Assembly: GCF_001046635.1 (NCBI RefSeq)
Contig: NZ_KQ130458.1
Location: forward strand, 53,144-117,143
DNA: 64,000 bases
Reading direction: 5' to 3'
From: Novosphingobium barchaimii LL02
Lineage (GTDB): Bacteria; Pseudomonadota; Alphaproteobacteria; Sphingomonadales; Sphingomonadaceae
The notes beneath the pieces are model-generated. The model ran no database searches, was not told the origin of the DNA, and saw nothing but the letters and a program-made list of their open reading frames with translations. Below, piece after piece: positions 1 through 64,000 of the stretch (positions are counted from its first letter, which is position 1; the number at the start of each line of letters is the position of its first letter). The position numbers and the translations under genes are program-made.

Positions 1-1159
1 TGAACGCGGGCCTTGCGATTTGCGCGCGGACTTCGCTTTCGCGAGCGTCAGGAGCGACAAGAAACAATCCGGCTGTCGCGTGAAGATCGCTGCCGCTCAG
101 CGCAAGGTCCAGCATCCGGACGATACCCGAATAGATGGAGGTCGAATGTTCGACTTCGAAGGCTGCCGCGACCCGGTCGCCGCCTTGCTCCAGCCACAAA
201 ACATCGATGAGGCGGATCGCATCCGCTCCCGTCGATGTCGAAATGGAAGTTGGCAGGCTCTCGAGGCACCCCTCCCCCAAGCGCACCCCGTCATGCAGCC
301 GTCCCCGGTCATTGGATGCGATCCAGATGTTATACCCCAGCGCTAGACCGATATCGCGCAGCCACGCCTGGATTTCCGAATGGGTGCGGTCACTCTCGCC
401 CTGCTTTTGCAGCGCTTTGTTGAGGGTTTGAGCTTCGGCCCGGGCTTGCTCGAGGCGCGCGGCCCAGGATCTTAGAGTCTGGTCTTCCTCGTCGCGCGGG
501 GGCGCGGGATAGCGGCCCGAGCCGATGTCGAACAGAAGGCCACCAATGGCGCCCAGATCGTTCGACAGCAGATCGCGAAAACGCTCGTTCAGGTCGAGCA
601 CGCCCGAGCGCATTGCGAGAAAATGCTGCCAGCTTCCGAGCTTCACCTTGCCGCCGGTCAGCTTGTTATAGCCGTTGACGATCGCCGTGTTGAACGGCGG
701 CACGAGGGTTGGATGCAGGAAATAGAGGAGGTTGGCCACCGCTGGCCCCAGCCCTTTGATGTTCAGACGATCAATCGTGTGAATACCTGCGATGATCTCT
801 TCCGCGGTGTCGCAACAGGCGCAATGGTCCAGCAATCGACCAAACGCGCGTTGGTTCGCCGGGTTTTCATAGATGTCGGGAATGCGCAATTTGGGCTTCC
901 AGAGAAACGCATGGTCCGCGCCCTTGAAGATCTGCCTCTGCTCGGCGACTGAATGAACGACCGTCTCCAGAGAAGAACCGCGATAGGCCACGCCAAACCG
1001 ACCGGCTTCGATCTCAGCAACCACCTGAGCCAGACCACGCCTGATCGAGCGAAAGTTCTTGATGCGCTCATCCCATAGAAACCAGCTCTGGTACGTCGCG
1101 TTCGGGTCTTCCTTCCATCGCTGGATCAGTTGCCGCGCCAGCAATTCAAACTCCGCCAA
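1..1159 (-). CDS. Partial protein with nuclease-like core, function unknown
   Basis: An open frame on the minus strand runs off the left edge without a stop, so the C-terminus is missing. At least 386 codons are visible. I start it at TTG 1159 because GGGGAG lies six bases upstream; an in-frame GTG about 35 bases further up is the alternative. No ATG fits. The N-terminal half contains a stretch around IKGLGPAVANLLYFLHP that resembles a helix-hairpin-helix. The C-terminal half contains IDVLWLEQGGDRVAAAFEVE followed by HSTSIYSG, an acidic pattern like a PD-(D/E)XK nuclease core. A restriction endonuclease or DNA-repair nuclease is possible, but I do not recognise the family. The gene ends about 100 bp before fliQ, which is transcribed in the same direction. 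Confidence 0.6.
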   Translation of the reverse strand, partial: MAEFELLARQLIQRWKEDPNATYQSWFLWDERIKNFRSIRRGLAQVVAEIEAGRFGVAYRGSSLETVVHSVAEQRQIFKGADHAFLWKPKLRIPDIYENPANQRAFGRLLDHCACCDTAEEIIAGIHTIDRLNIKGLGPAVANLLYFLHPTLVPPFNTAIVNGYNKLTGGKVKLGSWQHFLAMRSGVLDLNERFRDLLSNDLGAIGGLLFDIGSGRYPAPPRDEEDQTLRSWAARLEQARAEAQTLNKALQKQGESDRTHSEIQAWLRDIGLALGYNIWIASNDRGRLHDGVRLGEGCLESLPTSISTSTGADAIRLIDVLWLEQGGDRVAAAFEVEHSTSIYSGIVRMLDLALSGSDLHATAGLFLVAPDARESEVRAQIARPAF

Positions 1160-1258
1160 ACCCCGCTCCCCTTTCGCGCCGATCCTCTCCGACGCTAGCA
1201 CTCCGTCCCGTATTCGACCAGTTTTTGCGTGGTCGCCCCGAATGAAAATCGGTCCTCA

Positions 1259-1531
1259 TTATTTGATATCGTCCGGAATATGCGTCAGCAGGTCACGGGT
1301 ATAGTCGATCAGGAGATCGCCAGCGGTTGCCCCGTAAAGCGCGGGGAACAAGATGAACGTCAGGAGCTTGGGGACGAAGCTCACGGTCTGTTCGTTGATC
1401 GATGTAGCAGCCTGGATCATTGAGATAATCAGCCCCACCACCAACATGATTATCAGCGGGGGGCCAGCGACGATCATGATCACCCAAAGCGCCTGGCCCA
1501 TCGAGGCCGAGAAAGGGCTGTAGGTCTCCAT
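1259..1531 (-). CDS. fliQ: Orphan flagellar export protein FliQ
   Basis: A 90-residue protein of the usual FliQ length with two hydrophobic helices (about residues 17-40 and 54-75). The signature GLIISMIQAATSINEQTVSF is followed by VPKLL and DYTRDLL, typical of FliQ/SctS. FliQ is a small inner-membrane subunit of the flagellar type III export gate, where it works with FliP and FliR. The ATG at 1531 is chosen because homology begins there; a longer in-frame reading to 1714 adds low-complexity basic sequence. The oddity is context: no fliP, fliR, flhA or other flagellar gene is seen in the window, so this is a stray gene or the edge of a transferred flagellar fragment. Confidence 0.85.
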   Translation of the reverse strand: METYSPFSASMGQALWVIMIVAGPPLIIMLVVGLIISMIQAATSINEQTVSFVPKLLTFILFPALYGATAGDLLIDYTRDLLTHIPDDIK

Positions 1532-1844
1532 TGCTCCCACCCGACTATGATGCTGACGCCCCTGCCCGTGATGCTGCAACCTTTGTTGCGGGGCGAGCGA
1601 CACGGAGCGCGATCGGTTGATTCCAATCCGTCTTCCCCACATCCGCTCGCCCCGGCGCCACGCTGCGACCCGTGGGCACCTCGGCTGTCCATCCTGCCAG
1701 GCGATGGGCTTCATCTCAATTTACGCAGCGCTGGCGTTTACCCCTCACGACCCGATCTTTTTTTGGAAGAGCGTGTCTCTGTTCGAGGGAAGAGGCATCG
1801 TACCGCGTAATATCAGTGACGGCCGAGGTCAGCGAAAGGCTCGC
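1532..1844. other. Intergenic stretch, nothing recognised
   Basis: 313 bp between the divergent fliQ and thioredoxin-reductase-like genes. Frames are open on both strands but show no coherent protein. It should hold promoters for both genes; I see no convincing -35/-10 pair, repeat or RNA. Confidence 0.5.
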
Positions 1845-2732
1845 ATGTACGATTGCGTCATCATAGGCGGTGGCCCGGCAGGGCTGACAGCAGCCACCTA
1901 TCTGGGCCGGTTTCTGCGTTCTACGCTGGTCATCGATGCCGGCGACGGCCGCGCGTCCTCCATTCCAGCCACGCACAACCTGATGGGTTTTCCAGACGGC
2001 ATATCGGGCGACGATCTGCTGTCGCGGATGCGCCGGCATGCCCTGCGTTACGGCGCGAAGCTCTCCGATGGTTTAGCCAATGGGATTGTACAGACCCGGA
2101 CGGGCTTCCTGGTCACTACAGGTGTCGAGGCCGTCAATACCCGCACGATATTGCTTGCCCAAGGCGTGAGAAATCATCGTCCGCGAATGGCGCTGGAAAC
2201 GCATGATCGAGGCCTCGTGCAAGGTCTGATACGCTATTGCCCGATCTGTGACGGCTATGAGGTACGCGGCAAGCGGGTGGCCGTGCTGGGGTGCTCAGAC
2301 CATGGCGCCGCCGAGTCTGTGTTCGTGCGGCACTATAGCGACACCGTCACCTTGCTCGCGCAGGACGGCTCGCAACTGTCGGAGGCCGAAGAGGCAGATC
2401 TGGCTCGAGGCGGTATCGCGGTCGAACGCGCCCCTGTCCGAGATTTGTCGATCGATGGAAAGGATCTGATCGCTCAATTGACCGATGGCCGATCGCTTCG
2501 CTTCGACACCCTTTATGTTGCCCTCGGAACCTCCCCTCGCTCGGAACTCGCGCACATGGCCGGTGCGAAACTGGACCAGGCAGGGTGCATTGTCGTCGAC
2601 GAGCATCAACAAACGACGGTCAGCGGCCTGTTCGCTGCTGGCGACATGGTCGAAGGGCTGGATCAAATTGCTGTTGCGGCCGGTCAGGCCGCCAAGGCTG
2701 CAACGGCGATCCACAATCTGTTGCCCGGCTGA
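1845..2732 (+). CDS. Thioredoxin-reductase-like FAD/NAD(P) oxidoreductase
   Basis: A 295-residue flavoprotein. The FAD dinucleotide motif GGGPAGL sits at residues 8-14, the redox cysteine pair CPIC at 132-135 in the context CPICDGYEVRGK, and the second FAD contact LFAAGDMVEGLDQIAVAAGQ near the C-terminus. Thioredoxin reductases usually have CATC at the cysteine site, and the NADPH-binding stretch here (VLGCSDHGA) departs from the usual GxGxxA form, so the substrate may not be thioredoxin. The ATG at 1845 begins MYDCVIIGGGPAGL; a longer reading upstream adds unrelated sequence. It lies about 100 bp before copA on the same strand and may contribute to thiol redox balance under metal stress, which is inference. 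Confidence 0.85.
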   Translation: MYDCVIIGGGPAGLTAATYLGRFLRSTLVIDAGDGRASSIPATHNLMGFPDGISGDDLLSRMRRHALRYGAKLSDGLANGIVQTRTGFLVTTGVEAVNTRTILLAQGVRNHRPRMALETHDRGLVQGLIRYCPICDGYEVRGKRVAVLGCSDHGAAESVFVRHYSDTVTLLAQDGSQLSEAEEADLARGGIAVERAPVRDLSIDGKDLIAQLTDGRSLRFDTLYVALGTSPRSELAHMAGAKLDQAGCIVVDEHQQTTVSGLFAAGDMVEGLDQIAVAAGQAAKAATAIHNLLPG

Positions 2733-2777
2733 GACGCCAGCGCAGAATCAGCCATCAAAAATATATGCATGTCGGGC

Positions 2778-2808
2778 TTGACCCTGACACGATGTCAGAC
2801 CCCAGATT
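2778..2808 (+). promoter_or_regulatory. Candidate MerR-type promoter/operator of copA
   Basis: A -35-like TTGACC (2778-2783) and a weak -10-like CAGATT (2803-2808) are separated by 19 bp, the long spacer typical of MerR-family promoters. Inside the spacer is the dyad TGACA-CGA-TGTCA (2785-2797). CueR, encoded downstream of copA, is the likely binder. The -10 match is poor. Confidence 0.5.
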
Positions 2809-2835
2809 GCATTTCGTCGATAAGGAGACGAGCCT

Positions 2836-5205
2836 GTGACTGATCCTGTTCCAGCTAGCAATTCGGGCGCCCATAGCTGCTGCGCCGGCAAGCACGGTGG
2901 CGGCACGGACGTGAAAACGGTCAAAGATCCGGTTTGCGGGATGATGGTTGATCCGACGGGAACGTCACATCATGCCTCGCATGACGGCGAGGACTATCAT
3001 TTCTGCAGCGCGGGTTGCCGCACGAAGTTTGTCGCTGACCCGGAGCGCTACCTGTCCGAGGGTGAGAAGGAGGCGGCAACCGCTCAACCGGGCGCAATCT
3101 GGACCTGCCCCATGCACCCGGAGGTCCGCCAGGATCATCCCGGGCCATGCCCGATCTGCGGCATGGCCCTTGAGCCGGAACTTGTGACGGCAGACACTGG
3201 GCCGAGCGGTGAACTTCTGGATATGTCCCGGCGTTTCTGGATCGCCTTGCTGCTCACCATCCCGGTGTTTGTCCTGGAGATGGGCAGCCACCTCTTCCCG
3301 GCGCTGCACAATCTTGTACCGCCCCAACTATCTGGTTGGCTTCAGTTTGCGCTGGCTACCCCGGTCGTGCTCTGGGCGGGTTGGCCATTCTTTGAACGTG
3401 GGTGGGCGTCCGTGCGGACACGGAACCTCAATATGTTCACCCTGATCGCGATGGGCACGGGCGTGGCCTGGGCCTACAGCGTGGTGGCAACCATCGCCCC
3501 GTCGGTATTCCCGGCAGCGTTTCGGATGATGGACGGGACGGTCGCGATCTATTTCGAAGCCGCCGCCGTCATTACCGTGCTCGTGCTGCTGGGGCAGGTG
3601 CTCGAGCTGCGCGCCCGCGAGCGGACTTCGGGCGCAATTAAGGCGCTACTCAACCTCGCGCCCAAGACCGCGCGCCGCATTGGCGCCGACGGGGATGATG
3701 AGGAGGTCTCGCTCGAGCAGGTGGCCGTCGGTGATCGTCTCCGTGTGCGGCCCGGCGAAAAAGTACCCGTCGATGGCAAGGTCGAAGACGGCCGATCCTC
3801 GCTCGACGAGTCGATGGTGACGGGCGAGTCGATGCCGGTCACAAAGGCGCTGGGCGATGCGGTCATCGGCGGAACGATCAACCAAAGCGGCGCCCTCGTC
3901 ATTCGCGCGGAGAAGGTCGGACGCGACACGATGTTGGCGCGTATTGTCCAGATGGTCGCTGACGCCCAGCGTTCGCGGGCACCCATCCAGCGCCTGGCCG
4001 ATCAGGTCGCGGGATGGTTCGTGCCCGCGGTCCTGCTGATCGCGCTCATTGCCTTTGGCGTGTGGGGAATCTGGGGACCAGAGCCGCGTCTGGCCCATGG
4101 CCTGATCGCCGCTGTCGCTGTCCTCATCATCGCCTGCCCCTGCGCCTTGGGGCTGGCGACGCCGATGTCGATCATGGTCGGCATCGGCCGGGGTGCAGGG
4201 CTCGGCGTGCTGATCAAGAATGCCGAAGCGCTGGAGCGGATGGAGAAGATCGACACACTGGTCGTCGACAAGACCGGCACGCTGACCGAGGGCCGGCCGT
4301 CGGTTACCCGCATCGTTCCCGCGACAAGCTATGAGGAGACCGAGCTGCTGCGGCTTGCCGCCGGCGTGGAGCGGGCATCGGAACATCCGCTGGCGCTGGC
4401 CGTGGTCGCCGCCGCCAAGGATAGGGGGATTGCGCTCCCCGAGGTCACCGACTTTGATTCCCCAACCGGCAAGGGAGCGATCGGCACGGTCGATGGCAAG
4501 CGCATCACGCTGGGCAATGCCGGCTTCCTGTCAGAAAACGGGATCGAGGTTCGCGCCCTTGAGCCGCAGGCGGATGAGCTGCGCCAAGACGGCGCGACCG
4601 CCATCTTCATCGGGATCGACGGACAGGCCGCCGGCATCCTTGCCATTGCCGATGCAATCAAAGAAACGACGGCTGAGGCTATCGCGGCGCTTCGCAAGGA
4701 GGGCATCCGGGTTGTCATGCTGACGGGCGACAATCGCACAACAGCACAAGCGGTCGGGCGGAAACTTGGAATCGATGATGTCGAAGCCGAAGTGTTGCCG
4801 GATCAGAAAAGCGATGTGGTCTCGCGATTGAAAGCTGAGGGGCGCATCGTGGCCATGGCAGGCGACGGAGTTAATGACGCGCCCGCGCTCGCCGTCGCCG
4901 ATGTCGGCATTGCGATGGGCTCGGGCACCGATGTCGCAATCGAAAGCGCCGGCGTCACCCTGCTGAAGGGCGACTTGAACGGCATCGTTCGTGCGCGCCG
5001 TTTGAGCGAAGCAACGATGTCCAACATCCGCCAGAACCTGTTCTTCGCTTTCATCTACAACGCTGCCGGGGTCCCGATCGCTGCGGGGCTGCTCTACCCG
5101 ATCTTCGGCATCCTGCTCTCGCCGATCATCGCGGCGGCCGCGATGGCACTGTCCTCCGTCAGCGTCGTGACGAACGCATTGCGGCTCAACCGGGTGGAAT
5201 TGTGA
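2836..5205 (+). CDS. copA: Copper-exporting P1B-1 ATPase CopA
   Basis: A 789-residue heavy-metal ATPase that exports Cu(I) (possibly Ag(I)) across the inner membrane. It starts at GTG 2836 behind AAGGAG. The N-terminus has a Cys-rich stretch, a YHS domain ([10 protein letters not shown] and YHFCSAGC, about residues 30-73) and a metal-binding segment CPMHPEV with [11 protein letters not shown] (about 88-115) in place of classical CXXC HMA domains. The pump core follows: metal site CPC in [12 protein letters not shown] (about 431-442), phosphorylation site DKTGTLTEG (about 478), SEHPLA (about 514) and GDGVNDAP (about 676). The C-terminal YN and MALSS motifs are those of the Cu(I) class. It overlaps cueR by four bases, so the pair is co-transcribed. 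Confidence 0.95.
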
Positions 5206-5588
5206 ACATCGGCGCGGCATCGGACGCGAGCGGGGTCTCTCAGCGGATGATCCGCCATTACGAGAAAATCGGCCTGATCCCGTCGGCGGCGCGGCGGGAT
5301 AGTGGGTATCGCGACTACTCGGATGCCGATGTGCATCGACTTCGGTTCATAGCCAATGCCCGCGACCTCGGCTTTCCAATCGAAGAAATCCGAAAGCTGC
5401 TTGATCTATGGTCCGATCGGGCCCGCGCCAGTGCCGAGGTCAAGGCACTGGCAGAGTCCCGCGCAGCCGACCTTGGCCGCAAGGCGGACGCGCTTAATGC
5501 GATGCGAGCAGCGCTGATGGATCTGGCGAGGAGCTGTCACGGTAACAATCGGCCGGAATGTCCGATCCTGACGCATCTGGAATCTTGA
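5202..5588 (+). CDS. cueR: MerR-family copper-responsive regulator CueR
   Basis: A 128-residue MerR-family activator with the N-terminal HTH ([20 protein letters not shown]) and a dimerisation helix. Cysteines 112 and 120, in [11 protein letters not shown], match the two Cu(I)-ligand positions of CueR. The GTG start at 5202 overlaps the copA stop (GTGA), so the regulator is translated with the pump it probably controls and is autoregulated through the promoter at about 2778. The following 220 bp, up to the convergent dmeF, hold no gene I can support. Confidence 0.9.
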
Positions 5589-5809
5589 ATCTAGTCTTCG
5601 CGCGGGGCCTTCGCGCTCATTTCTGCAACTCGCGACCCGCCAGTTTCGCGAGCCGGCGCGGAAGATCGGCAGCAATCTTGCGTTGCTGTTGAGGCTGCGC
5701 CTTCTTCCATGCCCGGCATTCGGGTTTGGACCTACCGCACCCTCGACACCACCCGGTCGTGCCATCGAAACGGCACAGGTCTATGCACGGCGACTTAACA
5801 GCAACCTCG

Positions 5810-6733
5810 TCAGTGGCATTCGACTGTTAGGTGCTTCAACTCATGGACCGGCACGAGCCGGTCGCGGATCACGCCTGCATTGATCCCCGCACTGCCGACC
5901 ACTCCGACGATGGCGGCATGGGCCTCGGGACCGACACGCCAGACATGCAGATCGGCAATACGCACATCGCCTGGCCCTTCAACGAGATCCTGTATTTCCT
6001 CGGCAACATGGCTGTCGGTCGAGTCGAGGAGGACTGAGGCGGTATCTCGCATCAGGCTCCAGGACCAGCGGGCGATTACGACGGCTCCCACGATCCCCAT
6101 GACGGGGTCCATCCACACCCAGCCAAGGTAGCGGCCTGCCAGAAGGGCCGCGATTGCCAATACCGATGTGAGAGCGTCGGCGAGGACATGCACATACGCC
6201 GAGCGGAGATTGTTGTCGCCGCCATGGGCATGATGGTCGTGGGCATGATCGTCATGCCCATGATGGTGGTGGTGGCTGCCCGACAGCAGGAAGGCGCTGA
6301 GGATATTCACGCCAAGCCCAACGACGGCAATCAGGGTCGCCTCGCCGAAGGCAACCTTTATGGGCTCGAACAGCCGAAGGATCGATTCAATCCCGATCCC
6401 CAGGGCGATCAGGCCCAGCACCAGCGCCGAGGCGAAGCCCGCCAAGTCGCCGACCTTGCCTGTTCCGAAGCTGAACCGCCGGTTCGATGCATGCTGCTTG
6501 GCATAGGCATAAGCAATCGCTGCGACACTCAACGCGCCAGCATGCGTTGCCATATGGAAGCCATCGGCCAGCAGCGCCATCGATCCGGTGACATAGCCGG
6601 CGAAAATCTCGCCGATCATCATCACAGCCGTCAGCACCACCACCCACAGCGTCCGACGAGCGTTGTCGTCGTGAGAGGCCCCCAGATACACATGGTCGTG
6701 CACAAAGGCGTCAATATCGCGGGACGTCGTCAT
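5810..6733 (-). CDS. dmeF: Cation diffusion facilitator DmeF (Co/Ni efflux)
   Basis: A 307-residue CDF transporter expected to exchange cytoplasmic divalent metal for protons. It has the transmembrane signature ALLADGFHMATHAGAL, in which the metal-site Asp and His residues (DxxHM.TH) are visible, and a second pair YVHVLADALTSV. A His-rich cytoplasmic loop (SGSHHHHHGHDDHAHDHHAH) lies between helices IV and V. A short C-terminal cytoplasmic domain ends at LTVECH. The upstream gene on the same strand is an RcnR-type nickel/cobalt sensor, the arrangement known as dmeRF, which points to Co and Ni rather than Zn/Cd. The two genes are 10 bp apart. Confidence 0.9.
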   Translation of the reverse strand: MTTSRDIDAFVHDHVYLGASHDDNARRTLWVVVLTAVMMIGEIFAGYVTGSMALLADGFHMATHAGALSVAAIAYAYAKQHASNRRFSFGTGKVGDLAGFASALVLGLIALGIGIESILRLFEPIKVAFGEATLIAVVGLGVNILSAFLLSGSHHHHHGHDDHAHDHHAHGGDNNLRSAYVHVLADALTSVLAIAALLAGRYLGWVWMDPVMGIVGAVVIARWSWSLMRDTASVLLDSTDSHVAEEIQDLVEGPGDVRIADLHVWRVGPEAHAAIVGVVGSAGINAGVIRDRLVPVHELKHLTVECH

Positions 6734-6743
6734 GATCTCAGCC

Positions 6744-7019
6744 TTATTTCGCGTAGCGGCGTATGACCGCGATCAATTCGTCTGCTCCCGCGGCACGATC
6801 TTCGGCCGTGAGGTCGGGGTCCGCCACATGGGCTCGGACATGCTCTTCAATAATCTCGTCCATCAGCCCGTTCATGGCGCCGCGCGCCGCTGCAACGAGA
6901 TGCAGAGTCGTCGTGCAATCGGCGTTGGCGGTCAGCGCTTTCTCGATCGCCGTGACCTGCCCGGCGATACGTCGCACGCGCTTCAGGAGCTCATCACTGC
7001 CTTCGGTCAAATGTCCCAT
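6744..7019 (-). CDS. dmeR: RcnR/CsoR-family Ni/Co sensor DmeR
   Basis: A 91-residue all-helical repressor of the RcnR/FrmR/CsoR family. It has the RcnR metal-ligand set His3, Cys35, His60 and His64 (MGHL, NADCTTTLH, EEHVRAH), which distinguishes nickel/cobalt sensors from copper CsoR and formaldehyde FrmR proteins. It precedes dmeF in one operon and should repress it in the absence of metal. A G6-tract operator candidate lies immediately upstream. Confidence 0.9.
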   Translation of the reverse strand: MGHLTEGSDELLKRVRRIAGQVTAIEKALTANADCTTTLHLVAAARGAMNGLMDEIIEEHVRAHVADPDLTAEDRAAGADELIAVIRRYAK

Positions 7020-7035
7020 AGCATACCCCCCTACC
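7020..7035 (-). promoter_or_regulatory. Candidate DmeR operator (G6 tract)
   Basis: On the minus strand the sequence just upstream of dmeR reads GGGTAGGGGGGTATGC. A run of six G flanked by TA is the hallmark of RcnR-type operators. It abuts the dmeR start, which suits autoregulation. Confidence 0.55.
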
Positions 7036-7121
7036 CTATCTCGTTGGTGATAGCCAGAGCAGTCTCAGGCCCCCGAGCCGCCTAGGCGAGTTCGCGATTG
7101 GACAGATAGTCGGCTTACCAG

Positions 7122-8333
7122 TCAGGCCAATTTATTGAGCAAACGCCCGGCTGCGCCCGCCTCGGCAGCAAGATTGCGATTGTAGGCAAGCGGCATGCGC
7201 GGGCTCTTCCAGCGCAGCGCATCCATGATTCCGGCGAGATCCTCGCCGCTTGCGAACAGGTCCTGGTTGAGCCCCACGCGTGTCGAATGCGCGCTGACCC
7301 CCTTGAGCAGTCGCGCGAGATCGTCGGCGGTGAGATCGCTCAGAGCCCCGCGATCGAACGCCCGCTGGATGATCGACCGGTAGATCGGTCCGATCGACCC
7401 GGGATGCAGGGCAACACTGCCGACATCAAACTCCAACCGGGCCGGCACCGCCGGCTTAGAGAGCGTCTTGCGTAGATCCCAGGTTTCGCGGCTTGAGATA
7501 CTATCGATTCGACGCCCCTTCACCGCTGCTCGCGCCTTGTAGCGCCGCACCTGGACGCGGCGAAACAGCGGACCAGAGGATATCCCTGCGGATTGCGTCC
7601 AGGCCGCAATCGCGCGCACCGAGCGCGGCGACAGGTACGCGGTCGCCCCCTCCCCTTCCTGGTCGCCCTTGCTGCGCTGTATCGTGAGAAGCCGCGCCTC
7701 GGGATCGAGCGCCTCGACAATGTGCTCAACCGCGATCGCCACCAACTCGGAGGCGCGCAGCCCCGTATCATAGGCAACCGACAGCAGCGCGCGATCGCGC
7801 AGTCCCGGCAGATCGTCGGGGCAGGCCTCGAGCAACGCCCGCACGTTCAGCCCTCGCGGTGCCTCGCGCTCCACATCACGGACCGGCCCCTTGAAGCGCA
7901 GCGGCCGTGCCTGGACCTGCGCGGTCCCCTTCTCGCGCCGGATCGCCCGGAGCCGCAGCTTGACCAGCTCGGTCTGCGTCGGATCCTTCAGATCGAGAAG
8001 CTGGTGGATCTTCGCGATCGACGCCTTGTAGCGGCCGAGCGAAGCCGGTTTGGCCCCCTTCCCCGCCCTTGCGTCGAGATAGTCAGCCACGAGTTCGGGG
8101 GTCGCTGGCAGCGACGCCCTGTGCGAGCACCGACACCAAAGATCGAACGCCTCCAGATCGGATTTGAGGGCGCGGATGCTGTGGGGCGAGGAGGCGGCCT
8201 GATAGGCATCGATGAGCGCCTTGTTGACGGTGATCGTCTGGCCGGCCCCAAGCTTCGTCACTTCCCATGCCAGATCGACCCCCGATCCCGATGGCGGGTC
8301 CGTCACTGGGCTTATGGCGGGCAGTTGTTCCAC
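7122..8333 (-). CDS. Tyrosine recombinase / site-specific integrase
   Basis: A 403-residue tyrosine recombinase. The SAM-like core-binding region spans about residues 35-130. The catalytic domain shows the first arginine in YDTGLRASELVAI (R193), the H-x-x-R pair in SAHSTRVG, and a C-terminal tyrosine in MPLAYNRNL. Families of this kind resolve plasmid multimers or move elements. It starts 2 bp after the stop of the TIR-like gene, so the two are one transcript. No attachment site or flanking direct repeat was identified, so its role (resolution or element mobility) is open. Confidence 0.88.
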   Translation of the reverse strand: MEQLPAISPVTDPPSGSGVDLAWEVTKLGAGQTITVNKALIDAYQAASSPHSIRALKSDLEAFDLWCRCSHRASLPATPELVADYLDARAGKGAKPASLGRYKASIAKIHQLLDLKDPTQTELVKLRLRAIRREKGTAQVQARPLRFKGPVRDVEREAPRGLNVRALLEACPDDLPGLRDRALLSVAYDTGLRASELVAIAVEHIVEALDPEARLLTIQRSKGDQEGEGATAYLSPRSVRAIAAWTQSAGISSGPLFRRVQVRRYKARAAVKGRRIDSISSRETWDLRKTLSKPAVPARLEFDVGSVALHPGSIGPIYRSIIQRAFDRGALSDLTADDLARLLKGVSAHSTRVGLNQDLFASGEDLAGIMDALRWKSPRMPLAYNRNLAAEAGAAGRLLNKLA

Positions 8334-8335
8334 GC

Positions 8336-9586
8336 TCAGGGCCTCGACTGTTCGATGATCTGGTCGTGGGTGAACGGCTCCATGCCGTAAGCCGCGGCCA
8401 GGCCGTTGAAGGCCGCGACGGCGACGCGCTGGAGTTCCTCTACCCCGATCGACGTTAGCGTTGCATCGTACTCGTAGGAGTCCTCAACCGCCGCGTGGCC
8501 TTCGTCATTGAACTGGAACGGGCCGCGCGGCCACCAGCTGTCCCTGATGTCGGTGACGCCGAGCCGGACATGGATCGGCAGCGAACCACCATGGGCGAGC
8601 ACCAGCGCGCAGTTCCGCTCCAGAAAATGGAGCCAGCGCTGGTAGAAATAGCCGGTCGACAGGGTGAGCCGCTCTTCATCTCGCTGAAACAGGAACCCCC
8701 CGCCCACGCCCCAGATTTCGCCGGTCTTCTCGAACCACTGGGTCAAGGCGACCGTGGGATCGACGCCCTCCTCCGCTGTGCCTGGCCAGTAGACCATCGC
8801 TCCGCCCTTGCTGATTCCGAAATTGAGCGCGTTGGGCTGTGCCAGCAGCGCCGGATGCCCCTCACTGCCAGCCAGAGCTTGCTTTGCTCCCGGCTTCGCC
8901 GCCCATTTCGACGGAATGATCCGCGCATAGCCCGCGAAGTGCGGCTTCCACCGCAGCTTCGTCGTGCCGTGCATCGGATTGGTCACCGTCTGCACTTCGG
9001 ACCGATCAAACCAGACGTCGGCATCACCCGGGAAATGCGACTGCCAGGGAATGGCTTCTGGCGGCAGCGGGGGAAGTTCGTCCAATGAGGCCTTCAACGC
9101 GCCCGCGAGCTGCTTTGCCAATTCTCCGCGCACGCGGCGTAGCTCGGTCGTATCGGCGCCAACCGGCAGGTGAAACGCGATCGGTCCGCGCCTACCCCGC
9201 ATGTCGAACGGCAGCTTGTCGAGCGTGGCGCCCTCGAACGCGGTGTTCCAGACCTGGATGACGCGGTGCTCGCTCAGCGCTCGGTTCGCATAGCCCATCT
9301 CGAGGAGGACGTTCGGGTTCGCGCAGGCTTTGCCGCTCTCGGACACGGCGATCGGCGTGACGTCCCCGACGAAGACCGCCGCCTCGTCGATCTTGCGAAG
9401 AATGGTCGCGACGATGTCGGGCGTGCCGGCCACGCCTTGCGTGTCCGAGGTCAGGCTCGGCCGGTCGGCTTCCTCGACGTCGGCCGAGAGCATCGTGATC
9501 GCGGCGTCGAGCGCGAAACGGACGACCTCGCGCGTGACACGCCCGTCGAGATCGCTCTGCCATGACCAGAATACCGTCTTTTCCAC
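8336..9586 (-). CDS. TIR-like N-terminal domain protein, putative defence factor
   Basis: A 416-residue protein. Its first 130 residues start with KTVFWSWQSD, continue with TPDIVATILRKIDEAAVFVG, and contain NPNVLLEMGYANRAL (residues 90-104). The N-x-x-x-E-x-G-Y pattern is that of TIR/SLOG-like nucleotide-processing domains, such as the TIR-like group seen in defence proteins; the glutamate at 96 would be the catalytic candidate. The remaining 280 residues are soluble and not recognised. The short promoter region upstream contains a long dyad. It is the first gene of an operon with the tyrosine recombinase. NADase or nucleotide-signal activity is inference only. Confidence 0.6.
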   Translation of the reverse strand: MEKTVFWSWQSDLDGRVTREVVRFALDAAITMLSADVEEADRPSLTSDTQGVAGTPDIVATILRKIDEAAVFVGDVTPIAVSESGKACANPNVLLEMGYANRALSEHRVIQVWNTAFEGATLDKLPFDMRGRRGPIAFHLPVGADTTELRRVRGELAKQLAGALKASLDELPPLPPEAIPWQSHFPGDADVWFDRSEVQTVTNPMHGTTKLRWKPHFAGYARIIPSKWAAKPGAKQALAGSEGHPALLAQPNALNFGISKGGAMVYWPGTAEEGVDPTVALTQWFEKTGEIWGVGGGFLFQRDEERLTLSTGYFYQRWLHFLERNCALVLAHGGSLPIHVRLGVTDIRDSWWPRGPFQFNDEGHAAVEDSYEYDATLTSIGVEELQRVAVAAFNGLAAAYGMEPFTHDQIIEQSRP

Positions 9587-9649
9587 GCTTGATCGCCCCT
9601 GCCCACCGAGGATGCTTGATAGCCCACCCTATAAAGTAAGGTCAATTAT

Positions 9650-9682
9650 GGACATGTGATAACTGCAATTATCATATGTTCC
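9650..9682. promoter_or_regulatory. 33-bp imperfect dyad between divergent genes
   Basis: GGACATGTGATAA (9650-9662) faces TTATCATATGTTCC (9669-9682), an AT-rich near-palindrome in the 170-bp gap between the TIR-like gene and the HTH gene. It is a likely operator for one or both genes. Confidence 0.5.
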
Positions 9683-9703
9683 TATTTCAACGCTAAGGAT
9701 AAG

Positions 9704-9730
9704 GGAAACCAACTTATCAATTTGGTTTCC
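9704..9730. promoter_or_regulatory. 27-bp dyad upstream of HTH gene
   Basis: GGAAACCAA (9704-9712) and TTGGTTTCC (9722-9730) are perfect inverted arms around a 9-bp centre. It lies 26 bp before the start at 9757, where an operator for the HTH protein would be expected. Confidence 0.5.
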
Positions 9731-9756
9731 TTCTGAATCGCGTTAACGCTAGCGGT

Positions 9757-10677
9757 ATGGCACGACCGATCATAGATCCATCGCTCACAGAAAACGCCCT
9801 GCTCATGCTCGGCCGCCTTGATGGTCGACTTCGCAACAGCCCCTGGGCCGATATATGGCTTGCCCGGGCGCGGCTATCCGGCGCGGCGGATTTGGCTGGT
9901 CTTGCAGGCGTGCCGGTCGATGTCGACCATCTTCAGGACTGGATCTGCGGACGCACGCCCCCTCCTCGCGCGTCCGAGGGCCTCAATGATCCAGTTTCGG
10001 TCGCGGCCGTGTTTCATCTCGCCATCGAAGCTACGGCAAACGAACGCGACCCGATTGCACGGGCTACGCTCAACATCTTGCGCACCGTCCTTGATGACCG
10101 CGCTGAGGCCGAGACCTGGGCCGCGAGCGACCTCGCCTATTTCGGGTCCGCATGGCGCCAGGCTCGCGTCGCGGCGCAGGCCCCCTACTCTGCCCCAACG
10201 CTTCGCGCGGTCGCGACACGGATCATCGACATGCTGGCGGTGGTAGGATCGTCCGATCAAGCGGCAGTGGACATAACAACCATCGATGGGCGAACGGTCA
10301 TGCTCGAACCCCGCGCGCGTGATCGGTCCTGGCTGGTGGCCAGTCATGTGCCGACCATACTCCACGCCGCCGGTCTCACGCTTGCCCCCCTGCCCTCACT
10401 CATCTTGCTGCCGAAATTTCCACCTGCACAGATTGACGACATGGTGGCTGTCATCACCCGTTCGCTACGCACGGCCTGCAAGGCAGGTCTGAAAGATCTC
10501 GACTGGCTCGAGCGTCGGGGACCATCGTCCTTGAATGCAGCAGCGACCCGTCGGAGCCGCGCGCCTCTCCTGGCTCGCCTCGAACTCGCCTATCCAGGTC
10601 TGCGCCAACCTGCAGTGACGCGGTTGCTCGGCATTACCCCGCAAGGCGCCCGCAAGCTGATGGCGAAGCTCTATTAG
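9757..10677 (+). CDS. Plasmid HTH protein, DUF1612-like
   Basis: A 306-residue protein. The C-terminal 40 residues (LELAYPGLRQPAVTRLLGIT, then PQGARKLMAKLY) form a helix-turn-helix, and the rest is mostly helical. It resembles alphaproteobacterial plasmid proteins annotated DUF1612 with an HTH; I recall the resemblance and did not test it. Two dyads lie upstream and it converges on parB, ending 8 bp from it. A role in plasmid copy or gene control is possible, but function is not known. Confidence 0.6.
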   Translation: MARPIIDPSLTENALLMLGRLDGRLRNSPWADIWLARARLSGAADLAGLAGVPVDVDHLQDWICGRTPPPRASEGLNDPVSVAAVFHLAIEATANERDPIARATLNILRTVLDDRAEAETWAASDLAYFGSAWRQARVAAQAPYSAPTLRAVATRIIDMLAVVGSSDQAAVDITTIDGRTVMLEPRARDRSWLVASHVPTILHAAGLTLAPLPSLILLPKFPPAQIDDMVAVITRSLRTACKAGLKDLDWLERRGPSSLNAAATRRSRAPLLARLELAYPGLRQPAVTRLLGITPQGARKLMAKLY

Positions 10678-10685
10678 ACCGCGTC

Positions 10686-11702
10686 CTACTGCCAGTGCTT
10701 ATCGAGCAATAGCTTGAGCGCATCTTCAGCTTCAGCACGCGTCCCCCCCGCCTGCGTCAGCAACGTCACCCTAACCCCCTTACGATCCTTGCCATCGATC
10801 CTCACAAGCGGCCTACCCGATTGCGAGGTGAGCGTTTCAGTTGATCCTGACCTCTTGGGGGTGCCTGACTTCTTGGGGGGGTCTGCTGCCAGCGCGAGTG
10901 CGCGGATGATGTCCGGCACTGCCGTAGGGACACCCTCCTCTCCAGATCGACTACCGAGAACTGCCGCTTCGGCGAATACGCGCTGGCGCCGATCGTCGGG
11001 CTTGAGAAGAGGCTTGATGGCCGTCACATGCTTGATGCGCAAATCTTGCGGATTCGGGAAGGCCGCCATCAGCTCGTTCGGTAGACGCGCAAGATCAAGG
11101 TATCGGCTGAGCCAACTCTCGGTAACCTTTATCCTTTCGGCCATGACCTTCTGACGCCCCTCATAGTAGGCGTCGAGCGCGCGCAGATAGTCGCGGGCGC
11201 GCTCCAGATCGGTCAGGTCTTCCCGGGCCCGATTCTCGATATCCGCAAGCCGGAACGCTTCCTCGTCAGATAGTTCCCGTATGTCGACCAGGAAGCGGAA
11301 ATCGGGATAGTTATGGCTTCGCAGCCAGCTTATCGACCAATGGCGTCGTGCGCCGCAGATGACCTCGAAATCATAATCGGCCTCGCCACGCACCCGGCGC
11401 ACGATCGCGGGCATTTCCTGCCGACCTTGAGCCTTCATGCTTTCGATCAGATCAGCGCACCGCTCCTCGGTGAGCAGGGCATATTCACGGTTATGGCCGA
11501 CCCACATCCGGCAGCGCGCTGGGTCCACCAATTCGTGCGTCCGGCTGACCACAGTGCCAGCCGCCAACTCCGCCAAGCGGTTCTCGCGTCCCGTCAGCAC
11601 ATTCGCGCCAAGTCCGGGTCGTCGAGGTGCGGCCGCGGCATCTTCGGGAGGATCGATTCCGGCCGCAAGGCCGGCAGCAAAACTCGCATTTTTCCTGCTC
11701 AT
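10686..11702 (-). CDS. parB: Partition protein ParB (locus 1)
   Basis: A 338-residue ParB/RepB-type centromere-binding protein. The N-terminal ParB domain includes ALLTEERCADLIESMKAQGR, VICGARRHWSISWLR and ADIENRAREDLTDLERA (the ENxxR box). A helix-turn-helix follows (RIKVTESWLSRYLDLARLP). The C-terminal part is basic with a predicted dimerisation segment. It is 46 bp downstream of parA on the same strand, with a perfect palindrome in the gap that is the best candidate parS. Confidence 0.92.
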   Translation of the reverse strand: MSRKNASFAAGLAAGIDPPEDAAAAPRRPGLGANVLTGRENRLAELAAGTVVSRTHELVDPARCRMWVGHNREYALLTEERCADLIESMKAQGRQEMPAIVRRVRGEADYDFEVICGARRHWSISWLRSHNYPDFRFLVDIRELSDEEAFRLADIENRAREDLTDLERARDYLRALDAYYEGRQKVMAERIKVTESWLSRYLDLARLPNELMAAFPNPQDLRIKHVTAIKPLLKPDDRRQRVFAEAAVLGSRSGEEGVPTAVPDIIRALALAADPPKKSGTPKRSGSTETLTSQSGRPLVRIDGKDRKGVRVTLLTQAGGTRAEAEDALKLLLDKHWQ

Positions 11703-11720
11703 AATTCCGCTTTCTCACCG

Positions 11721-11742
11721 AAAATTGCACCGGTGCAATTTT
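11721..11742. promoter_or_regulatory. Candidate parS palindrome, copy 1
   Basis: A perfect 22-bp palindrome whose left half is AAAATTGCACC. The inner 20 bp recur exactly at 13118-13137 next to repA. Its place between parA and parB and its symmetry fit a ParB-binding centromere site. Confidence 0.7.
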
Positions 11743-11748
11743 GCCTGT

Positions 11749-12978
11749 TCACGCTAAGCCTTCCTTGCGCAAACGGCTCAAATGGCTGGGCCACATCGCC
11801 CGAATATCCAGTTCGATTTCCGCATTGACGCCATCGAGATAGGTTAGGCACCGGTTGCGTACAGCGCTGCTCGTCACCGGCCCATCGAGCTCATAGACGG
11901 TCATCAGACGCGCGGTCGCATTGTCGATCTCGGCCGAGTCCTTCAGCGGCGTCCTGACCAAAGCATGCCCGAACAACGTGCGCATCAGATTGAGCAATTC
12001 CTTTTGCATCGATTTGTTTTCATCGACCTTGGACGCTACGAATCGCAGGAACTGAAGCGTCGGTGCGAACCCCCTTTCTGCGAGCGTTTCGATGGTTTCG
12101 TCGAGCATCGCCAAGAATGCGGCAGTCGAGGAAAAATCCATCACGGTCGGAGGAACTGGCACAACCAGCGCATTTGCCGCACGCAGGACAGACAGCGAAA
12201 TCGCACCGAGCGCAGGAGGCGGGTCGAGAACGACGACATCGAACCGATCGGAGATACTGGCGATGCCTTGTGCAAGGCGATCGATCAGCCCCCCCTGCCC
12301 TCGTGCCATGCGCGCGGCGATCTCATACTCGGACTGAAACAATCGCAGATTGGCCGGGATCAGTTCTAGTCCATCGAAGTGGGTCTTCCGCAAAGCGTAG
12401 TCGAGGGAGGTCATCTCCTCCTGCCGCAGAAACGGATAGAGTGTGTCGTCCTCGGTCAGGTCAAGGTCTGGCACATAGCCGAACAGGGTCGTGGCCGACG
12501 CCTGACTGTCGCAGTCGATCAGCGCCACACGATAGCCCTGGATTGCGAGATACTGCGCAAGATGGACCGAAAGCGTGGACTTGCCGACGCCGCCCTTGAA
12601 ATTCTGGACTGCGACTACGCAGCACGGGTCATCCGCGGCACGCCACGGCCTCGTACCGAACAGCCCGCGCATGTCATTGAGCTGCGCCAGCGTATATCCG
12701 ACGCGCCGATTGTTTTCGGTTCGGGGCGGGGGTGGTAGACGACCATCCTTCTCCGCGTCCCGAATTGCCGCCGGCGTGCGTCCAACAAGGTCAGCTGCCT
12801 TGCCAATAGGGAAAGTCGGTTCGCGACGATCATCCGCGCGCGCGCTCCTCGCGGAATCGCGTAACCGCTCCAGCACCGACGAGGTGCGCTGGGCGAGCGT
12901 CGCTACCGATAGGAGATCTTGCGTACCGTCTATGTCGAGTGATGCTGCCACAAGCGCCCCTTTTGAAACTGGGAGCAC
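11749..12978 (-). CDS. parA: Partition ATPase ParA (locus 1)
   Basis: A 409-residue ParA of the large type Ia form. An N-terminal DNA-binding region with a MerR-like helix (KAADLVGRTPAAIRDAEKDG, about 60-79) precedes the ATPase. The deviant Walker A is FKGGVGKST (128-136), with ALIDCDSQAS and VVLDPPPALG following. Such proteins both segregate the plasmid and repress their own operon. The frame opens at GTG 12978; a slightly later start is possible. It is transcribed with parB, away from repA's 3' end. Confidence 0.92.
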   Translation of the reverse strand: MLPVSKGALVAASLDIDGTQDLLSVATLAQRTSSVLERLRDSARSARADDRREPTFPIGKAADLVGRTPAAIRDAEKDGRLPPPPRTENNRRVGYTLAQLNDMRGLFGTRPWRAADDPCCVVAVQNFKGGVGKSTLSVHLAQYLAIQGYRVALIDCDSQASATTLFGYVPDLDLTEDDTLYPFLRQEEMTSLDYALRKTHFDGLELIPANLRLFQSEYEIAARMARGQGGLIDRLAQGIASISDRFDVVVLDPPPALGAISLSVLRAANALVVPVPPTVMDFSSTAAFLAMLDETIETLAERGFAPTLQFLRFVASKVDENKSMQKELLNLMRTLFGHALVRTPLKDSAEIDNATARLMTVYELDGPVTSSAVRNRCLTYLDGVNAEIELDIRAMWPSHLSRLRKEGLA

Positions 12979-13079
12979 AATAACCTCACTTGCGCTTTTT
13001 CGTCAAATGCAAGCTCGATTTCGAAAGTGTATCATCTGTGCCGAGGCTTATAACTGGCTGAAGGCCCTATTCCGACCGA

Positions 13080-13109
13080 CCTGACGGACCTATCCTGACT
13101 CGGTGGGGG
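13080..13109 (-). repeat. Iteron-like pair between parA and repA
   Basis: On the minus strand this reads CCCCCACCGAGTCAGGATA and then GTCAGG, the same core as the iterons at 14404-14670 but in the opposite orientation. It lies upstream of parA and downstream of the repA stop, so RepA may also bind here. Confidence 0.55.
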
Positions 13110-13117
13110 TGAATGCC

Positions 13118-13137
13118 AAATTGCACCGGTGCAATTT
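13118..13137. promoter_or_regulatory. Candidate parS palindrome, copy 2
   Basis: AAATTGCACCGGTGCAATTT, a perfect 20-bp palindrome identical to the core of copy 1 at 11721. It sits 3 bp beyond the repA stop and about 140 bp upstream of parA. Confidence 0.7.
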
Positions 13138-13140
13138 CCG

Positions 13141-14307
13141 TTATGGCCGCCCTCGACGGGCTACGAAACTCTCACAAAATCCGGTCCATGAACTGATCAG
13201 CTTCGCCCCCTTGAGCTTTGCCAAGCGATCTCCCATTTGCTGACGATAGGCGTCGGCGATGAGGTCGATGTCCCATCCTCCGCCGTGCGATCTCGCGATT
13301 GCGGCGAGCGCCTCTGCGTTGAAACGGATCGTTCCTTGCGGGAACATGATCTCGGTGCCCTTTTCGGACGAGGTCAATGAACTGACCGCTGCCTTGACCA
13401 TCGATCCTACCGCCAGCGTGTCCGCGATCGTCTCGACTGTTTCTTCGCGCCGCGCCTTGCGTCCTGTTGAATGACGCTCAATCTCGTCCACGGTGGCTAT
13501 CTGCGCCGGGGCGTCCTTCGGCTCGAATCGAAACTCGATCTCGGTCACTGTCCGGCCCTGCCGTATCTCTTTCCATTCGACCCGGAAGTGCGCGAGCTGG
13601 TCGATCTCAGCCTTTGCCTTTTCAAGAACCTTGCGACGGAGCTGCGCGAAATCCTTATAAACATCGGGCGATATGCCCAACGCTGCGCGCAGCGCCGCCA
13701 TATCACCCTTCCAGGTGGACTGGCGACGATGGAGCCGCAGCGATCCGATTTCATAAAGCTTGAGGGCATAACTCGATCGAAAGCCGAGCACCGCCTGTCG
13801 ATTGAGAACGGCATAGCTCTCAGATTCCTGAATGAGCTTACGCGCATCAGGCGTAAACTCCCATTCAATCCACCCCGCATCCGCACCGTCAGTATCTTCA
13901 GCCTCTTCGCGGGATGACGAGATCAGGGAAAAGCGCAGCGTAGCTTTCTTGCCGCGCCAGGATCGGTCGTCGATCGCGAAGAGGGTGCGGTGAAGTTCCT
14001 CCAGCATGTCGGAGATACGTTCGTTACCCTTGTGCCCGCGGCGAATATCGGCCTTGCGCATACGATGCGGCCGGTCCTGCCAAGCATCGCCGCCTGCGGT
14101 CAGGATCATCAACGCGAGCAACCGGGACGCCGTCAGGCTGAGCGATTGGCCTTTCACGAACTTGATTTCGACGATGCTGCCGGGTTTGGCGAATTCCTCG
14201 CCACCCTTCGCCTGCAAGGCCGCTGCAACACGCATGGCACGGCCAGGCGCCGAATCGGCTTGCGCCTCTTGCGCTGTATCGCCGCTTAGATTTTCCGCAT
14301 GTTCCAT
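13141..14307 (-). CDS. repA: Replication initiator RepA
   Basis: A 388-residue replication initiator of the winged-helix (Rep_3-like) kind. The first winged-helix region covers SLSLTASRLLALMILTAGGD and RKADIRRGHKGNERISDMLE. A second includes LNRQAVLGFRSSYALKLYEI, DMAALRAALGISPDVYKDFA and LRRKVLEKAKAEIDQLAHFR, the typical Rep signature of alphaproteobacterial plasmids. The ATG at 14307 is chosen. Iterons with a GTCAGG core lie 100-360 bp upstream, marking the origin, and parAB follows downstream on the same strand. Confidence 0.88.
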   Translation of the reverse strand: MEHAENLSGDTAQEAQADSAPGRAMRVAAALQAKGGEEFAKPGSIVEIKFVKGQSLSLTASRLLALMILTAGGDAWQDRPHRMRKADIRRGHKGNERISDMLEELHRTLFAIDDRSWRGKKATLRFSLISSSREEAEDTDGADAGWIEWEFTPDARKLIQESESYAVLNRQAVLGFRSSYALKLYEIGSLRLHRRQSTWKGDMAALRAALGISPDVYKDFAQLRRKVLEKAKAEIDQLAHFRVEWKEIRQGRTVTEIEFRFEPKDAPAQIATVDEIERHSTGRKARREETVETIADTLAVGSMVKAAVSSLTSSEKGTEIMFPQGTIRFNAEALAAIARSHGGGWDIDLIADAYRQQMGDRLAKLKGAKLISSWTGFCESFVARRGRP

Positions 14308-14403
14308 GTCATATAGGCCGAGCGCATATTGGGCAGATTCGCCTAATTGCTGCCTGACCTGTCCTCGCTCGTCAAGTCAGGGCAGGCTGAAGCGGTTTTT
14401 CCG

Positions 14404-14670
14404 CCCCCATCCGGTCAGGTTGGAATCGTATGACGCCTTTGCAAAATTCCTGAGATTCTGCCGAGTCGCGATGCAATTTGGGTTCTGTCCGTTTTCGGCT
14501 CGCTCACGCGCGAAAATCGCGCCAGAATGCCACCGTTCCAAAGCGCGGGATCGCCAGATGCCATCGCCCCCAATCGGTCAGGATAGCCCCAATAGGTCAG
14601 CTATCTCCCCCCGACCAGTCAGGATGGTGCCCCCGCCGGGTCAGGCAAAATCCCCCGCGCGGTCAGGATA
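14404..14670 (+). repeat. Iteron array of the plasmid origin
   Basis: Six imperfect repeats of the form CCCCC-n5-GGTCAGGATA. The GTCAG core starts at 14414, 14577, 14596, 14618, 14640 and 14662. The last three intervals are exactly 22 bp, two helical turns, as expected for a Rep-binding iteron array. The first copy stands alone about 160 bp away. The best-matching members are at 14567 and 14652. Confidence 0.75.
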
Positions 14671-14722
14671 AACGCGACAGATCATTGAAATTGCGGACCT
14701 TTTTAGCAGCGAATCTGAATCA

Positions 14723-14780
14723 CTTAGAATCATGAATCCTTCCGCTGCAAGCAGCGGCGTTGTTTTAGAATGATTCTAAG
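14723..14780. repeat. Nested inverted repeat near the origin
   Basis: Outer arms CTTAGAATCAT (14723-14733) and ATGATTCTAAG (14770-14780) are perfect complements. An inner hairpin CCGCTGC-AA-GCAGCGG lies at 14742-14757. The right arm also forms the local palindrome TTAGAATGATTCTAA. It may be a cruciform at the origin or an operator for ssb. Confidence 0.55.
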
Positions 14781-14984
14781 AGACCAAGCAGGCGATTCGT
14801 TTAGCCTTTACGGTCGGACGACATACCCGCCCCCCTAGCTGGGGGGATATCTGCAGACCGGTGTTCCACGATAACATCACGGTCTCGATCCTTGGCAGCT
14901 CCGCCCTGCGACGAGATCCTCAGCGAACCGATCGTAGCTGCATCACCGCTCGTCGCCGCTGAGCAGACGCAGTGAGGAGGTCGC

Positions 14985-15305
14985 ATGATCAATTTTGCCA
15001 AATTCGAGATCATCGGACGGATCGGTGAGATCGATGCCAAGCCCAAGGTCACCAACATCTCGGTATGCGCGAACTACCGCCGCCGCGGAGAAGGCGATCA
15101 GTGGATCGAGGATAGCTACTGGAACCGAGTCGTCATTTTCAGCGATGGTCAGCGTAAATATATCGATGAGAAGGCTCAGGTTGGCGATCTCGTGCGGATT
15201 GCCGGACGGCTCCGTGACACCTCCTATGAGCGCGACGGGACCACCCACTACACGACCGACCGGATCGTCGAAGAGTTCGGTGTGCTCGCGGCAAAGGCGG
15301 CATAA
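14985..15305 (+). CDS. ssb: Single-stranded DNA-binding protein (short form)
   Basis: A 106-residue OB-fold SSB. It shows INFAKFEIIGRIGEIDAKPK, VCANYRRRG, YWNRVVIFSDGQ, VGDLVRIAGRLRDTSYER and a final TTHYTTDRIVEEFG. It lacks the acidic C-terminal tail that recruits partners in housekeeping SSBs. The ATG follows GAGGAGG. It opens the + strand accessory block and would coat incoming single-stranded plasmid or assist replication. A second, full-length ssb lies at 31726. Confidence 0.85.
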   Translation: MINFAKFEIIGRIGEIDAKPKVTNISVCANYRRRGEGDQWIEDSYWNRVVIFSDGQRKYIDEKAQVGDLVRIAGRLRDTSYERDGTTHYTTDRIVEEFGVLAAKAA

Positions 15306-15385
15306 ATCTCAGGAGGCAGCGTCGATCGGCAAGAGGAGAGGGGGCATGCGCGGAGCGACCTTGGATTTCGACAGGAGTTTCGCCC

Positions 15386-16285
15386 ATGCCCGCCACCATC
15401 GATGCAGCAGTCCGCGCCAGACAAATCGTCGAGAGCTTGGGTGGACGCTGGTCAGGATCGCGCGGAGAGTGCCGCTGCCCCGCCCATAACGATCACTCGC
15501 CTAGCCTTTCGGTCCGCCTAGGCACCAAGGCGATCCTGTTCAAATGCTTTGCGGGATGCACATCGACCGATATCCTCAAGGCTCTGGATCGTCAGGGCTT
15601 GCACGACAGGCTGCCGGTCTATGTCGAACCACGCGCGCCGGCGCGCGATCTGAGCGGCTTGGCCAGGTCATTGTGGCAGCACAGCATCCCCATCGCCGGA
15701 ACACCGGCTGAAGCCTATCTTCATGCTCGGGGCCTTTACGCGCCAACGTCCGATCTTCGCTTCAACCCACAGACGATCATAGGGAAGGGCAAGGATCGGC
15801 GCAGCCTTCCCGCAATGATCGCCGCAGTGAGAAATGAGCTGGGCCTGGTCGCGGTCCATCGGACCTTTCTCGATCCCACAAACATTTTGCGGCGCCCCTT
15901 CCGCAAACCCAAGCTAGCTCTGGGTCTGCTCGGCTCGGGCAGCGTACGCTTTGGTGAGCCGGATGACGTTCTGGGCATTGCCGAGGGGATCGAAGATGCC
16001 TTGTCCGCCATCGACTGGTTCCAATTGCCGGTTTGGGCTGTGCTTGGTGCCGAGCGCTACGCCCATGTCGGCATACCGTCGCAGGTGAAGCGCGTCATCG
16101 TGTTCGGCCAGCGAAACAAGGCGGCGAAAATCTGCCTGAAGAGGGCAGGGGATCACCTCAGGGCCAACGGGCGAAGGGTCGAGGAATGGCTCCCATCCGA
16201 ACATGATGATTGGAACGATGCTCTGCGCGATCGGCTTGCCCGCAACGCCGTTCCTCGCCCCATGATCCAGCTCCACTCCCACTGA
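15386..16285 (+). CDS. Toprim-domain primase-like protein
   Basis: A 299-residue protein. The N-terminal zinc finger of the CHC2 kind is visible as ECRCPAHNDHSPSLSV with FKCFAGCT (about 28-57). A Toprim domain follows, with VLGIAEGIEDALSA (about 200), AVLGAERY and RVIVFGQRN. The order zinc finger then Toprim is that of plasmid and phage primases; no separate helicase domain is present, though the 1405-residue helicase is encoded next. AGGAG precedes the ATG. It probably makes primers on the transferred strand, which is inference. Confidence 0.82.
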   Translation: MPATIDAAVRARQIVESLGGRWSGSRGECRCPAHNDHSPSLSVRLGTKAILFKCFAGCTSTDILKALDRQGLHDRLPVYVEPRAPARDLSGLARSLWQHSIPIAGTPAEAYLHARGLYAPTSDLRFNPQTIIGKGKDRRSLPAMIAAVRNELGLVAVHRTFLDPTNILRRPFRKPKLALGLLGSGSVRFGEPDDVLGIAEGIEDALSAIDWFQLPVWAVLGAERYAHVGIPSQVKRVIVFGQRNKAAKICLKRAGDHLRANGRRVEEWLPSEHDDWNDALRDRLARNAVPRPMIQLHSH

Positions 16286-16343
16286 AGAGAGGAGAGGAAG
16301 CCTCCGGCTTGTTGCTCCGGTGATGGGCACCGGGCGATGCAAT
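16286..16343 (+). promoter_or_regulatory. Hairpin leader, copy 1 (before helicase gene)
   Basis: A purine-rich run GAAGAGAGGAGAGGAAGCC leads into the small stem AAGCC-TCC-GGCTT and then the stem CCGGTG-ATGGG-CACCGG. The same order, with different stem bases, recurs before the genes at 20696 and 23954. It ends next to the GGAGG ribosome site of the helicase gene. Confidence 0.5.
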
Positions 16344-16354
16344 GGAGGCTTACA

Positions 16355-19300
16355 ATGCGCACTTCAGCCGCTGCTCTCGAACTCGATTTCACCGAACCAT
16401 CCATTAACGCGGCGAAGGCGGTCCACGCCGTGTTGCGCAAGGGCAACGGCATCGACCGGCCTGGCCTGCTCCGGACGATGGAAACCGCCTATGGTTCAAC
16501 CGCGGCCGATGGGCATTGGTCACTCCGCGACGCCTATGATGTGCTTGAGCTGGCCCAGGTTCTGCACCTCGCCACGCTCGACCTGTCGCAAGAGCCGGCC
16601 GAGTGCCTTGCGGCCCTGACCGCGCTCACCGCATCCCTGCCGACGCATAGTGTGCGCAGCGAAGAACAGATCGCGCTCCAGCAATTTTCGACACCGGCCG
16701 CGATTGGCTATCTTGCCGCGCTCGCCGCTCGCATCACCGCCGCGGATACCGTCCTCGAGCCCTCCGCCGGCACCGGGCTCCTCGCCGTATTCGCCGCCCG
16801 CGTTGGCGCCAAGCTTGTCCTCAACGAGATCGATCCCGCGCGTGCCGTTATGCTCGAGGCAGCATTTCCCACCGCACCGGTCAGTCGCCACGATGGCGAA
16901 CTCATCCACGATCTGCTGCCGCTGTCGATCCGCCCGACCGCCGTGCTCATCAACCCGCCCTTTTCCCGCAGCATGGGCAGGCATGCCGACCCGCTTGCCG
17001 CGTTCCGTCATCTGCGCGCCGCTTTGAAGCGACTTGGTGCCGGGGGGCGCTGTACCGCGATCCTTCCCGATCGCGTGGACACATCAAGCCGCGCCTGGGC
17101 GAAGGCGACCGACGGTTTCGCGGTCACGCTCCACGTCGAGCTCCCCGCGAATGCCTATGCCAAACATGGCACCAGCCAGATCGTGAAACTGATCGTTCTG
17201 GAAAAGGGCTCCCAGGACGACGTCGCCCTCATCCGGTGCAGCTCGCTCGCCGAGGTGCTCGCGACGATCAGCACATCGGCCACCAGCCTTACGGCAACCC
17301 CGCGATGCTCGCCAGTGCGCCTTGCACCAACCCGTGCGCACGGATCCCTGCTCGGCGGTCTTTCGAGCAGGCCCCGGCTTTCGGCCCCGATCGCCAAGGC
17401 CGCCCCGTCTCTCGGCGCGCTTGATATCGGCTACGATGTCTTTGCCGAACCCGTACCGACCGGCGAGGCGGTCGGTGTCTATTTGCCGTACCGGCCGAGC
17501 CGCATCGCCATTCCCTGTGCATCCGCGCATCCGACCGCTCTGGTGGAATCGATCGCCATGGGCTCGATTACGGCACCGCGGCCCTCTTACATTCCCAAGC
17601 TGCCCACCCGCGTTGTCGCAGACCGGGTGCTGTCCGACGCTCAGCTCGAAACGCTGATCTATGCTGGTGACGCCTTCGAGCGAGACATTTCTGGCCTGTT
17701 CAAGGCGGCCGAGGAAGGATTGTCGCTCGCGCCCGACCAGGACGGCCGACCTTATCGGACCGGGTTTTTCCTTGGCGACGGCACGGGTGCCGGCAAGGGC
17801 CGTCAGGTTGCAGCCATCATCCTCGACCAGTGGCTGCGTGGGCGCCGCAAGCATATCTGGATATCCAAGACCGAGACGCTGCTTGAGGATGCACGTCGTG
17901 ACTGGACCGCGGTCGGCGGTCTCGCGCTCGACATCCAGCATCTGAATCAGTGGAAGCTCGGCACGCCGATCGGCGCGGCCGAGGGCGTGCTATTCCTCAC
18001 CTATGCGACGCTCCGCTCCAACCGCGGCGACAAGGGCACCCGTCTTCAGCAGATTCTCGACTGGGTCGGGGACGATTTCGACGGCATGATGGTGTTCGAC
18101 GAGGCGCACGAAATGGCGGGTGTCGCCGGCGGCGAAGGCCGTTTCGGCACCAAGGACGGCTCGGATCAAGGCATCGCCGGCGTGCGCCTGCAAAACCTGC
18201 TGCCTCGCGCCCGCGTCCTCTACGTGTCCGCAACCGGCGCGTCGGACGTCAACAATCTCGCTTATGCCACCCGGCTTGGCCTGTGGGGTCCGACCACCGC
18301 CTTCGCCGATCGCCGTGCCTTCGTCGACAGTTTGCGTCGTGGCGGGATCGCGGCAATGGAATTGATCGCCCGCGACCTGAAGATGCAGGGCCTCTATGTT
18401 GCCAGGGCGCTCAGTTTCGCCGGTGTCGAATATGACATCCTCGAACATCGTCTTACGCCCGACCAGATCGAGGTCTATGATGCCTATGCCGATGCGTGGG
18501 CGATTATCCATGCCAATTTGCGCACAGCGCTCGATGCCACCCGGGTGACGGACAGCTTCTCCAACGACACCTACAACAGCGGCGCGAAGGCCGCTGCACT
18601 GTCGATCTTTGAATCCACCAAGCAGCGTTTCTTCGGCCAGATTCTCATCGGCATGAAGCTGCCGTCGCTGATCCCGGCGATCCGTGCCGATCTGGCCCGG
18701 GGCGAGAGCGTCGTGATCCAGCTCGTCTCGACGTCCGAGGCGATGCTCAACCGGGCACTTGCCGCGCTGAATGCCGAGGACCGGGCGAGTCTCGACATCG
18801 AGCTCTCACCCAAAGAGTTCGTCATGTCCTATCTCACGGCGGCCTTTCCCGTCCGACAGATGAAGACCTTCGTCGATGACACTGGCAAGACCCGCTCCGA
18901 GCCGATGTCCGACGAGGAAGGCCGTCCCATCTTCAGCCAGGAAGCGATCGAGATGCGCGACAATCTCGTCGAGCGGTTCTGCTCCCTGCCGATCGTGGGG
19001 TCCGCCCTTGATCATATCATCGGGCATTTCGGGAGCGATGCGGTCGCCGAGGTTACGGGACGCAGCCGGCGCATCGTCGTCGACGCGCATGGTCGCCAGC
19101 GTATCGAGAGCCGTTCGCCGCGAACAAACCTCGCCGAGACCGACGCCTTCATGCGGAACGAGAAGAAGATCCTGATCTTCTCCGATGCAGGCGGCACGGG
19201 GCGCAGCTATCACGCGAGCCTCACCGCCGAGAACCAGTCACGCCGCAACCATTATCTGCTCGAGCCCGGTTGGCGCGCTGACGCGGCCATCCAGGGTCTC

Positions 19301-20572
19301 GGCCGCACCCACCGCACTCATCAGGCCACCGCGCCTCTGTTCCGCCCGGTATCGACCGACTGCCGCGGCGAGCGGCGCTTCATCTCGACGATCGCCCGCC
19401 GCCTCGACAGCCTCGGCGCCCTGACGCGGGGCCAGCGCCAGACGGGTGGCCAGGGTCTGTTCGACCCGCGGGACAATCTTGAAAGCGATTATGCCAAGGA
19501 ATCCCTCGAGACATGGTTCCGCCTTTTGGCCGACGGCAAGCTGCGCTCGACGACGCTCGATGAATTCCAGACCCTCACCGGACTTGAGCTGGAGGGCGAA
19601 GGCGGTGGGCTGAAGGAGGAGCTGCCGCCCATTCAGCGCTGGCTCAATCGTATTCTCGCACTGCGCATCGCGCTGCAGAATGCGATCTTCGATGAATATC
19701 TCGGTCTGATCGAGGCCCGGATCGAGGCGGCGCGCGAAGCGGGCACGCTCGATCTTGGTGTCGAGAGCATCAATGCCGAACGCATCACGATCCTTGATCG
19801 CACCGTGATCCGGCGCGATCAGACAAGCGGCGCAGAAACCGAGATCCTGCGCCTCGAAACGGAGGAGCGCTATAAGCCGCTCCCGCTCGATCGCGCGTTG
19901 CGGATCCTGGGCGATGACGCGCGCCCAATCGTCAATCGGAAGTCCGGCAGGGCCGCGATCCGGTGCAGCACCTATTCGCTCACCGACGACGATGGCGAGA
20001 TCGTTCGCCGCTACGAGCTGGTTCGGCCGACCCGTTCCGAGCGGATGCGGCAAGACTTGCTGCTCGAAACGATGTGGGAAGAGACCAGCGAGGAGGAATT
20101 TTCGGCGCTGTGGCAGGCCGAGGTAGAGGAGATGCGGGACAAGACCCGCACCAGCACGCTCTATTTGGTCGCGGGCCTGCTCCTGCCGGTCTGGGATCGC
20201 TTGCCCGACGATCATGTTCAAGTCTGGCGGCTGAACACCGATGACGGCCAGTCCTTCCTCGGCCGGATTGTCCCTGCACCGCTGGTGTCGAAGCTCGCGG
20301 ACGCCTTCGGGATCAATGCCGCCATCACCGTGTCAGGCGACGATACCGCAAAGCATGTGATGACGACCGGCGAGATATCGTCTGTCGGAGCCTATCGGCT
20401 CAAGCGCAGCCTGGTCGCGGGCCAGCAGCGCCTCGAACTGCTCGATTGGCCGCACACGCGGCTTGCTGAACTCAAGGCGGCCGGCTGTTTCACCGACATC
20501 ATCCAGCACAGGACGCGGATGTTCGTTCCGGTCGCGCATGCCGCTGCCGTCATCGAGCGCATCACCGCCTGA
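16355..20572 (+). CDS. Strawberry-notch-type helicase fused to DNA methylase domain
   Basis: A protein of 1405 residues. The N-terminal third is an adenine-methyltransferase-like domain with LEPSAGTGLLAVFAARVGAK and the catalytic INPPFSR (about 199-205). The central part is a superfamily 2 helicase with Walker A GDGTGAGKGRQVAA (about 474-487), Walker B FDEAHEMAG (about 581) and the strawberry-notch C-terminal signature DAAIQGLGRTHRTHQ (about 975-989). Start chosen at ATG 16355 because GGAGG lies six bases upstream; an ATG 18 bases earlier lacks one. Such proteins occur on plasmids and phages and probably modify and unwind incoming DNA as protection against host defence; that role is inference. 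Confidence 0.88.
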   Translation: MRTSAAALELDFTEPSINAAKAVHAVLRKGNGIDRPGLLRTMETAYGSTAADGHWSLRDAYDVLELAQVLHLATLDLSQEPAECLAALTALTASLPTHSVRSEEQIALQQFSTPAAIGYLAALAARITAADTVLEPSAGTGLLAVFAARVGAKLVLNEIDPARAVMLEAAFPTAPVSRHDGELIHDLLPLSIRPTAVLINPPFSRSMGRHADPLAAFRHLRAALKRLGAGGRCTAILPDRVDTSSRAWAKATDGFAVTLHVELPANAYAKHGTSQIVKLIVLEKGSQDDVALIRCSSLAEVLATISTSATSLTATPRCSPVRLAPTRAHGSLLGGLSSRPRLSAPIAKAAPSLGALDIGYDVFAEPVPTGEAVGVYLPYRPSRIAIPCASAHPTALVESIAMGSITAPRPSYIPKLPTRVVADRVLSDAQLETLIYAGDAFERDISGLFKAAEEGLSLAPDQDGRPYRTGFFLGDGTGAGKGRQVAAIILDQWLRGRRKHIWISKTETLLEDARRDWTAVGGLALDIQHLNQWKLGTPIGAAEGVLFLTYATLRSNRGDKGTRLQQILDWVGDDFDGMMVFDEAHEMAGVAGGEGRFGTKDGSDQGIAGVRLQNLLPRARVLYVSATGASDVNNLAYATRLGLWGPTTAFADRRAFVDSLRRGGIAAMELIARDLKMQGLYVARALSFAGVEYDILEHRLTPDQIEVYDAYADAWAIIHANLRTALDATRVTDSFSNDTYNSGAKAAALSIFESTKQRFFGQILIGMKLPSLIPAIRADLARGESVVIQLVSTSEAMLNRALAALNAEDRASLDIELSPKEFVMSYLTAAFPVRQMKTFVDDTGKTRSEPMSDEEGRPIFSQEAIEMRDNLVERFCSLPIVGSALDHIIGHFGSDAVAEVTGRSRRIVVDAHGRQRIESRSPRTNLAETDAFMRNEKKILIFSDAGGTGRSYHASLTAENQSRRNHYLLEPGWRADAAIQGLGRTHRTHQATAPLFRPVSTDCRGERRFISTIARRLDSLGALTRGQRQTGGQGLFDPRDNLESDYAKESLETWFRLLADGKLRSTTLDEFQTLTGLELEGEGGGLKEELPPIQRWLNRILALRIALQNAIFDEYLGLIEARIEAAREAGTLDLGVESINAERITILDRTVIRRDQTSGAETEILRLETEERYKPLPLDRALRILGDDARPIVNRKSGRAAIRCSTYSLTDDDGEIVRRYELVRPTRSERMRQDLLLETMWEETSEEEFSALWQAEVEEMRDKTRTSTLYLVAGLLLPVWDRLPDDHVQVWRLNTDDGQSFLGRIVPAPLVSKLADAFGINAAITVSGDDTAKHVMTTGEISSVGAYRLKRSLVAGQQRLELLDWPHTRLAELKAAGCFTDIIQHRTRMFVPVAHAAAVIERITA

Positions 20573-20600
20573 CCATCCAGGGCCTCTCTCCACGCTCAGT

Positions 20601-20660
20601 ACAGGAGAGGGGAGGGGGCCTTCGGCTTTGTGGGCCTGATGAGCAGGCTCGCGTGACCGT
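20601..20660 (+). promoter_or_regulatory. Hairpin leader, copy 2 (before ParB-like gene)
   Basis: ACAGGAGAGGGGAGGGGGCC is followed by the stem GGGCC-TTC-GGCTT and the stem GGCCTG-ATGAG-CAGGCT. It has the same order as copy 1, with the stem bases changed but pairing kept and the loop ATGRG shared. Confidence 0.5.
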
Positions 20661-20695
20661 CGAGGCGGTGCGCCAGTACCAGATGGAGACAACCG

Positions 20696-22759
20696 ATGAT
20701 CCAGTCCGTAAAGGTCAAGAACCTCTCGCTGTCGAAGGACAATGTCCGCAAATCCGGTCGTGAGGCCGGTATCGACGCTCTCGCCGCCAGCATCGCAACG
20801 CAAGGCTTGTTGCAGAACCTCATCGTTACCCCGCTCAAGAAGGCGGGCCATTTCACCGTCAAGGCGGGCGGGCGCCGGCTGCGCGCACTCCAGAGCCTGA
20901 TCGAACAGGGCACGCTGCCCGCCGACCATGTCGTGCCGGTCCTCGTCCTTACCGACGATGACAACTCGGTCGAGGCGAGCCTCACCGAGAACTTCCAGCG
21001 CGTTCCGATGAACCCGGCGGATGAAAGCACCGCGTTCAACTTCCTCATCCAGAAGGGGATGACCGCCGAGGACGTTGCCAAGCGCCAGGGCGTTACCACC
21101 CGCTTCGTCGAGCAGCGGGTGCGGCTTGCCGAGCTCGCGCCGTGCGTGTTCCAGGCTCTCGCCGCCGGCGAAATCACGCTGGGTGTCGCCCAGGCCTATG
21201 CCGTGACGAGCGACATCGATCGTCAGGCGCGCGTCTTCGCGCAGATGAGCACCTCCTATTACGGCGATCAGCCCGACAACATCCGGCGCGCGATCCTCAA
21301 CGGCACGATCAAGGCGAACGATGCCAAGGCGCGGTTCATCGGTCGCGATGCCTATGTCGCGGCAGGCGGCCGCATCGAGGGGGATCTCTTTGCAGCCGAG
21401 GGGGACGAGAACTGGATCGACGTCGATCTTCTCGAAGATCTTGCCGGCAAAAAGCTGGAGGCGGCCGCTGCCGAACTCGCACAGGCCGAGGGCCTCGCGT
21501 TCGTGACGCCGATCGCGGCCACGCACGTACCCTATGATCTCGAGCGTCAACTTCATGAGTTTCACGCACCCGCGCGGCCGCTCAGCGAGGAGGAGCGCGC
21601 GCGTGTCGAAGCGCTCTCGGCCGAAAATGACCAACTCGTCGAGCAGCTTGAGCGTGAACTGACCGACGGGACGCCGGAAGCCGAGGTCGCGAACGATCGC
21701 CTCGACGAGATCGAACGGGAGCTTGAGAGCATCGAGGATTCCCGTCGCGAGATCGATCCGGCGGTCCGGGCGCAGATCGGGACGTTCGTCTATATCGGTG
21801 GCGATGGCGAAGCCCGCGTTCACACCCGCATGTTCAGTGAGAAGCCCGTTGTCGATCCGAATGCTCCGCCCAAGGCGACGGGCGGTGCCAATGGTGAAGA
21901 CGGCGCCGGCGACATCGATCATGGACCCAAGCTCAGCGCTACGCTGATCGACGAGCTGGCGACCCAGCGCCGGCAGATCCTCGTCGCCCATATCGCCAGC
22001 GATCCGGCGATGGCGCTGGACCTCACCATCTTCCTGATGGCGCAGAATGTCGTCTTCGAGCAGAATTACGTCCGCAATCACTCGACGCTCAAGTCCGGCG
22101 GCGCGCAATTCCCGATCTTCGGCTTCCGCGACGAAGGGTCGATGGCGTCGCAGACCATCGAGGATCAGCGCCAGCGTCTCGATACGAGTTGGGCCGGTTA
22201 CAAGACCATGACCGAGCGTTTCGAAGCCTTTCGTGCGCTCGACGACGAGGCCCGCGGCAGTTGGGTGGCCTTCTCGATCGCACGCACGCTGGAACCGAGC
22301 CTGAACATCGCCGAGGGCGGACGGTCCAACGGGTTCCATGACCATCTTGGTCGCGCGCTCGACATTCAGGTCGAGCATTGGTGGCGCCCCACGGCCGAGA
22401 ACTTCTTCGGCCGCGTCAAAAAGGAGGTCATGCTCGCCGCGCTCGAGGACATTGGCGGGCCGATCCTGCGCGGGCGCTACAAGGACGCCAAGAAGGGCGA
22501 CCTTGCCGCAACCTGCGCTTCGCTCTGCAACGGGCAGGGGATCGTCGAGGCCGAAATCCGTGAAAAGGCGACGGCCTGGCTGCCTGATGCGATGCGCTTC
22601 GACGCCGTCGAGCAGCCCGAGACCATCGCGCTGCGCTCGACGTTCATCGACGAGGCCGATGATGTCGATCCCGGCGATGATGGTGATGATGTCGATGATG
22701 AGTCGGATCTGGAGGACGCGCCGCACGACGATCAGGAGGATTTGAGCGAGGCGGCCTGA
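20696..22759 (+). CDS. ParB-like DNA-binding protein, large
   Basis: A 687-residue member of the ParB/RepB/Spo0J superfamily, much longer than a partition ParB. The N-terminal ParB nuclease-like domain includes GIDALAASIATQGLLQNLIV, VKAGGRRLRALQSL and ASLTENFQRVPMN (the ENxxR box), followed by an HTH region AEDVAKRQGVTTRFVEQRVR. The middle has a charged coiled coil (about 290-350). The C-terminus is very acidic (DDGDDVDDESDLEDAPHDDQ), possibly a DNA mimic. It lies in the block with SSB, primase, helicase and ArdC and is not beside a ParA, so it is unlikely to be a segregation protein. Confidence 0.85.
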   Translation: MIQSVKVKNLSLSKDNVRKSGREAGIDALAASIATQGLLQNLIVTPLKKAGHFTVKAGGRRLRALQSLIEQGTLPADHVVPVLVLTDDDNSVEASLTENFQRVPMNPADESTAFNFLIQKGMTAEDVAKRQGVTTRFVEQRVRLAELAPCVFQALAAGEITLGVAQAYAVTSDIDRQARVFAQMSTSYYGDQPDNIRRAILNGTIKANDAKARFIGRDAYVAAGGRIEGDLFAAEGDENWIDVDLLEDLAGKKLEAAAAELAQAEGLAFVTPIAATHVPYDLERQLHEFHAPARPLSEEERARVEALSAENDQLVEQLERELTDGTPEAEVANDRLDEIERELESIEDSRREIDPAVRAQIGTFVYIGGDGEARVHTRMFSEKPVVDPNAPPKATGGANGEDGAGDIDHGPKLSATLIDELATQRRQILVAHIASDPAMALDLTIFLMAQNVVFEQNYVRNHSTLKSGGAQFPIFGFRDEGSMASQTIEDQRQRLDTSWAGYKTMTERFEAFRALDDEARGSWVAFSIARTLEPSLNIAEGGRSNGFHDHLGRALDIQVEHWWRPTAENFFGRVKKEVMLAALEDIGGPILRGRYKDAKKGDLAATCASLCNGQGIVEAEIREKATAWLPDAMRFDAVEQPETIALRSTFIDEADDVDPGDDGDDVDDESDLEDAPHDDQEDLSEAA

Positions 22760-22787
22760 CGCCCGTTTGCACGGTTCGAGGCGACTG

Positions 22788-22824
22788 GGGGCGGCACTCT
22801 TCGCGGAGTGTCGCCCCTCCTTTT
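22788..22824 (+). terminator. Rho-independent terminator after ParB-like gene
   Basis: GGGGCGGCACTC (22788-22799) pairs with GAGTGTCGCCCC (22806-22817) and is followed by TCCTTTT. It lies 28 bp after the stop of the ParB-like gene. Confidence 0.65.
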
Positions 22825-22891
22825 GTGCCCCGGCGGCAGGCTCTCTGAGGGGAGGGTGCTGGTCCGGGATCGCCTCTACGAGATCAGGAGA

Positions 22892-23821
22892 ATGACCGTG
22901 GTAAAGACCACCGATAAACCGTCGCCTGCCGACACTATCACCAACGCGATCATCAACAAACTCGAAGCGGGCGTACGCCCTTGGGTGAAACCATGGCGGC
23001 CGGGCCTTGGCGGCCGTCCTCTTCGCGCGACCGGCGACCCGTATAAGGGCATCAATTGCTTCTGGCTGTGGCTCTGCGCCGAAGGCGCCGGCTACCATTC
23101 TCGCACCTGGATGACCTATAAGCAGGCGCAGGCGCTGGGCGGCCAGGTCCGCGAAGGCGAGCGGTCGCAAATCGCCATTTTCTACAAATCCTACAGCAAG
23201 ACGGTGGAGTCGCCCGTCACCGGCGACCCCACGGACGAAATGCGACGCGTGCTGCGATCCTACGCCGTCTTCAATGCCGATCAGATCGAAGGGCTGCCGG
23301 AGAAATTTTATCCAAGCCCCCTCAGCGTGGTCGCCCCCGACGACGAACTGCCGGATCGCGCAGAGCGCTTCCTCGATGCCCTTCCGGCGAGGGTTTTCCA
23401 GTGCGGCGATCGGGCCTTCTATGACCGTGTTGCCGACAGCATCACGATGCCGCCCGTCGCGTTGTTTTCCACCCGTGCCTATTTCGCGTCGACGTTAGCG
23501 CATGAGGCAGGGCATTGGACCGGTCATCCTGACCGGCTCAACCGAGAGTTCGGCAGGAAATTCGGCGACAACGCTTATGCTTTCGAAGAGCTTTGCGCCG
23601 AGATGACATCCGCCCTGCTCGGCGCGGATCTTGGCCTCCCGACCGCCCATATCGACGATCATGCAGCGTATATCGGCTCGTGGCTCGCGGTGCTGCGCAA
23701 GGATTCCCGCGCCATCATGACGGCTGCAGCAAAAGCCGAAGCGGCCGCCGCTTTCCTGCTCCGCGCAACGGGCCTCGCCACATCGGACGACGCCCAGGAT
23801 CCGATCCGTGAAGCAGCATGA
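22892..23821 (+). CDS. ardC: ArdC-like antirestriction protein
   Basis: A 309-residue ArdC family protein. The N-terminal ssDNA-binding domain has TITNAIINKLEAGVRPWVKP, GINCFWLWL, SRTWMTYKQAQALGG and the aromatic/basic YKSYSK. The C-terminal zincin-like metallopeptidase domain has LAHEAGHWTGHPDRLNREFG, in which HEAGH (about 204-208) is the zinc motif. ArdC proteins travel with plasmid DNA and protect it from restriction in the recipient. Start chosen at ATG 22892 behind AGGAG; a longer frame to 22808 would run through a terminator. Confidence 0.92.
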   Translation: MTVVKTTDKPSPADTITNAIINKLEAGVRPWVKPWRPGLGGRPLRATGDPYKGINCFWLWLCAEGAGYHSRTWMTYKQAQALGGQVREGERSQIAIFYKSYSKTVESPVTGDPTDEMRRVLRSYAVFNADQIEGLPEKFYPSPLSVVAPDDELPDRAERFLDALPARVFQCGDRAFYDRVADSITMPPVALFSTRAYFASTLAHEAGHWTGHPDRLNREFGRKFGDNAYAFEELCAEMTSALLGADLGLPTAHIDDHAAYIGSWLAVLRKDSRAIMTAAAKAEAAAAFLLRATGLATSDDAQDPIREAA

Positions 23822-23887
23822 TCGCGGCGATCGGCCGCCCAGACCCCGGCGGCTACCGCCGGTTCGCCGTACCGTTCAGCCGCGGCA

Positions 23888-23935
23888 AGGACAGGGGAGG
23901 GGAGGACGCCTTCGGCCTTTTGAGCGCGCCAGAGC
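23888..23935 (+). promoter_or_regulatory. Hairpin leader, copy 3
   Basis: ACAGGGGAGGGGAGGACGCC leads to a GCC-TTC-GGC stem and then GAGCGC-GCCAGA-GCGCTC. It is the same arrangement as the leaders at 16286 and 20601 and ends at the GGAGG of the next gene. Confidence 0.5.
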
Positions 23936-23953
23936 GCTCAGAAGGAGGCTCCC

Positions 23954-24589
23954 ATGCTCTACGATACGCTCTACCGCCACAATCAGGCCCTTTCCCTCGC
24001 CGGTCTGGACCATCTGCCGGCGGCGCTCCACGCCCTCAACGCCGCCGTCGACGATTGTCAGCGTGCCGGCAAGCCTGTCGCCGGCGACGCGGCAATCCTT
24101 CTTCTCATCCGCCATCTGGCGGACATTGCCGAACGCGACACGCCCAGCGTCAACGCCCTTCGCCTCCGTTGCGAAGCGGATCGCCTGGCGGTTGCCGCCG
24201 CGCCGGCGCTGCTCGACATCGCCGGGAAGAGCGTCGGCGGAAACTACCACGCCAAACGTACCTTCCACTATCAGGCGCGCCGCGCGCTTGCACGTCTCGC
24301 GACGGCGATCGGTCTCGATGCGGACGACGTCCGTATCAACACCGTCATGGGTGCCGATCACGAAGACGGCACGACGGAGCTGCGCCACGCGGATCTCGCC
24401 GTTCGCGTGGTTCCACGGGGCTTCCTCCCCGACAGCGAAGTGTCGATCAGCCGCTGTCGCGATGGGCAGGCGGTTGGCAGGCCTTACTGCGCGCCGATTG
24501 CCGAGTTGCTCGACGTGGCCGCGTTCCGCCGCCGGCTTGCCGGCACGCCCGACGAGATCGGCGCTGTGTGCCTCGCCGCTGCGGCCTGA
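23954..24589 (+). CDS. Hypothetical plasmid protein
   Basis: A 211-residue soluble protein, mostly helical in the first 120 residues (LPAALHALNAAVDDCQRAGK, DAAILLLIRHLADIAERD). It has no catalytic motif I recognise. It starts at an ATG with GGAGG six bases upstream, behind leader copy 3. Codon use and spacing match its neighbours. Function unknown. Confidence 0.75.
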   Translation: MLYDTLYRHNQALSLAGLDHLPAALHALNAAVDDCQRAGKPVAGDAAILLLIRHLADIAERDTPSVNALRLRCEADRLAVAAAPALLDIAGKSVGGNYHAKRTFHYQARRALARLATAIGLDADDVRINTVMGADHEDGTTELRHADLAVRVVPRGFLPDSEVSISRCRDGQAVGRPYCAPIAELLDVAAFRRRLAGTPDEIGAVCLAAAA

Positions 24590-24613
24590 ACCCCGTAATG
24601 CAGGAGACCTTTC

Positions 24614-24860
24614 ATGGGTTGGCTCTTCATGCGCGATAAGGATGGCTACGCCACGCCGCGCTCCTATCTCGACAACCAGTTCACCTATGCGCACGCGGAT
24701 CATCGTCTCACGGTTCTCGCGTCTTCGATGGTCGGTTCGACCTATTATGCCGCGTGCGAACGGATCGAGGCGTCCGGCGCTCGGGCCGTCTTCGCCGTCG
24801 TGTGCCTGACCAGGCAAAGCACCGGCGCGCGCGATGGCTGCACGTTCGGCTACAAAGATA
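24614..24860 (+). CDS. 5' exon of an intron-split plasmid gene
   Basis: The first 82 codons plus one base of a small soluble protein (MGWLFMRDKDGYATPRSYLD... ending FGYKD). The gene is interrupted at 24860 by a group II intron. Joined to 27415 it reads GYKD-M-TEAMGPCES without a shift, giving a 203-residue protein. I recall DUF6927-like plasmid proteins with this junction but have not checked. Without splicing the frame ends four codons into the intron region with unrelated residues. Function unknown. Confidence 0.75.
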
Positions 24861-25471
24861 GTGCGCCGTTGCGGCGCTGAAATGGAGTATCAGTGATGAT
24901 GAGGTAAGTTGAGAATGCCTCTGCTCGCCGGACTAACCTCGGACCTCACAAGGTCTGAAATCCCGAAAGGGACGGGGAACAATAGCATGTTCGGAAAAGG
25001 CCGGATGCGTCTCAGTCGCAAATCGAGACGATGACGGTCAGGGCAAGGTGCGTATGGTGAAGGCTATACTGCTTAAATCCCAGTCTGCAGCAATCTATAT
25101 AGCGATACTGGCGAAAGCGACTGTCACGCCAGGTCCGGATGTTGACAGCGGTCTCATGTCTTGGCCGCCTGTTTCTCAGCCCATCCGGTGCGCCTCTCGT
25201 CGAGGGGTTTAGTGGACGAACGGGACACCTAACCGCGCCGCATCTCCATTCAGCGTAACTACGGGATGCCCTAAACAGGCGGCTTCTGCCGGCCTGCATG
25301 GGTACGGAGCCGCCATATTACTCAAACGCCCGGGGTAATGCCCGGGACATCGACCTCTTCGGAGGCGGCGGTGCAACCGTATAAGGTCTTGAGCGATCAG
25401 GCCGAAAGCGGGGAAGACCGGGGGAAGGGCGGCAGCTGTGATTCTTCAACCACCGATCATGGGGTGTGCTG

Positions 25472-27385
25472 ATGCTGCCAGAAACTGTGAAAGGCCGGTT
25501 GGAGGCCATTCCGACGCTCGTTGCGTCGGGCAAACGGGTGAATGGGCTCTATCGTCTGATGGGGTCTCGCCTCCTTTGGGAGGACGGCCTCCAAAAGATC
25601 GCATCCAACAAGGGTGCGATGACGCCGGGTATCGACGGCGAGACTTTCGTGGACTTTGGACCGGAAGACCTCGACCCGATTATCGCCAGCGTGATGGCAG
25701 GGACCTACGATCCCAAACCAGTGCGTCGGGTGTTTATCCCGAAAGGCAAGGGCAAACGGCGTCCGCTGGGGATTCCCACGCGTGATGACCGCCTCGTTCA
25801 GGAAGTGGCGCGGCAACTGCTCGAACGGATCTATGAGCCGGTGTTCTCGAACGCCTCCCATGGATTCCGGCCGGGCCGGTCGTGTCATACGGCGCTTGAA
25901 CATGTCAAAGCCGTATGGACGGGGGTGAAATGGCTCGTAGATGTGGATGTCGCAGGGTTCTTCGAGAACATCGACCATGACATTCTCCTGCGGCTGCTGC
26001 GGAAACGGATCGATGACGAGAAATTCATCGGCCTGATCGGCAGCATGCTTAAGGCGGGCGTTATGGAAGACCGGGTTCACACCCGGACCTACAGCGGCAC
26101 TCCGCAGGGCGGTATCGTCTCTCCAATCCTGGCCAACATCTATCTCCATGAACTCGATATGTTCATGGCGGAACGGATGGCGGCTTTCGAGAGGGGGAAG
26201 GTCCGTGCCACGAACCCGGAATATGGGCGACTGGCTGGGCGCATCCAGAAACAACGGAAGCGCGTCACTATGCTGCGGGCTAAAGAGAACGTCGACGAGG
26301 TGAAGGTTGCGGCCGCCTTGGCCAAAATCCAAACCTTACTGCCGCAAAAGCGGTCCATCCCGTCGGGAGATGCGATGGACCCCGGTTATCGCCGACTTCG
26401 TTACTGTCGCTACGCGGACGACTTCATGATTGGGGTTATCGGTAGCAAGGAGGATGCACGAAGCGTGTTCGCCGAAGTCAGGGCATTCCTGACAGAAGCA
26501 TTGGCGCTAACGGTGTCCGAGGAGAAAAGCGGTATCCGCAAGGCGAGCGATGGGGCCGCCTTCCTTGGATATGAAGTCCGCACATATACGACACGTCAGC
26601 GGGTGGTTCGGAGCCGAAAGGGCTCCGTCAGCTTCCTCCGCAGGCCGCCGTCGGAAGTGATGCAGCTGCATGTCCCTTGGGAGAAGGTCCACGCGTTTGC
26701 CTCGGCGAAGGGCTATGGTGATCTGTCGGTCTTGAAGCCGCGTCATCGTAGCCTGCTGCTCAGCTGCAGCGACGTTGAGATTGTCCTTGCTTACAACGCC
26801 GAATTGCGGGGTTTTGCGAACTATTACGCTCTCGCCAAGGATGTGAGCTTCAAGCTGAACAGGCTTGAGTTCCTCCAGCGGTGGAGCTTGTTCAAGACCT
26901 TGGCCAGCAAGCACAAGACCAATGTGCGAGCGGTCGTGGCCCGCATGAGGACGGGGCAGGAATTTACCATCGGCTACGACGTCGATGGCCAGCCCCGATC
27001 GGTCAAAGTCTGGAAACTGGCTCATCTGAAACGTGATCCGGCCACCTCGTCCAGGATTGATATCCAGCCTTGGACGCAGGTGTTCACACACTCACGTACG
27101 GACTGGGTTGAACGTCAAAATGCCAAGCAATGCGAGGCTTGCGGTCGATCCGATATTCCGTGTCAGGTGCACCATATCCGGGGGATGGCCGATGTTTCGC
27201 ACCGCGGCTTTGTCGTGAGAATGAAGGCGGCCCGCGCGCGCAGGACGGTAGTCCTGTGCGAGCAGTGCCACCGGGACACTCATGCTGGCCGATTGCCCGA
27301 TCAGCGCGAAGGAATGGTAGGTCACAGTGGAGAGCCGCATGCAGTGAAAGCTGCACGTGCGGTTCGGCGGGGGGATCAGGGCTGA
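25472..27385 (+). CDS. ltrA: Group II intron reverse transcriptase/maturase with HNH
   Basis: A 637-residue intron-encoded protein. It has the N-terminal RT0 region, fingers-palm motifs (VRRVFIPKGKGKRRPLGIPT, SHGFRPGRSCHTALEHVK, GTPQGGIVSPILANIYLHEL) and the catalytic RYADDFM (about 312-318). The maturase X region is around 450-520. The C-terminal HNH endonuclease shows CEACGRSD, VHHIRGMAD and VLCEQCHRDTHAG. All domains needed for splicing and retrohoming look intact. The start is ATG 25472 or GTG 25466. Confidence 0.92.
   Translation: MLPETVKGRLEAIPTLVASGKRVNGLYRLMGSRLLWEDGLQKIASNKGAMTPGIDGETFVDFGPEDLDPIIASVMAGTYDPKPVRRVFIPKGKGKRRPLGIPTRDDRLVQEVARQLLERIYEPVFSNASHGFRPGRSCHTALEHVKAVWTGVKWLVDVDVAGFFENIDHDILLRLLRKRIDDEKFIGLIGSMLKAGVMEDRVHTRTYSGTPQGGIVSPILANIYLHELDMFMAERMAAFERGKVRATNPEYGRLAGRIQKQRKRVTMLRAKENVDEVKVAAALAKIQTLLPQKRSIPSGDAMDPGYRRLRYCRYADDFMIGVIGSKEDARSVFAEVRAFLTEALALTVSEEKSGIRKASDGAAFLGYEVRTYTTRQRVVRSRKGSVSFLRRPPSEVMQLHVPWEKVHAFASAKGYGDLSVLKPRHRSLLLSCSDVEIVLAYNAELRGFANYYALAKDVSFKLNRLEFLQRWSLFKTLASKHKTNVRAVVARMRTGQEFTIGYDVDGQPRSVKVWKLAHLKRDPATSSRIDIQPWTQVFTHSRTDWVERQNAKQCEACGRSDIPCQVHHIRGMADVSHRGFVVRMKAARARRTVVLCEQCHRDTHAGRLPDQREGMVGHSGEPHAVKAARAVRRGDQG
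27332..27365 (+). ncRNA. Group II intron 1 domain V
   Basis: A 34-nt hairpin starting GAGCCGCATGCAG, with a GAAA tetraloop, and ending GTGCGGTTC. This is the catalytic core of group II introns. It follows the end of the HNH domain coding sequence. Confidence 0.9.
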
Positions 27386-27414
27386 CTCCATGAGCAGCAC
27401 CAATCCTACCCGAC

Positions 27415-27779
27415 TGACGGAAGCGATGGGACCGTGCGAAAGCGACTGCCCCGCTGCAATTCTCGATGAATTGACCGAAACCGACAGCACCTACGCCTCC
27501 GAATGGCGCGCACGCTGTCGTGCCAACCTGGTTCGCCGCAAGCTCGAACGCGCGAAGCCGGCCCCGAAGCCGGGACAGACCATCGTCTTCGACGAGCCCA
27601 TTCGTTTCAATGACGGCGAAGATCGCGACCGCTTCACGGTCATTGCCAATCCGAAGGGCAAGGCACCGCTCTTTCGCGATCCCACAACCGGCACTGTGTG
27701 CCGGATCACAAAGCTCAAGACGCGCGCATACCGGCTTATCAACCCGACCATCGTCCCGAAGGACGCGACCGATGGTTGA
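27415..27779 (+). CDS. 3' exon of the intron-split plasmid gene
   Basis: Completes the gene begun at 24614. The first two bases finish an ATG codon, then TEAMGPCESDCPAAILDELT and a basic C-terminal part (FTVIANPKGKAPLFRDPTTG). The two exons total 612 nt, an exact multiple of three. The stop overlaps the start of the next gene by eight bases, so splicing may be needed for normal coupling to downstream translation. Confidence 0.75.
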
Positions 27780-28695
27780 GCGCGCGCCAGTGATCGCGGC
27801 CTGGGGCGCGGGCGTCGATTCCACCGCCATGATCATCGAGCTCGTCGAACGAGGCGAGCCGATCGATATGGTGTTGTTCGCCGATACCGGATCCGAGAAG
27901 ACCGATACCTATGCGTTCATTCCGGTCTTTCGTCATTGGATGGACCGTCACGATGTTGCGTCCGAGATAGTCCGCTACGAACCGCGAAACTTCAAGCATT
28001 GGCCGCCCTATGATAGCTTGGGCACCAACATGCTGACCAACGCCACCCTGCCGTCCAAGGCATTTGGGCGGGGGTCGTGCTCGCTCAAATGGAAGGTGGC
28101 GCCGCAGGACAAATGGACGGCCCAATGGGCGCCCGCGATACGGTGCTGGGGAGAAGGCGGACGTGTCGTCAAACTGATCGGCTATGACTGTTCCGGTGCC
28201 GATCAGCGACGCTACGCGCATGCCGAGGGATATGCTGACCCTCGCTATGACTATCGGTATCCCCTTCGCGAACTGGGCTGGACCCGGGCGGATTGCGTTG
28301 CACGTATTGAGCGTGCGGGCCTCCCTGTACCGCCTAAATCCTCATGTTTTTTCTGTCCCGCCATGCGGCCACACGAGGTGGATGCGCTCTCCAAGGATGA
28401 ACTTCGCACCATCGTTCTGATGGAGGCCCGCGCAAAACCGCGCTTGCGCACGATCGAGGGCCTCTGGCGCAAGCCCGTTGTCGGGCGCGGCGGGGCGATA
28501 CCGAGACCGGGCAATATCACCGCCTATGTCCGTGCGCTCGGCCTTCTGCCACCGAGCGAGGTTGATCGGATCGTTGCGGATGCACCGCTCGCGCTGGTCG
28601 CTTTCCAGGCGGCGCAAGCGCGCAAACCCGTCGAGCAGCGCATGTCGATGGCGCGTTGGCTCGACGCATTCCACCGGGGTCAGTCCGCAGGCTGA
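27772..28695 (+). CDS. PAPS-reductase-like ATP pyrophosphatase
   Basis: A 307-residue protein of the PP-loop (adenine nucleotide alpha hydrolase) superfamily. The PP-loop is degenerate as WGAGVDSTAM (about 10-19), followed by VLFADTGSEKTDTYAFIPVF. Further motifs are GSCSLKWKVAPQ, KLIGYDCSGADQRR and a cysteine pair SSCFFCPAMRP that may bind a metal or Fe-S cluster. Relatives include PAPS reductase and the DndC-like enzymes; no dnd genes are near. It overlaps the preceding exon, so it is part of the same transcript. Substrate unknown. Confidence 0.75.
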   Translation: MVERAPVIAAWGAGVDSTAMIIELVERGEPIDMVLFADTGSEKTDTYAFIPVFRHWMDRHDVASEIVRYEPRNFKHWPPYDSLGTNMLTNATLPSKAFGRGSCSLKWKVAPQDKWTAQWAPAIRCWGEGGRVVKLIGYDCSGADQRRYAHAEGYADPRYDYRYPLRELGWTRADCVARIERAGLPVPPKSSCFFCPAMRPHEVDALSKDELRTIVLMEARAKPRLRTIEGLWRKPVVGRGGAIPRPGNITAYVRALGLLPPSEVDRIVADAPLALVAFQAAQARKPVEQRMSMARWLDAFHRGQSAG

Positions 28696-28721
28696 CCCCC
28701 TCCCTAGCTATGGAGACTCTC

Positions 28722-29168
28722 ATGGCCGATCGCGCTTCTGTCGCGATCCGCATCGGCGGATCGCTGTCCCCTGACCTCCTTCCCGGCTTCTGCGCTGCCG
28801 TCGCGAGCGACGGCGCCTATACGGACTGGGAGGGCACCGCGTTCGATCCGGACGCTCTCGATACGAGCGTTCCCCTGTACCTGGCCGACCATGAGGTTGC
28901 CTGGGGCCGGTTCGAGGCGATCGAGACTTTCTGTGTCGATCATGCCCTTGTCTTCGCGCGCTGGGCTGGCGGCGCTCCTGGGGCGTTTGGCCCGGAGCGG
29001 GTGGTCTTTGACGGCATGACCGTTCGCAGTTTCAGCGCGTCGGACGATGACCAGATCCTGATCTCGGCGGAAACGGTGCGCGGTCTCGGCAGCTTCGCGG
29101 CGGTGCTGTCGCATCTCGCAGCGGCGGAATTGGAGATACCCCCATTCCGGATCGACGGCAGGGTCTGA
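28722..29168 (+). CDS. Hypothetical plasmid protein
   Basis: A 148-residue soluble acidic protein with no recognised motif (IRIGGSLSPDLLPGFCAAVA at the start). ATG 28722 is chosen because GGAG lies six bases upstream; another ATG is four codons earlier. It follows the PAPS-reductase-like gene by 26 bp and probably belongs to the same operon. Confidence 0.65.
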   Translation: MADRASVAIRIGGSLSPDLLPGFCAAVASDGAYTDWEGTAFDPDALDTSVPLYLADHEVAWGRFEAIETFCVDHALVFARWAGGAPGAFGPERVVFDGMTVRSFSASDDDQILISAETVRGLGSFAAVLSHLAAAELEIPPFRIDGRV

Positions 29169-29259
29169 GGGCAAAGCGAAACCGGTCTGTGTCGACACCT
29201 TCCCCGCCAGAGGATGCCGCATATGGGCGCCCGCGAGGCGCTGGCAACCCGCGAACGGC

Positions 29260-29303
29260 GGGCCGAGTTGCCGTGTGCCACGGCTGCCCGCACCACCCCT
29301 TGT
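29260..29303 (+). repeat. 44-bp leader repeat, copy 1
   Basis: Begins GGGCCGAGTTGCCGTG and ends CACCACCCCTTGT. The segment is identical to 31567-31610. It contains the hairpin GCCGTG-TGC-CACGGC. It lies 110 bp before the SLOG-protein start. Confidence 0.75.
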
Positions 29304-29412
29304 TCGCGAGTTCCCCTCGGCTGTGCCTCGGTGCCAGCCCCTCTTTTGCGAGCGCCCGGAGGATGCGCATCCGGCGGAGAGGCCGCCGGCACAGACAGAA
29401 AGGCTCGCTATC

Positions 29413-30360
29413 ATGTCCACATCGCTTGCAGCCGCACTCGCGGCACTGGAGCTAGGGCACCTCGAACCCCGCGCTGAAGACCTGAGTGGCATGGCGCCGC
29501 CACCAACCGAGGCGCTGGAGCAGACCGCCACCGCAATCTGGAGCGATCTCTTCACGACGATGGGAAACACCGCGCTGGAGCGCGACATCGAAGACCTGGG
29601 CTGGGGCCTGGTGAACCTCTTCCACCGCGCCGCCGCCAAGAAACACGGACTGGTCGATCGATTGACCGACGACATCCGCCTTCTCCTCGCCGAACAGGAC
29701 GGCTCCGAAATCAGCACGGCCAATCTGGAGGAGAAGATCGATCTTGCCAAGAAGGTCGAGGAATCCGCTGGTGCCTTCGAGATCATGCGCGATGTCGCCG
29801 CCGCGCACTATATCCGCGAGACCGGGAGATCGTGGGTGCCATCGTCCGGCAACCGCATTTCGCTCGGCGTCACCGCCGGGATCGTCGATGGCCATGCCTT
29901 CCTGCGAGCGCGCCGCGAGCGGGCTCTGAACGCAAACACCGCGCAGGGTACGCCCGTTGTGTTCGCCGGTGGCCGCCTCACCTTCGCCAACGACGAAGAT
30001 ATGAAGACGTTCGCCGATAATCTGCTGGCCACCCTCAACAAGGTTCGCGCCCATGTCGGCGACATGTATCTCGTACACGGCGGCGATATGAAGGGTATCG
30101 AGCGGCTTGCAGCGTCTTGGGCCGAGCAGAATGGCATCCAGCAGGTGCGGTTCGGTCTCGATCGCAAACTCGGAGACCGCGCCGGCTTCCGTCGCAACGA
30201 GCAGATGCTCTCGCTCAAGCCGCGGTTCGTTATCGCCTTCCAGGGCAACGGCGTGACGGAGCGGCTTGTCATCGAAGCCAAGGCTCGGGGACTCCGTGTC
30301 GTTGATCGTCGCGGCCCGTTGGGAAGCCCTCCTTCCGCTGCCCGTCGCGCTGCGGGCTGA
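29413..30360 (+). CDS. DUF2493 (SLOG/YspA-like) domain protein
   Basis: A 315-residue protein. The N-terminal 170 residues are helical and charged. The C-terminal part is a SLOG-type Rossmann domain: VVFAGGRLTFANDEDMKTFA, MYLVHGGDMKGIERLAASWA, QVRFGLDRKLGDRAGFRRNE and FVIAFQGNGVTERLVIEA. Such domains are predicted to bind nucleotides or ADP-ribose derivatives and occur often on mobile elements. It has the 44-bp leader and is followed by a strong terminator. Function is not established. Confidence 0.8.
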   Translation: MSTSLAAALAALELGHLEPRAEDLSGMAPPPTEALEQTATAIWSDLFTTMGNTALERDIEDLGWGLVNLFHRAAAKKHGLVDRLTDDIRLLLAEQDGSEISTANLEEKIDLAKKVEESAGAFEIMRDVAAAHYIRETGRSWVPSSGNRISLGVTAGIVDGHAFLRARRERALNANTAQGTPVVFAGGRLTFANDEDMKTFADNLLATLNKVRAHVGDMYLVHGGDMKGIERLAASWAEQNGIQQVRFGLDRKLGDRAGFRRNEQMLSLKPRFVIAFQGNGVTERLVIEAKARGLRVVDRRGPLGSPPSAARRAAG

Positions 30361-30366
30361 AGCCGC

Positions 30367-30397
30367 GGGCCGCCGGTTTTCCGGCGGCCCCCTTTTC
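30367..30397 (+). terminator. Rho-independent terminator
   Basis: GGGCCGCCGG and CCGGCGGCCC pair around a TTTT loop and are followed by CCTTTT. It sits 7 bp after the DUF2493 gene. Confidence 0.85.
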
Positions 30398-30430
30398 GCT
30401 GCGCTTAACGTCCTCCCCTGGAAATTCCCG

Positions 30431-30480
30431 CAGGCGAGAGGAGGGGAGGGCGCCGAGGCCCTTTTTGGTGTCGCTGAATA
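30431..30480 (+). promoter_or_regulatory. Hairpin leader, copy 4 (weaker)
   Basis: CGAGAGGAGGGGAGGGCGCC followed by a short GCC/GGC stem and a T-run resembles the leaders at 16286, 20601 and 23888. The second stem is less clear. It precedes the gene at 30591 by about 110 bp. Confidence 0.4.
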
Positions 30481-30590
30481 GCACTGGAACCCGTCGGCCG
30501 TGTTGGCGGCCGGGACGCGGCTCAGAGTCCACCAGCCATCCGCGTTGCCGACGCTGCACCGACGGTCGCTTTACCACGAACTAGAGAGAG

Positions 30591-31220
30591 ATGATGATGC
30601 GCGATTTGCATGATGAGGAACTGCGCGCTCTGCTAGCCTTCCGGCAGCGTCACGGGCGCTGCTGGAAGGCCGCGCTGCTGCTACGCTGGTCGGCCGGCAC
30701 CGACACCGATGAACCGGGTTCGGCGTATCTGCGCCATTTGCGCAATATTGCCGGGCCGCGCTGGTTGATCGGGCTATCGGCCTCCATGCTCGATGACGCT
30801 GCGCGGCGTTTTGCCGGGACCGTCGATCTAGCGCTTGTCGGCATTTTCATGGAGAATGCTGTGGGATTTGCGCGCGGTGCGGCGGGTGGGGTGGAGATCG
30901 CGCCCGCGAGTGCCGCACATTCGCTGGCGATCGCGATCGAACTCGGCCTCAAAGCCTTTTTGATGAAGGCCGGCTATGCCGACGACTGGAACCGCGTCCA
31001 TATTCGGCATGACCTCGAAAAGGCCCTGGCGCTTGCGATGGAGGCGGGCCTGTCCGGCCTGCCTCCGGAATTGCCGGAACTTGCCGCGATCCTTTCGCCG
31101 GCCTATCGCCGCCACCAGATCGACGCCTTGTTCCGGGCTGGAGCGTCACCCTTCGATGTGGCCGACGTCTCTCACTGCATCGACCGTCTCCTTGCCGTGA
31201 TCAGGGCGCAGATCGTGTGA
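30591..31220 (+). CDS. HEPN-like protein with plasmid N-terminal module
   Basis: A 209-residue protein of two parts. Residues 1-60 (ELRALLAFRQRHGRCWKAAL, then RHLRNIAGPRWL) look like a small stand-alone plasmid protein known from many alphaproteobacterial plasmids. Residues 100-209 (SAAHSLAIAIELGLKAFLMK, IRHDLEKALALAMEAGL) resemble a HEPN-type helical domain, but the R-x4-6-H RNase motif is not evident. The two may have been fused by a deletion. Three ATG codons in a row make the exact start uncertain. Confidence 0.6.
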   Translation: MMMRDLHDEELRALLAFRQRHGRCWKAALLLRWSAGTDTDEPGSAYLRHLRNIAGPRWLIGLSASMLDDAARRFAGTVDLALVGIFMENAVGFARGAAGGVEIAPASAAHSLAIAIELGLKAFLMKAGYADDWNRVHIRHDLEKALALAMEAGLSGLPPELPELAAILSPAYRRHQIDALFRAGASPFDVADVSHCIDRLLAVIRAQIV

Positions 31221-31230
31221 CGGCGCACCA

Positions 31231-31260
31231 CCGCATCATCCTTTGCCGCATCATCCTTTG
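31231..31260 (+). repeat. Tandem 15-bp direct repeat
   Basis: CGCATCATCCTTTGC is present twice head to tail, ten bases after the stop of the HEPN-like gene. It may be a slippage product or a protein-binding pair. Confidence 0.6.
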
Positions 31261-31566
31261 CGCGGTTCGAAAAGGCGCTAGCCATCCCATGAAGCCGGGG
31301 ATGGGCGGGCCTGCGGCGTACCGTGCGTCAGACGGCCATTATGTCTGTTGCCATGAGAGTTGCCGTCGTTTCGCTGCGGACGACCGTCTTAGGTGCGAAA
31401 AAGCGCTGACGACCGGTTGTGGGGTCTCTGCCTGGCGGGGACATGCCGCGGCGATAGGGGAAGGTTTCTGCATCGGTTCCTGGGTTCATAGAACCAAAGC
31501 CACCATCTCTTCTTTTTGACCTGATCCCTAAGTCGGTCGTTCGGTCCTTCCAACCCGCTCCCCTTC

Positions 31567-31610
31567 GGGCCGAGTTGCCGTGTGCCACGGCTGCCCGCAC
31601 CACCCCTTGT
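31567..31610 (+). repeat. 44-bp leader repeat, copy 2
   Basis: Identical over 44 bp to 29260-29303, with the same GCCGTG-TGC-CACGGC hairpin. It lies 116 bp before the ssb2 start, almost the same distance as copy 1 from its gene. Confidence 0.75.
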
Positions 31611-31725
31611 GTCGGGGTTTCCCTGCGCGGCTGACGCGCTTCGGTGGAAGCACCGCCCATGCCCGCCTTTTTCGGGGGTCAGTCGAAGGGACGGTCCCTT
31701 CGGCACCCAAAAAAGGAACCTCGAC

Positions 31726-32139
31726 ATGCAAAACCTCGTCATCCTCGCCGGCAATGTCGGCGCCACGCCGGAAGCCCGCACCACCCAGGGCGGCACCAAG
31801 ATCACCCACTTCAGCCTCGCGACCTCGCGGCCCAAGCGCGACAGCAACGGCAAGATCGTCAAGGACGACAATGGCCGGCGGATCGAAGATACCGAATGGC
31901 ACCGGATCACCTGCTTCAACGGCGTCGGCAAGACGGTCGAACAATATGTCGACAAGGGGATGAAGGTGATGGTGCGCGGTCGCATCCACTACACCCGCTG
32001 GACCGACAACGAGAATATCGAGCGGTATGGCGTCGAGATCATCGCCGACGAGGTGACCTTCCTCACCCGCGCCAAGTCCGCCAGTGGCGACCAGGGCGGC
32101 AATGACAGCTCGGTCGATGACGACGAAATTCCGTTCTGA
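31726..32139 (+). CDS. ssb: Single-stranded DNA-binding protein (full length)
   Basis: A 137-residue SSB with the OB fold (MQNLVILAGNVGATPEARTT, EWHRITCFNGVGKTVEQYVD, KGMKVMVRGRIHYTRWTD) and an acidic tail ending DDDEIPF, the partner-recruiting tip. ATG 31726 follows AAGGAA. It differs clearly from the short SSB at 14985. It could serve lagging-strand synthesis in a new host. A strong terminator follows at once. Confidence 0.92.
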   Translation: MQNLVILAGNVGATPEARTTQGGTKITHFSLATSRPKRDSNGKIVKDDNGRRIEDTEWHRITCFNGVGKTVEQYVDKGMKVMVRGRIHYTRWTDNENIERYGVEIIADEVTFLTRAKSASGDQGGNDSSVDDDEIPF

Positions 32140-32147
32140 AACCCGCG

Positions 32148-32179
32148 AAGGCCCGGTGGCCACAACCACCGGGCCTTTT
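32148..32179 (+). terminator. Rho-independent terminator of ssb2
   Basis: GGCCCGGTGG and CCACCGGGCC form a 10-bp perfect stem around a 6-base loop, followed by TTTT. Confidence 0.9.
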
Positions 32180-32217
32180 GCTGTGTCGGCATTCCTCTGC
32201 TTGGGCTTGTCAGAAAT

Positions 32218-32245
32218 CCATATATCCAATATTATCGATATATGG
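32218..32245 (+). promoter_or_regulatory. ArsR operator dyad
   Basis: CCATATAT (32218-32225) and ATATATGG (32238-32245) are inverted arms around 12 bp. The right arm includes the arsR start codon at 32242, so bound ArsR would block its own operon. Confidence 0.65.
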
Positions 32246-32574
32246 ACAATGATTCTGCTATCAGCGCGCTGGCGGCGCTTGCCCAAGGCACTCGCCTTGA
32301 TGCGTTTCGCTTGCTGGTGCGTCATGAGCCCGATGGCCTGGCCGCGGGCGAAGTCGCCCGCCAGCTCAATATCCCCCAGAATACGATGTCATCGCATCTG
32401 GCCGGGCTTGCGCGTGCGGGCCTGATCCGTGCCGAGCGCCACAGTCGCCAGATCATCTACCGCGCCGACCTCGATCAGCTCAAGGCGCTGACCCTGTTCC
32501 TGGTCAAGGATTGCTGCGGGGGCAGGGCGGAACTGTGCGAGCCGCTGATCGCCGAGCTTGTTCCCTGCTGCTGA
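32242..32574 (+). CDS. arsR: Arsenic-responsive repressor ArsR
   Basis: A 110-residue winged-helix repressor (EVARQLNIPQNTMSSHLAGL as recognition region). The As(III) ligands are probably the C-terminal cysteines, in VKDCCGG, AELC and the final VPCC, and not the helix-3 CVC pair of the E. coli type. This C-terminal arrangement is known from other ArsR branches. It is the first gene of the ars operon and overlaps the operator dyad. Confidence 0.9.
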   Translation: MDNDSAISALAALAQGTRLDAFRLLVRHEPDGLAAGEVARQLNIPQNTMSSHLAGLARAGLIRAERHSRQIIYRADLDQLKALTLFLVKDCCGGRAELCEPLIAELVPCC

Positions 32575-32585
32575 CGGAGCCCTGT

Positions 32586-33107
32586 ATGCCCGACCGTATT
32601 TATAATGTCCTGTTCCTGTGTACCGGGAACTCGGCGCGTTCCATCCTTGGCGAAGCGGTCATGAACAAGCTCGGCGAGGGGCGTTTCAGAGCCTATAGCG
32701 CCGGGAGCCAGCCAAAAGGGCAGGTCCACCCAATGGCATTGTCGGTGCTTCAGGGGCTCGGCTTCGATACCACCGATATGCGGTCCAAGAGCTGGGATGA
32801 GTTTGCCGGTGCCGGTGCGCCGCAGTTCGATTTCATCTTCACGGTCTGCGACAATGCAGCCGGTGAGACCTGTCCAGTGTGGATCGGCCATCCCATGACA
32901 GCGCATTGGGGCATTGAAGACCCTGCTGCGATCGAGGGCGAGGGGCAACGCGAGGCCTTCCTGCAGGCGCTGCGCTATTTGCAGAATCGCATTGCGCTGT
33001 TTCTGGCGCTCCCGATCTCGAGCCTCGATGACATGGCGATGCGGCGCAAGCTCAAGGACATCGGACAGAGCGAAGGCGCCAGCGCCAAGGCGGAGGCGGG
33101 TGAATGA
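32586..33107 (+). CDS. arsC: Arsenate reductase, low-molecular-weight phosphatase type
   Basis: A 173-residue protein with the CX5R phosphate loop LCTGNSARS (Cys12-Arg18) and a second redox pair region FTVCDNAAGETCPVW, as in thioredoxin-linked arsenate reductases. It reduces arsenate to arsenite for export. The C-terminus is about 30 residues longer than the common form. It overlaps the next arsC by four bases. Confidence 0.88.
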   Translation: MPDRIYNVLFLCTGNSARSILGEAVMNKLGEGRFRAYSAGSQPKGQVHPMALSVLQGLGFDTTDMRSKSWDEFAGAGAPQFDFIFTVCDNAAGETCPVWIGHPMTAHWGIEDPAAIEGEGQREAFLQALRYLQNRIALFLALPISSLDDMAMRRKLKDIGQSEGASAKAEAGE

Positions 33108-33538
33108 CCGTGGATATCATCATCTACCACAATCCCGAATGCGGGACGTCGCGCAATGCGCTCGCGATGATCCGCAATGCCGGGATCGAACCACATGTGA
33201 TCGAATATCTGAAGACGCCGCCTTCCCGCAGTCAGCTGGAAAGCCTGATCGCACGCGCCGGGATCGGCGCGCGCGCCTTGTTGCGCGAGAAGGGCACGCC
33301 ATTTGCGGACCTCGGCCTGGGCGATGAAGGTCTTTCCGACACGGCGCTGATCGACGCAATGATGGCCCATCCCATCCTCATCAACCGTCCGCTCGTGGTC
33401 TCGCCGCTCGGCGTCAAGCTGTGCCGCCCTTCCGAAGCGGTGCTGGACCTCATTCCCGCGGCCCAACGCGGTGCCTTCGCCAAGGAAGACGGCGAGCAGG
33501 TCGTCGACGCTGCCGGCAACCGCGTCACGGCAGGCTGA
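33104..33538 (+). CDS. arsC: Arsenate reductase, glutaredoxin-dependent type
   Basis: A 144-residue ArsC of the E. coli plasmid type. The N-terminal active site YHNPECGTSRN holds catalytic Cys13; later motifs are VIEYLKTPPSR and HPILINRPLVVSPLGVKLCR, with the arginine that stabilises the thiol. It uses glutathione and glutaredoxin, so the operon has two unrelated reductases with different electron donors. Confidence 0.93.
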   Translation: MTVDIIIYHNPECGTSRNALAMIRNAGIEPHVIEYLKTPPSRSQLESLIARAGIGARALLREKGTPFADLGLGDEGLSDTALIDAMMAHPILINRPLVVSPLGVKLCRPSEAVLDLIPAAQRGAFAKEDGEQVVDAAGNRVTAG

Positions 33539-33541
33539 ACG

Positions 33542-34078
33542 ATGGCAGCGGTTACGGTCCGGCCGGCGGTCCTCGCCGACGCGCCGGCGATCGCCGCCAT
33601 CTACGCCCATCATGTCCGGGAGGGCACCGCCAGCTTCGATACCAGCCCGCGCTCGGTGATGGAGACCGAAGCCAAGATTGGCGCATGCTTGGCGAAAGGC
33701 TGGCCGTTTCTCGCCGCCCAGCAGGGCGGCGATGTTGTCGGCTATGCCTATGCCACGCAGTTTCGCGATCGGCCTGCCTATGCGTCGAGCTGCGAGAACT
33801 CGATTTATGTCGATCCCGGGCATCAGCGCCGAGGTGTCGGAAAGGCGCTGCTTGCTGCTCTGCTGGCACAGACCGAGGCGGCAGGATTTCGCCAGATGAT
33901 TGCCGTCATCGGTGGGGGTGAAGCGGCATCCGTCGCCCTCCATGCCAAGCTCGGCTTCGAACATGCCGGCACGATGCGCTCGGTGGGACGCAAGTTCGGA
34001 CGCTGGCTCGACACCGTCTATATGCAGATCGCGCTGGGTGTCGGTGACGCCGCCCCACCGCTCAAGGAACCGCAATGA
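33542..34078 (+). CDS. GNAT acetyltransferase in ars operon
   Basis: A 178-residue GNAT enzyme resembling phosphinothricin acetyltransferase. It has [40 protein letters not shown] (acetyl-CoA loop) and [20 protein letters not shown]. Some relatives inside ars operons (ArsN1) acetylate organoarsenicals such as arsinothricin, and the position between arsC and acr3 supports that reading. It starts 4 bp after arsC and overlaps acr3. Confidence 0.8.
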
Positions 34079-35142
34079 CCCAGACCCGTCGACCACGGCT
34101 ATCCTTTCTCGATCGCTATCTCACCTTGTGGATTTTTCTGGCGATGGCCTTGGGCGTAGGCCTTGGCACGCGCATCGAGGGGCTGCCCGCCGCGATCAAC
34201 GGCCTGTCCTGGGGCACCACGAATATACCGATCGCGATCGGCCTCATCCTGATGATGTATCCACCGCTGGCTAAGGTTCGTTACGAGGAGCTGCCGCGCG
34301 TTTTCGAGGACAAGCGGGTGCTGGCGATATCGCTTGTCCAGAACTGGATCATCGGCCCGGTGCTGATGTTCGTTCTGGCCGTCATCTTCCTGCGCGCCGA
34401 GCCAGCCTATATGACGGGTCTCATCTTGATCGGGCTGGCCCGATGCATCGCGATGGTCATCGTCTGGAACCAGCTTGCCAAGGGCGACAATCAATATGTC
34501 GCGGCGCTGGTGGCGTTCAATTCGATCTTCCAGATCCTGTTCTTCAGCCTCTATGCCTGGTTCTTCCTCGCCTTCCTGCCGCCCTTGTTCGGGCTGGAGG
34601 GCAGCGTCATCAACGTCAGCTTCTGGATCATCGCGCAAGCGGTGGCGGTCTACCTCGGTATTCCCTTCCTTGCGGGATATCTGACCCGCAAGGGTCTCGT
34701 CGCGGCCAAGGGGCGCGACTGGTACGAGAGCGTATTCCTCCCGAAGATCGGTCCGGTTACGCTCATCGCCCTGCTGTTCACGATCGTTGCCATGTTCAGC
34801 CTGAAGGGCAGCGAGATCGTTACGCTGCCCGGTGATGCTGTCCGCATCGCCATCCCGCTGACGATCTATTTCGTCGTCCAGTTTTCGATCAGCTTCTTCA
34901 TGGGCAAGCTCATCGCCAGCGACTATCCGCGCACGACGGCTGTGGCCTTCACGGCTGCGGGCAATAATTTCGAACTGGCCATTGCCGTCGCGATCGCCGC
35001 TTTCGGGCTGGCGTCCCCGGTCGCTTTCGCAGCCGTCATCGGCCCACTGGTGGAGGTGCCAGTGCTGATCCTGCTGGTGAATGTCGCCTTCTGGTTCGGT
35101 CGCCGCTGGTTTCCCGATACCGTGCCCGAGCAAGGCCGATGA
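34075..35142 (+). CDS. acr3: Arsenite efflux permease Acr3
   Basis: A 355-residue protein with about ten transmembrane helices. The Acr3 family is marked by [20 protein letters not shown], with the essential cysteine in helix 4, and by [20 protein letters not shown] in helix 9. It exports arsenite from the cytoplasm using the proton gradient. Translation is coupled to the acetyltransferase upstream and arsH downstream by four-base overlaps. Confidence 0.95.
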
Positions 35143-35918
35143 GCGAGGACATCATGGCCTTTGAGCGCCTGCGCCAGCTATCCGAGCCGGATTATCTGCC
35201 GGCTCTGAAGATGGCCTTTGCCCGCCGGAGGCCCGCGCTTGGTCTCGGCCCGAACGATCCGCCGCCACGCATTCTTCTCCTCTATGGCAGCTTGCGGAAG
35301 CGATCCTACTCTCGGCTTGTGGTGGAGGAATCTGCGCGGCTTCTCCAGTTTTTCGGATGTGAAACGCGGATATTCGATCCTTCTGATCTGCCGCTTCCCG
35401 ACCAGGTCGAAGGGGACGACCACCCGGCCGTTGCCGAACTACGGGCGCATTCCTTGTGGTCGGAAGGGCAGATCTGGTGCAGCCCGGAACGGCACGGGCA
35501 GATCACCGGTATCATGAAGGCCCAGATCGACCATCTGCCTCTGGCGTATAAGGGCATGCGCCCGACGCAGGGGCGGACCCTGGCTGTGATGCAGGTCAGC
35601 GCGGGTTCGCAATCCTTCAACAGCGTCAACACACTGCGCATCCTTGGCCGGTGGATGAGGATGTTCACGATCCCCAACCAGTCGAGCGTGGCTAAGGCGT
35701 TCGCCGAATTTGACGATGACGGCCGCATGAAGCCGTCGAGCTATTATGATCGCATCGTCGATGTGGTCGAGGAGCTTGTACGCTTTACCGTCCTGCTGCG
35801 GCCGCATGCCGATCAACTCGTCGATCGCTATTCCGAACGGAGCGAAGCGGGCATTCCTGTAGACCCATCGAACGATCTCTCGTCGATCGCAATCGCGCCC
35901 CAAACCGTACGGGGATGA
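35139..35918 (+). CDS. arsH: ArsH, NADPH-FMN organoarsenical oxidase
   Basis: A 259-residue flavodoxin-like reductase. The FMN loop is [18 protein letters not shown]; ArsH marks are [33 protein letters not shown] and [20 protein letters not shown]. The enzyme oxidises trivalent methyl- and aromatic arsenicals. It ends the ars operon. Some residues of the C-terminal tail after about 230 are less conserved. Confidence 0.93.
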
Positions 35919-35922
35919 GCCG

Positions 35923-36417
35923 TTGGCATGCGGCAGACCTTCAGCCCCTGTCCTACGACTGGTCAGCCAAGTGCTTTTGGGCATCATCGGCATTCTATTT
36001 GTGGGAATGGGGGCGGTCCTATTGCTGTGGGCCACACCTGGCAGTGCTTTTCTGACTGGGGCCGATCTCGCTGCACGGCTTGTCGCCGCTGCAGCGATTG
36101 TGGGCGGCACTTTCTTTGGCTTCTGCGCTCATATCGAAGCTGTCTATTGGCGTGCGGCGCTGATCACGGGCGTTGGCCTGGTCATAGCTGTCGGCGGCTT
36201 GGCGCTCGTATGGAATTCGGTCAGGATGCCGATGCGTTCAGGGCGTTCTGCAGCGCAGCAATGCTTTCGACAACATCGTCGAATGCGGGCGCCGCGCCGA
36301 AGATCATGCCCGTCATCGCGCGATAGTCACCGCGCAAATCATCGACCATGTCGCCCTCGGGGCACAGCGCGAAACTTCCTGGCACGGCAGTCGCGAGGTC
36401 GAAGGCGGGCCGGTTGA
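35923..36417 (+). CDS. Small membrane protein, probably truncated
   Basis: The first 105 residues contain three hydrophobic helices (LLGIIGILFVGMGAVLLLW, LVAAAAIVGGTFFGF, AALITGVGLVIAVGGLALVW). After VWNS the frame becomes basic and low-complexity because it reads backwards through the 3' end of abiEii for 197 bp. The likely explanation is that its natural C-terminus was lost when the abiE segment joined at about 36220. TTG 35923 is the assumed start. Function unknown; its place after arsH may be coincidental. Confidence 0.45.
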   Translation: MACGRPSAPVLRLVSQVLLGIIGILFVGMGAVLLLWATPGSAFLTGADLAARLVAAAAIVGGTFFGFCAHIEAVYWRAALITGVGLVIAVGGLALVWNSVRMPMRSGRSAAQQCFRQHRRMRAPRRRSCPSSRDSHRANHRPCRPRGTARNFLARQSRGRRRAG

Positions 36418-37273
36418 AGAACAGCCTGGCATGCGCCACGCAATCGCGTCCAAGCGCCGGATCAGCCAGCGCGCGTTTGCCCGCATCGGATTGCAGCAGC
36501 TCATGGAGGTCATAATAATGGCGCGACACACGCTGCCCGTTGCCGCGCAGGACGCCGCGGATCTCGAACCAGCGCCGCAGGCCGTGGAGGATGACCACCT
36601 TGTCCCAGAAGGTCCGCTCCGCATCGACGATCGTGATATTGGTGATGGCAAGATCGATCCCCGGCACGTCGCTTTCGAGATAGGGCCGGACCGTATGTAC
36701 TGCGTGGGGGTCGAGCGCAGACTTCGCGCCGGACTCGATCTTCACGGCCTTGCCGACGTAGGCGTCGACAGGCGTGACCGAGGGATAGCGTAGATAGAGC
36801 GCCTGCGCATCCTCGGGGTCCGGTTCGACGCGCCATTGCTCGGCGGCTATGCCCAGGCGGTCTGCGGCTTCGCCAACGAGCGTGGCGAGCTGGTCGTGCA
36901 GCGGTCCCTGGATATGCGCCTCGGAGGCCTCGCGGATCGCGTCGAGCGCGGCTTGCCGCTTCTTTCCGCTCATCGCCTCCAGTTCGGTGATCGAGGCGGT
37001 CTGCCCCAGATCGTCGCGAAAGACGGTGACGTCGATATCCTCGGAGAAGCGCCGGATGAGCCCGAAGCCCTTCGACAGCGAGGTGCCACCCTTGAACAGC
37101 AGGCGGGGACCATGCGGCAATCCGTTGAACAGGGCGTCGAGCGTCCAGCAAACCCAGAAATCCTTTTCGACATTCTGGGGCGTGGTGCCGATGCGCTGCG
37201 CGGTCGTCGTGAACAGGCCGAGACGGGTGTCGTCGTCAGCGCTGATGATGCGGTCATAGTCAGGGTTCATCAT
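36221..37273 (-). CDS. abiEii: AbiEii-type nucleotidyltransferase toxin
   Basis: A 350-residue toxin of the type IV AbiE system. The nucleotidyltransferase signature LLFKGGTSLSKGFGLIRRFS followed by EDIDV is complete, with the acidic pair that binds Mg. Later motifs YLRYPS and ERTFWDKVVILHGLRRW are usual for the family. Start at ATG 37273, which overlaps the antitoxin stop as ATGA. The toxin modifies RNA and halts growth unless its antitoxin acts. Confidence 0.9.
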   Translation of the reverse strand: MMNPDYDRIISADDDTRLGLFTTTAQRIGTTPQNVEKDFWVCWTLDALFNGLPHGPRLLFKGGTSLSKGFGLIRRFSEDIDVTVFRDDLGQTASITELEAMSGKKRQAALDAIREASEAHIQGPLHDQLATLVGEAADRLGIAAEQWRVEPDPEDAQALYLRYPSVTPVDAYVGKAVKIESGAKSALDPHAVHTVRPYLESDVPGIDLAITNITIVDAERTFWDKVVILHGLRRWFEIRGVLRGNGQRVSRHYYDLHELLQSDAGKRALADPALGRDCVAHARLFFNRPAFDLATAVPGSFALCPEGDMVDDLRGDYRAMTGMIFGAAPAFDDVVESIAALQNALNASAS

Positions 37274-37929
37274 GCGGCCGACGCCCGACTGGCCAGCATC
37301 GGCTTCAAATATGCCTGCATCCATGCCGGCAGTGTCGACAGGCCATCGGCCAGATCGTCGCGCACGGATTTGCTCTGTCGGGCGTCATGCAGCAGCGCCA
37401 TGATCCGTCGGTGGACCGTGGCATCGTCTTGTGGGTCGCTTCCCATCGTATCGCGCAGCCAGTGAAGGGCCTGGACGATCCGCATCGCGGGCCGCCCCGC
37501 CCAGAAGAGCTTGCTGGCGGCGGTCAGGCGGAAGCTGATCGTGAGATGGCCGAGATGGATCGTCTTCAGCCGCGCATCGGTATGGACGACGATCCTGGCC
37601 GGGACCGCGTTGGTGAGGCCCAGATCATTGGCGGCGGTCATGCCGTCGACCAGCACCCGGATCTGATCGCGTCGGGCGATCGCGTCGATGACCTCGCGGG
37701 GATCTGGTGGGCTACTTTGCTGGGTCAGGCTATTGCGCCCGGGCTTGTCGTAAAGGCCGCGGTCGATACGGCGGAGCATGTCAGCGGCGACCAGGCGTTG
37801 GAGCGTCTTGTCGACGGCATCGCGGCTGCCAAGGTCGAGAAAGTCCCCCGGCGTCCACACCGCTTTGGGTGCACGCGCGTCGATCCGCTGAAGAATGGCG
37901 GCTTTGAGGTCGGGAGTATCATCGGCCAT
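37270..37929 (-). CDS. abiEi: AbiEi-type antitoxin (DUF6088-like)
   Basis: A 219-residue protein with an N-terminal winged helix (VWTPGDFLDLGSRDAVDKTL, RLVAADMLRRIDRGLYDKPG) and a C-terminal antitoxin domain (VLVDGMTAANDLGLTNAVPA and following). ATG 37929 is preferred to a TTG 30 bases earlier because the operator repeats lie directly above it. Such antitoxins repress their own promoter through paired repeats. Confidence 0.82.
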   Translation of the reverse strand: MADDTPDLKAAILQRIDARAPKAVWTPGDFLDLGSRDAVDKTLQRLVAADMLRRIDRGLYDKPGRNSLTQQSSPPDPREVIDAIARRDQIRVLVDGMTAANDLGLTNAVPARIVVHTDARLKTIHLGHLTISFRLTAASKLFWAGRPAMRIVQALHWLRDTMGSDPQDDATVHRRIMALLHDARQSKSVRDDLADGLSTLPAWMQAYLKPMLASRASAA

Positions 37930-38004
37930 GTCCGAAATCCCTATACAAATTTCGGACAAATGTAAATTAGACCTGTCCGAAGCTTGTAGACAGATTTCGG
38001 ACAG
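37929..38004. promoter_or_regulatory. AbiEi operator: four half-sites
   Basis: TGTCCGAAAT (37929) and ATTTCGGACA (37949-37958) form one dyad; CTGTCCGAA (37973) and ATTTCGGACAG (37994-38004) form a second. Both dyads have the same half-sites and similar spacing, a typical AbiEi autorepression arrangement. Confidence 0.75.
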
Positions 38005-38034
38005 CTTTATTCCGCTATCGCCCTCCGCGTCCGC

Positions 38035-38463
38035 TCAGCGGCAATGGCCCGCCGCATAGCGTCGCCACCGCAGCACCGTGCCAGTCGCGATCATGGCGCA
38101 ACTCAGGTCGCCGATCCCCGGCGCAGAGCACCAGGCACCGGTGCGATCTCCTTTCGCGTTGCCGGTTGACCGACATTGGAGCCTAGGGCCGGCGACAAGG
38201 ATATGGCCGGTGCCGGTTCTGCCTTTGGCGCCGCCAAGCAATCGGACCAGCGCGTCCCGCGCGGCGACGCCGCTGGCGCGCGGGCAGGGTTGACCGCGTC
38301 GGCAGGAGCCGCCGATCTCGCGTGCCGCTATTCCGCCAAGTCGAATCCGTGGTCCCTCCCGGCACCACACCGGTCCATCGCCGTCCCACACCCTGGTGGG
38401 CGTACAGATGAAAGTCTGCCCGGCGGGTACGGTCGCGACAGCGAGAAGCAGGGCCGTGAGCAT
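38035..38463 (-). CDS. Exported thermonuclease-like protein
   Basis: A 142-residue protein with a signal peptide (MLTALLLAVATVPAGQT) followed by a staphylococcal-nuclease-like fold: CTPTRVWDGDGPVWC, RIRLGGIAAREIGG, ASGVAARDALVRLLG. The Asp pair DGD matches the calcium/catalytic site region of SNase proteins. Six cysteines suggest disulfides and an extracytoplasmic location. ATG 38463 starts the signal peptide. It follows the 74-codon gene by 28 bp, so it may be under the same LexA-box promoter. Confidence 0.7.
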   Translation of the reverse strand: MLTALLLAVATVPAGQTFICTPTRVWDGDGPVWCREGPRIRLGGIAAREIGGSCRRGQPCPRASGVAARDALVRLLGGAKGRTGTGHILVAGPRLQCRSTGNAKGDRTGAWCSAPGIGDLSCAMIATGTVLRWRRYAAGHCR

Positions 38464-38491
38464 CAGCGATGGGATCGGGACGGGGCGTTCG

Positions 38492-38716
38492 TCATGCGTC
38501 GGGGAACAGCGGCAATGTACCCGTCCTTGCGGCGGGCTCGTCGGCGAGAATATCATAGCAGCGCAAACGCACTGCCAGATGCCGGGCAAGCTGCGCCACC
38601 GCACGCCGCCGTACGGCTGCGTCACCGCAGCGAATATCCGTTACCAGTGCCGGTTCGGCGGTTGCGAGCGACACCTCAAGATGGAGGGTCAGGCTATCTT
38701 CATCGACTCGGAGCAT
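38492..38716 (-). CDS. Small protein behind an SOS-type promoter
   Basis: A 74-residue protein (MLRVDEDSLTLHLEVSLATA ... LPLFPDA) with no motif I recognise. I start it at ATG 38716 because a LexA-box promoter ends 6 bases above it; a longer open frame to 38848 would put that promoter inside the gene. No ribosome site is visible, so the mRNA may be leaderless. Confidence 0.5.
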   Translation of the reverse strand: MLRVDEDSLTLHLEVSLATAEPALVTDIRCGDAAVRRRAVAQLARHLAVRLRCYDILADEPAARTGTLPLFPDA

Positions 38717-38722
38717 AAGCGA

Positions 38723-38752
38723 AGCATAGAACAAAAAAAGAACAAACAGCAA
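38723..38752 (-). promoter_or_regulatory. LexA-box (SOS) promoter
   Basis: On the minus strand: -35 TTGCTG (38752-38747), 18-bp spacer, -10 TATGCT (38728-38723). Within the spacer is GTTC-TTTTTTT-GTTC (38743-38729), an exact match to the alphaproteobacterial LexA site GTTC-N7-GTTC. Confidence 0.7.
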
Positions 38753-39156
38753 GAGGTCGCCCTCTATCCCGGCCTGCGGATCATCTTCAAGCGCCTGTAG
38801 CCATGTCCGGGCCGACGAAGGCGCCTGCGGGTTCGCGCTGCTCAACAAACCCTATTTGATGGATGAACTCTCCAGCATCCTGCGCAAGACCGCGCGATCT
38901 GCGCAAGGGCCGACCTTGGAGACATACTAGAAGGGTCGGCGCGAAGCCCAAATCCTGGCGTCAGGCGGGTCCACCCCGCTCTTTGAGGCGCAATCCTTGG
39001 TCCGGCCGGCAGCCTCATGCGATCAACCCGTAAAGGGTCCGGTCGCTTGCGCTACGGCTTTTTGGCCTGCGGCAAAAAGTGATCGCGGCCACCGGCCGAA
39101 CACATCGGGCGCCAGTCGAGCGGGGATGAACCCGCCGGCTTGCAAGGAGCCTCGAT
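38753..39156. other. Gene-poor stretch
   Basis: About 400 bp between the divergent SOS-type gene and the 54-codon gene. Frames are open but show no family. It contains a short GCGGG-GATGAA-CCCGC hairpin shortly before the AAGGAG at 39144. Confidence 0.4.
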
Positions 39157-39321
39157 ATGTTCACCGACATCAAGATCGCCCGCCTCCACGCGCTCGGCCT
39201 CTCCAGAACCCTCATGATCGCAACCATGGTTATCGGCATCGGCACGCAGTTCGCGGTCATCACCGCCGATGAGTTCGATGGCGACGTCGCGGTCATCAAT
39301 GAATATGATCCGTTCAGTTGA
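39157..39321 (+). CDS. 54-residue small protein
   Basis: ATG 39157 follows AAGGAG by seven bases, and a terminator lies 9 bp after the stop. The product MFTDIKIARLHALGLSRTLM has one hydrophobic helix (IATMVIGIGTQFAVI) and an acidic end (DEFDGDVAVINEYDPFS). A single-pass membrane peptide is possible. Function unknown. Confidence 0.6.
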   Translation: MFTDIKIARLHALGLSRTLMIATMVIGIGTQFAVITADEFDGDVAVINEYDPFS

Positions 39322-39329
39322 AACCTTCA

Positions 39330-39356
39330 GGCGGGGGCATTCGCCCCCGCCGTTAT
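39330..39356 (+). terminator. Rho-independent terminator
   Basis: GGCGGGGGC and GCCCCCGCC pair around ATTC, followed by GTTATT. It directly follows the 54-codon gene. Confidence 0.7.
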
Positions 39357-39370
39357 TGTGCGAGCGCTGA

Positions 39371-39904
39371 TTGGACGATCTTACCGAGGAAGCGAGCCCG
39401 CATTTCATCCACTCGACCCTGCGTGAGCGCATCGTGGAGCATGTCTTTGTCGGGGACGCGCTGCGCTGCCTGTGGCAACGGGGCGTGACCGATGTCGAGG
39501 TGCTGCGCTCCGAATTCGACGCGGGTGGCTATGATCTGGTCATGGCCCGCGGCCGCGTGACCCGCCATATCCAGTTCAAGACCAAAATCGTCGGCGGCAA
39601 GACCGATGAGGTCAAGATCAGCCTCAAGCTGATGGAGAAGCCGAGCGGGTGCGTCATCTGGATCGTGGTGACGCCAGACCTCTTTTTCGACCATTATCTG
39701 TGGTTCGGCGCGGGGCCAGGCGAGCCTTTGCCGGACATCACTTCGTTTGCCGTCGCCAAACATAGCAAGGGGACTGCGGACGGCCAGAAGAATGCGCGGC
39801 CGAACCATCGCAAGGTCCGGATAACCAGATTCGAGAAGGTCGCCAGTTTGGACGAGATATTGCTTCGCTTGTTCGGTGATCTGGGTGATGCAAAGGGGGC
39901 TTGA
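39371..39904 (+). CDS. Possible PD-(D/E)XK-fold protein
   Basis: A 177-residue soluble protein. FDAGGYDLVMARGRVTRHIQ followed by FKTKIVGG has the D ... Q-x-K layout of restriction-fold domains. Further on it has CVIWIVVTPDLFFDHYLWFG. TTG 39371 is the only start possible because a stop codon lies directly upstream; no good ribosome site is seen. It lies between a terminator and intron 2. Nuclease activity is not established. Confidence 0.6.
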   Translation: MDDLTEEASPHFIHSTLRERIVEHVFVGDALRCLWQRGVTDVEVLRSEFDAGGYDLVMARGRVTRHIQFKTKIVGGKTDEVKISLKLMEKPSGCVIWIVVTPDLFFDHYLWFGAGPGEPLPDITSFAVAKHSKGTADGQKNARPNHRKVRITRFEKVASLDEILLRLFGDLGDAKGA

Positions 39905-40027
39905 GCGGGGAGGGCGGCTCCGGCTGCGCCGGACCGGGCTCTAGGCGAAACGCCCCGAGCCCCGTGCCGGGTCTCGGTAGGGTAGACGCGAGACGCCTCT
40001 TTCGAGGACGCCCCAGCGCCTCCCCCC

Positions 40028-40061
40028 GAACCGTGCTTGCACCTTTCAATGCACACGGCTC
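40028..40061 (-). ncRNA. Group II intron 2 domain V
   Basis: A 34-nt hairpin beginning GAGCCGTGTGCATT, with a GAAA loop, and ending AGCACGGTTC, read on the minus strand. It directly overlaps the end of the intron protein gene. Confidence 0.9.
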
Positions 40062-41911
40062 TCCATTCCGCTGGGCATCCGGCCGCCATGATGGGCAACG
40101 TGACACTTTCGGCACAGGACGATTGTCCTGCGCCGTCGTGCCGATTGCACCCAAGGCGTCAGTTGGTCGCGCCGCTTGTCCTTCAAGCGATTGGGATGAT
40201 GCATCTCGAACGGACCATCGGTATCGCCACATGCCTCGCATTGCTCGGCACTAAGACGCGTGACCAGATCGTTCGGACTCTGCGCAAGGCGAGAGCCTAC
40301 CGTGATGGTGTCGACGATGGGGTTATCCCACGTCTTCACGATCAGATGCTTCAGTTTCCACACCTTATGAACGCGCGGCTCGCCCCGGACCACGGTCGTA
40401 ATCCCGTGGTCCGACCCCATCTTCAGATATTCCTCGGCCTGCCGCCTCGTCGAGCGTCGCCGGCATGCCACAGTCGCGAAGAGGCTCCTGAGCATGACCA
40501 GTTCCAACTTGTCGAGTGACGCTTTCACGCCATCGGCGATCGCGTAGTAGTTCGCGAAGCCTCGGAACTCCGAGTTGTAGGCTACGATGATCTCCGGCAC
40601 ACTGGATTCCATGAGCTGCGGGCGCACCCGACCATTCCTCATGTCGAGGTTGCCGAGCTTTTTGCGCCTGCAGAACGCATAGACCCGATCCCGTGGCACC
40701 CACAGCTTGATATTCCCTCGCGTCGGCCGACGAAGAACGCTACGCGTTCCACCGCCGGTCTTTTGCCGCCCCGCCATTGTTCCGGCGGAGCGCAACGTGA
40801 AGGCGCATACATGGAAGCCAAGGAACGGCGATCCCTTCGATGCATCGCGAACCCCGGTTTTCTCCGGTGACACCGCCAGATTGAGCCGATCAGCGAGAAA
40901 GCGCTGTATATCGGCCATGATCCGGACAGCGTCCGCCTTGCTGCCGATCACGCCAACGAGGAAGTCGTCAGCATAGCGACAATACCGCAGGCGGCGGAAG
41001 TTGGGGTCCATGTCATCGACGGAAGAGAGTTTCCGCCGATCCTGTTTGACAGCTTCGATTAGCGCCAATCGGACGCGAACCTCGCCATCGCCCGCACCAT
41101 CGGCACGGACTGCATCGATCTCCTTGCGGAGAGCGGCGATTTGCTGAGAGCAGGCAACATACGCGGGGTTCGCCCGCCGTCTGTCGCCTTTGTCGAAGCC
41201 CCGCCGCATCGACTCCATGAACTCATCAAGTTCATGGAGATAGATATTGGCGAGCAGGGGCGAGATAACCCCGCCCTGTGGGGTGCCGCTATAAGTCCGT
41301 TCGAACTTCCAGTCGTCCATGCACCCGGCTTTAAGCATTGTCCCGATCAGATCGATGAACACTGGATCATCGATCCGCCGGGCCAAGAGGCCGAGCAGGA
41401 TGTCATGGTCGATGTTGTCGAAGAACCCGCGGACATCCACCTCGATCAGCCATTTTACGCCCGTCCAGGTTTTACGGATCTCTTCGAGAGCCGTGTGACA
41501 GGAGTGACCCGCGCGGAACCCATGGCTGTGTTTCGAGAACACAGGTTCATAGATCGCCGCGAGGACCATCCTCGCCGCCTCCTGAACGATGCGATCATCC
41601 GCCGTTGGGATACCCAATGGGCGCATCTTACCATTGCCCTTGGGGATATAGACCCGTCGCACTGGACGAGGGCGGTAACGGCCTTCCGCCACGCTTTGAA
41701 CCAGACGGTCGAGCCTCGCCAGCGTCATGCCGTCGAAGGTCTGTCCGTCCACTCCCGGCGTCATCGCACCCCGATTCCGGGATACTCTGTCATAGGCCCG
41801 CTCATATAAGCAGCGGGACCGCATGAGGCGGTTGAGACCATTGATCCGCTTGCCCGCCCGCGACAGGGCCGGAAGCTTCTCGATCCGTCTCAGGATAGTA
41901 GCGGTCTGCAT
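40046..41911 (-). CDS. ltrA: Group II intron reverse transcriptase/maturase with HNH
   Basis: A 621-residue protein with RT motifs VRRVYIPKGNGKMRPLGIPT, SHGFRAGHSCHTALEEIR, GTPQGGVISPLLANIYLHEL and catalytic RYADDFLVG (about 308-316), a maturase region, and a C-terminal HNH domain (CEACGDTDGPFEMHH, VLCRKCHVAHHGGRMP). It is clearly related to but distinct from the intron 1 protein. No internal stop is present, so the intron may be active. Confidence 0.92.
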   Translation of the reverse strand: MQTATILRRIEKLPALSRAGKRINGLNRLMRSRCLYERAYDRVSRNRGAMTPGVDGQTFDGMTLARLDRLVQSVAEGRYRPRPVRRVYIPKGNGKMRPLGIPTADDRIVQEAARMVLAAIYEPVFSKHSHGFRAGHSCHTALEEIRKTWTGVKWLIEVDVRGFFDNIDHDILLGLLARRIDDPVFIDLIGTMLKAGCMDDWKFERTYSGTPQGGVISPLLANIYLHELDEFMESMRRGFDKGDRRRANPAYVACSQQIAALRKEIDAVRADGAGDGEVRVRLALIEAVKQDRRKLSSVDDMDPNFRRLRYCRYADDFLVGVIGSKADAVRIMADIQRFLADRLNLAVSPEKTGVRDASKGSPFLGFHVCAFTLRSAGTMAGRQKTGGGTRSVLRRPTRGNIKLWVPRDRVYAFCRRKKLGNLDMRNGRVRPQLMESSVPEIIVAYNSEFRGFANYYAIADGVKASLDKLELVMLRSLFATVACRRRSTRRQAEEYLKMGSDHGITTVVRGEPRVHKVWKLKHLIVKTWDNPIVDTITVGSRLAQSPNDLVTRLSAEQCEACGDTDGPFEMHHPNRLKDKRRDQLTPWVQSARRRRTIVLCRKCHVAHHGGRMPSGMESRVH

Positions 41912-42557
41912 CAGCAGTCCCTTTCCATTGATCCATCGAGTTACAGAACTGCCGTCCTTCGCCCGGACGCAGCGGATTTCGACAAGGATCGCTCCCGCTT
42001 ATACCGCTACCCCGTCCGCCTCGCGGCGGCTGTCCCGGCCATTACACCGGGCGTTTGACTACTATGACGGCTCCGTCGCCATGCAGGTCCGGCGAGCCGT
42101 CCTGTTTAGGCGATCCCGCAGTTGCGCGAGTGAGGAGTCGCGATGCGGTTAGGTGCCCCGTTCGTTTCCTTAGTCCCCTGACAGGGGCCACGCCGAACGG
42201 ATTGGCAGCGATTCACTGGGACGTGCTCCTCGCTCCGCTCGAGACGATGTGTCAGCCGCGTTCACCGTCACCTACCTAGTGGTCGTTGGAAACTGGGATT
42301 CAGACAATCCAGTCTTCACCATGCGCATCTTGCCTGCTGGTCAGCTGTCAGGCTGCGGCGCCCAACTTCGATCCCTACCCCGACATGCTATGGTCCCGTC
42401 CCCCTTTCGGGGTCTCAGCCGATTCATCACCGGCCCCGGTAAGTCGGTCAGGCATGAGCTATGCCAATAAGCTCAGTTCATTCGAACACTCCTTTCTTCT
42501 TCGCGCCACAACGGCGCACGCCCATGCGGGTCACGATCCCTGCCGTGGGGCAGGCCG

Positions 42558-43001
42558 TCAACGGCGCCCTGGAACGAGCAGGTCTGCGGCATTCGCGAAA
42601 GGGGCTGGTCGCCCATGGGCGAGATGCGCTGGCGGGCACAGGCTCAGGCCGTCGCGCAGCGCCCCGTCGTCGAGCAGGATCCGCCACGGTTCGCCATGCC
42701 GCCGGGCGGCAACGTAGAAGGTCGCGCCATCGCACGCGACCATGCGGCATCGTTCCTGGCGATCGATCAGCGACGCACTTGCGCCATAGCGGGCGACCAG
42801 ATCGTCCAGATCGGCGCGCATCAGGGCGCCGCAGCGGCGGCACTGCGTGCGAACCTGGATCAGCAGCCGCTGCATCACGCCCACGCTCAATGTCCAGCGT
42901 GGCCAGAGGGCAATGATCCGGGCGGTGTCTGTCATGATCGAGGCGATAGATAGCGAAGCCCTCGGTTGCGCGTCCAGCAGCACGTCCGAAAAGTCGGCCA
43001 T
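42558..43001 (-). CDS. Hypothetical Cys-containing plasmid protein
   Basis: A 147-residue soluble protein. A CRRCGALMRADLDDLVARYG segment with later RCRMVACDGATFYVAARR gives four cysteines that could bind zinc. I do not recognise the family. ATG 43001. It is transcribed toward intron 2, which begins 38 bp after its stop. Confidence 0.65.
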   Translation of the reverse strand: MADFSDVLLDAQPRASLSIASIMTDTARIIALWPRWTLSVGVMQRLLIQVRTQCRRCGALMRADLDDLVARYGASASLIDRQERCRMVACDGATFYVAARRHGEPWRILLDDGALRDGLSLCPPAHLAHGRPAPFANAADLLVPGRR

Positions 43002-43212
43002 GCCGTTCCATTTTCCCTCTCACCGCTGCACCGATCGTCCCTTCCTGGCTTGGCGTCCTCGCCGCGGCACTTGCCAGCGCAAGCCCGTGCCGGGCTTCTC
43101 CACATCCGTTGCGACCCTGCGGGTGCGCGGGCGCGCTATGCCCCGGCGGTCCGGTCGCCTGTCGAAAGGCCCCGATCGGCGGGGTCTGACACAGATCAGG
43201 AAGTCGAACGTC

Positions 43213-43608
43213 ATGGCCGACCCCCAGAATGACAAAGTCCTATCCGCAGACCAGCGCATCGCGACTATCGCGCGGCTCAATGATGCCCTGCGCCAGTCCA
43301 TCCATAGCCCGGGCGTCAACCAGGTGGTCATGACCGCCGGGGTCGCCGAGCTGATCGGCGATACTAGCTTGTTCCGCGGGTTCCAGCGCCGCGCCGAACT
43401 GTTGCGCACCGTGCGCGACTATGACGCCTTTGGTCCCGACGTCGATCCCCATGGCGAGCGTGATTTCGGGCGCTTCGAACTTGCCGGCGAAGCCCTGTAT
43501 TGGAAGATCGACTATTATGATCGGGCGCTGACCTATGGATCGCCCGATCCGACCGATCCCGAAGTCACCACCCGCGTGCTGACGCTGCTTCTCACCCACG
43601 AATATTGA
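43213..43608 (+). CDS. DUF3768-like protein
   Basis: A 131-residue small soluble protein resembling DUF3768 members found on alphaproteobacterial plasmids: RIATIARLNDALRQS, VVMTAGVAELIGD, DYDAFGPDVDPHGERDFGRF, ALYWKIDYYDRALTYGSPDP and TRVLTLLLTHEY. Function unknown. ATG 43213. A terminator-like hairpin lies just after the stop. Confidence 0.8.
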   Translation: MADPQNDKVLSADQRIATIARLNDALRQSIHSPGVNQVVMTAGVAELIGDTSLFRGFQRRAELLRTVRDYDAFGPDVDPHGERDFGRFELAGEALYWKIDYYDRALTYGSPDPTDPEVTTRVLTLLLTHEY

Positions 43609-43616
43609 GCTATCAT

Positions 43617-43645
43617 GGCCCCGACCCTGTCGGGGCCACCTTTTA
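43617..43645 (+). terminator. Rho-independent terminator
   Basis: GGCCCCGAC and GTCGGGGCC pair around CCT, followed by ACCTTTT. It lies 8 bp after the DUF3768-like gene and 18 bp before the next start, so it may attenuate rather than end transcription. Confidence 0.75.
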
Positions 43646-43662
43646 CCGAAAGGGATTCGCAG

Positions 43663-43956
43663 ATGAGCGAGCCTGTCATACAAGCCCTCGACCGGCTTTT
43701 CGATCTGGCCGCCTCGGACACGGGGCAAGCGCGTCGCGCCGCAAACTTCCTGCTCGCCTGGTGGAATGCGCAAGACAATGGCGGGTTCGATCTCGCCGAC
43801 CTGTTCGGCGTCGACCACGCCGTTGCGGCCGACATGGCAGTAGTGTTCGTCTATCTGGGCGGTCATCACGGCGCGATCTATCCCGACCAGCTCGGCTATG
43901 AGGACAAGATCGTCGCCCTGGTCCACCAGTGGCGGTTGCGTGAGCCTGCCGACTGA
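43663..43956 (+). CDS. Hypothetical plasmid protein (DUF7673-like)
   Basis: A 97-residue soluble protein: ALDRLFDLAASDTGQARRAA, NFLLAWWNAQDNGGFDLADL, MAVVFVYLGGHHGAIYPDQL. It resembles short proteins often beside DUF3768 on plasmids. Function unknown. ATG 43663. Confidence 0.65.
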   Translation: MSEPVIQALDRLFDLAASDTGQARRAANFLLAWWNAQDNGGFDLADLFGVDHAVAADMAVVFVYLGGHHGAIYPDQLGYEDKIVALVHQWRLREPAD

Positions 43957-44060
43957 CCAAGGCGTCAGCCGCGAGCGCTGATCGCGTCGCGCCAACCGAG
44001 CCCGCTGACGTTGCCGCCGGGCTGCGCACAATGTCTCACCGAGCGATGGTGACGCCGGCT

Positions 44061-44080
44061 ATCCCCCTGACCGGGGGGAT
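44061..44080. promoter_or_regulatory. G/C hairpin before par locus 2
   Basis: ATCCCCC-TGACC-GGGGGGAT forms a strong hairpin eight bases before the first 20-bp palindrome. It could be a terminator for upstream transcription or part of the par site. Confidence 0.5.
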
Positions 44081-44088
44081 GGCCGAAA

Positions 44089-44108
44089 AGTCTGCTTGAG
44101 CAGACTAT
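44089..44108. promoter_or_regulatory. 20-bp palindrome, copy 1 (par locus 2)
   Basis: AGTCTGCTTGAGCAGACTAT: arms AGTCTGCT and AGCAGACT around TG. It recurs exactly at 46346-46365. One copy is upstream of parA2 and the other downstream of parB2, which suits a ParB or ParA binding site. Confidence 0.65.
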
Positions 44109-44243
44109 CGCCGGTGCCGTCTGACGCCCACCGGGTCTTGCTCCCCGGCACGAGAGGAGAGGCTGCGCGGCGAGAGCGGCCGCGTTTCGCTGCGCGGTGA
44201 GGGGACCGACCGGTTTCCCTGGAACATGCCAAGGAGACCCGCC

Positions 44244-44423
44244 GTGGCCGACTATTTTTCGCGTCATCCAGACCATGCGTTGCTGTTCGCATTCGTCTGC
44301 TTCGTCATCACCGTTTACCTGTTCCGTTATGTCGGACCCGGCATCGGCGGCGGTGGCGACTGGTCGTCGCGCGAGCATTATGAGCGCAACCTGCGCGATG
44401 GTCCGCACGACTATGAATCCTGA
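44244..44423 (+). CDS. Small single-pass membrane protein
   Basis: A 59-residue protein with one hydrophobic helix (LLFAFVCFVITVYLFRYVGP) and a polar end. GTG 44244 follows AAGGAG by seven bases; an ATG at 44226 would place that site inside the gene. It overlaps the parA2 start. Function unknown. Confidence 0.6.
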   Translation: MADYFSRHPDHALLFAFVCFVITVYLFRYVGPGIGGGGDWSSREHYERNLRDGPHDYES

Positions 44424-45201
44424 CGGCGCGGCGCCGATGCGAACGATCGTCGTCAGCCTGCTCAAGGGCGGGGTCGGCAAGACATTTCTTGCGACGCATC
44501 TCGCTTGGTATCTTGCCGAGCGAGATGGCAACCGGGTCGCGTTTCTCGACCTCGATCCGCAGGGTAGTTCCACCCGTCGGCTCGCCGGCGAGCGGGCCGG
44601 GTGGTTTGCAGCGGATCTGTTCGATCCCGAGGCGCGGCTCGACCTGACCGATGCGCCAGGCATCACTGTTTTCGCCGCCGATCCGCGCCTGCAGATGGTC
44701 AAGGCGGCCGCGGATGTCCGCGACTTCCTGGGCCGGTTTCCCGCGCTTGGCGCCCATTTCGATCATATCGTCATCGACACCGGTCCCAAATGGGATGAGC
44801 TGACCTTGAGCGCGATGGCGGTGGCCGACGCGGTGATCGCCCCGGTCCAGGTCGCCGAGGATTCGATCGAGTGCGCCAAGATGCTGCTCACCGCGCTCAA
44901 AAAAGCGGAAGGGGCGAGAGGCGGGCGCAAGGTCGATTTTCTCGGGCTGTTGCCCTCGATGGTCAATCCGTTCGACCGGCGCGAAATGGACAATGCGGTC
45001 AAGCTCGCCCGCGCCGTGGGCCAGAAACTGATGTTTCCCGCCTTCATCAAGGCGCGACCGACTTACAAGCATTCGGCCGAACAGCATCATCCGGTCTGGC
45101 GCGAAACCGGCAGCGGCGCGAAAGCGGCCGCTGACGAAATCCGACCGATCCTGGCCGAAATCGTCCGCCGGATGGATGACCGTCGCCTGAGTGCGGCGTG
45201 A
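44413..45201 (+). CDS. parA: Partition ATPase ParA (locus 2)
   Basis: A 262-residue ParA of the small kind, without an N-terminal DNA-binding domain. Walker A is LLKGGVGKTFLATHLA, followed by VAFLDLDPQGSST and HIVIDTGPKWDEL. ATG 44413 overlaps the small membrane gene; ATG 44437 is an alternative. It overlaps parB2 by one base. It differs clearly from the 409-residue ParA of locus 1. Confidence 0.9.
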   Translation: MNPDGAAPMRTIVVSLLKGGVGKTFLATHLAWYLAERDGNRVAFLDLDPQGSSTRRLAGERAGWFAADLFDPEARLDLTDAPGITVFAADPRLQMVKAAADVRDFLGRFPALGAHFDHIVIDTGPKWDELTLSAMAVADAVIAPVQVAEDSIECAKMLLTALKKAEGARGGRKVDFLGLLPSMVNPFDRREMDNAVKLARAVGQKLMFPAFIKARPTYKHSAEQHHPVWRETGSGAKAAADEIRPILAEIVRRMDDRRLSAA

Positions 45202-46136
45202 TGGGCAAGTTCGATCAGCGCGCCGAAGAGTTCGGACTGCTTGTCGGTCTCCACGACAGCGCGCGGCGCGTCGAGGATCTGCCGCTCGACTGGATCATCG
45301 CCGACCCCGAAAACCCTCGGCGCGTGTTCGACGAGACGGAGCTCAAGGATCTTGCCGCGTCGATCGCCGCGCGCGGCGTCCTGCAGCCGATCATCGTCGC
45401 CCCGAAAAATGGCGAAGGACTTCATGTCATCCGCGTCGGCGAGCGGCGCTTTCGGGCATCGCGCCTTGCCGGGCGCGAGACTATTCCTGCCATCGTGATG
45501 GCGGTGGTGAACCGGGCCGACACGCTCGCCGATCAGATCGTCGAGAATGATCAGCGCGCGGGCCTCACCCCGCATGATCTGGCAACCGGGATCGAACGGA
45601 TGCTGGCCGCCGGCGTAACCCAGGCGGAGATCGCCCGCGCGCTTGGCCGGTCGAAGCAGTTCGTATCGCTCTATGCCGCTTGTGCCGACATGGCGCCCTG
45701 GCTGCGGGCAGCGATCGATCAGATGCCGATCCGCTTGCTCTACGACCTCCACCGGGCTGCCCGCACGCATGGCGACGCGGTGCGCGCCTATGTCGAGCGG
45801 CTCGGCGATGAGAGCGTGACCCTGGCCGAGGGCGGCCGGTTTATCGCGGGGCTCAAGGCATCCGAGGCTCTGCCTGATACCGGGTTGCTTGACGTGCCTG
45901 CCCTGTCGAATGGGCAGGGCTCCGAGCGCGCTGCGCCAAGCAGGCCGGTTCGTGCTGGTGCTGGCCTGCGATCGATGTTCGGCACGGAGAAGTCTTTGGA
46001 GCCCCAGCCTCTTGATGCGGTTCGTGTGACCCTGGACGGGCGGACCGGACGTTTGATCCTGCCCGAGCTGGTCCGGGTGGTGTTCGACGACGGCGAGGAG
46101 ATCGAAGCGCCCGTTGCCGGCATCGTTATGGGGTAA
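45201..46136 (+). CDS. parB: Partition protein ParB (locus 2)
   Basis: A 311-residue ParB: DWIIADPENPRRVFDETELK, AASIAARGVLQPIIVAPKNG, IRVGERRFRASRLAGRETIP, DQIVENDQRAGLTPHDLATG (ENxxR region) and the HTH GVTQAEIARALGRSKQFVSL. The C-terminal 60 residues form a small beta-rich domain like that of KorB. A terminator follows 77 bp later, and the second palindrome copy lies beyond it. Confidence 0.9.
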   Translation: MGKFDQRAEEFGLLVGLHDSARRVEDLPLDWIIADPENPRRVFDETELKDLAASIAARGVLQPIIVAPKNGEGLHVIRVGERRFRASRLAGRETIPAIVMAVVNRADTLADQIVENDQRAGLTPHDLATGIERMLAAGVTQAEIARALGRSKQFVSLYAACADMAPWLRAAIDQMPIRLLYDLHRAARTHGDAVRAYVERLGDESVTLAEGGRFIAGLKASEALPDTGLLDVPALSNGQGSERAAPSRPVRAGAGLRSMFGTEKSLEPQPLDAVRVTLDGRTGRLILPELVRVVFDDGEEIEAPVAGIVMG

Positions 46137-46212
46137 GCCATCGTCCGGGCGGGGCGCTCACACATTCAACCCTCACTCCGCGTAGAAACTATCGGGCTTT
46201 TCAGACAATTTT

Positions 46213-46256
46213 GACAGCCGCGCCCCCTTCTTCAGGGGCGCGGCTGTCTTCATTTT
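46213..46256 (+). terminator. Strong rho-independent terminator of parAB2
   Basis: GACAGCCGCGCCCC (46213-46226) and GGGGCGCGGCTGTC (46235-46248) form a 14-bp perfect stem, followed by TTCATTTT. Confidence 0.9.
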
Positions 46257-46345
46257 CTCGGATCGTGCTTATTGAATCACTCGGAAATATTGTGCTCTTT
46301 TGCAGATGTCAGGTCGGGTGAGATCCCTGGCTAGAGGGCGGGCGG

Positions 46346-46365
46346 AGTCTGCTTGAGCAGACTAT
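46346..46365. promoter_or_regulatory. 20-bp palindrome, copy 2 (par locus 2)
   Basis: Identical to 44089-44108. It lies between the parAB2 terminator and the mobC-like gene, about 70 bp before the latter. Confidence 0.65.
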
Positions 46366-46388
46366 AAGACGAGTGGTTTTAGGTGAGG

Positions 46389-46434
46389 GCCGGATAGGCT
46401 TGGCGCCGTCATTGTTAAACAATAGCAATGGGGT
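46389..46434. other. Candidate origin of transfer
   Basis: On the minus strand CCTATCCGGCC contains TATCCGGC, close to the TATCCTGC nick region of MOBP plasmids. Next to it is the perfect palindrome ATTGTTAAACAAT (46411-46423). It lies directly before the mobC and relaxase genes, the usual place for oriT. The nick match is weak. Confidence 0.35.
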
Positions 46435-46971
46435 GTGGCGTTTTTTGGCCTCCGTCTGCCCGATGATCTCGCGGCGCGCTTCGATGCCAGGGCGACTGCC
46501 GCCGGCGGTCGCTCAGCGCTCCTGCGCAAGCTGATCGACGATGCGCTTGAGAACGCCGGGGACAGGTCGAGCGAGACGGCTTCGCCTCGGACCCGCACGA
46601 CTGACCGGCTCCAACTTCGGCTCATGCGCGAGGATATTGAGAGGCTCGATGCGGCCGCCGATGCGCGCGGGCTAAAACGGACCGAATGGCTCGTGATGCT
46701 GTTGCGTCGGCGGCTTCATGCACATCCGCTTCCGCCGCGCGCCGACCGGGTAGAGATCGCGCAGTCCTGGCGCGAGCTCAACCGGATCGGCATCAATCTC
46801 AACCAGGCGGTCCATGCCCTTCATGCCGCAACCATGGTGGATTCGCGGCTCGACCTGGCGCGCGAGGCCGCGCGGGTCGCCTCCTTCCGTGACGAGGTGG
46901 CCGACCAGCTGCGCGCGCTTGGCCGCGCGCTGAAAGGTGATCTGAGCTATTGGGATACGCCCGATGACTGA
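46435..46971 (+). CDS. mobC: MobC-like relaxosome protein
   Basis: A 178-residue protein. The first 45 residues look like a ribbon-helix-helix (AFFGLRLPDDLAARFDARAT, SALLRKLIDDALENAG), a second RHH-like stretch follows (RLQLRLMREDIERLDAAADA), and the MobC signature ELNRIGINLNQAVHALHAAT is near 113-132. MobC binds oriT and helps the relaxase open it. GTG 46435; overlaps the relaxase gene by eight bases. Confidence 0.85.
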   Translation: MAFFGLRLPDDLAARFDARATAAGGRSALLRKLIDDALENAGDRSSETASPRTRTTDRLQLRLMREDIERLDAAADARGLKRTEWLVMLLRRRLHAHPLPPRADRVEIAQSWRELNRIGINLNQAVHALHAATMVDSRLDLAREAARVASFRDEVADQLRALGRALKGDLSYWDTPDD

Positions 46972-48097
46972 GGACGATGACGGCGTCCTGCCGCTCCCCA
47001 GTCTGATGGAAGCCTGGCGACCGCCGGCCGGGGGCAAGCGTAGCCTGCGCGGAGGGACGCTGCGGATCCGTTCGGGTGGTGGCAAGGGGATAGGCGGGAG
47101 CGCCGCTGCGCCGATGTTGTCGCCGGCCGAGGCGCGCGCCAAGCTTGAGCGCATCGTGCGCAAGGCGCCCGAGGTCATGGTCAAGATCTCGGGCAAGCAG
47201 CGTGGGGCCAGGCACCTCGCCGAACATTTTGGCTATATATCGCGCCACGGGAAGCTCGAGGTTCGCAGCAGCGAAGGCGAGATCATCACCGACGAAAAGC
47301 GCCTGAAGGCGATCGCGGCCGATTGGGACATGCTCGATCAGGCGATGAACCCATATGGCAAGGAGCGACCGACCTCGATGTCGATGGTGTTGTCTATGCC
47401 CGGCGGTACGACCGATGCCGCGACCATCCATGATGCCGTCCAGGCGTTCGCGCGCGTCGAGTTCGAAGGGCAGTTCAGCTATATGGTGGCGCTCCACACC
47501 GACACCGCTAACCCCCATGTCCATCTGACCGTCGCGACCCAGGGTGCGGACGGGGCGCGGTTCAATCCGCGCAAGGCCGACCTTCATCATTGGCGCGAAA
47601 GCTTCGCCCATGAATTGCGCCAGCGCGGTATCACCGCCGAAGCGACGCCGCGCCGCGCGCGCGGCCATGTCCAGAAGCGGGTGCGCTCGCCGGCCCACCA
47701 TCTGGAGGCACGGGCAGCGGGGCAGGGGAGGGATTTGGATCTCAACCGGCTGATCGAAGAGCGCGCGCAGGCGTTCGCACGGTCACAGAACCCAGAGCGG
47801 CGGGTGGAGGATGTGCTTGCGCTCGGCCGCCAGAAGCAGATCCGGGGGGCTTATGCAGAGGCCGCGGCAGCGCTGGCGGCAACCGGAAAGGACGAGGACC
47901 GCGCGTTGGCCGAGGATATCGCAGGGTTCGTGGCCGATATGCCAGCGGCGGTGTCTCGGCGGTTGCAGCGGGCGCGGGAGATCATGATCGCCGATCGGAG
48001 TTCGGCGGCAGCGGACAGCCGCAGCCGTAAATCGGATGCTTTGCCGTCGGCTGAGTCGGACAAAGTTAAACGCGAGCCCCCTGATCGCGAGCGCTAA
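46964..48097 (+). CDS. MOBP-type relaxase / mobilisation nuclease
   Basis: A 377-residue relaxase. The nucleophile tyrosine is probably in RHLAEHFGYISRHGKLEV (about residue 90), and the three-histidine metal motif is MVALHTDTANPHVHLTVATQ (about 175-195). Motif II falls around MSMVLSMPGG. It nicks oriT and stays attached to the transferred strand. It is shorter than TraI-type proteins and lacks a helicase domain. It adjoins a defence-type module, with the T4SS genes further on. Confidence 0.85.
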   Translation: MTEDDDGVLPLPSLMEAWRPPAGGKRSLRGGTLRIRSGGGKGIGGSAAAPMLSPAEARAKLERIVRKAPEVMVKISGKQRGARHLAEHFGYISRHGKLEVRSSEGEIITDEKRLKAIAADWDMLDQAMNPYGKERPTSMSMVLSMPGGTTDAATIHDAVQAFARVEFEGQFSYMVALHTDTANPHVHLTVATQGADGARFNPRKADLHHWRESFAHELRQRGITAEATPRRARGHVQKRVRSPAHHLEARAAGQGRDLDLNRLIEERAQAFARSQNPERRVEDVLALGRQKQIRGAYAEAAAALAATGKDEDRALAEDIAGFVADMPAAVSRRLQRAREIMIADRSSAAADSRSRKSDALPSAESDKVKREPPDRER

Positions 48098-48128
48098 AGA
48101 TGTGGATAAGTTGGGGTAGGGGCGTATT

Positions 48129-49895
48129 TCAGTTAAAGCGCAGTCCGAATAGCCCGCCGGTTTCGGTTGCGTCGGTCAGCTTGGTGTCGAGCACATAGGC
48201 ACTAACATCAAAGCCGTCACGAAAGCCGTCTTTCGGCAAAGCATCCGAATTCATCGTGACGATGTATTGGAATCCGACCGCGGCAGCATGATCGGCGCCG
48301 AGCTGCAACGCTTTGGCCACCTGCCGTTCGTCGACCCCGTCAAACAGATGACTGTCGTGAACCAGGAAACCCGGCCCCATGCCCCGGCGGGCGGTCAGTT
48401 CGGCCAGCATGAGATCGAAGCAGAATATCTGCATGTTGGTGATGCCCTTGCTGCGCTGGGCATCGATACGAATATCGACCTGGGGACCGTTGGGCGTGGC
48501 GCTGACCGTCAGGCTCCCGGCTTTTTCGTAAAGCGCGTTGGACAGATCCTCGAACACGAGGATCGCTTCCTCGATGATACTCTGACGTTCGTGATGATCG
48601 TCCTGAAGCGTCTTCAGGAGCCGGGCGCGCTCAATGTCGAGTTCGGCTTTCGTGCTTTCGATCTGCTCCGCCGTCGTGAGGCGTTGTCTCAGTCCCTCGG
48701 CGTCCGCCTCCGCGCGGCCGGCTTCCTGCTGGAGCGCTGCGTAATGTTCCAACGCGCCGCCGGATTGGAGGATGCCCATCAGCTGCCGACGCCGGCCATC
48801 GAGGGTTTCGCGTGCACGATCGCGCGTGCGGATACGATCTTCCGCGGCCTGGACCTCGGACGTCAGATGCGATCGCCGATTTTGCACGATAGCCTGGTGA
48901 AACTCTTCCACTTCCTCGAAGCGGCGACCGACCGAGCCCGGCAGTACGACACCGGCTTCGCGATAGAGGCGGTCCAGGCTGGTCGTCGCCGGCGGAAGCT
49001 CGCTGTCGATCGCCGCGCGCAACTGCAGGATCAGTTCCCGATCAGCGGTATTGTCGTCGCTGAGTGTCGAAATCTCGCGCGTGATCTGCGAAGCCTCCTG
49101 CTCCATCCCCGAATATTCTGGAACGACATTGAAGGTGTCGAGTTGCTCGCGCATCCTTCTGGCACGGGCTTCGGCGATCGTCATGCGGGTCCGGAGATCA
49201 GCCGCCGTGCCGAAATAACGGCCGAGACTGCCGTCCTTCGCCGCCTTGCGCAACTCCGCCATCGCGCGCTCTCGTGTGCGGACCTCCTGAAACTGTTGCG
49301 GCACGCTCGCGTCGAGGCCCAGGAGATAACTGATCGCTACCTGCTGATCCCAAGCCTGCTGCATCGAGGATTGCTGTGTGGGCGACACGAACCCGCCGCT
49401 ATTCTGCCGCCGCACGAAATAGGAGAATAGAGATCGAAAGCTCGGCCGAAAGCGGCCGTTTGCTTCGTCGTCCACATCCGGGTTCAGGCGGAAAAGCAGC
49501 GCGCCCAATGCAGCGCGCCAATTTTCGTTGCTGATGATCAGATCGCCGGTCTTGGCTTCGAGAGACGGGGCGATCGGCCAATCGGATGTGTCGCCCTGCA
49601 ATCGGATGCGGGATGGCTTGGTGCCGGATCGCGTGACATCGACGAGCGTCGGTCCGATATCGACACGGGCCTCGAAACTGAAGCCTGCCAGTTCATCGGA
49701 GCGGAAAATGCTGTCCTTGTCGGCATTGGCGCCGAACAGGAAGTGGATCAGCTCGACAAGGCTGGTTTTGCCGGCGCCGTTGCGGGACTGCCGATCGGTC
49801 GCCCCATCGCTCTTGTCAGCGAGCAGGATGTTCAGACCGGGCCGGAAGGCCAAGCTCTTGAAGCTCGGAAGGTCGCTGGAAAGGCCGTGGATCAT
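48129..49895 (-). CDS. DUF2326 ABC/SMC-like ATPase of a three-component system
   Basis: A 588-residue SMC/Rad50-like ATPase. Walker A is RNGAGKTSLVELIHFLFG (about 38-55); a long coiled coil (about 210-470) follows; the C-terminal lobe has ITNMQIFCFDLMLAELTARR and FLVHDSHLFDGVDERQ, the DUF2326 pattern. In ABC three-component systems such an ATPase is encoded with a small middle protein and an effector, as here. Its start overlaps the small gene by four bases. A role in sensing invading DNA is inferred from that family. Confidence 0.82.
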   Translation of the reverse strand: MIHGLSSDLPSFKSLAFRPGLNILLADKSDGATDRQSRNGAGKTSLVELIHFLFGANADKDSIFRSDELAGFSFEARVDIGPTLVDVTRSGTKPSRIRLQGDTSDWPIAPSLEAKTGDLIISNENWRAALGALLFRLNPDVDDEANGRFRPSFRSLFSYFVRRQNSGGFVSPTQQSSMQQAWDQQVAISYLLGLDASVPQQFQEVRTRERAMAELRKAAKDGSLGRYFGTAADLRTRMTIAEARARRMREQLDTFNVVPEYSGMEQEASQITREISTLSDDNTADRELILQLRAAIDSELPPATTSLDRLYREAGVVLPGSVGRRFEEVEEFHQAIVQNRRSHLTSEVQAAEDRIRTRDRARETLDGRRRQLMGILQSGGALEHYAALQQEAGRAEADAEGLRQRLTTAEQIESTKAELDIERARLLKTLQDDHHERQSIIEEAILVFEDLSNALYEKAGSLTVSATPNGPQVDIRIDAQRSKGITNMQIFCFDLMLAELTARRGMGPGFLVHDSHLFDGVDERQVAKALQLGADHAAAVGFQYIVTMNSDALPKDGFRDGFDVSAYVLDTKLTDATETGGLFGLRFN

Positions 49896-50137
49896 GAAAC
49901 GGTCTTCTGGACCAGACCACGATCGAACTGCACGGCCTTCACGATAAACAGCAGGTCGAGCGCCAGCACGAACCAGTCATAATTGATCGGTGCCGACACC
50001 GCCCGATCGCTGCGAGAAATGCGTATCTCATCCCAGAGACGGGAGACGGTCATCGGCTCGCGCAGGCAGCCGAGCACGTCGGCACCAACCGCCAGGAGCG
50101 CCCGATCGGGCCGGATATGTTTGGTCGGTAGAATCAT
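49892..50137 (-). CDS. ABC three-component system middle component
   Basis: An 81-residue protein with MILPTKHIRPDRALLAVGAD, LWDEIRISRSDRAVS and INYDWFVLALDLLFIVKAVQ. The closing segment is the usual one for the middle components encoded between a DUF2326 ATPase and an effector. Both ends overlap neighbours as ATGA, showing tight translational coupling. Confidence 0.75.
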   Translation of the reverse strand: MILPTKHIRPDRALLAVGADVLGCLREPMTVSRLWDEIRISRSDRAVSAPINYDWFVLALDLLFIVKAVQFDRGLVQKTVS

Positions 50138-51042
50138 ATCGCGTCGATTCGAATCGCGTCCTCAAAGATGTCACAACGTTCAAAAAAGTAGGAAAGCACA
50201 GCCAGCACCGCGCCCTGGCGCGCTGGTTCTCCCGTCATACCCCCCGCGAAAGCCTGAAGCTCGCCGAAGATATCGTCCGGTGATAGCCCGACCGCCTTCA
50301 GGGCCTGATAGCGCACCCGGAACGCTTGTGCGATCTCTTCGCCGAGGTCGGGATCAGGCCAGCCGGCAAAAAAGGCTTCGACCAACTGCTCCCGGCGGCG
50401 GCCCTGCCGCAGCAGCCCGGCTGCGTCCTGGGAGAGGGCATTGCGTTCGAGCTTTGCGGCCGATGGCGCCACCAGCGATGGTTCCGCGTCCGGTTCCTGC
50501 CGTTGAATTGCCAGCAGCACCGGCCGCAACGCCTCGAAATCGAGCTTCTCCAGCACACGGCCCGATGGAACGGCGCCAAAGAGATCTTCGAGCTGGTGGA
50601 GCGCGAGCGACATGGCGATCAGCCGCAATTCCGCTTCGCCGCAAACGGCTAAGGCGACGTTCGGATTCGCGGCGTTGAGCGCGGCAAGTTTCTTGACGGC
50701 CTCGGCCGGGAGGCCGCGACTGTCGTTATGGACAAACTCCCACCGCAGCATTTTTGTCGTCCAATGGACGAGCGCGCCTGCGAAATCTTCATCGACCTTG
50801 GCAAGGATGGGTTCGAGTTTCATTGCATCGGGCGCATAGCATTGGAACACGGTGCCATCGCTGGCCCGGAAGCCATCGCATTTCAGGTCGCCTTTCGGAC
50901 CGTAAGGACGGACGGGTTGGAAATCGCCTGGAAAGGCATGCGCCATGATACGGGCGAACAGGGTCTCGAACGCCTTGCCGCGCTCGCGCAGAAAGGCGTT
51001 CTCGAACTTGAGCCCATAGGCAAAGCGTTGCGTGTCGTCCAA
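50134..51042 (-). CDS. ABC three-component system effector, nuclease-like
   Basis: A 302-residue protein. The N-terminal region has RERGKAFETLFARIMAHAFP and PYGPKGDLKCDGFRASDGTV then FQCYAP, the E ... GDxKCDG ... FQ layout of a PD-(D/E)XK nuclease variant. The helical C-terminus (VLAVLSYFFERCDIFEDAIR) is the part expected to bind the middle component. TTG 51042 with a G-rich site upstream is the only start seen. The exact effector class is not certain. Confidence 0.7.
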   Translation of the reverse strand: MDDTQRFAYGLKFENAFLRERGKAFETLFARIMAHAFPGDFQPVRPYGPKGDLKCDGFRASDGTVFQCYAPDAMKLEPILAKVDEDFAGALVHWTTKMLRWEFVHNDSRGLPAEAVKKLAALNAANPNVALAVCGEAELRLIAMSLALHQLEDLFGAVPSGRVLEKLDFEALRPVLLAIQRQEPDAEPSLVAPSAAKLERNALSQDAAGLLRQGRRREQLVEAFFAGWPDPDLGEEIAQAFRVRYQALKAVGLSPDDIFGELQAFAGGMTGEPARQGAVLAVLSYFFERCDIFEDAIRIDAI

Positions 51043-51102
51043 CTCATCCCCCGAACTTGACCACCATAACCTTTGGCAGAATCGGCAAGCAAATCTATTA
51101 AT

Positions 51103-51198
51103 TTACGCCCATCGTCGGGCGATGAACGGCGCACTCAACTCCGGCAGGTCGGCTTCGCGCAAAACGCGCATACGGGAGAGATCGCGCTGGGGAATCAT
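51103..51198 (-). pseudogene. AbiEii remnant (31 codons)
   Basis: ATG overlaps the stop of the AbiEi-like gene (TGATG), exactly where an AbiEii toxin should start. It encodes MIPQRDLSRMRVLREADLPE, an opening resembling AbiEii proteins, and stops after 31 codons. The catalytic GGTSL and EDID motifs are absent. The ABC three-component operon begins 60 bp further on and appears to have replaced the rest. Confidence 0.5.
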
Positions 51199-52028
51199 CA
51201 ACGGCTCCGGATTATATCGAGTTCATCGGGCTCGACGTTGAGTCGGATGCGCCATCGGGCCAGCATCCTGCCCTCATTGGGAAACAGGGCATCAAGACGC
51301 TGATAGGTCGGCGTCAGCCGCGCGCGCAGCCGCTCCAATGCGGCTGCGTCGGCCAGTCCGTAAAATTCCAGAAGATAGCCCAGGCGGCGGATCACCGCGC
51401 CAACGCCGAGGCGAAGCGCGTATTCGATCATCAGTTCGACCCGCAGTGTATCGCGCCTCATCCAGAGGCCCTTGGCGACCTCCGTGACACCACCGACATA
51501 TTGCGGATGGTAGAGACCATCGATGATGGTACGCTCGGGATCGCTGACCCTGACCTGCTCCTCGGATGTGATCCAGATCTCGGTCAGACCGAAGAAATTC
51601 TGCGGTTTGACGTCGACGAAGCGGAACTCATATCCGTGGATGTGCTGCGGGCGCAGCCGTTTGGTGCAGGAGACGATGATGGCCAACTGCGGTTGGGTGA
51701 CCATGCGGTGCAGCTCGAGGGCGCTGCCGTGGGAGATGAAGTAGTCCGCATCGCCAACCAGTGTTCTTGCAATGAGGTAAGGATCGCTCACATGCTCGGT
51801 GTCACGGCCCCGCTCGAATGGCACCAGATTGTAGAGGCCAGGCTTGAGACGCGTGACGATGCCGCGCGCTTCCGTGTTTGCGACGAGGCTGCGTGCCGAT
51901 GACGGGCTCAGACCTGTGATCTCGGTGACGTCCGCGAGCGAAAAGATCGGCCGACGGCGCTCGTTCAATTCGACGATCAGCTGGGCGGCACGAGGTCCAA
52001 GCGTCTTGAGATTATATCCTTCGCGCAA
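51198..52028 (-). CDS. AbiEi-like antitoxin without toxin
   Basis: A 276-residue protein with an N-terminal winged helix (SLADVTEITGLSPSSARSLV, RGIVTRLKPGLYNLVPF) and the AbiEi domain (ADYFISHGSALELHRMVTQP, RFVDVKPQNFFGLTEIWI, VSDPERTIIDGLYHPQYVGG). TTG 52028 with GAGG six bases upstream is the start. Its partner is cut to 31 codons, so it now stands alone. It may still act as a repressor or protect against a related toxin. Confidence 0.82.
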   Translation of the reverse strand: MREGYNLKTLGPRAAQLIVELNERRRPIFSLADVTEITGLSPSSARSLVANTEARGIVTRLKPGLYNLVPFERGRDTEHVSDPYLIARTLVGDADYFISHGSALELHRMVTQPQLAIIVSCTKRLRPQHIHGYEFRFVDVKPQNFFGLTEIWITSEEQVRVSDPERTIIDGLYHPQYVGGVTEVAKGLWMRRDTLRVELMIEYALRLGVGAVIRRLGYLLEFYGLADAAALERLRARLTPTYQRLDALFPNEGRMLARWRIRLNVEPDELDIIRSR

Positions 52029-52062
52029 TTTGAGCCTCTAAGTGCGATGTATGGCGCATTCG

Positions 52063-52080
52063 ATATAACGACAATTATAT
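52063..52080 (-). promoter_or_regulatory. AT-rich dyad and -10 upstream of AbiEi
   Basis: ATATAA and TTATAT arms flank six bases. On the minus strand the dyad includes a perfect TATAAT (52079-52074) about 45 bases above the TTG start. It is a likely autoregulated promoter; no good -35 is seen. Confidence 0.45.
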
Positions 52081-52240
52081 TCTCTGGCAAGATTGTTGTG
52101 CCTTGCAGGACGCTGCGCGCAAACAGTATACATCCGGCAGGCTTGGGGTTAGGCCGCTCGCGGTTTATCAATCATGATAAATTCTCGGCCCACGCGAACA
52201 AACGTGGCGGTTCTTAGAGCAGTAGCCGATCGCTTCTCGG

Positions 52241-53209
52241 TCACCGAGACCGGCTGCGTTCTTGGGGCTTGGGCTCGCGCCCTGGACGAGGGATGGGGGG
52301 CGTGGCTGGGTCACGGCCGCGGACGACATCCTGCCTGACGATCGGGGAGGCGTCCTTGACCATTGCCGGGCGGATGTTCCGTCCCGCCGCGATATGCGCA
52401 TCGAGCTGCGTGCGGGCGACGGTCATCACACGCGCAACCGCCTCGGGGTTGTCGAACAACGTCCGTCGGATCACCGCTTCCATCACGCGCATCTGACTAT
52501 CGGCCGCACGATCATTCGGCGTGGTGCCACGATCGCCGCGCCGGGCATCCGACCGTTCCAAACCATTGCCATCGCTCCGCCGACTCATTCCGGATGACCC
52601 GCGGACAGCATCGAGATCACGGACTGCTGCCATGGGCGCAATCGTATTACGGCTCGTCTCTCCGCGGAGCCGGTCGAGCTCCTGGAGATCGCGATCATTG
52701 GGCTTGTAGCCACGTACCTCCAGCCCCTTCTGACTGGCCTCGATCCAGATCGATCGCCGAAATTCTTCCGATCCCGTGACGTGAATCCGATCCCAATTGC
52801 GGTGTTGGGCAATCGCCACCAGATCCTTGACGACCTCCTGGCTCTCCGTCGCCGTGACCAGACGCCGGCCCTGATCGCGAAATGCCGGATCCTTCGCTTG
52901 TGCCGTCGTGAAAAAGGCGGGTTCGCCCGACCATTTCGCCTTGTCCGCATAATAGCGCTTCCGCACGCTGTCGGGCACATCGCCCGCCTCGAGGGAATGC
53001 ACCTTGGGCGCGTTTTGCGGCGTACCAACAGCGCTAGCATGATCAGGCGCTTCAGTGGGACCGTCTTTCAGTCCCCTAGGCGAGGACTTTTCAGGCGCAG
53101 CCGGCCCAGGCGCCTGCGCCTTGCGCCGTTCGGCGTCATCGATGCCAACGCTGTTGGTAATCGTCCGCGCCGCGCCCGATTGCTTGCGATCATTCTCTGC
53201 CATGGTCAT
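52241..53209 (-). CDS. LPD7-like conjugation-associated protein
   Basis: A 322-residue protein with disordered polar ends. The middle (about 85-190) resembles the LPD7 domain: RYYADKAKWSGEPAFFTTAQ, VVKDLVAIAQHRNWDRIHVT, GSEEFRRSIWIEASQKGLEV and RGYKPNDRDL. Such domains occur in relaxases and proteins thought to enter the recipient. It overlaps the virD4 3' end by 20 bp and ends the T4SS operon. Confidence 0.75.
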   Translation of the reverse strand: MTMAENDRKQSGAARTITNSVGIDDAERRKAQAPGPAAPEKSSPRGLKDGPTEAPDHASAVGTPQNAPKVHSLEAGDVPDSVRKRYYADKAKWSGEPAFFTTAQAKDPAFRDQGRRLVTATESQEVVKDLVAIAQHRNWDRIHVTGSEEFRRSIWIEASQKGLEVRGYKPNDRDLQELDRLRGETSRNTIAPMAAVRDLDAVRGSSGMSRRSDGNGLERSDARRGDRGTTPNDRAADSQMRVMEAVIRRTLFDNPEAVARVMTVARTQLDAHIAAGRNIRPAMVKDASPIVRQDVVRGRDPATPPIPRPGREPKPQERSRSR

Positions 53210-55202
53210 GCCTCTCGGTCACAAATGCTGGAGATTGGGCGCCGGCACCCACCGGCTCGAGAACGGCCCGGGCCGTCATCGCCGTGACAAATGCAATAGC
53301 GGCCTGTTCGTCGCCGGGCGGTGGTAGATCCACCATGTTGCCGAGCACCAACATGTCATCCGTGATTTCGGCAAAGCCTGACAGTTCGTCATCGGTCAAC
53401 GCGCGCGAGCTGGGTTGTGCCTGCTCCGCTACCGCAATCGCTGGACGGTCGTTCAACAGAACAGCCCGCTTCGCGCTCAGGGCCAGCGCTAACGGATCAC
53501 TGCTGATCGCCTCGCCGGCCAATTTGGCGGCGGACGATACGGCATTGATCGCGATCGGACGGGACGCGACCTTGGGCGGGTCACTGATCCGGCTCGTGAA
53601 GCGCTTCGAGCGGAAACACTCGATCTTGCGGCCCCTGACGGGGGGAATGCCGCCGCGCATCAACAGAAGGTCGCCTTTGGGCATCTGCATCAGTTCCTGA
53701 GGCATCATCAGCGCGCGGCGCTGGTCTGATTCCGATATGCTGCGGTTGGCGAGCAGGCCATGAATTGTCCGGCTTTTCGATTTGACGTTCATCGTGAAAA
53801 AGCCGAGCCGCTCGGACAGTTCGTTGGCGACCTTCAGCTCCTTGGGTGTGAATACGATCTCGAGACCGCAGTTGGCGATGATCTCGTCTGTGACGTCCAC
53901 GCCATAGATACCGCGCGGCTGGGATCGGCTCTGGATGACTGGCAACAGGCGAAGCCCGTAGCCTGCAACATAGGAAAAAGCCGACGCGATGACCGGTGCC
54001 TTGCCGAGGCGGGCGAACTCATCGAGCAAAATGAGCACCGGCACGCGGCCACCATTTTCAGGCAGTTCCCGCGTATTCAGGTCGATCAGCTGCTGGAGGA
54101 AGAGGTTATAGACGGGCGCGATCCGGTCTATATTGTCGGGCGACACGCCAAGATAGATCGATATCCGCTCGCGGCGGATCTGGCGCAGATCGAAATCGGT
54201 CTCCGACGTCGCGGCATCCACATAGGGATTGAGCCAGAGATTGAGCTTCGAGGTGATCGTCTGCTTGATGCCTGAAAAGGTGTTGTCGGACGCGGAGGTG
54301 AAGTCGCTTAGCGCCGAGACACAGGCCTGGCTCAGCCGTTGGCCGCGGCGCTGGGCCTCTTCGACGACCTTCGGCAGTTCGATTTTCGGATCGCCCGTCG
54401 TCAGTCGCCGATAGATTTCGCCGATCGTGAAGGGGAGGGCGGGATTGGCCGCGACAAGGGCGCCGACGCCGACAAAGGCGGCGCGCGCCGCTTCCGCCCA
54501 GAACGGATCGGCCTTTTCCGGGGCCGGAAACAACATGCCGCCGATCTTCTGGAGTTCATTGATCACATCGGTGTCGTCGAGCCGGTCGATGAAGCTCAAG
54601 GGATTGTAGCGGGCGCTTCGCCCTTCGGGATCGAGCGGATCGAACAGATAGACGGCTTGGCCATGCCGTGCGCGAAAACCAGCGGTGATGTCCCAGTTCT
54701 CGCGCTTCACGTCGAGCACCACCACCGAGTCTGGCCAACTCAGGAGATTGGGGATCACCACGCCGACGCCCTTGCCGGCGCGCGTCGGTGCCTCGAGCAA
54801 GACATGTTCGGTGCCGCCGAAAACGAGATAACGGCCGCCTTTCTGCCCGACGATGATCCCACTGTTGCTGCGCAGATGTTCGCGCCGGATCTCGCTTTCA
54901 CGCGCGAACCGCGCCTCGCCATGGAGCGTGCGCCCCCGCTTCAGGATGATAAGCAGGATGACGAAAGCGATGGCGCCGGCAACCAACGCACCGCGCTCCA
55001 GCCACAGATGCAGAAGCGGATCGCCGCGGTAATACCAGAGCCATGCGGGTATCGCCGAGATCTGCATGTGCGGGCCGATCTGGTTGAGGCCGACCAGTGC
55101 GACCAGCACCGCGCACAAGGCACATGCCAAAAAGGTTGCCGCGAGCATCCCCGCGACGATCGCGACCTTAGTGAGCGGTCGCGCGTCCGACAGGCGGGTC
55201 AA
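53190..55202 (-). CDS. virD4: Type IV coupling protein VirD4
   Basis: A 670-residue coupling ATPase that hands the relaxase-DNA complex to the secretion channel. Two N-terminal membrane helices (VAIVAGMLAATFLACALCAV and GALVAGAIAFVILLIIL) precede Walker A EAPTRAGKGVGVVIPNLL and SVVVLDVKREN; a further motif is VPVLILLDEFARLGKAPVIA. TTG 55202 is chosen because GGAGG lies six bases upstream; the frame is open further but only inside virB11. It overlaps virB11 by 35 bp. Confidence 0.92.
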   Translation of the reverse strand: MTRLSDARPLTKVAIVAGMLAATFLACALCAVLVALVGLNQIGPHMQISAIPAWLWYYRGDPLLHLWLERGALVAGAIAFVILLIILKRGRTLHGEARFARESEIRREHLRSNSGIIVGQKGGRYLVFGGTEHVLLEAPTRAGKGVGVVIPNLLSWPDSVVVLDVKRENWDITAGFRARHGQAVYLFDPLDPEGRSARYNPLSFIDRLDDTDVINELQKIGGMLFPAPEKADPFWAEAARAAFVGVGALVAANPALPFTIGEIYRRLTTGDPKIELPKVVEEAQRRGQRLSQACVSALSDFTSASDNTFSGIKQTITSKLNLWLNPYVDAATSETDFDLRQIRRERISIYLGVSPDNIDRIAPVYNLFLQQLIDLNTRELPENGGRVPVLILLDEFARLGKAPVIASAFSYVAGYGLRLLPVIQSRSQPRGIYGVDVTDEIIANCGLEIVFTPKELKVANELSERLGFFTMNVKSKSRTIHGLLANRSISESDQRRALMMPQELMQMPKGDLLLMRGGIPPVRGRKIECFRSKRFTSRISDPPKVASRPIAINAVSSAAKLAGEAISSDPLALALSAKRAVLLNDRPAIAVAEQAQPSSRALTDDELSGFAEITDDMLVLGNMVDLPPPGDEQAAIAFVTAMTARAVLEPVGAGAQSPAFVTERHDHGRE

Positions 55203-56172
55203 AATACACCTCCTCGACTTCGAATTTTCCGGCGCGCTTGCGGGTCTGGACGACGACGTCGACGAGCATGTGCAACAGCCCACGGATATCGTCGCGGGCC
55301 AGATCGCGTCCGCCCTCGGACTCCTTCACCAGCAGGGTAAGCTGCTCGAACGCACCCATGGCCGAGCCGGCATGGACGGTCGTAATCGAACCAGGATGGC
55401 CCGAGTTCACATTGCGCAGATAGAAAAAGGCCGTCCCGTCGCGCAGCTCCTGCAGGAGGATGCGATCGGGCCGCATGCGCAGCGCACTTTCGAGCAGCTG
55501 CTTGGGGCCGACCTTCGCCAGGCCCTGTCGCTCGCTCGAATAGACCATATGCACGACATTGCGATGCTCGACGACGAGCTCGCGCGTATCCTCGATCGTG
55601 AGCAGCCGCTCGTCGGGCGGGATCAGCTGGATCAGCGCCTTGGCGAAGGTGGTTTTGCCGGAGCCGGTCGCGCCGCTCACCAGGATGTTCTTGCGGGCCG
55701 CGACGGCGGTCCTGAAGAAAGCCGGCCAGTCGCCGGCGTCGCGCTGCGCGACCAATTGGGCATCGACCTCGCCGAGGCCGCGGGCGGCCGAGCGTGTCGC
55801 GGTGAACAAACCTGTCTGGGCGAGTTGATCGATCGCGAGATTGACGCGCGAGGGCTTACGCACCGTGAAGGATGGTGCGCCAGTCGGCGTCACCGACGGA
55901 ATGACGATCTGGCAGCGCTCCCCGCCCGGCAAAATAGTCGAGCAAATCGGGGTCTCGGCATTGACGTCCTGTCGCGTAAAACTTGCGGCCGCGACGGCCA
56001 GCGTCGCCAGCCAGTCGCTGTCGAGTTCGGCGACGCTATGCCAATGCCAACCGCGATGATCCTCGATACCGACTTCGCCGGGCTTGTTGATCACCAGTTC
56101 GGTGACCTCGACCGGTTCCAGCAGCGGCAGGATCGGCGCGAGATAATGGCGCAGGACGGCGGTATCGCTCAT
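55168..56172 (-). CDS. virB11: VirB11 traffic ATPase
   Basis: A 334-residue hexameric ATPase of the secretion system. Walker A is VSGATGSGKTTFAKAL (about 165-180); the Asp box is LTIEDTRELV; Walker B and His box follow as RILLQELRDGTAFFYLRN and SGHPGSITTVHAGS. It acts on the cytoplasmic face with VirB4 and VirD4. It starts 2 bp after the virB10 stop. Confidence 0.94.
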   Translation of the reverse strand: MSDTAVLRHYLAPILPLLEPVEVTELVINKPGEVGIEDHRGWHWHSVAELDSDWLATLAVAAASFTRQDVNAETPICSTILPGGERCQIVIPSVTPTGAPSFTVRKPSRVNLAIDQLAQTGLFTATRSAARGLGEVDAQLVAQRDAGDWPAFFRTAVAARKNILVSGATGSGKTTFAKALIQLIPPDERLLTIEDTRELVVEHRNVVHMVYSSERQGLAKVGPKQLLESALRMRPDRILLQELRDGTAFFYLRNVNSGHPGSITTVHAGSAMGAFEQLTLLVKESEGGRDLARDDIRGLLHMLVDVVVQTRKRAGKFEVEEVYFDPPVGRATAH

Positions 56173-56174
56173 CC

Positions 56175-57413
56175 TCAGCGCCGCAACTCGAGATTGTAGA
56201 CGTCGGCGAAGTTGAAGTCCTTGGCCACGAAGATCCCGACCTCCTCACCCTGGTTCTTCTTCAGCACCGGTCGGATGTTGATGCTGTTCTGGAGCGCGAT
56301 GCTCGCCCCCTCGCTTGGGGTCCGGGTCGTGTTATTGAAGTTATTGCTGCCACCGGAGACGGATTGCCCCGCGATATAGGCGGCGTCATCGACAAGCGAG
56401 AGCAGCAACGCGCTGCCGAAGCGCGCCCAGAAGAAGGTGTCCACGGACCCGGCGATGCCGGCGCGGCCAAGGGCGTCCGACCCCGGCGAAGCCAGGTCGA
56501 TGCGCACGCCCTGCGGCGTGACGGCGCGCGTCCACAACACGAACAGGCGGTTCTGCCCTTGCTGGATGCCGCCATGATATTCGCCGAGGACTTTGGTGCC
56601 CTTCTCCATCAGCACGACGCGGCCATTCTCCGAATAGACATCGCGCGGTATCAGGCACGAGGTGTAGCCTGGCTGCGCCGAATTCATCGCTGTCTGGAGG
56701 ATGCAAGGTATCAGCGTGCCGGCAGTGACGAGATAGTTGCGGTTGGGCAGCATCGAGGCCCGTGCCTCGCCGACAGCCGAACTCTGTCGAAGCGCGTCGA
56801 GCGCGTTGGGTGCGCCTCGAGCGGTCGTATCGCTTGTACCGTCGGCGGCGCCGTCCGGACTGGTGGAAGTGCCACCTGGGCCACTTCCACCCGGCGACGG
56901 CTGTAGCGCATCGCGCCCTCCATAGGCGATCAATGTCGATCGCCGTGCCTGATCGGCCAGGTTCTGGCGCGTATTCTGCGGTGCGCCCGCCGGCGCTGCA
57001 CCCGGTTGCATGGCAGGAACGATCTGTCCGTCAGGGCCAACGCCCTGCGCGCCAGGTGGAGGATTGATGACCGGCGCGTTGGGATCGGCGGTGATCGCGC
57101 CGAGCGGCTTGGGTTTCGCCGCGACGGCATCATACGCGATGGTCTCGCGCGCTGCCAGATCGGGACGTTTGGCCATCGACTCCGGTTTGCCCATCAGGCT
57201 GCCGGCATTATTAGCGCTTGGCCCCGAGTTGACCCACAAGATGCCGAGGACCATCGCCGTTCCCGCGAAAATCAGTGCGGTATTCCGCTTTGCCGGTGTC
57301 ATCCCACCGATCGGATCGATGCCGCGCTCGCGGATGATTTCGTCTCGTTCAGGTGTTGGATCGCCCTGCGGGCGACGAGGGGCCTCGGCCGCAGTCTCGT
57401 CCATCGCGCTCAC
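56175..57413 (-). CDS. virB10: VirB10 channel scaffold
   Basis: A 412-residue inner- to outer-membrane protein. One helix near the N-terminus (ALIFAGTAMVLGILWV), a proline-rich periplasmic stretch, and the C-terminal domain with RNYLVTAGTLIPCILQTAMN, GYTSCLIPRDVYSENGRVVL, EKGTKVLGEYHGGIQQGQNR and GSDALGRAGIAGSVDTFFWA. The start is GTG 57413, overlapping virB9, or ATG 57404. It spans the core complex with VirB7 and VirB9. Confidence 0.94.
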   Translation of the reverse strand: MSAMDETAAEAPRRPQGDPTPERDEIIRERGIDPIGGMTPAKRNTALIFAGTAMVLGILWVNSGPSANNAGSLMGKPESMAKRPDLAARETIAYDAVAAKPKPLGAITADPNAPVINPPPGAQGVGPDGQIVPAMQPGAAPAGAPQNTRQNLADQARRSTLIAYGGRDALQPSPGGSGPGGTSTSPDGAADGTSDTTARGAPNALDALRQSSAVGEARASMLPNRNYLVTAGTLIPCILQTAMNSAQPGYTSCLIPRDVYSENGRVVLMEKGTKVLGEYHGGIQQGQNRLFVLWTRAVTPQGVRIDLASPGSDALGRAGIAGSVDTFFWARFGSALLLSLVDDAAYIAGQSVSGGSNNFNNTTRTPSEGASIALQNSINIRPVLKKNQGEEVGIFVAKDFNFADVYNLELRR

Positions 57414-58267
57414 TCCTTCGGGTCTTGTATGGTGCGTTCGACATGCGGCGACGCTGTGTTGGTGCCGTGATCGACGCCGTAGGGTGTCGGCGCGAGATTA
57501 TAGATGCACAGCACCTCCCGGTTCCGGCGCAGGCGCAGTTGAGCCGCCACGGCGTGGACGACGACGAACTCGTCCCGGACATCGAATGGGACCAAAGTCT
57601 CCGAACCGTCCGGGCGAACGAGATAAATCGCCGGGATTTCGTGGTTGCCGGGAAAGCGCAGGACCGTGAACTGGCCGTTGTCGGAGATCTCCGACGGCTG
57701 AAGATCGCTCGCACCCTGGACCTTGTAGTTCAGATTGCGTGGTCCATCGATGACGCCGTGGTCAAGGGCTCCCCGAACGGCGCTCGCCTGCAATGCGGCG
57801 ACGCGCTGTGCTTCTTGCGTCGCGCGCATGCGGGCGGCACGATCAGCATCATCGCGCGGGTAGCGAAACCGAACCTGGAAGAATGTATCGCGGCTACCGC
57901 TGCCGATCGGTCCCCGGCGTGCTGTCAGTTCGAAGGCATAGTTGCGCAGCTCACCCCCGCGATTGGTCGTGACGATGAGGTTGGTCGGTCCCGCCCGCTC
58001 ACGGGGCTTCAGGAACAGAATGTGACCGGCAACCGCCACTTCCCAGGAGACGGTGTCGCCGAGCGCGACATGTTCGATCGTCTCGTCGGCGCCGAGCACC
58101 ACCTGGGTCGCCGTCCGGAATGTGCCGACGATCCGGTAGACCTGGGTCTCCTGATATTCGACGAACTTCACGCGTGGATCCGCCGGCCCACCGCGCGGAG
58201 TGTCCTCCGCGATCGCTGGTGTCGCGATAATGGCGAGAAGGCTCGCTAGCGGAAGGAGGCGGTTCAT
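57410..58267 (-). CDS. virB9: VirB9 channel protein
   Basis: A 285-residue periplasmic/outer-membrane protein with a signal peptide (MNRLLPLASLLAIIATPAIA). Typical stretches are DPRVKFVEYQETQVYRIVGT, ATQVVLGADETIEHVALGDT, LRNYAFELTARRG and FRYPRDDADRA, and in the C-terminal lobe NGQFTVLRFPGNHEIPAIYL. ATG 58267 overlaps the virB8 stop. The open frame above it is not coding. Confidence 0.93.
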   Translation of the reverse strand: MNRLLPLASLLAIIATPAIAEDTPRGGPADPRVKFVEYQETQVYRIVGTFRTATQVVLGADETIEHVALGDTVSWEVAVAGHILFLKPRERAGPTNLIVTTNRGGELRNYAFELTARRGPIGSGSRDTFFQVRFRYPRDDADRAARMRATQEAQRVAALQASAVRGALDHGVIDGPRNLNYKVQGASDLQPSEISDNGQFTVLRFPGNHEIPAIYLVRPDGSETLVPFDVRDEFVVVHAVAAQLRLRRNREVLCIYNLAPTPYGVDHGTNTASPHVERTIQDPKE

Positions 58268-58953
58268 CGAACCACCTCGGGGTCCGCGCGGTAATTCTCG
58301 ACCTGGAACCCCAATGGGTTGCGATAGCGGTCGCCCTCCGCCATCGGCGCGTTCGTGTACCGGAAGGTGACCGTCGCGATCCAGTCGCTGCTTTGCGTAT
58401 CGGTGTCGGTCTGCACTGTTCGCGTGAAGCGGACGTTGGCGACACGATCGTTGATGAACGCAATATTCCGCACGCGGGCCTGGACGACCGCACCCTTGCC
58501 CCACACGACCTGTGGACTCGCGGCGTTGTTCGAGCTGAAAAACCGGCCCCAGCGTTGCTGCTCGCCTGGTTCGGACAGGATAGTGACAGCCCGGAAATTC
58601 TCTTCGGCCGCCGCCGGCAACCAGCTCTCCCGGGTTCGAACATATTGCGCGAGGAAAAATTTCGTGACTGCCTCGTCGTAGCGCATCGGCTTCTGGGTGA
58701 CGGTGGTTTGCACGTCGACCGCGCCCGTCGTTTGGTTGACCCGAATGATGTACGGCATGACCGTTTTCAACGGGGCAAGGCCCGCGAGTGCGAAGCCCTC
58801 CGCGGTCGCGGCAAGCAGGCCCAGGCCGGCCACGACCCAAGCGATGCGTTCGGACCGTAACGATTTGCGCTGACGGTCCTGATCCCAGGATCGGGCATGG
58901 CCGAAATAGAGTTCGGCGTCCTTGGTCGGCACGCCTTTGGTCTGCTTCCGCAT
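58264..58953 (-). CDS. virB8: VirB8 inner-membrane assembly factor
   Basis: A 229-residue protein with one N-terminal helix (IAWVVAGLGLLAATAEGFAL) and a NTF2-like periplasmic domain (AVTKFFLAQYVRTRESWLPA, RNIAFINDRVANVRFTRTVQ, WIATVTFRYTNAPM). ATG 58953 is preferred over a TTG three codons earlier. It organises the channel around VirB9 and VirB10. Confidence 0.92.
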   Translation of the reverse strand: MRKQTKGVPTKDAELYFGHARSWDQDRQRKSLRSERIAWVVAGLGLLAATAEGFALAGLAPLKTVMPYIIRVNQTTGAVDVQTTVTQKPMRYDEAVTKFFLAQYVRTRESWLPAAAEENFRAVTILSEPGEQQRWGRFFSSNNAASPQVVWGKGAVVQARVRNIAFINDRVANVRFTRTVQTDTDTQSSDWIATVTFRYTNAPMAEGDRYRNPLGFQVENYRADPEVVR

Positions 58954-58955
58954 GA

Positions 58956-59267
58956 TCAGCAACTTCCATAGGTGCTGGGAGCCGCTCGCGCCGATGTCTT
59001 CTCGGACAGGGGAACGGGCGGGGGCGGTGTGCCGCGATCAGCGGGTTGCTTGATCTGCGGCACGGGTGGTGGGGCAGGGGGCGCCACCACGGCGGGGATC
59101 GGCGAGCCCGGCAGAACGCTCCCGTAGATGTTCACGTCGCGCAGGTGCTTGCCATTGCAGACGGGCAGCTTCTTCGGCCCGGAGGCACCTTGGGCGAGCG
59201 CTGGGAGAAGGGCGATGACGACGGCCGATCGTCGGAGCGCACGGATTGTCGTGGATGGCCTCGTCAT
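58956..59267 (-). CDS. Small exported protein in the VirB7 position
   Basis: A 103-residue protein with an N-terminal signal-like helix (RRSAVVIALLPALAQGA), a short KLPVCNGKHLRDVNIYGSVL core and a proline-rich tail ending YGSC. No lipobox is clear, so it is not a typical VirB7 lipoprotein, but it lies between virB6 and virB8. ATG 59267 follows AAGGAA. Confidence 0.6.
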   Translation of the reverse strand: MTRPSTTIRALRRSAVVIALLPALAQGASGPKKLPVCNGKHLRDVNIYGSVLPGSPIPAVVAPPAPPPVPQIKQPADRGTPPPPVPLSEKTSARAAPSTYGSC

Positions 59268-59281
59268 TGGGTGTTCCTTCC

Positions 59282-60226
59282 TCATGCGCGGCTCACCGCA
59301 CCGCCGCGCTGAGCGGCCCGTTCGAGATTGCGACTGTTGCGAGCGATGCGGCGTTGCTGGAACGGTGCCGCCATGGACCCCCACGCAGAGCCGGCGAAAG
59401 CGCCGATGCCGGCGGACGCGCCCCCGGCAATGCCGGTCGCGATAGAGGGGGCCTGAAAGAAGAAAATCGTTCCCAAGAAAATATAAACGGCGAACAGCAC
59501 CGCACCCAAGGCGGCGTCTCCAACACCTTCGGATGCGGTAATCGCGGTAGCACCAAGGTCAGTGATCAAGGCCGTGATCGCGATGATCACTGCCATCAGC
59601 ACAATGAAGTTGAAGGCCTGCCCGAGCCAGCCGTGGAATAGCCTTTGAGTGGTCTCGAAGAGCGAAAGGGCGATGAAGATCGGTCCGAGCGCGATGATGA
59701 TGGCCAGCGCCACCTTCGCGAAAACGGTGATGGAAAAGCCGATCGCCGCAGATAGTCCGGCAAGCGCTTTAAGACCCAGGCTCAAGACGTACAAAACGAG
59801 CTTGTATGGGTTGATATCGCTGTAGGTTGCCGCCTCGGTCTCGATCCTCGCGATAATAACGTCACACTGGCTGAAATAGTCGTCGAACACGTTGCCAACA
59901 CTTGTGACGGTGTGCCCCGCCAACGCCTGCGAGATCGCATCAGGCATGCCGTGAAACAGGGGATTAGTTACCCACTCCGTGTATGCGACCGTTGTGGCCG
60001 CAACGTAGAGCAAACACAGTTTCACCATTCGGTAGACAAGCTCGCCCCAAGGCTCGCTGACGATGCCGCGCATCACCATGTAGCCGAACAGCGCGATATA
60101 GATGACCAAACCAAGCGCGAGTGGGCCGCGCATAACCTCGATGACATTGTTCAAGCGCTCGTTGAGGAACATGTCGAGCTTGCCGTCGATGTTGGTGTAG
60201 AGAGTGGTGAAGAGCCCGTCGGCCAT
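59282..60226 (-). CDS. virB6: VirB6/TrbL inner-membrane channel protein
   Basis: A 314-residue protein with at least six hydrophobic helices (PLALGLVIYIALFGYMVMRG, VKLCLLYVAATTVAYT, LYVLSLGLKALAGLSAAIGF, VALAIIIALGPIFIALSLFE, FIVLMAVIIAITALITDLGA). The phrase ALGPIFIALSLFETTQRLFH is typical of the family. It forms the inner-membrane base of the channel. Confidence 0.9.
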   Translation of the reverse strand: MADGLFTTLYTNIDGKLDMFLNERLNNVIEVMRGPLALGLVIYIALFGYMVMRGIVSEPWGELVYRMVKLCLLYVAATTVAYTEWVTNPLFHGMPDAISQALAGHTVTSVGNVFDDYFSQCDVIIARIETEAATYSDINPYKLVLYVLSLGLKALAGLSAAIGFSITVFAKVALAIIIALGPIFIALSLFETTQRLFHGWLGQAFNFIVLMAVIIAITALITDLGATAITASEGVGDAALGAVLFAVYIFLGTIFFFQAPSIATGIAGGASAGIGAFAGSAWGSMAAPFQQRRIARNSRNLERAAQRGGAVSRA

Positions 60227-60244
60227 CTCATCTTTCCATCACGG

Positions 60245-60472
60245 TCAATGGGCCGGCGACAGCGAGCGCAGCTTTTGATCAAGCGTCTTCACACTCTCTG
60301 CGTTTGAGCATTCCTGTGCGTCGCGATGCGTGCCATCGGCGCACGCCTTCAGGACTTCCGCGAGCTCTTGGGGGTGGGCTTTGAGGTAATCCTTTCCGCG
60401 CGCGGGGGGTTGGCACGCGACCAGAAATGCCGGGACCAAAAGCGCGAATGTCTTGAAGATGGTTGCCTTCAT
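60245..60472 (-). CDS. eexN: EexN-like entry-exclusion lipoprotein
   Basis: A 75-residue lipoprotein with the lipobox LVAC (Cys20) and a core DYLKAHPQELAEVLKACADG followed by DAQECSNAES, as in EexN proteins. These sit in the inner membrane of the host and block entry of related plasmids. It lies between virB5 and virB6, the usual place, and its ATG overlaps the virB5 stop. Confidence 0.8.
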   Translation of the reverse strand: MKATIFKTFALLVPAFLVACQPPARGKDYLKAHPQELAEVLKACADGTHRDAQECSNAESVKTLDQKLRSLSPAH

Positions 60473-61179
60473 TGATGGAGGCTCCCAAGCTTTCTTGCTA
60501 AGATTTGCTCGCTCTCCTGCTGCGATCGAATCCGCTGCTCCGCTTGCTGCCTCATTGTGAGAGCCTGAAGTTGCACTGCGTCGTTCTGGATATGAGCATT
60601 TTCCACGCCGACACGGGCTTGGATATCCATCACGTCCTTCGCGTCTGACGCGGTGTCGAGCGACGAGCGCAGTTCCTCGAGACCCGTCGTCCGCTGGGCG
60701 GTGACGCCATACGCTGCCTCGGCAATGGCCGCGTCGCGCGCCGCCATGTCACCATTTCGGGAGATGGAATCGCGGTTCGAGCGCTCGAAAGCCGTCGCAT
60801 CCGGGCGCAGCTCGGGAAGCTCGACACGGTTGCTTCTACGGATCCGATCTGCGGCGGTCCCAAGGCTACCGAGGCCTGTGGTGTCGGATGACATGAGGCG
60901 CTGAATATCCCGTGCTTCGCTCGGCAAGAGGTGGCGAACAGCATCGGTGTTCAGGGACGAGGCAATCTGATTGACGTTCGTCAGCTTGTTGACGCTGTTG
61001 TAGAGCTCGGTTGCCTGCGAAATCTGCTGTTTGCCCTGCTCGATCATCGACAGCGTGTTCTTCACCGTCGAGAGCGTCTGCAGGAAGGTACTGGAGTCAT
61101 AGACCGGAATGCCTTGCGCGAACGCCGGCATGGACATTGCCAGTCCGCCGACAATCGCGAGCGCTCGAATTGCTATCAT
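60469..61179 (-). CDS. virB5: VirB5 minor pilus subunit
   Basis: A 236-residue exported protein with a signal peptide (MIAIRALAIVGGLAMSMPAFA) then GIPVYDSSTFLQTLSTVKNT, QGKQQISQATELYNSVNKLT and a long helical C-terminal part rich in Gln (ALTMRQQAEQRIRSQQESEQ). ATG 61179 is chosen; a longer frame reads into virB4. It starts 4 bp after the virB4 stop. Confidence 0.88.
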   Translation of the reverse strand: MIAIRALAIVGGLAMSMPAFAQGIPVYDSSTFLQTLSTVKNTLSMIEQGKQQISQATELYNSVNKLTNVNQIASSLNTDAVRHLLPSEARDIQRLMSSDTTGLGSLGTAADRIRRSNRVELPELRPDATAFERSNRDSISRNGDMAARDAAIAEAAYGVTAQRTTGLEELRSSLDTASDAKDVMDIQARVGVENAHIQNDAVQLQALTMRQQAEQRIRSQQESEQILARKLGSLHQ

Positions 61180-61183
61180 GACC

Positions 61184-63138
61184 TTATCCTTTCCTTCTGG
61201 TGGTGACCCGACGGCGCTCGTGAAAGACGGGCAGCCAGTCGCTGGGATCGTCGCCATGTTCGCGGCGAACCTGATCGAGGATTCCAACGGTTTCGGTGGT
61301 GCCCGAGAGGACGGCCAGTTCGTCGGACAGGCCGCCGAGATCGAGTTCCACGACTATGGAATCGTGCCCCTGCTTGACCAGAAACCGCCGGCTTTCGGGG
61401 ATCAGATCGTTTCTGATGAGTTTGAACTCGGCGCGGGTGAGGCCAAGCCCATCGATATAGTCGACCTCCCGGCCGTGGGGGTTGGGCAAGAGGATCTTGG
61501 TGGCGACCTGCTCCATGATGCTATGCGAGATGTCCGAGCGCAGCGCGTCGGCCGGGCTTTGCGTGCCGAAGACCAGAAAGGCATTTTGCTTCCGGTAGGT
61601 CTTGAGGCCATCCTGCGCGAAGGCGCGGAACGCGTCGTCGCCCAGCGCCTTCCAGAACTCGTCGATGTCGATTACGAGGCGACGGCCATCGAGCAGCGCA
61701 TCGACCCGGTGGAACATGTACATCATCAGCGGGGTGCGGATCTCGGGATTGTCGAGGAAATCCGTCATGTCGAAACCGATGAACCGGGCTTCGAGCGTCA
61801 ACTCATCGCGGTCATTATCGAACACCCAGCCAAGCGCTCCGCCGCGCGACCATTTCTCAAGCCGCGCGCCGATACCTTCCGGATCGCGCTGCCCGAGCAA
61901 CTGTCGCAGCGCGAGGATGGACCGCTCCTCCGGGGGAAGGCGTCCGATCGAGAGGATGCCCTCGTCAATCATCCGCTCCTGCGTGACGCCGAGCTGGGTG
62001 CCCGAGGGGGTCACCAGATGCCGGATCAGCCTGCCGAGGAAGACGATGTTGCCCGGGTTCTGCTCGAGCGCGCGGAGCGGCGCGAAGCCGGTCGGCACGC
62101 CGTTGCGCAGCGCCAGATACGTACCACCGGATGACCGCACATAGATCTCGGCGCCTCGGTCCTTGTCGATGAAGATCTGCTGCGCGCCCGTTTTCTCGAG
62201 TTGCGCCATCAGAAAATTCTGGACGACAGTCTTGCCGCCTCCCGACGGACCGATGATCAGCGTGTGGCCAAGATCGTTCACATGAAAATTGAAGTAGAAG
62301 GGCGACTGAGCCGCGGTCTTCATCAACGCGATGGCAGCACCCCAATGGTTGCCCTCCGCCTTGCCGGCAGGAAAGGTGTGAAAGGGGGAGAGTGCGGCGA
62401 AATTGCGTGACGTGATCGCCGCCGGCCGCGCACGCCACGCAAAGTTGCCCGGCAGCTGCGACCAGAAAGCGGCTTCCAGCGCCGGGCCTTCCCGCGCCGA
62501 GACCAGACCGGCATCGGCGAGCGCGGCCCGTGCCGTCGAAAGATTCTCGGCCAGGCGTTTCTGATTTTCACCGAAGACCGCGAGCGAGAAATGATGCTCG
62601 CCCAGGACAAAGCGATTGCTCTGCAGATCGTCGGCCGCGTCGGCCAGCTCAAGCGCCTGGCTTGCAGCGGCATCCTCGGTCGATGCCATCTGGTTCTGAC
62701 GCCGCCGCAAGCGCTCGGAGGCCCGCGCCTTGCCCATGAACGCAAAGGACTGCGTGACGACGAACGCGAAATCCTGGCTGAGGAGCGCGTTCATCTGGCC
62801 GGGTCGCGTCATGGCCGGATATTCGCGGATACCGAACAGGCCGACGAAGCGGCTCGTATCATGCGCGCGCACCTCGACCGTCTCGCGGCCGAAGATAACG
62901 CGTTCCCCATAGATGGCGGAACCAAGATGGCCGCGGACCAGCGGCACCCTGCCGGCGCGGCCCATCATCACCAACTCGAGAACCTCGAGCGGTTGGGAAA
63001 ACATCAGGCCATTATGCTCGTAGAGGTGCAGACGTTGGGGTCGGCAGCGTGCGAGGAGCTTCTCGATATCGCGCGCCTTGTCCTCGAAGCGTGCGAGCTC
63101 GTCTTCGTCGACTTCGGTCCCTTCCTTGCGCGCCGAGG
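61184..63138 (-). pseudogene. virB4: VirB4 ATPase, 5' end removed by IS6100
   Basis: About 650 residues of VirB4 remain. They include GHTLIIGPSGGGKTVVQNFL (Walker A), RRLVIDIDEFWKALGDDAFR (Walker B) and FGTQSPADALRS, so the ATPase half is intact. The gene is cut at 63138 by the left end of IS6100; VirB4 proteins are usually near 800 residues, so roughly the first 130-150 are missing. A frame runs on into the IS and could give a short fused start (MKSVIVPSVQSPPSMLKLHD). The missing piece and virB2/virB3 would lie beyond the window. Confidence 0.88.
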
Positions 63139-64000
63139 CTCTGTTGCAAAAATCGTGAAGCTTGAGCATGCTTGGCGGAGATTGGACGGACGGAACGATG
63201 ACGGATTTCAAGTGGCGCCATTTCCAGGGTGATGTGATCCTGTGGGCGGTGCGCTGGTATTGTCGCTATCCGATCAGCTATCGCGACCTTGAGGAAATGC
63301 TGGCGGAACGCGGCATTTCGGTCGACCATACGACGATCTATCGCTGGGTCCAGTGCTACGCCCCGGAGATGGAGAAGCGGCTGCGCTGGTTCTGGCGGCG
63401 TGGCTTTGATCCGAGCTGGCGCCTGGATGAAACCTACGTCAAGGTGCGGGGCAAGTGGACCTACCTGTACCGGGCAGTCGACAAGCGGGGCGACACGATC
63501 GATTTCTACCTGTCGCCGACCCGCAGCGCCAAGGCAGCGAAGCGGTTCCTGGGCAAGGCCCTGCGAGGCCTGAAGCACTGGGAAAAGCCTGCCACGCTCA
63601 ATACCGACAAAGCGCCGAGCTATGGTGCAGCGATCACCGAATTGAAGCGCGAAGGAAAGCTGGACCGGGAGACGGCCCACCGGCAGGTGAAGTATCTCAA
63701 TAACGTGATCGAGGCCGATCACGGAAAGCTCAAGATACTGATCAAGCCGGTGCGCGGTTTCAAATCGATCCCCACGGCCTATGCCACGATCAAGGGATTC
63801 GAAGTCATGCGAGCCCTGCGCAAAGGACAGGCTCGCCCCTGGTGCCTGCAGCCCGGCATCAGGGGCGAGGTGCGCCTTGTGGAGAGAGCTTTTGGCATTG
63901 GGCCCTCGGCGCTGACGGAGGCCATGGGCATGCTCAACCACCATTTCGCAGCAGCCGCCTGATCGGCGCAGAGCGACAGCCTACCTCTGACTGCCGCCAA
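63139..64000 (+). mobile_element. IS6100 (IS6 family), right end outside window
   Basis: The left terminal repeat GGCTCTGTTGCAAA begins at 63139. The element is about 880 bp in full, so its right repeat should lie some 18 bp past the window edge. IS6100 moves by replicative transposition and cointegrate formation. It carries one transposase gene. No target duplication can be checked because only one flank is visible. Confidence 0.93.
63198..63962 (+). CDS. tnpA: IS6100 transposase
   Basis: A 254-residue IS6-family DDE transposase. N-terminal HTH region: SYRDLEEMLAERGISVDHTT. The catalytic acids are visible in LDETYVKVRGKWTYLYRAVD, LNTDKAPSYGAA and NNVIEADHGKLKILIKP. ATG 63198 gives the standard IS6100 length; a longer frame starts 12 codons earlier. 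The gene appears intact, so the element may be active. Confidence 0.95.
   Translation: MTDFKWRHFQGDVILWAVRWYCRYPISYRDLEEMLAERGISVDHTTIYRWVQCYAPEMEKRLRWFWRRGFDPSWRLDETYVKVRGKWTYLYRAVDKRGDTIDFYLSPTRSAKAAKRFLGKALRGLKHWEKPATLNTDKAPSYGAAITELKREGKLDRETAHRQVKYLNNVIEADHGKLKILIKPVRGFKSIPTAYATIKGFEVMRALRKGQARPWCLQPGIRGEVRLVERAFGIGPSALTEAMGMLNHHFAAAA

Follow-up and report, generated by a model that had tools for sequence, protein, structure and literature searches.

The question raised by this locus is whether the short leaders that recur before several genes of a plasmid-borne establishment block belong to an RNA element, and at which level such an element would act. The window analysed here (64,000 nucleotides of contig NZ_KQ130458.1 from Novosphingobium barchaimii LL02) was part of a plasmid resembling sphingomonad plasmids. 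From 15 kb, its plus strand carried the block in the order ssb, toprim primase, Strawberry-notch-like helicase (SNO), large ParB-like gene, ardC and YP, and the gene order of the block in plasmid pBAR4 was identical. Several of these gene kinds are discussed among 'polyvalent' counter-defence and entry proteins in the consulted part of PMC5512222. The features were as follows, the three leaders having been read directly.

11.7-14.3 kb, minus strand: Rep3-type initiator and ParA.
14985..15305, plus strand: ssb, the first gene of the block, with no run or leader by reading.
15331..15344, plus strand: purine run alone, before the toprim gene (start 15386).
15386..16285, plus strand: toprim (DnaG-like primase) gene (Toprim_3, DUF7146).
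16286..16354, plus strand: leader 1, of the SNO gene; run 16286-16299, P1 16300-16308, P2 arms 16317-16322 and 16328-16333, Shine-Dalgarno (SD) 16344-16348, start codon ATG at 16355.
16355..20572, plus strand: Strawberry-notch-like helicase gene, SNO (AAA_34, Helicase_C_4).
20603..20695, plus strand: leader 2, of the large ParB-like gene; run 20603-20617, P1 20618-20626, P2 arms 20632-20638 and 20644-20650, possible third hairpin 20656-20669 (by reading), weak SD 20685-20688.
20696..22759, plus strand: large ParB-like gene (ParB_N, HTH_ParB).
22847..22856, plus strand: purine run alone, before ardC.
22898..23821, plus strand (start about 22892/22898): ardC, a zincin-like metallopeptidase gene (ArdcN, MPTase-PolyVal).
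23893..23953, plus strand: leader 3, of the YP gene; run 23893-23906, P1 23908-23916, P2 arms 23917-23927 and 23934-23945, SD 23942-23948.
23954..24589, plus strand: YP gene, encoding a 211-aa protein without assigned function.
45-48 kb: ParB/KorB protein, mobilisation protein and relaxase.

In each leader a purine run came first, followed by P1 (a GCC-UYC-GGC stem), then by P2, which is a longer hairpin, and last by the SD. Leader 1 started right after the toprim stop codon and is thus intercistronic; its run, GAGAGGAGAGGAA, was followed by GCCTCCGGC, P2 (CCGGTG-ATGGG-CACCGG) and the SD GGAGG. Leader 2 was composed of the run AGGAGAGGGGAGGGG, then GCCTTCGGC and P2 (GGGCCTG-ATGAG-CAGGCTC), and leader 3, about 70 nt 3' of ardC, of the run AGGGGAGGGGAGGA, then GCCTTCGGC, P2 (GAGCGC-GCCAGA-GCGCTC) and the SD AAGGAGG, which lay partly within P2. 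The initial annotation had placed leaders with a purine run and small stem near 16286, 20601 and 23888, and exact pattern matches were found there. Its further observations on these leaders also held: the second stem was re-paired despite base change (CCGGTG/CACCGG, GGGCCTG/CAGGCTC and GAGCGC/GCGCTC), the first two leaders had an ATGRG loop in common (ATGGG and ATGAG), and the leaders ended at the start of the SNO, large ParB-like and YP genes of the block. When as many as 3 mismatches to the pattern AGGRGAGGRNGCCTYCGGC were allowed, 6 matches were obtained in the window against 0.75 expected, with 0 of 100 shuffles reaching 6, and the zero-mismatch matches were the three leaders only (at 16290, 20608 and 23898).

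Purine runs had also been reported near 15332, 22850, 39903 and 44150; those at 15331 and 22847 (both without P1) and at 44152 were present, and the one at 39903 was weak (CGGGGAGGGCGG). The ardC gene, which lies 3' of a terminator-like hairpin (22787-22818), carried the purine run only. A weaker fourth leader proposed at 30431 was removed from the family on score, fold and position: the family model gave just E 0.78, the candidate folded as GGGGAGGGC..GCCCTTTTT, and it lay about 140-155 nt 5' of the next gene start, after a strong terminator-like hairpin (30367-30390). A leader peptide starting in the ATGRG loop (ATG AGC AGG CTC GCG TGA in leader 2) was also considered and rejected; it was not conserved, and by reading several ParB leaders had no start codon in the P2 loop.

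GC-rich DNA folds readily, and the run pattern occurred 8 times on the complete pBAR4 (112 kb) against 10.6 in shuffles, that is, without enrichment, as would suit an origin of the leaders by chance or by recent copying of one DNA segment. The fold was compared with dinucleotide shuffles. P2 (the 32 nt after P1) was stabler at p<0.05 in 24 of 36 non-redundant leaders (ParB 7/15, YP 9/12, SNO 8/9), the 36 tests not being independent because sequences are related within families, and the selection of the 36 having relied on listed P1 variants. For leaders 1, 2 and 3 the p values were 0.01, 0.006 and 0.002, respectively.

A covariance model (R1) was built from ten ParB leaders, including leader 2, and run over 95 of 209 sources; it was restricted to ParB because a cross-family MAFFT alignment shifted P2 by two columns. 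With this ParB-only model, E values ran from 3e-8 to 2e-2 for the YP leaders found and from 2e-7 to 4e-2 for the SNO leaders; leader 1 (31.2 bits, E 4.8e-5) and leader 3 (E 2.3e-6) were among them, both outside its training set. In the model-fitted alignment A10 (97 distinct rows, weak matches with E up to 1 included), 93.1% of cells paired, double-sided changes occurred at 13 of 13 pairs, and pairing fell to 23-63% when the partner was slid by 1-3 columns; 0 of 500 shuffles reached any of five measures, in an alignment that is fitted to the model and with kinship ignored. In the unfitted ParB alignment the covariation score was above all 500 shuffles, and the number of doubly changed pairs was reached by 10 of 500. 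The YP family alone showed no convincing covariation, since in its unfitted alignment 37 of 500 shuffles reached the covariation score, 147 of 500 reached the doubly changed pairs, and the structure slid by one column scored higher (0.138 vs 0.117). P2 did not appear when RNAalifold was applied to the mixed SNO set. The covariation expected in larger alignments was thus present for the ParB and model-fitted sets and was not convincing in YP alone.

The GCC-TYC-GGC stem described initially was likewise present, but it proved mostly conserved in sequence and thermodynamically marginal, with few compensatory variants; P1 reached a predicted probability of at least 0.3 in just 5 of 35 leaders. The variants that still pair came from model matches, from protein-anchored reading and from loci obtained by other routes. 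In ParB leaders these were GGC/GCC (L080, L019), AGCCC/GGGCU (L166 and others) and GGGC/GCCC (L135, L143); UCC/GGA was found in L052, before a fifth gene, and GAGC/GCUC in L153, before a gene whose translation reads like ArdC.

The paired columns also indicated which strand is selected. In three MAFFT alignments, 734 cells were Watson-Crick, 111 G.U, 14 A.C and 77 other, and in the two type I alignments alone G.U exceeded A.C by 78 to 4. Since a hairpin of the complementary strand would give the reverse bias, the structure selected is that of the coding strand, namely the RNA. These counts bear on a DNA-level feature, which would be either an operator bound by a repressor or a hairpin formed by the single strand as it enters, serving as single-stranded promoter (Frpo type) or priming site. 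The genes do resemble establishment genes, and for the EGeRS1 inverted repeats of pLS20 plasmids secondary structure is predicted for ssDNA or RNA (consulted part of PMC8708921). However, tolerance of G.U together with avoidance of A.C (111 vs 14) speaks against selection on the complementary strand, stems of 6-11 bp are located at the SD, and P2 varies freely in sequence, unlike an operator. We regard a DNA-level role as quite improbable.

The distribution of the element was then examined. An exact-pattern scan of genome contigs, in which P1 is fixed by the search pattern, yielded at least 120 stretches, and most of the records among the matches listed were named as Sphingomonadales; one viral contig had the exact pattern. 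A related pattern, in which three purines stand ahead of the core, the spacing is 0-4 and the loop is given as TYC, was applied to the listed stretches together with the window, L001-L004 and L125, and gave 109 distinct sequences. Among these listed matches, 94 of 109 precede a SNO (23 + 12, two lineages), ParB (33) or YP (26) gene, the YP count excluding L109, which was assigned to YP by a short motif; one (L108) is located before a fifth, small gene, and the remaining 14 resemble chance matches in other bacterial groups. A few Mesorhizobium, Devosia, Hyphomonadaceae and 'Arthrobacter' records among the matches listed carry the pattern, and we suspect these to be mis-binned or contaminating plasmid contigs.

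Because the pattern scan selects for the motif, a motif-independent set of 80 loci was fetched via the SNO protein alone, which was present in 118 of 396 genomes of the order. With near-copies removed, the run was found upstream of 29 of 61 SNO genes (shuffled mean 3.1), 20 of 36 ParB genes (2.3 in shuffles), 17 of 58 toprim genes (0.9) and 6 of 35 ardC genes (0.6). At the same loci it was found upstream of YP in 2 of 7 cases against 0.7 in shuffles, which is not above chance, and, near-copies again removed, upstream of none of 29 DUF2493 genes and none of 4 ssb genes. The run together with the small stem preceded 7 SNO, 8 ParB and 1 YP genes in this set. The run is thus the general part and the two-hairpin form one leader lineage.

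On pBAR4, 7 of the 8 runs were on the plus (coding) strand, intergenic and 42-141 nt 5' of a start, and the eighth was within a minus-strand gene. Six of the plus-strand runs were before block genes and the seventh before a small gene that lies 5' of the second parAB and mob genes; the run 141 nt from its gene was the counterpart of the candidate rejected at 30431. By the pattern used, no transfer or metal-resistance operon of pBAR4 had a run. The ParB leader region was matched by 40 plasmid records, among them well-studied degradation plasmids. Members outside Sphingomonadales were considered and set aside: at E <= 0.01, R1 matched 10 of the 385 genomes taken from the class and 6 of the 299 from the phylum (chance expectation about 3.9 and 3.0), and tblastn of the matched loci found a block gene at none except G001, which is in both the class and the phylum results, and G036, in the phylum results; the filters of these searches were stricter and lose weak matches.

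The element is near-constantly placed before the same genes in many Sphingomonadales. Across three plasmids, the leader of the same gene was 62-82% identical between plasmids, and leaders of different genes were 57-69% identical within one plasmid; although these ranges overlap, recent copying is not the explanation, and the duplication alternative raised at the outset is unlikely. Position, covariation and orthology contradict chance and copying alike, and the covariation, the leader identities and the orthologous positions together already refute this reading in our view; we give it almost no credence.

The leaders were also compared with catalogued RNAs. No Rfam 15 family matched them, the only gathering-level matches in the window being two group II introns; searched by itself, leader 1 yielded nothing but eukaryotic chance matches far below the cut-off, and Rfam over 7 related loci returned one unrelated fluoride riboswitch. 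The radC RNA motif (RF01754) is a leader RNA of mobile-element and anti-restriction genes and resembles the present leaders in this respect; it differs in that no RF01754 match was obtained here. As an identity for the leaders it was set aside: the window had no match, and neither had any of 8 genomes or records, of which seven had been chosen for carrying the block or its leader, although the 14 control genomes were equally empty. The element was not found in the open-access literature, a search that leaves out most subscription papers. The leaders are a real, uncatalogued and conserved RNA family of sphingomonad establishment genes, and the suggestion of an undescribed RNA element common to accessory genes is supported by conservation, covariation and the lack of an Rfam match to the leaders.

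SNO genes about 43-49% identical to that of the window often carried another leader (type II), both within Sphingomonadales (among L182-L200) and elsewhere in the Alphaproteobacteria; SNO was present in 25 of 372 class genomes, one of which was the near relative G001. Type II has a purine run followed by the fold GGGAC-GGG..GAGCCG....CGGCUC.CCC..UCCC, with an apical GAGAGCG opposite CGCUCUC just 5' of the SD, a possible pseudoknot whose helix is nearly invariant and partly fixed by the search pattern. In an alignment of 19 of the 20 sequences found (L199 left out), 87.9% of cells paired, double-sided changes occurred at 11 of 23 pairs, and no shuffle reached the covariation score, kinship being ignored. 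Rfam against nine type II loci gave nothing better than E 0.76. The presence of different leader types on one gene family suggests that the control is useful and its form replaceable.

The mechanism of the leader family is probably translational, to judge from the predicted pairing energies and folds. The run paired with the 16S anti-SD at median energies of -11.7 (ParB), -10.6 (YP) and -11.4 kcal/mol (SNO), and the true SD at -6.6, -11.7 and -9.3 kcal/mol, respectively, which puts the run roughly level with the true SD or above it; two ParB leaders (L135 and L143) had weak runs (-5.9 and -4.5). The median unpaired probability of the SD was 0.24 in ParB (n=14), 0.04 in YP (n=12) and 0.08 in SNO leaders (n=9), whereas 37 other genes of pBAR4 gave 0.48 (p by Mann-Whitney 1.4e-4, 1.7e-5 and 0.0017, respectively), these controls being the 37 of 74 listed genes with a recognisable SD, all from one plasmid. 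By reading, P1 sits where the start codon belonging to the run would be, and no start codon is conserved there. The GCCUUC of P1 was predicted to pair with the true SD at a probability of at least 0.4 in 6 of 9 SNO, 6 of 12 YP and 0 of 14 ParB leaders, and this pairing excludes P1.

From the anti-SD strength of the run, the masking of the SD and the GCCUUC-SD pairing, we infer an orphan-SD standby site on which ribosomes would load, a masked SD and possibly two-state switching, together with any signal acting on it. Each leader would be a cis-acting mRNA element governing translation initiation of one establishment gene. Its purine run would serve as an orphan SD, or 30S standby site, pairing with the 16S anti-SD, and the true SD in or beside the P1-P2 fold would be largely masked, so that the 30S subunit might load on the run and reach the start codon once the fold opens. 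In SNO and YP leaders, P1 may compete with the GCCUUC-SD pairing to give two alternative states, and a leader common to several block genes would make these a post-transcriptional regulon. Counting against a freely open standby site is the low predicted openness of the run (median unpaired probability 0.35 in ParB, 0.40 in YP and 0.25 in SNO). The reading that we tentatively favour, with a confidence somewhat short of even, is nevertheless that of a leader for translation initiation in which an orphan SD provides the ribosome standby and which marks an establishment regulon.

The strong predicted binding of most runs to the anti-SD would also suit an mRNA stabiliser, in which the run binds 30S and, with the hairpins, protects each cistron after cleavage of the operon transcript between genes. 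Several runs lie at or just 3' of the upstream stop codon, in intercistronic gaps, and a precedent exists in the mycobacterial furA-katG transcript, which is cleaved between genes and stabilised by a polypurine sequence (consulted part of PMC2358910). Stabilisation leaves unexplained, however, the masking of the SD, the ending of P2 at the SD in YP and SNO leaders, and, by the pattern used, the restriction of the run on pBAR4 to the block and one small gene near parAB; we consider it rather unlikely.

The occurrence of one leader type before several gene families of one element, with another type on SNO genes of other lineages, could alternatively reflect a trans-acting factor, an element-encoded RNA-binding protein or a sRNA with a C/U-rich loop, switching the whole set together. 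The YP protein is encoded in the block of 3 of the 4 plasmids with gene tables examined; it matched no family in Pfam or NCBIfam, and nothing below E 0.36 among PDB sequences. No candidate trans factor was found, though: on pBAR4 the only near-perfect complementary tract by the pattern used, besides the antisense of run sites, was inside parB, and the bases and loops of P2 vary so widely that little sequence is left for recognition. This explanation, too, seems unlikely, slightly more so than stabilisation.

The nearest published analogues found for the leaders were T4 genes 25 and 38, polypurine stabilisers and EGeRS1. In the consulted part of PMC3014915, T4 genes 38 and 25 have split ribosome-binding sites, with an SD-like sequence far 5' of the start and RNA structure between, gene 25 also standing at an intercistronic junction. 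The leaders here differ in having a second, proximal, masked SD and in recurring before several genes; a T4-like split site gained no support from its geometry, as an effective spacing of 5-13 nt was found in 5 of 9 SNO, 8 of 12 YP and 10 of 14 ParB leaders vs 5.9, 8.1 and 9.1 in shuffles. With STAB-SD or polypurine stabilisers (PMC2358910, in the part consulted) the leaders have in common an anti-SD-complementary purine tract in a leader or intercistronic region, the same two ParB leaders being weak exceptions, but the katG tract is 4 bp from the start codon, against some 40-95 nt for the run here, after which covarying hairpins follow. EGeRS1, of part of the pLS20-type plasmids, likewise consists of conserved regions rich in inverted repeats, repeated before establishment operons including ardC, and in the consulted part of PMC8708921 the cis region is known and the mechanism not; it measures 400-600 bp and belongs to Bacillus plasmids, whereas the present leaders are about 55-95 nt, occur in Sphingomonadales and end at the SD of single genes. 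The T4 gene 32 pseudoknot, also a structured leader 5' of the ribosome-binding site of a DNA-transaction gene, is comparable with the type II leader of SNO; unlike gene 32 with its autoregulation (PMC3014915, part consulted), the block's own ssb is without a leader here.

A compact RNA element before several genes of the block makes it possible to test, with simple reporters, by what means the counter-defence and establishment genes of conjugative elements are turned on fast and for a short time in the recipient. The leader is, moreover, a sequence tag by which further establishment genes may be found. A far more speculative idea, which we hold to be very improbable, is that the leaders are RNA-level sensors of plasmid entry, closed by the element's ssDNA-binding proteins (SSB, ArdC) when these are free and open while incoming ssDNA titrates them. 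If it were true, all establishment genes would be translated upon entry and then shut off once the plasmid is double-stranded, in a multi-gene counterpart of T4 gp32 autoregulation, and the separate, pseudoknotted leader that SNO genes carry elsewhere in the Alphaproteobacteria would solve the same task in a second way.

In three loci, the leader family was also found 5′ of one more small gene, the fifth, which spans about 100 codons and shows the protein sequence M-H/R-S-[IV]-A-V-Y-L; in L052, the small stem P1 was altered in sequence with its pairing kept.

Fifth small gene with its leader
L108: 6243-6613
L077: 6308-6678
L052: 2858-3229, minus strand

In both the window and the complete plasmid pBAR4, a purine run without the two-hairpin form was located 5′ of a small gene that itself precedes the mob genes and the second parAB.

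Purine runs
Window: 44152-44165
pBAR4: 52497

A second, pseudoknot-like type of conserved leader, consisting of a purine run, a long irregular stem, and a loop GAGAGCG opposite CGCUCUC adjoining the SD, was found 5′ of the start of Strawberry-notch-like helicase genes from various Alphaproteobacteria (among L182-L200 and L226-L254). Searching nine of these loci against Rfam gave no match better than E 0.76. Separately, another form of leader, containing a GGGGGCGAGGCCCCC hairpin, lies 5′ of ParB-like genes in other elements (L177, L178, L180, and L203).

In the window, the gene following that for the 211-aa protein appears to be split by a group II intron (24614-27391).

Group II intron features
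25466-27385: reverse transcriptase/maturase ORF
27330-27391: domain V match
39977-40063, minus strand: second domain V

Strong terminator-like hairpins
22787-22818: between the ParB-like gene and ardC
30367-30390: 5′ of the weak leader candidate at 30431

Given these two hairpins, the establishment block would comprise more than one transcript, barring read-through.
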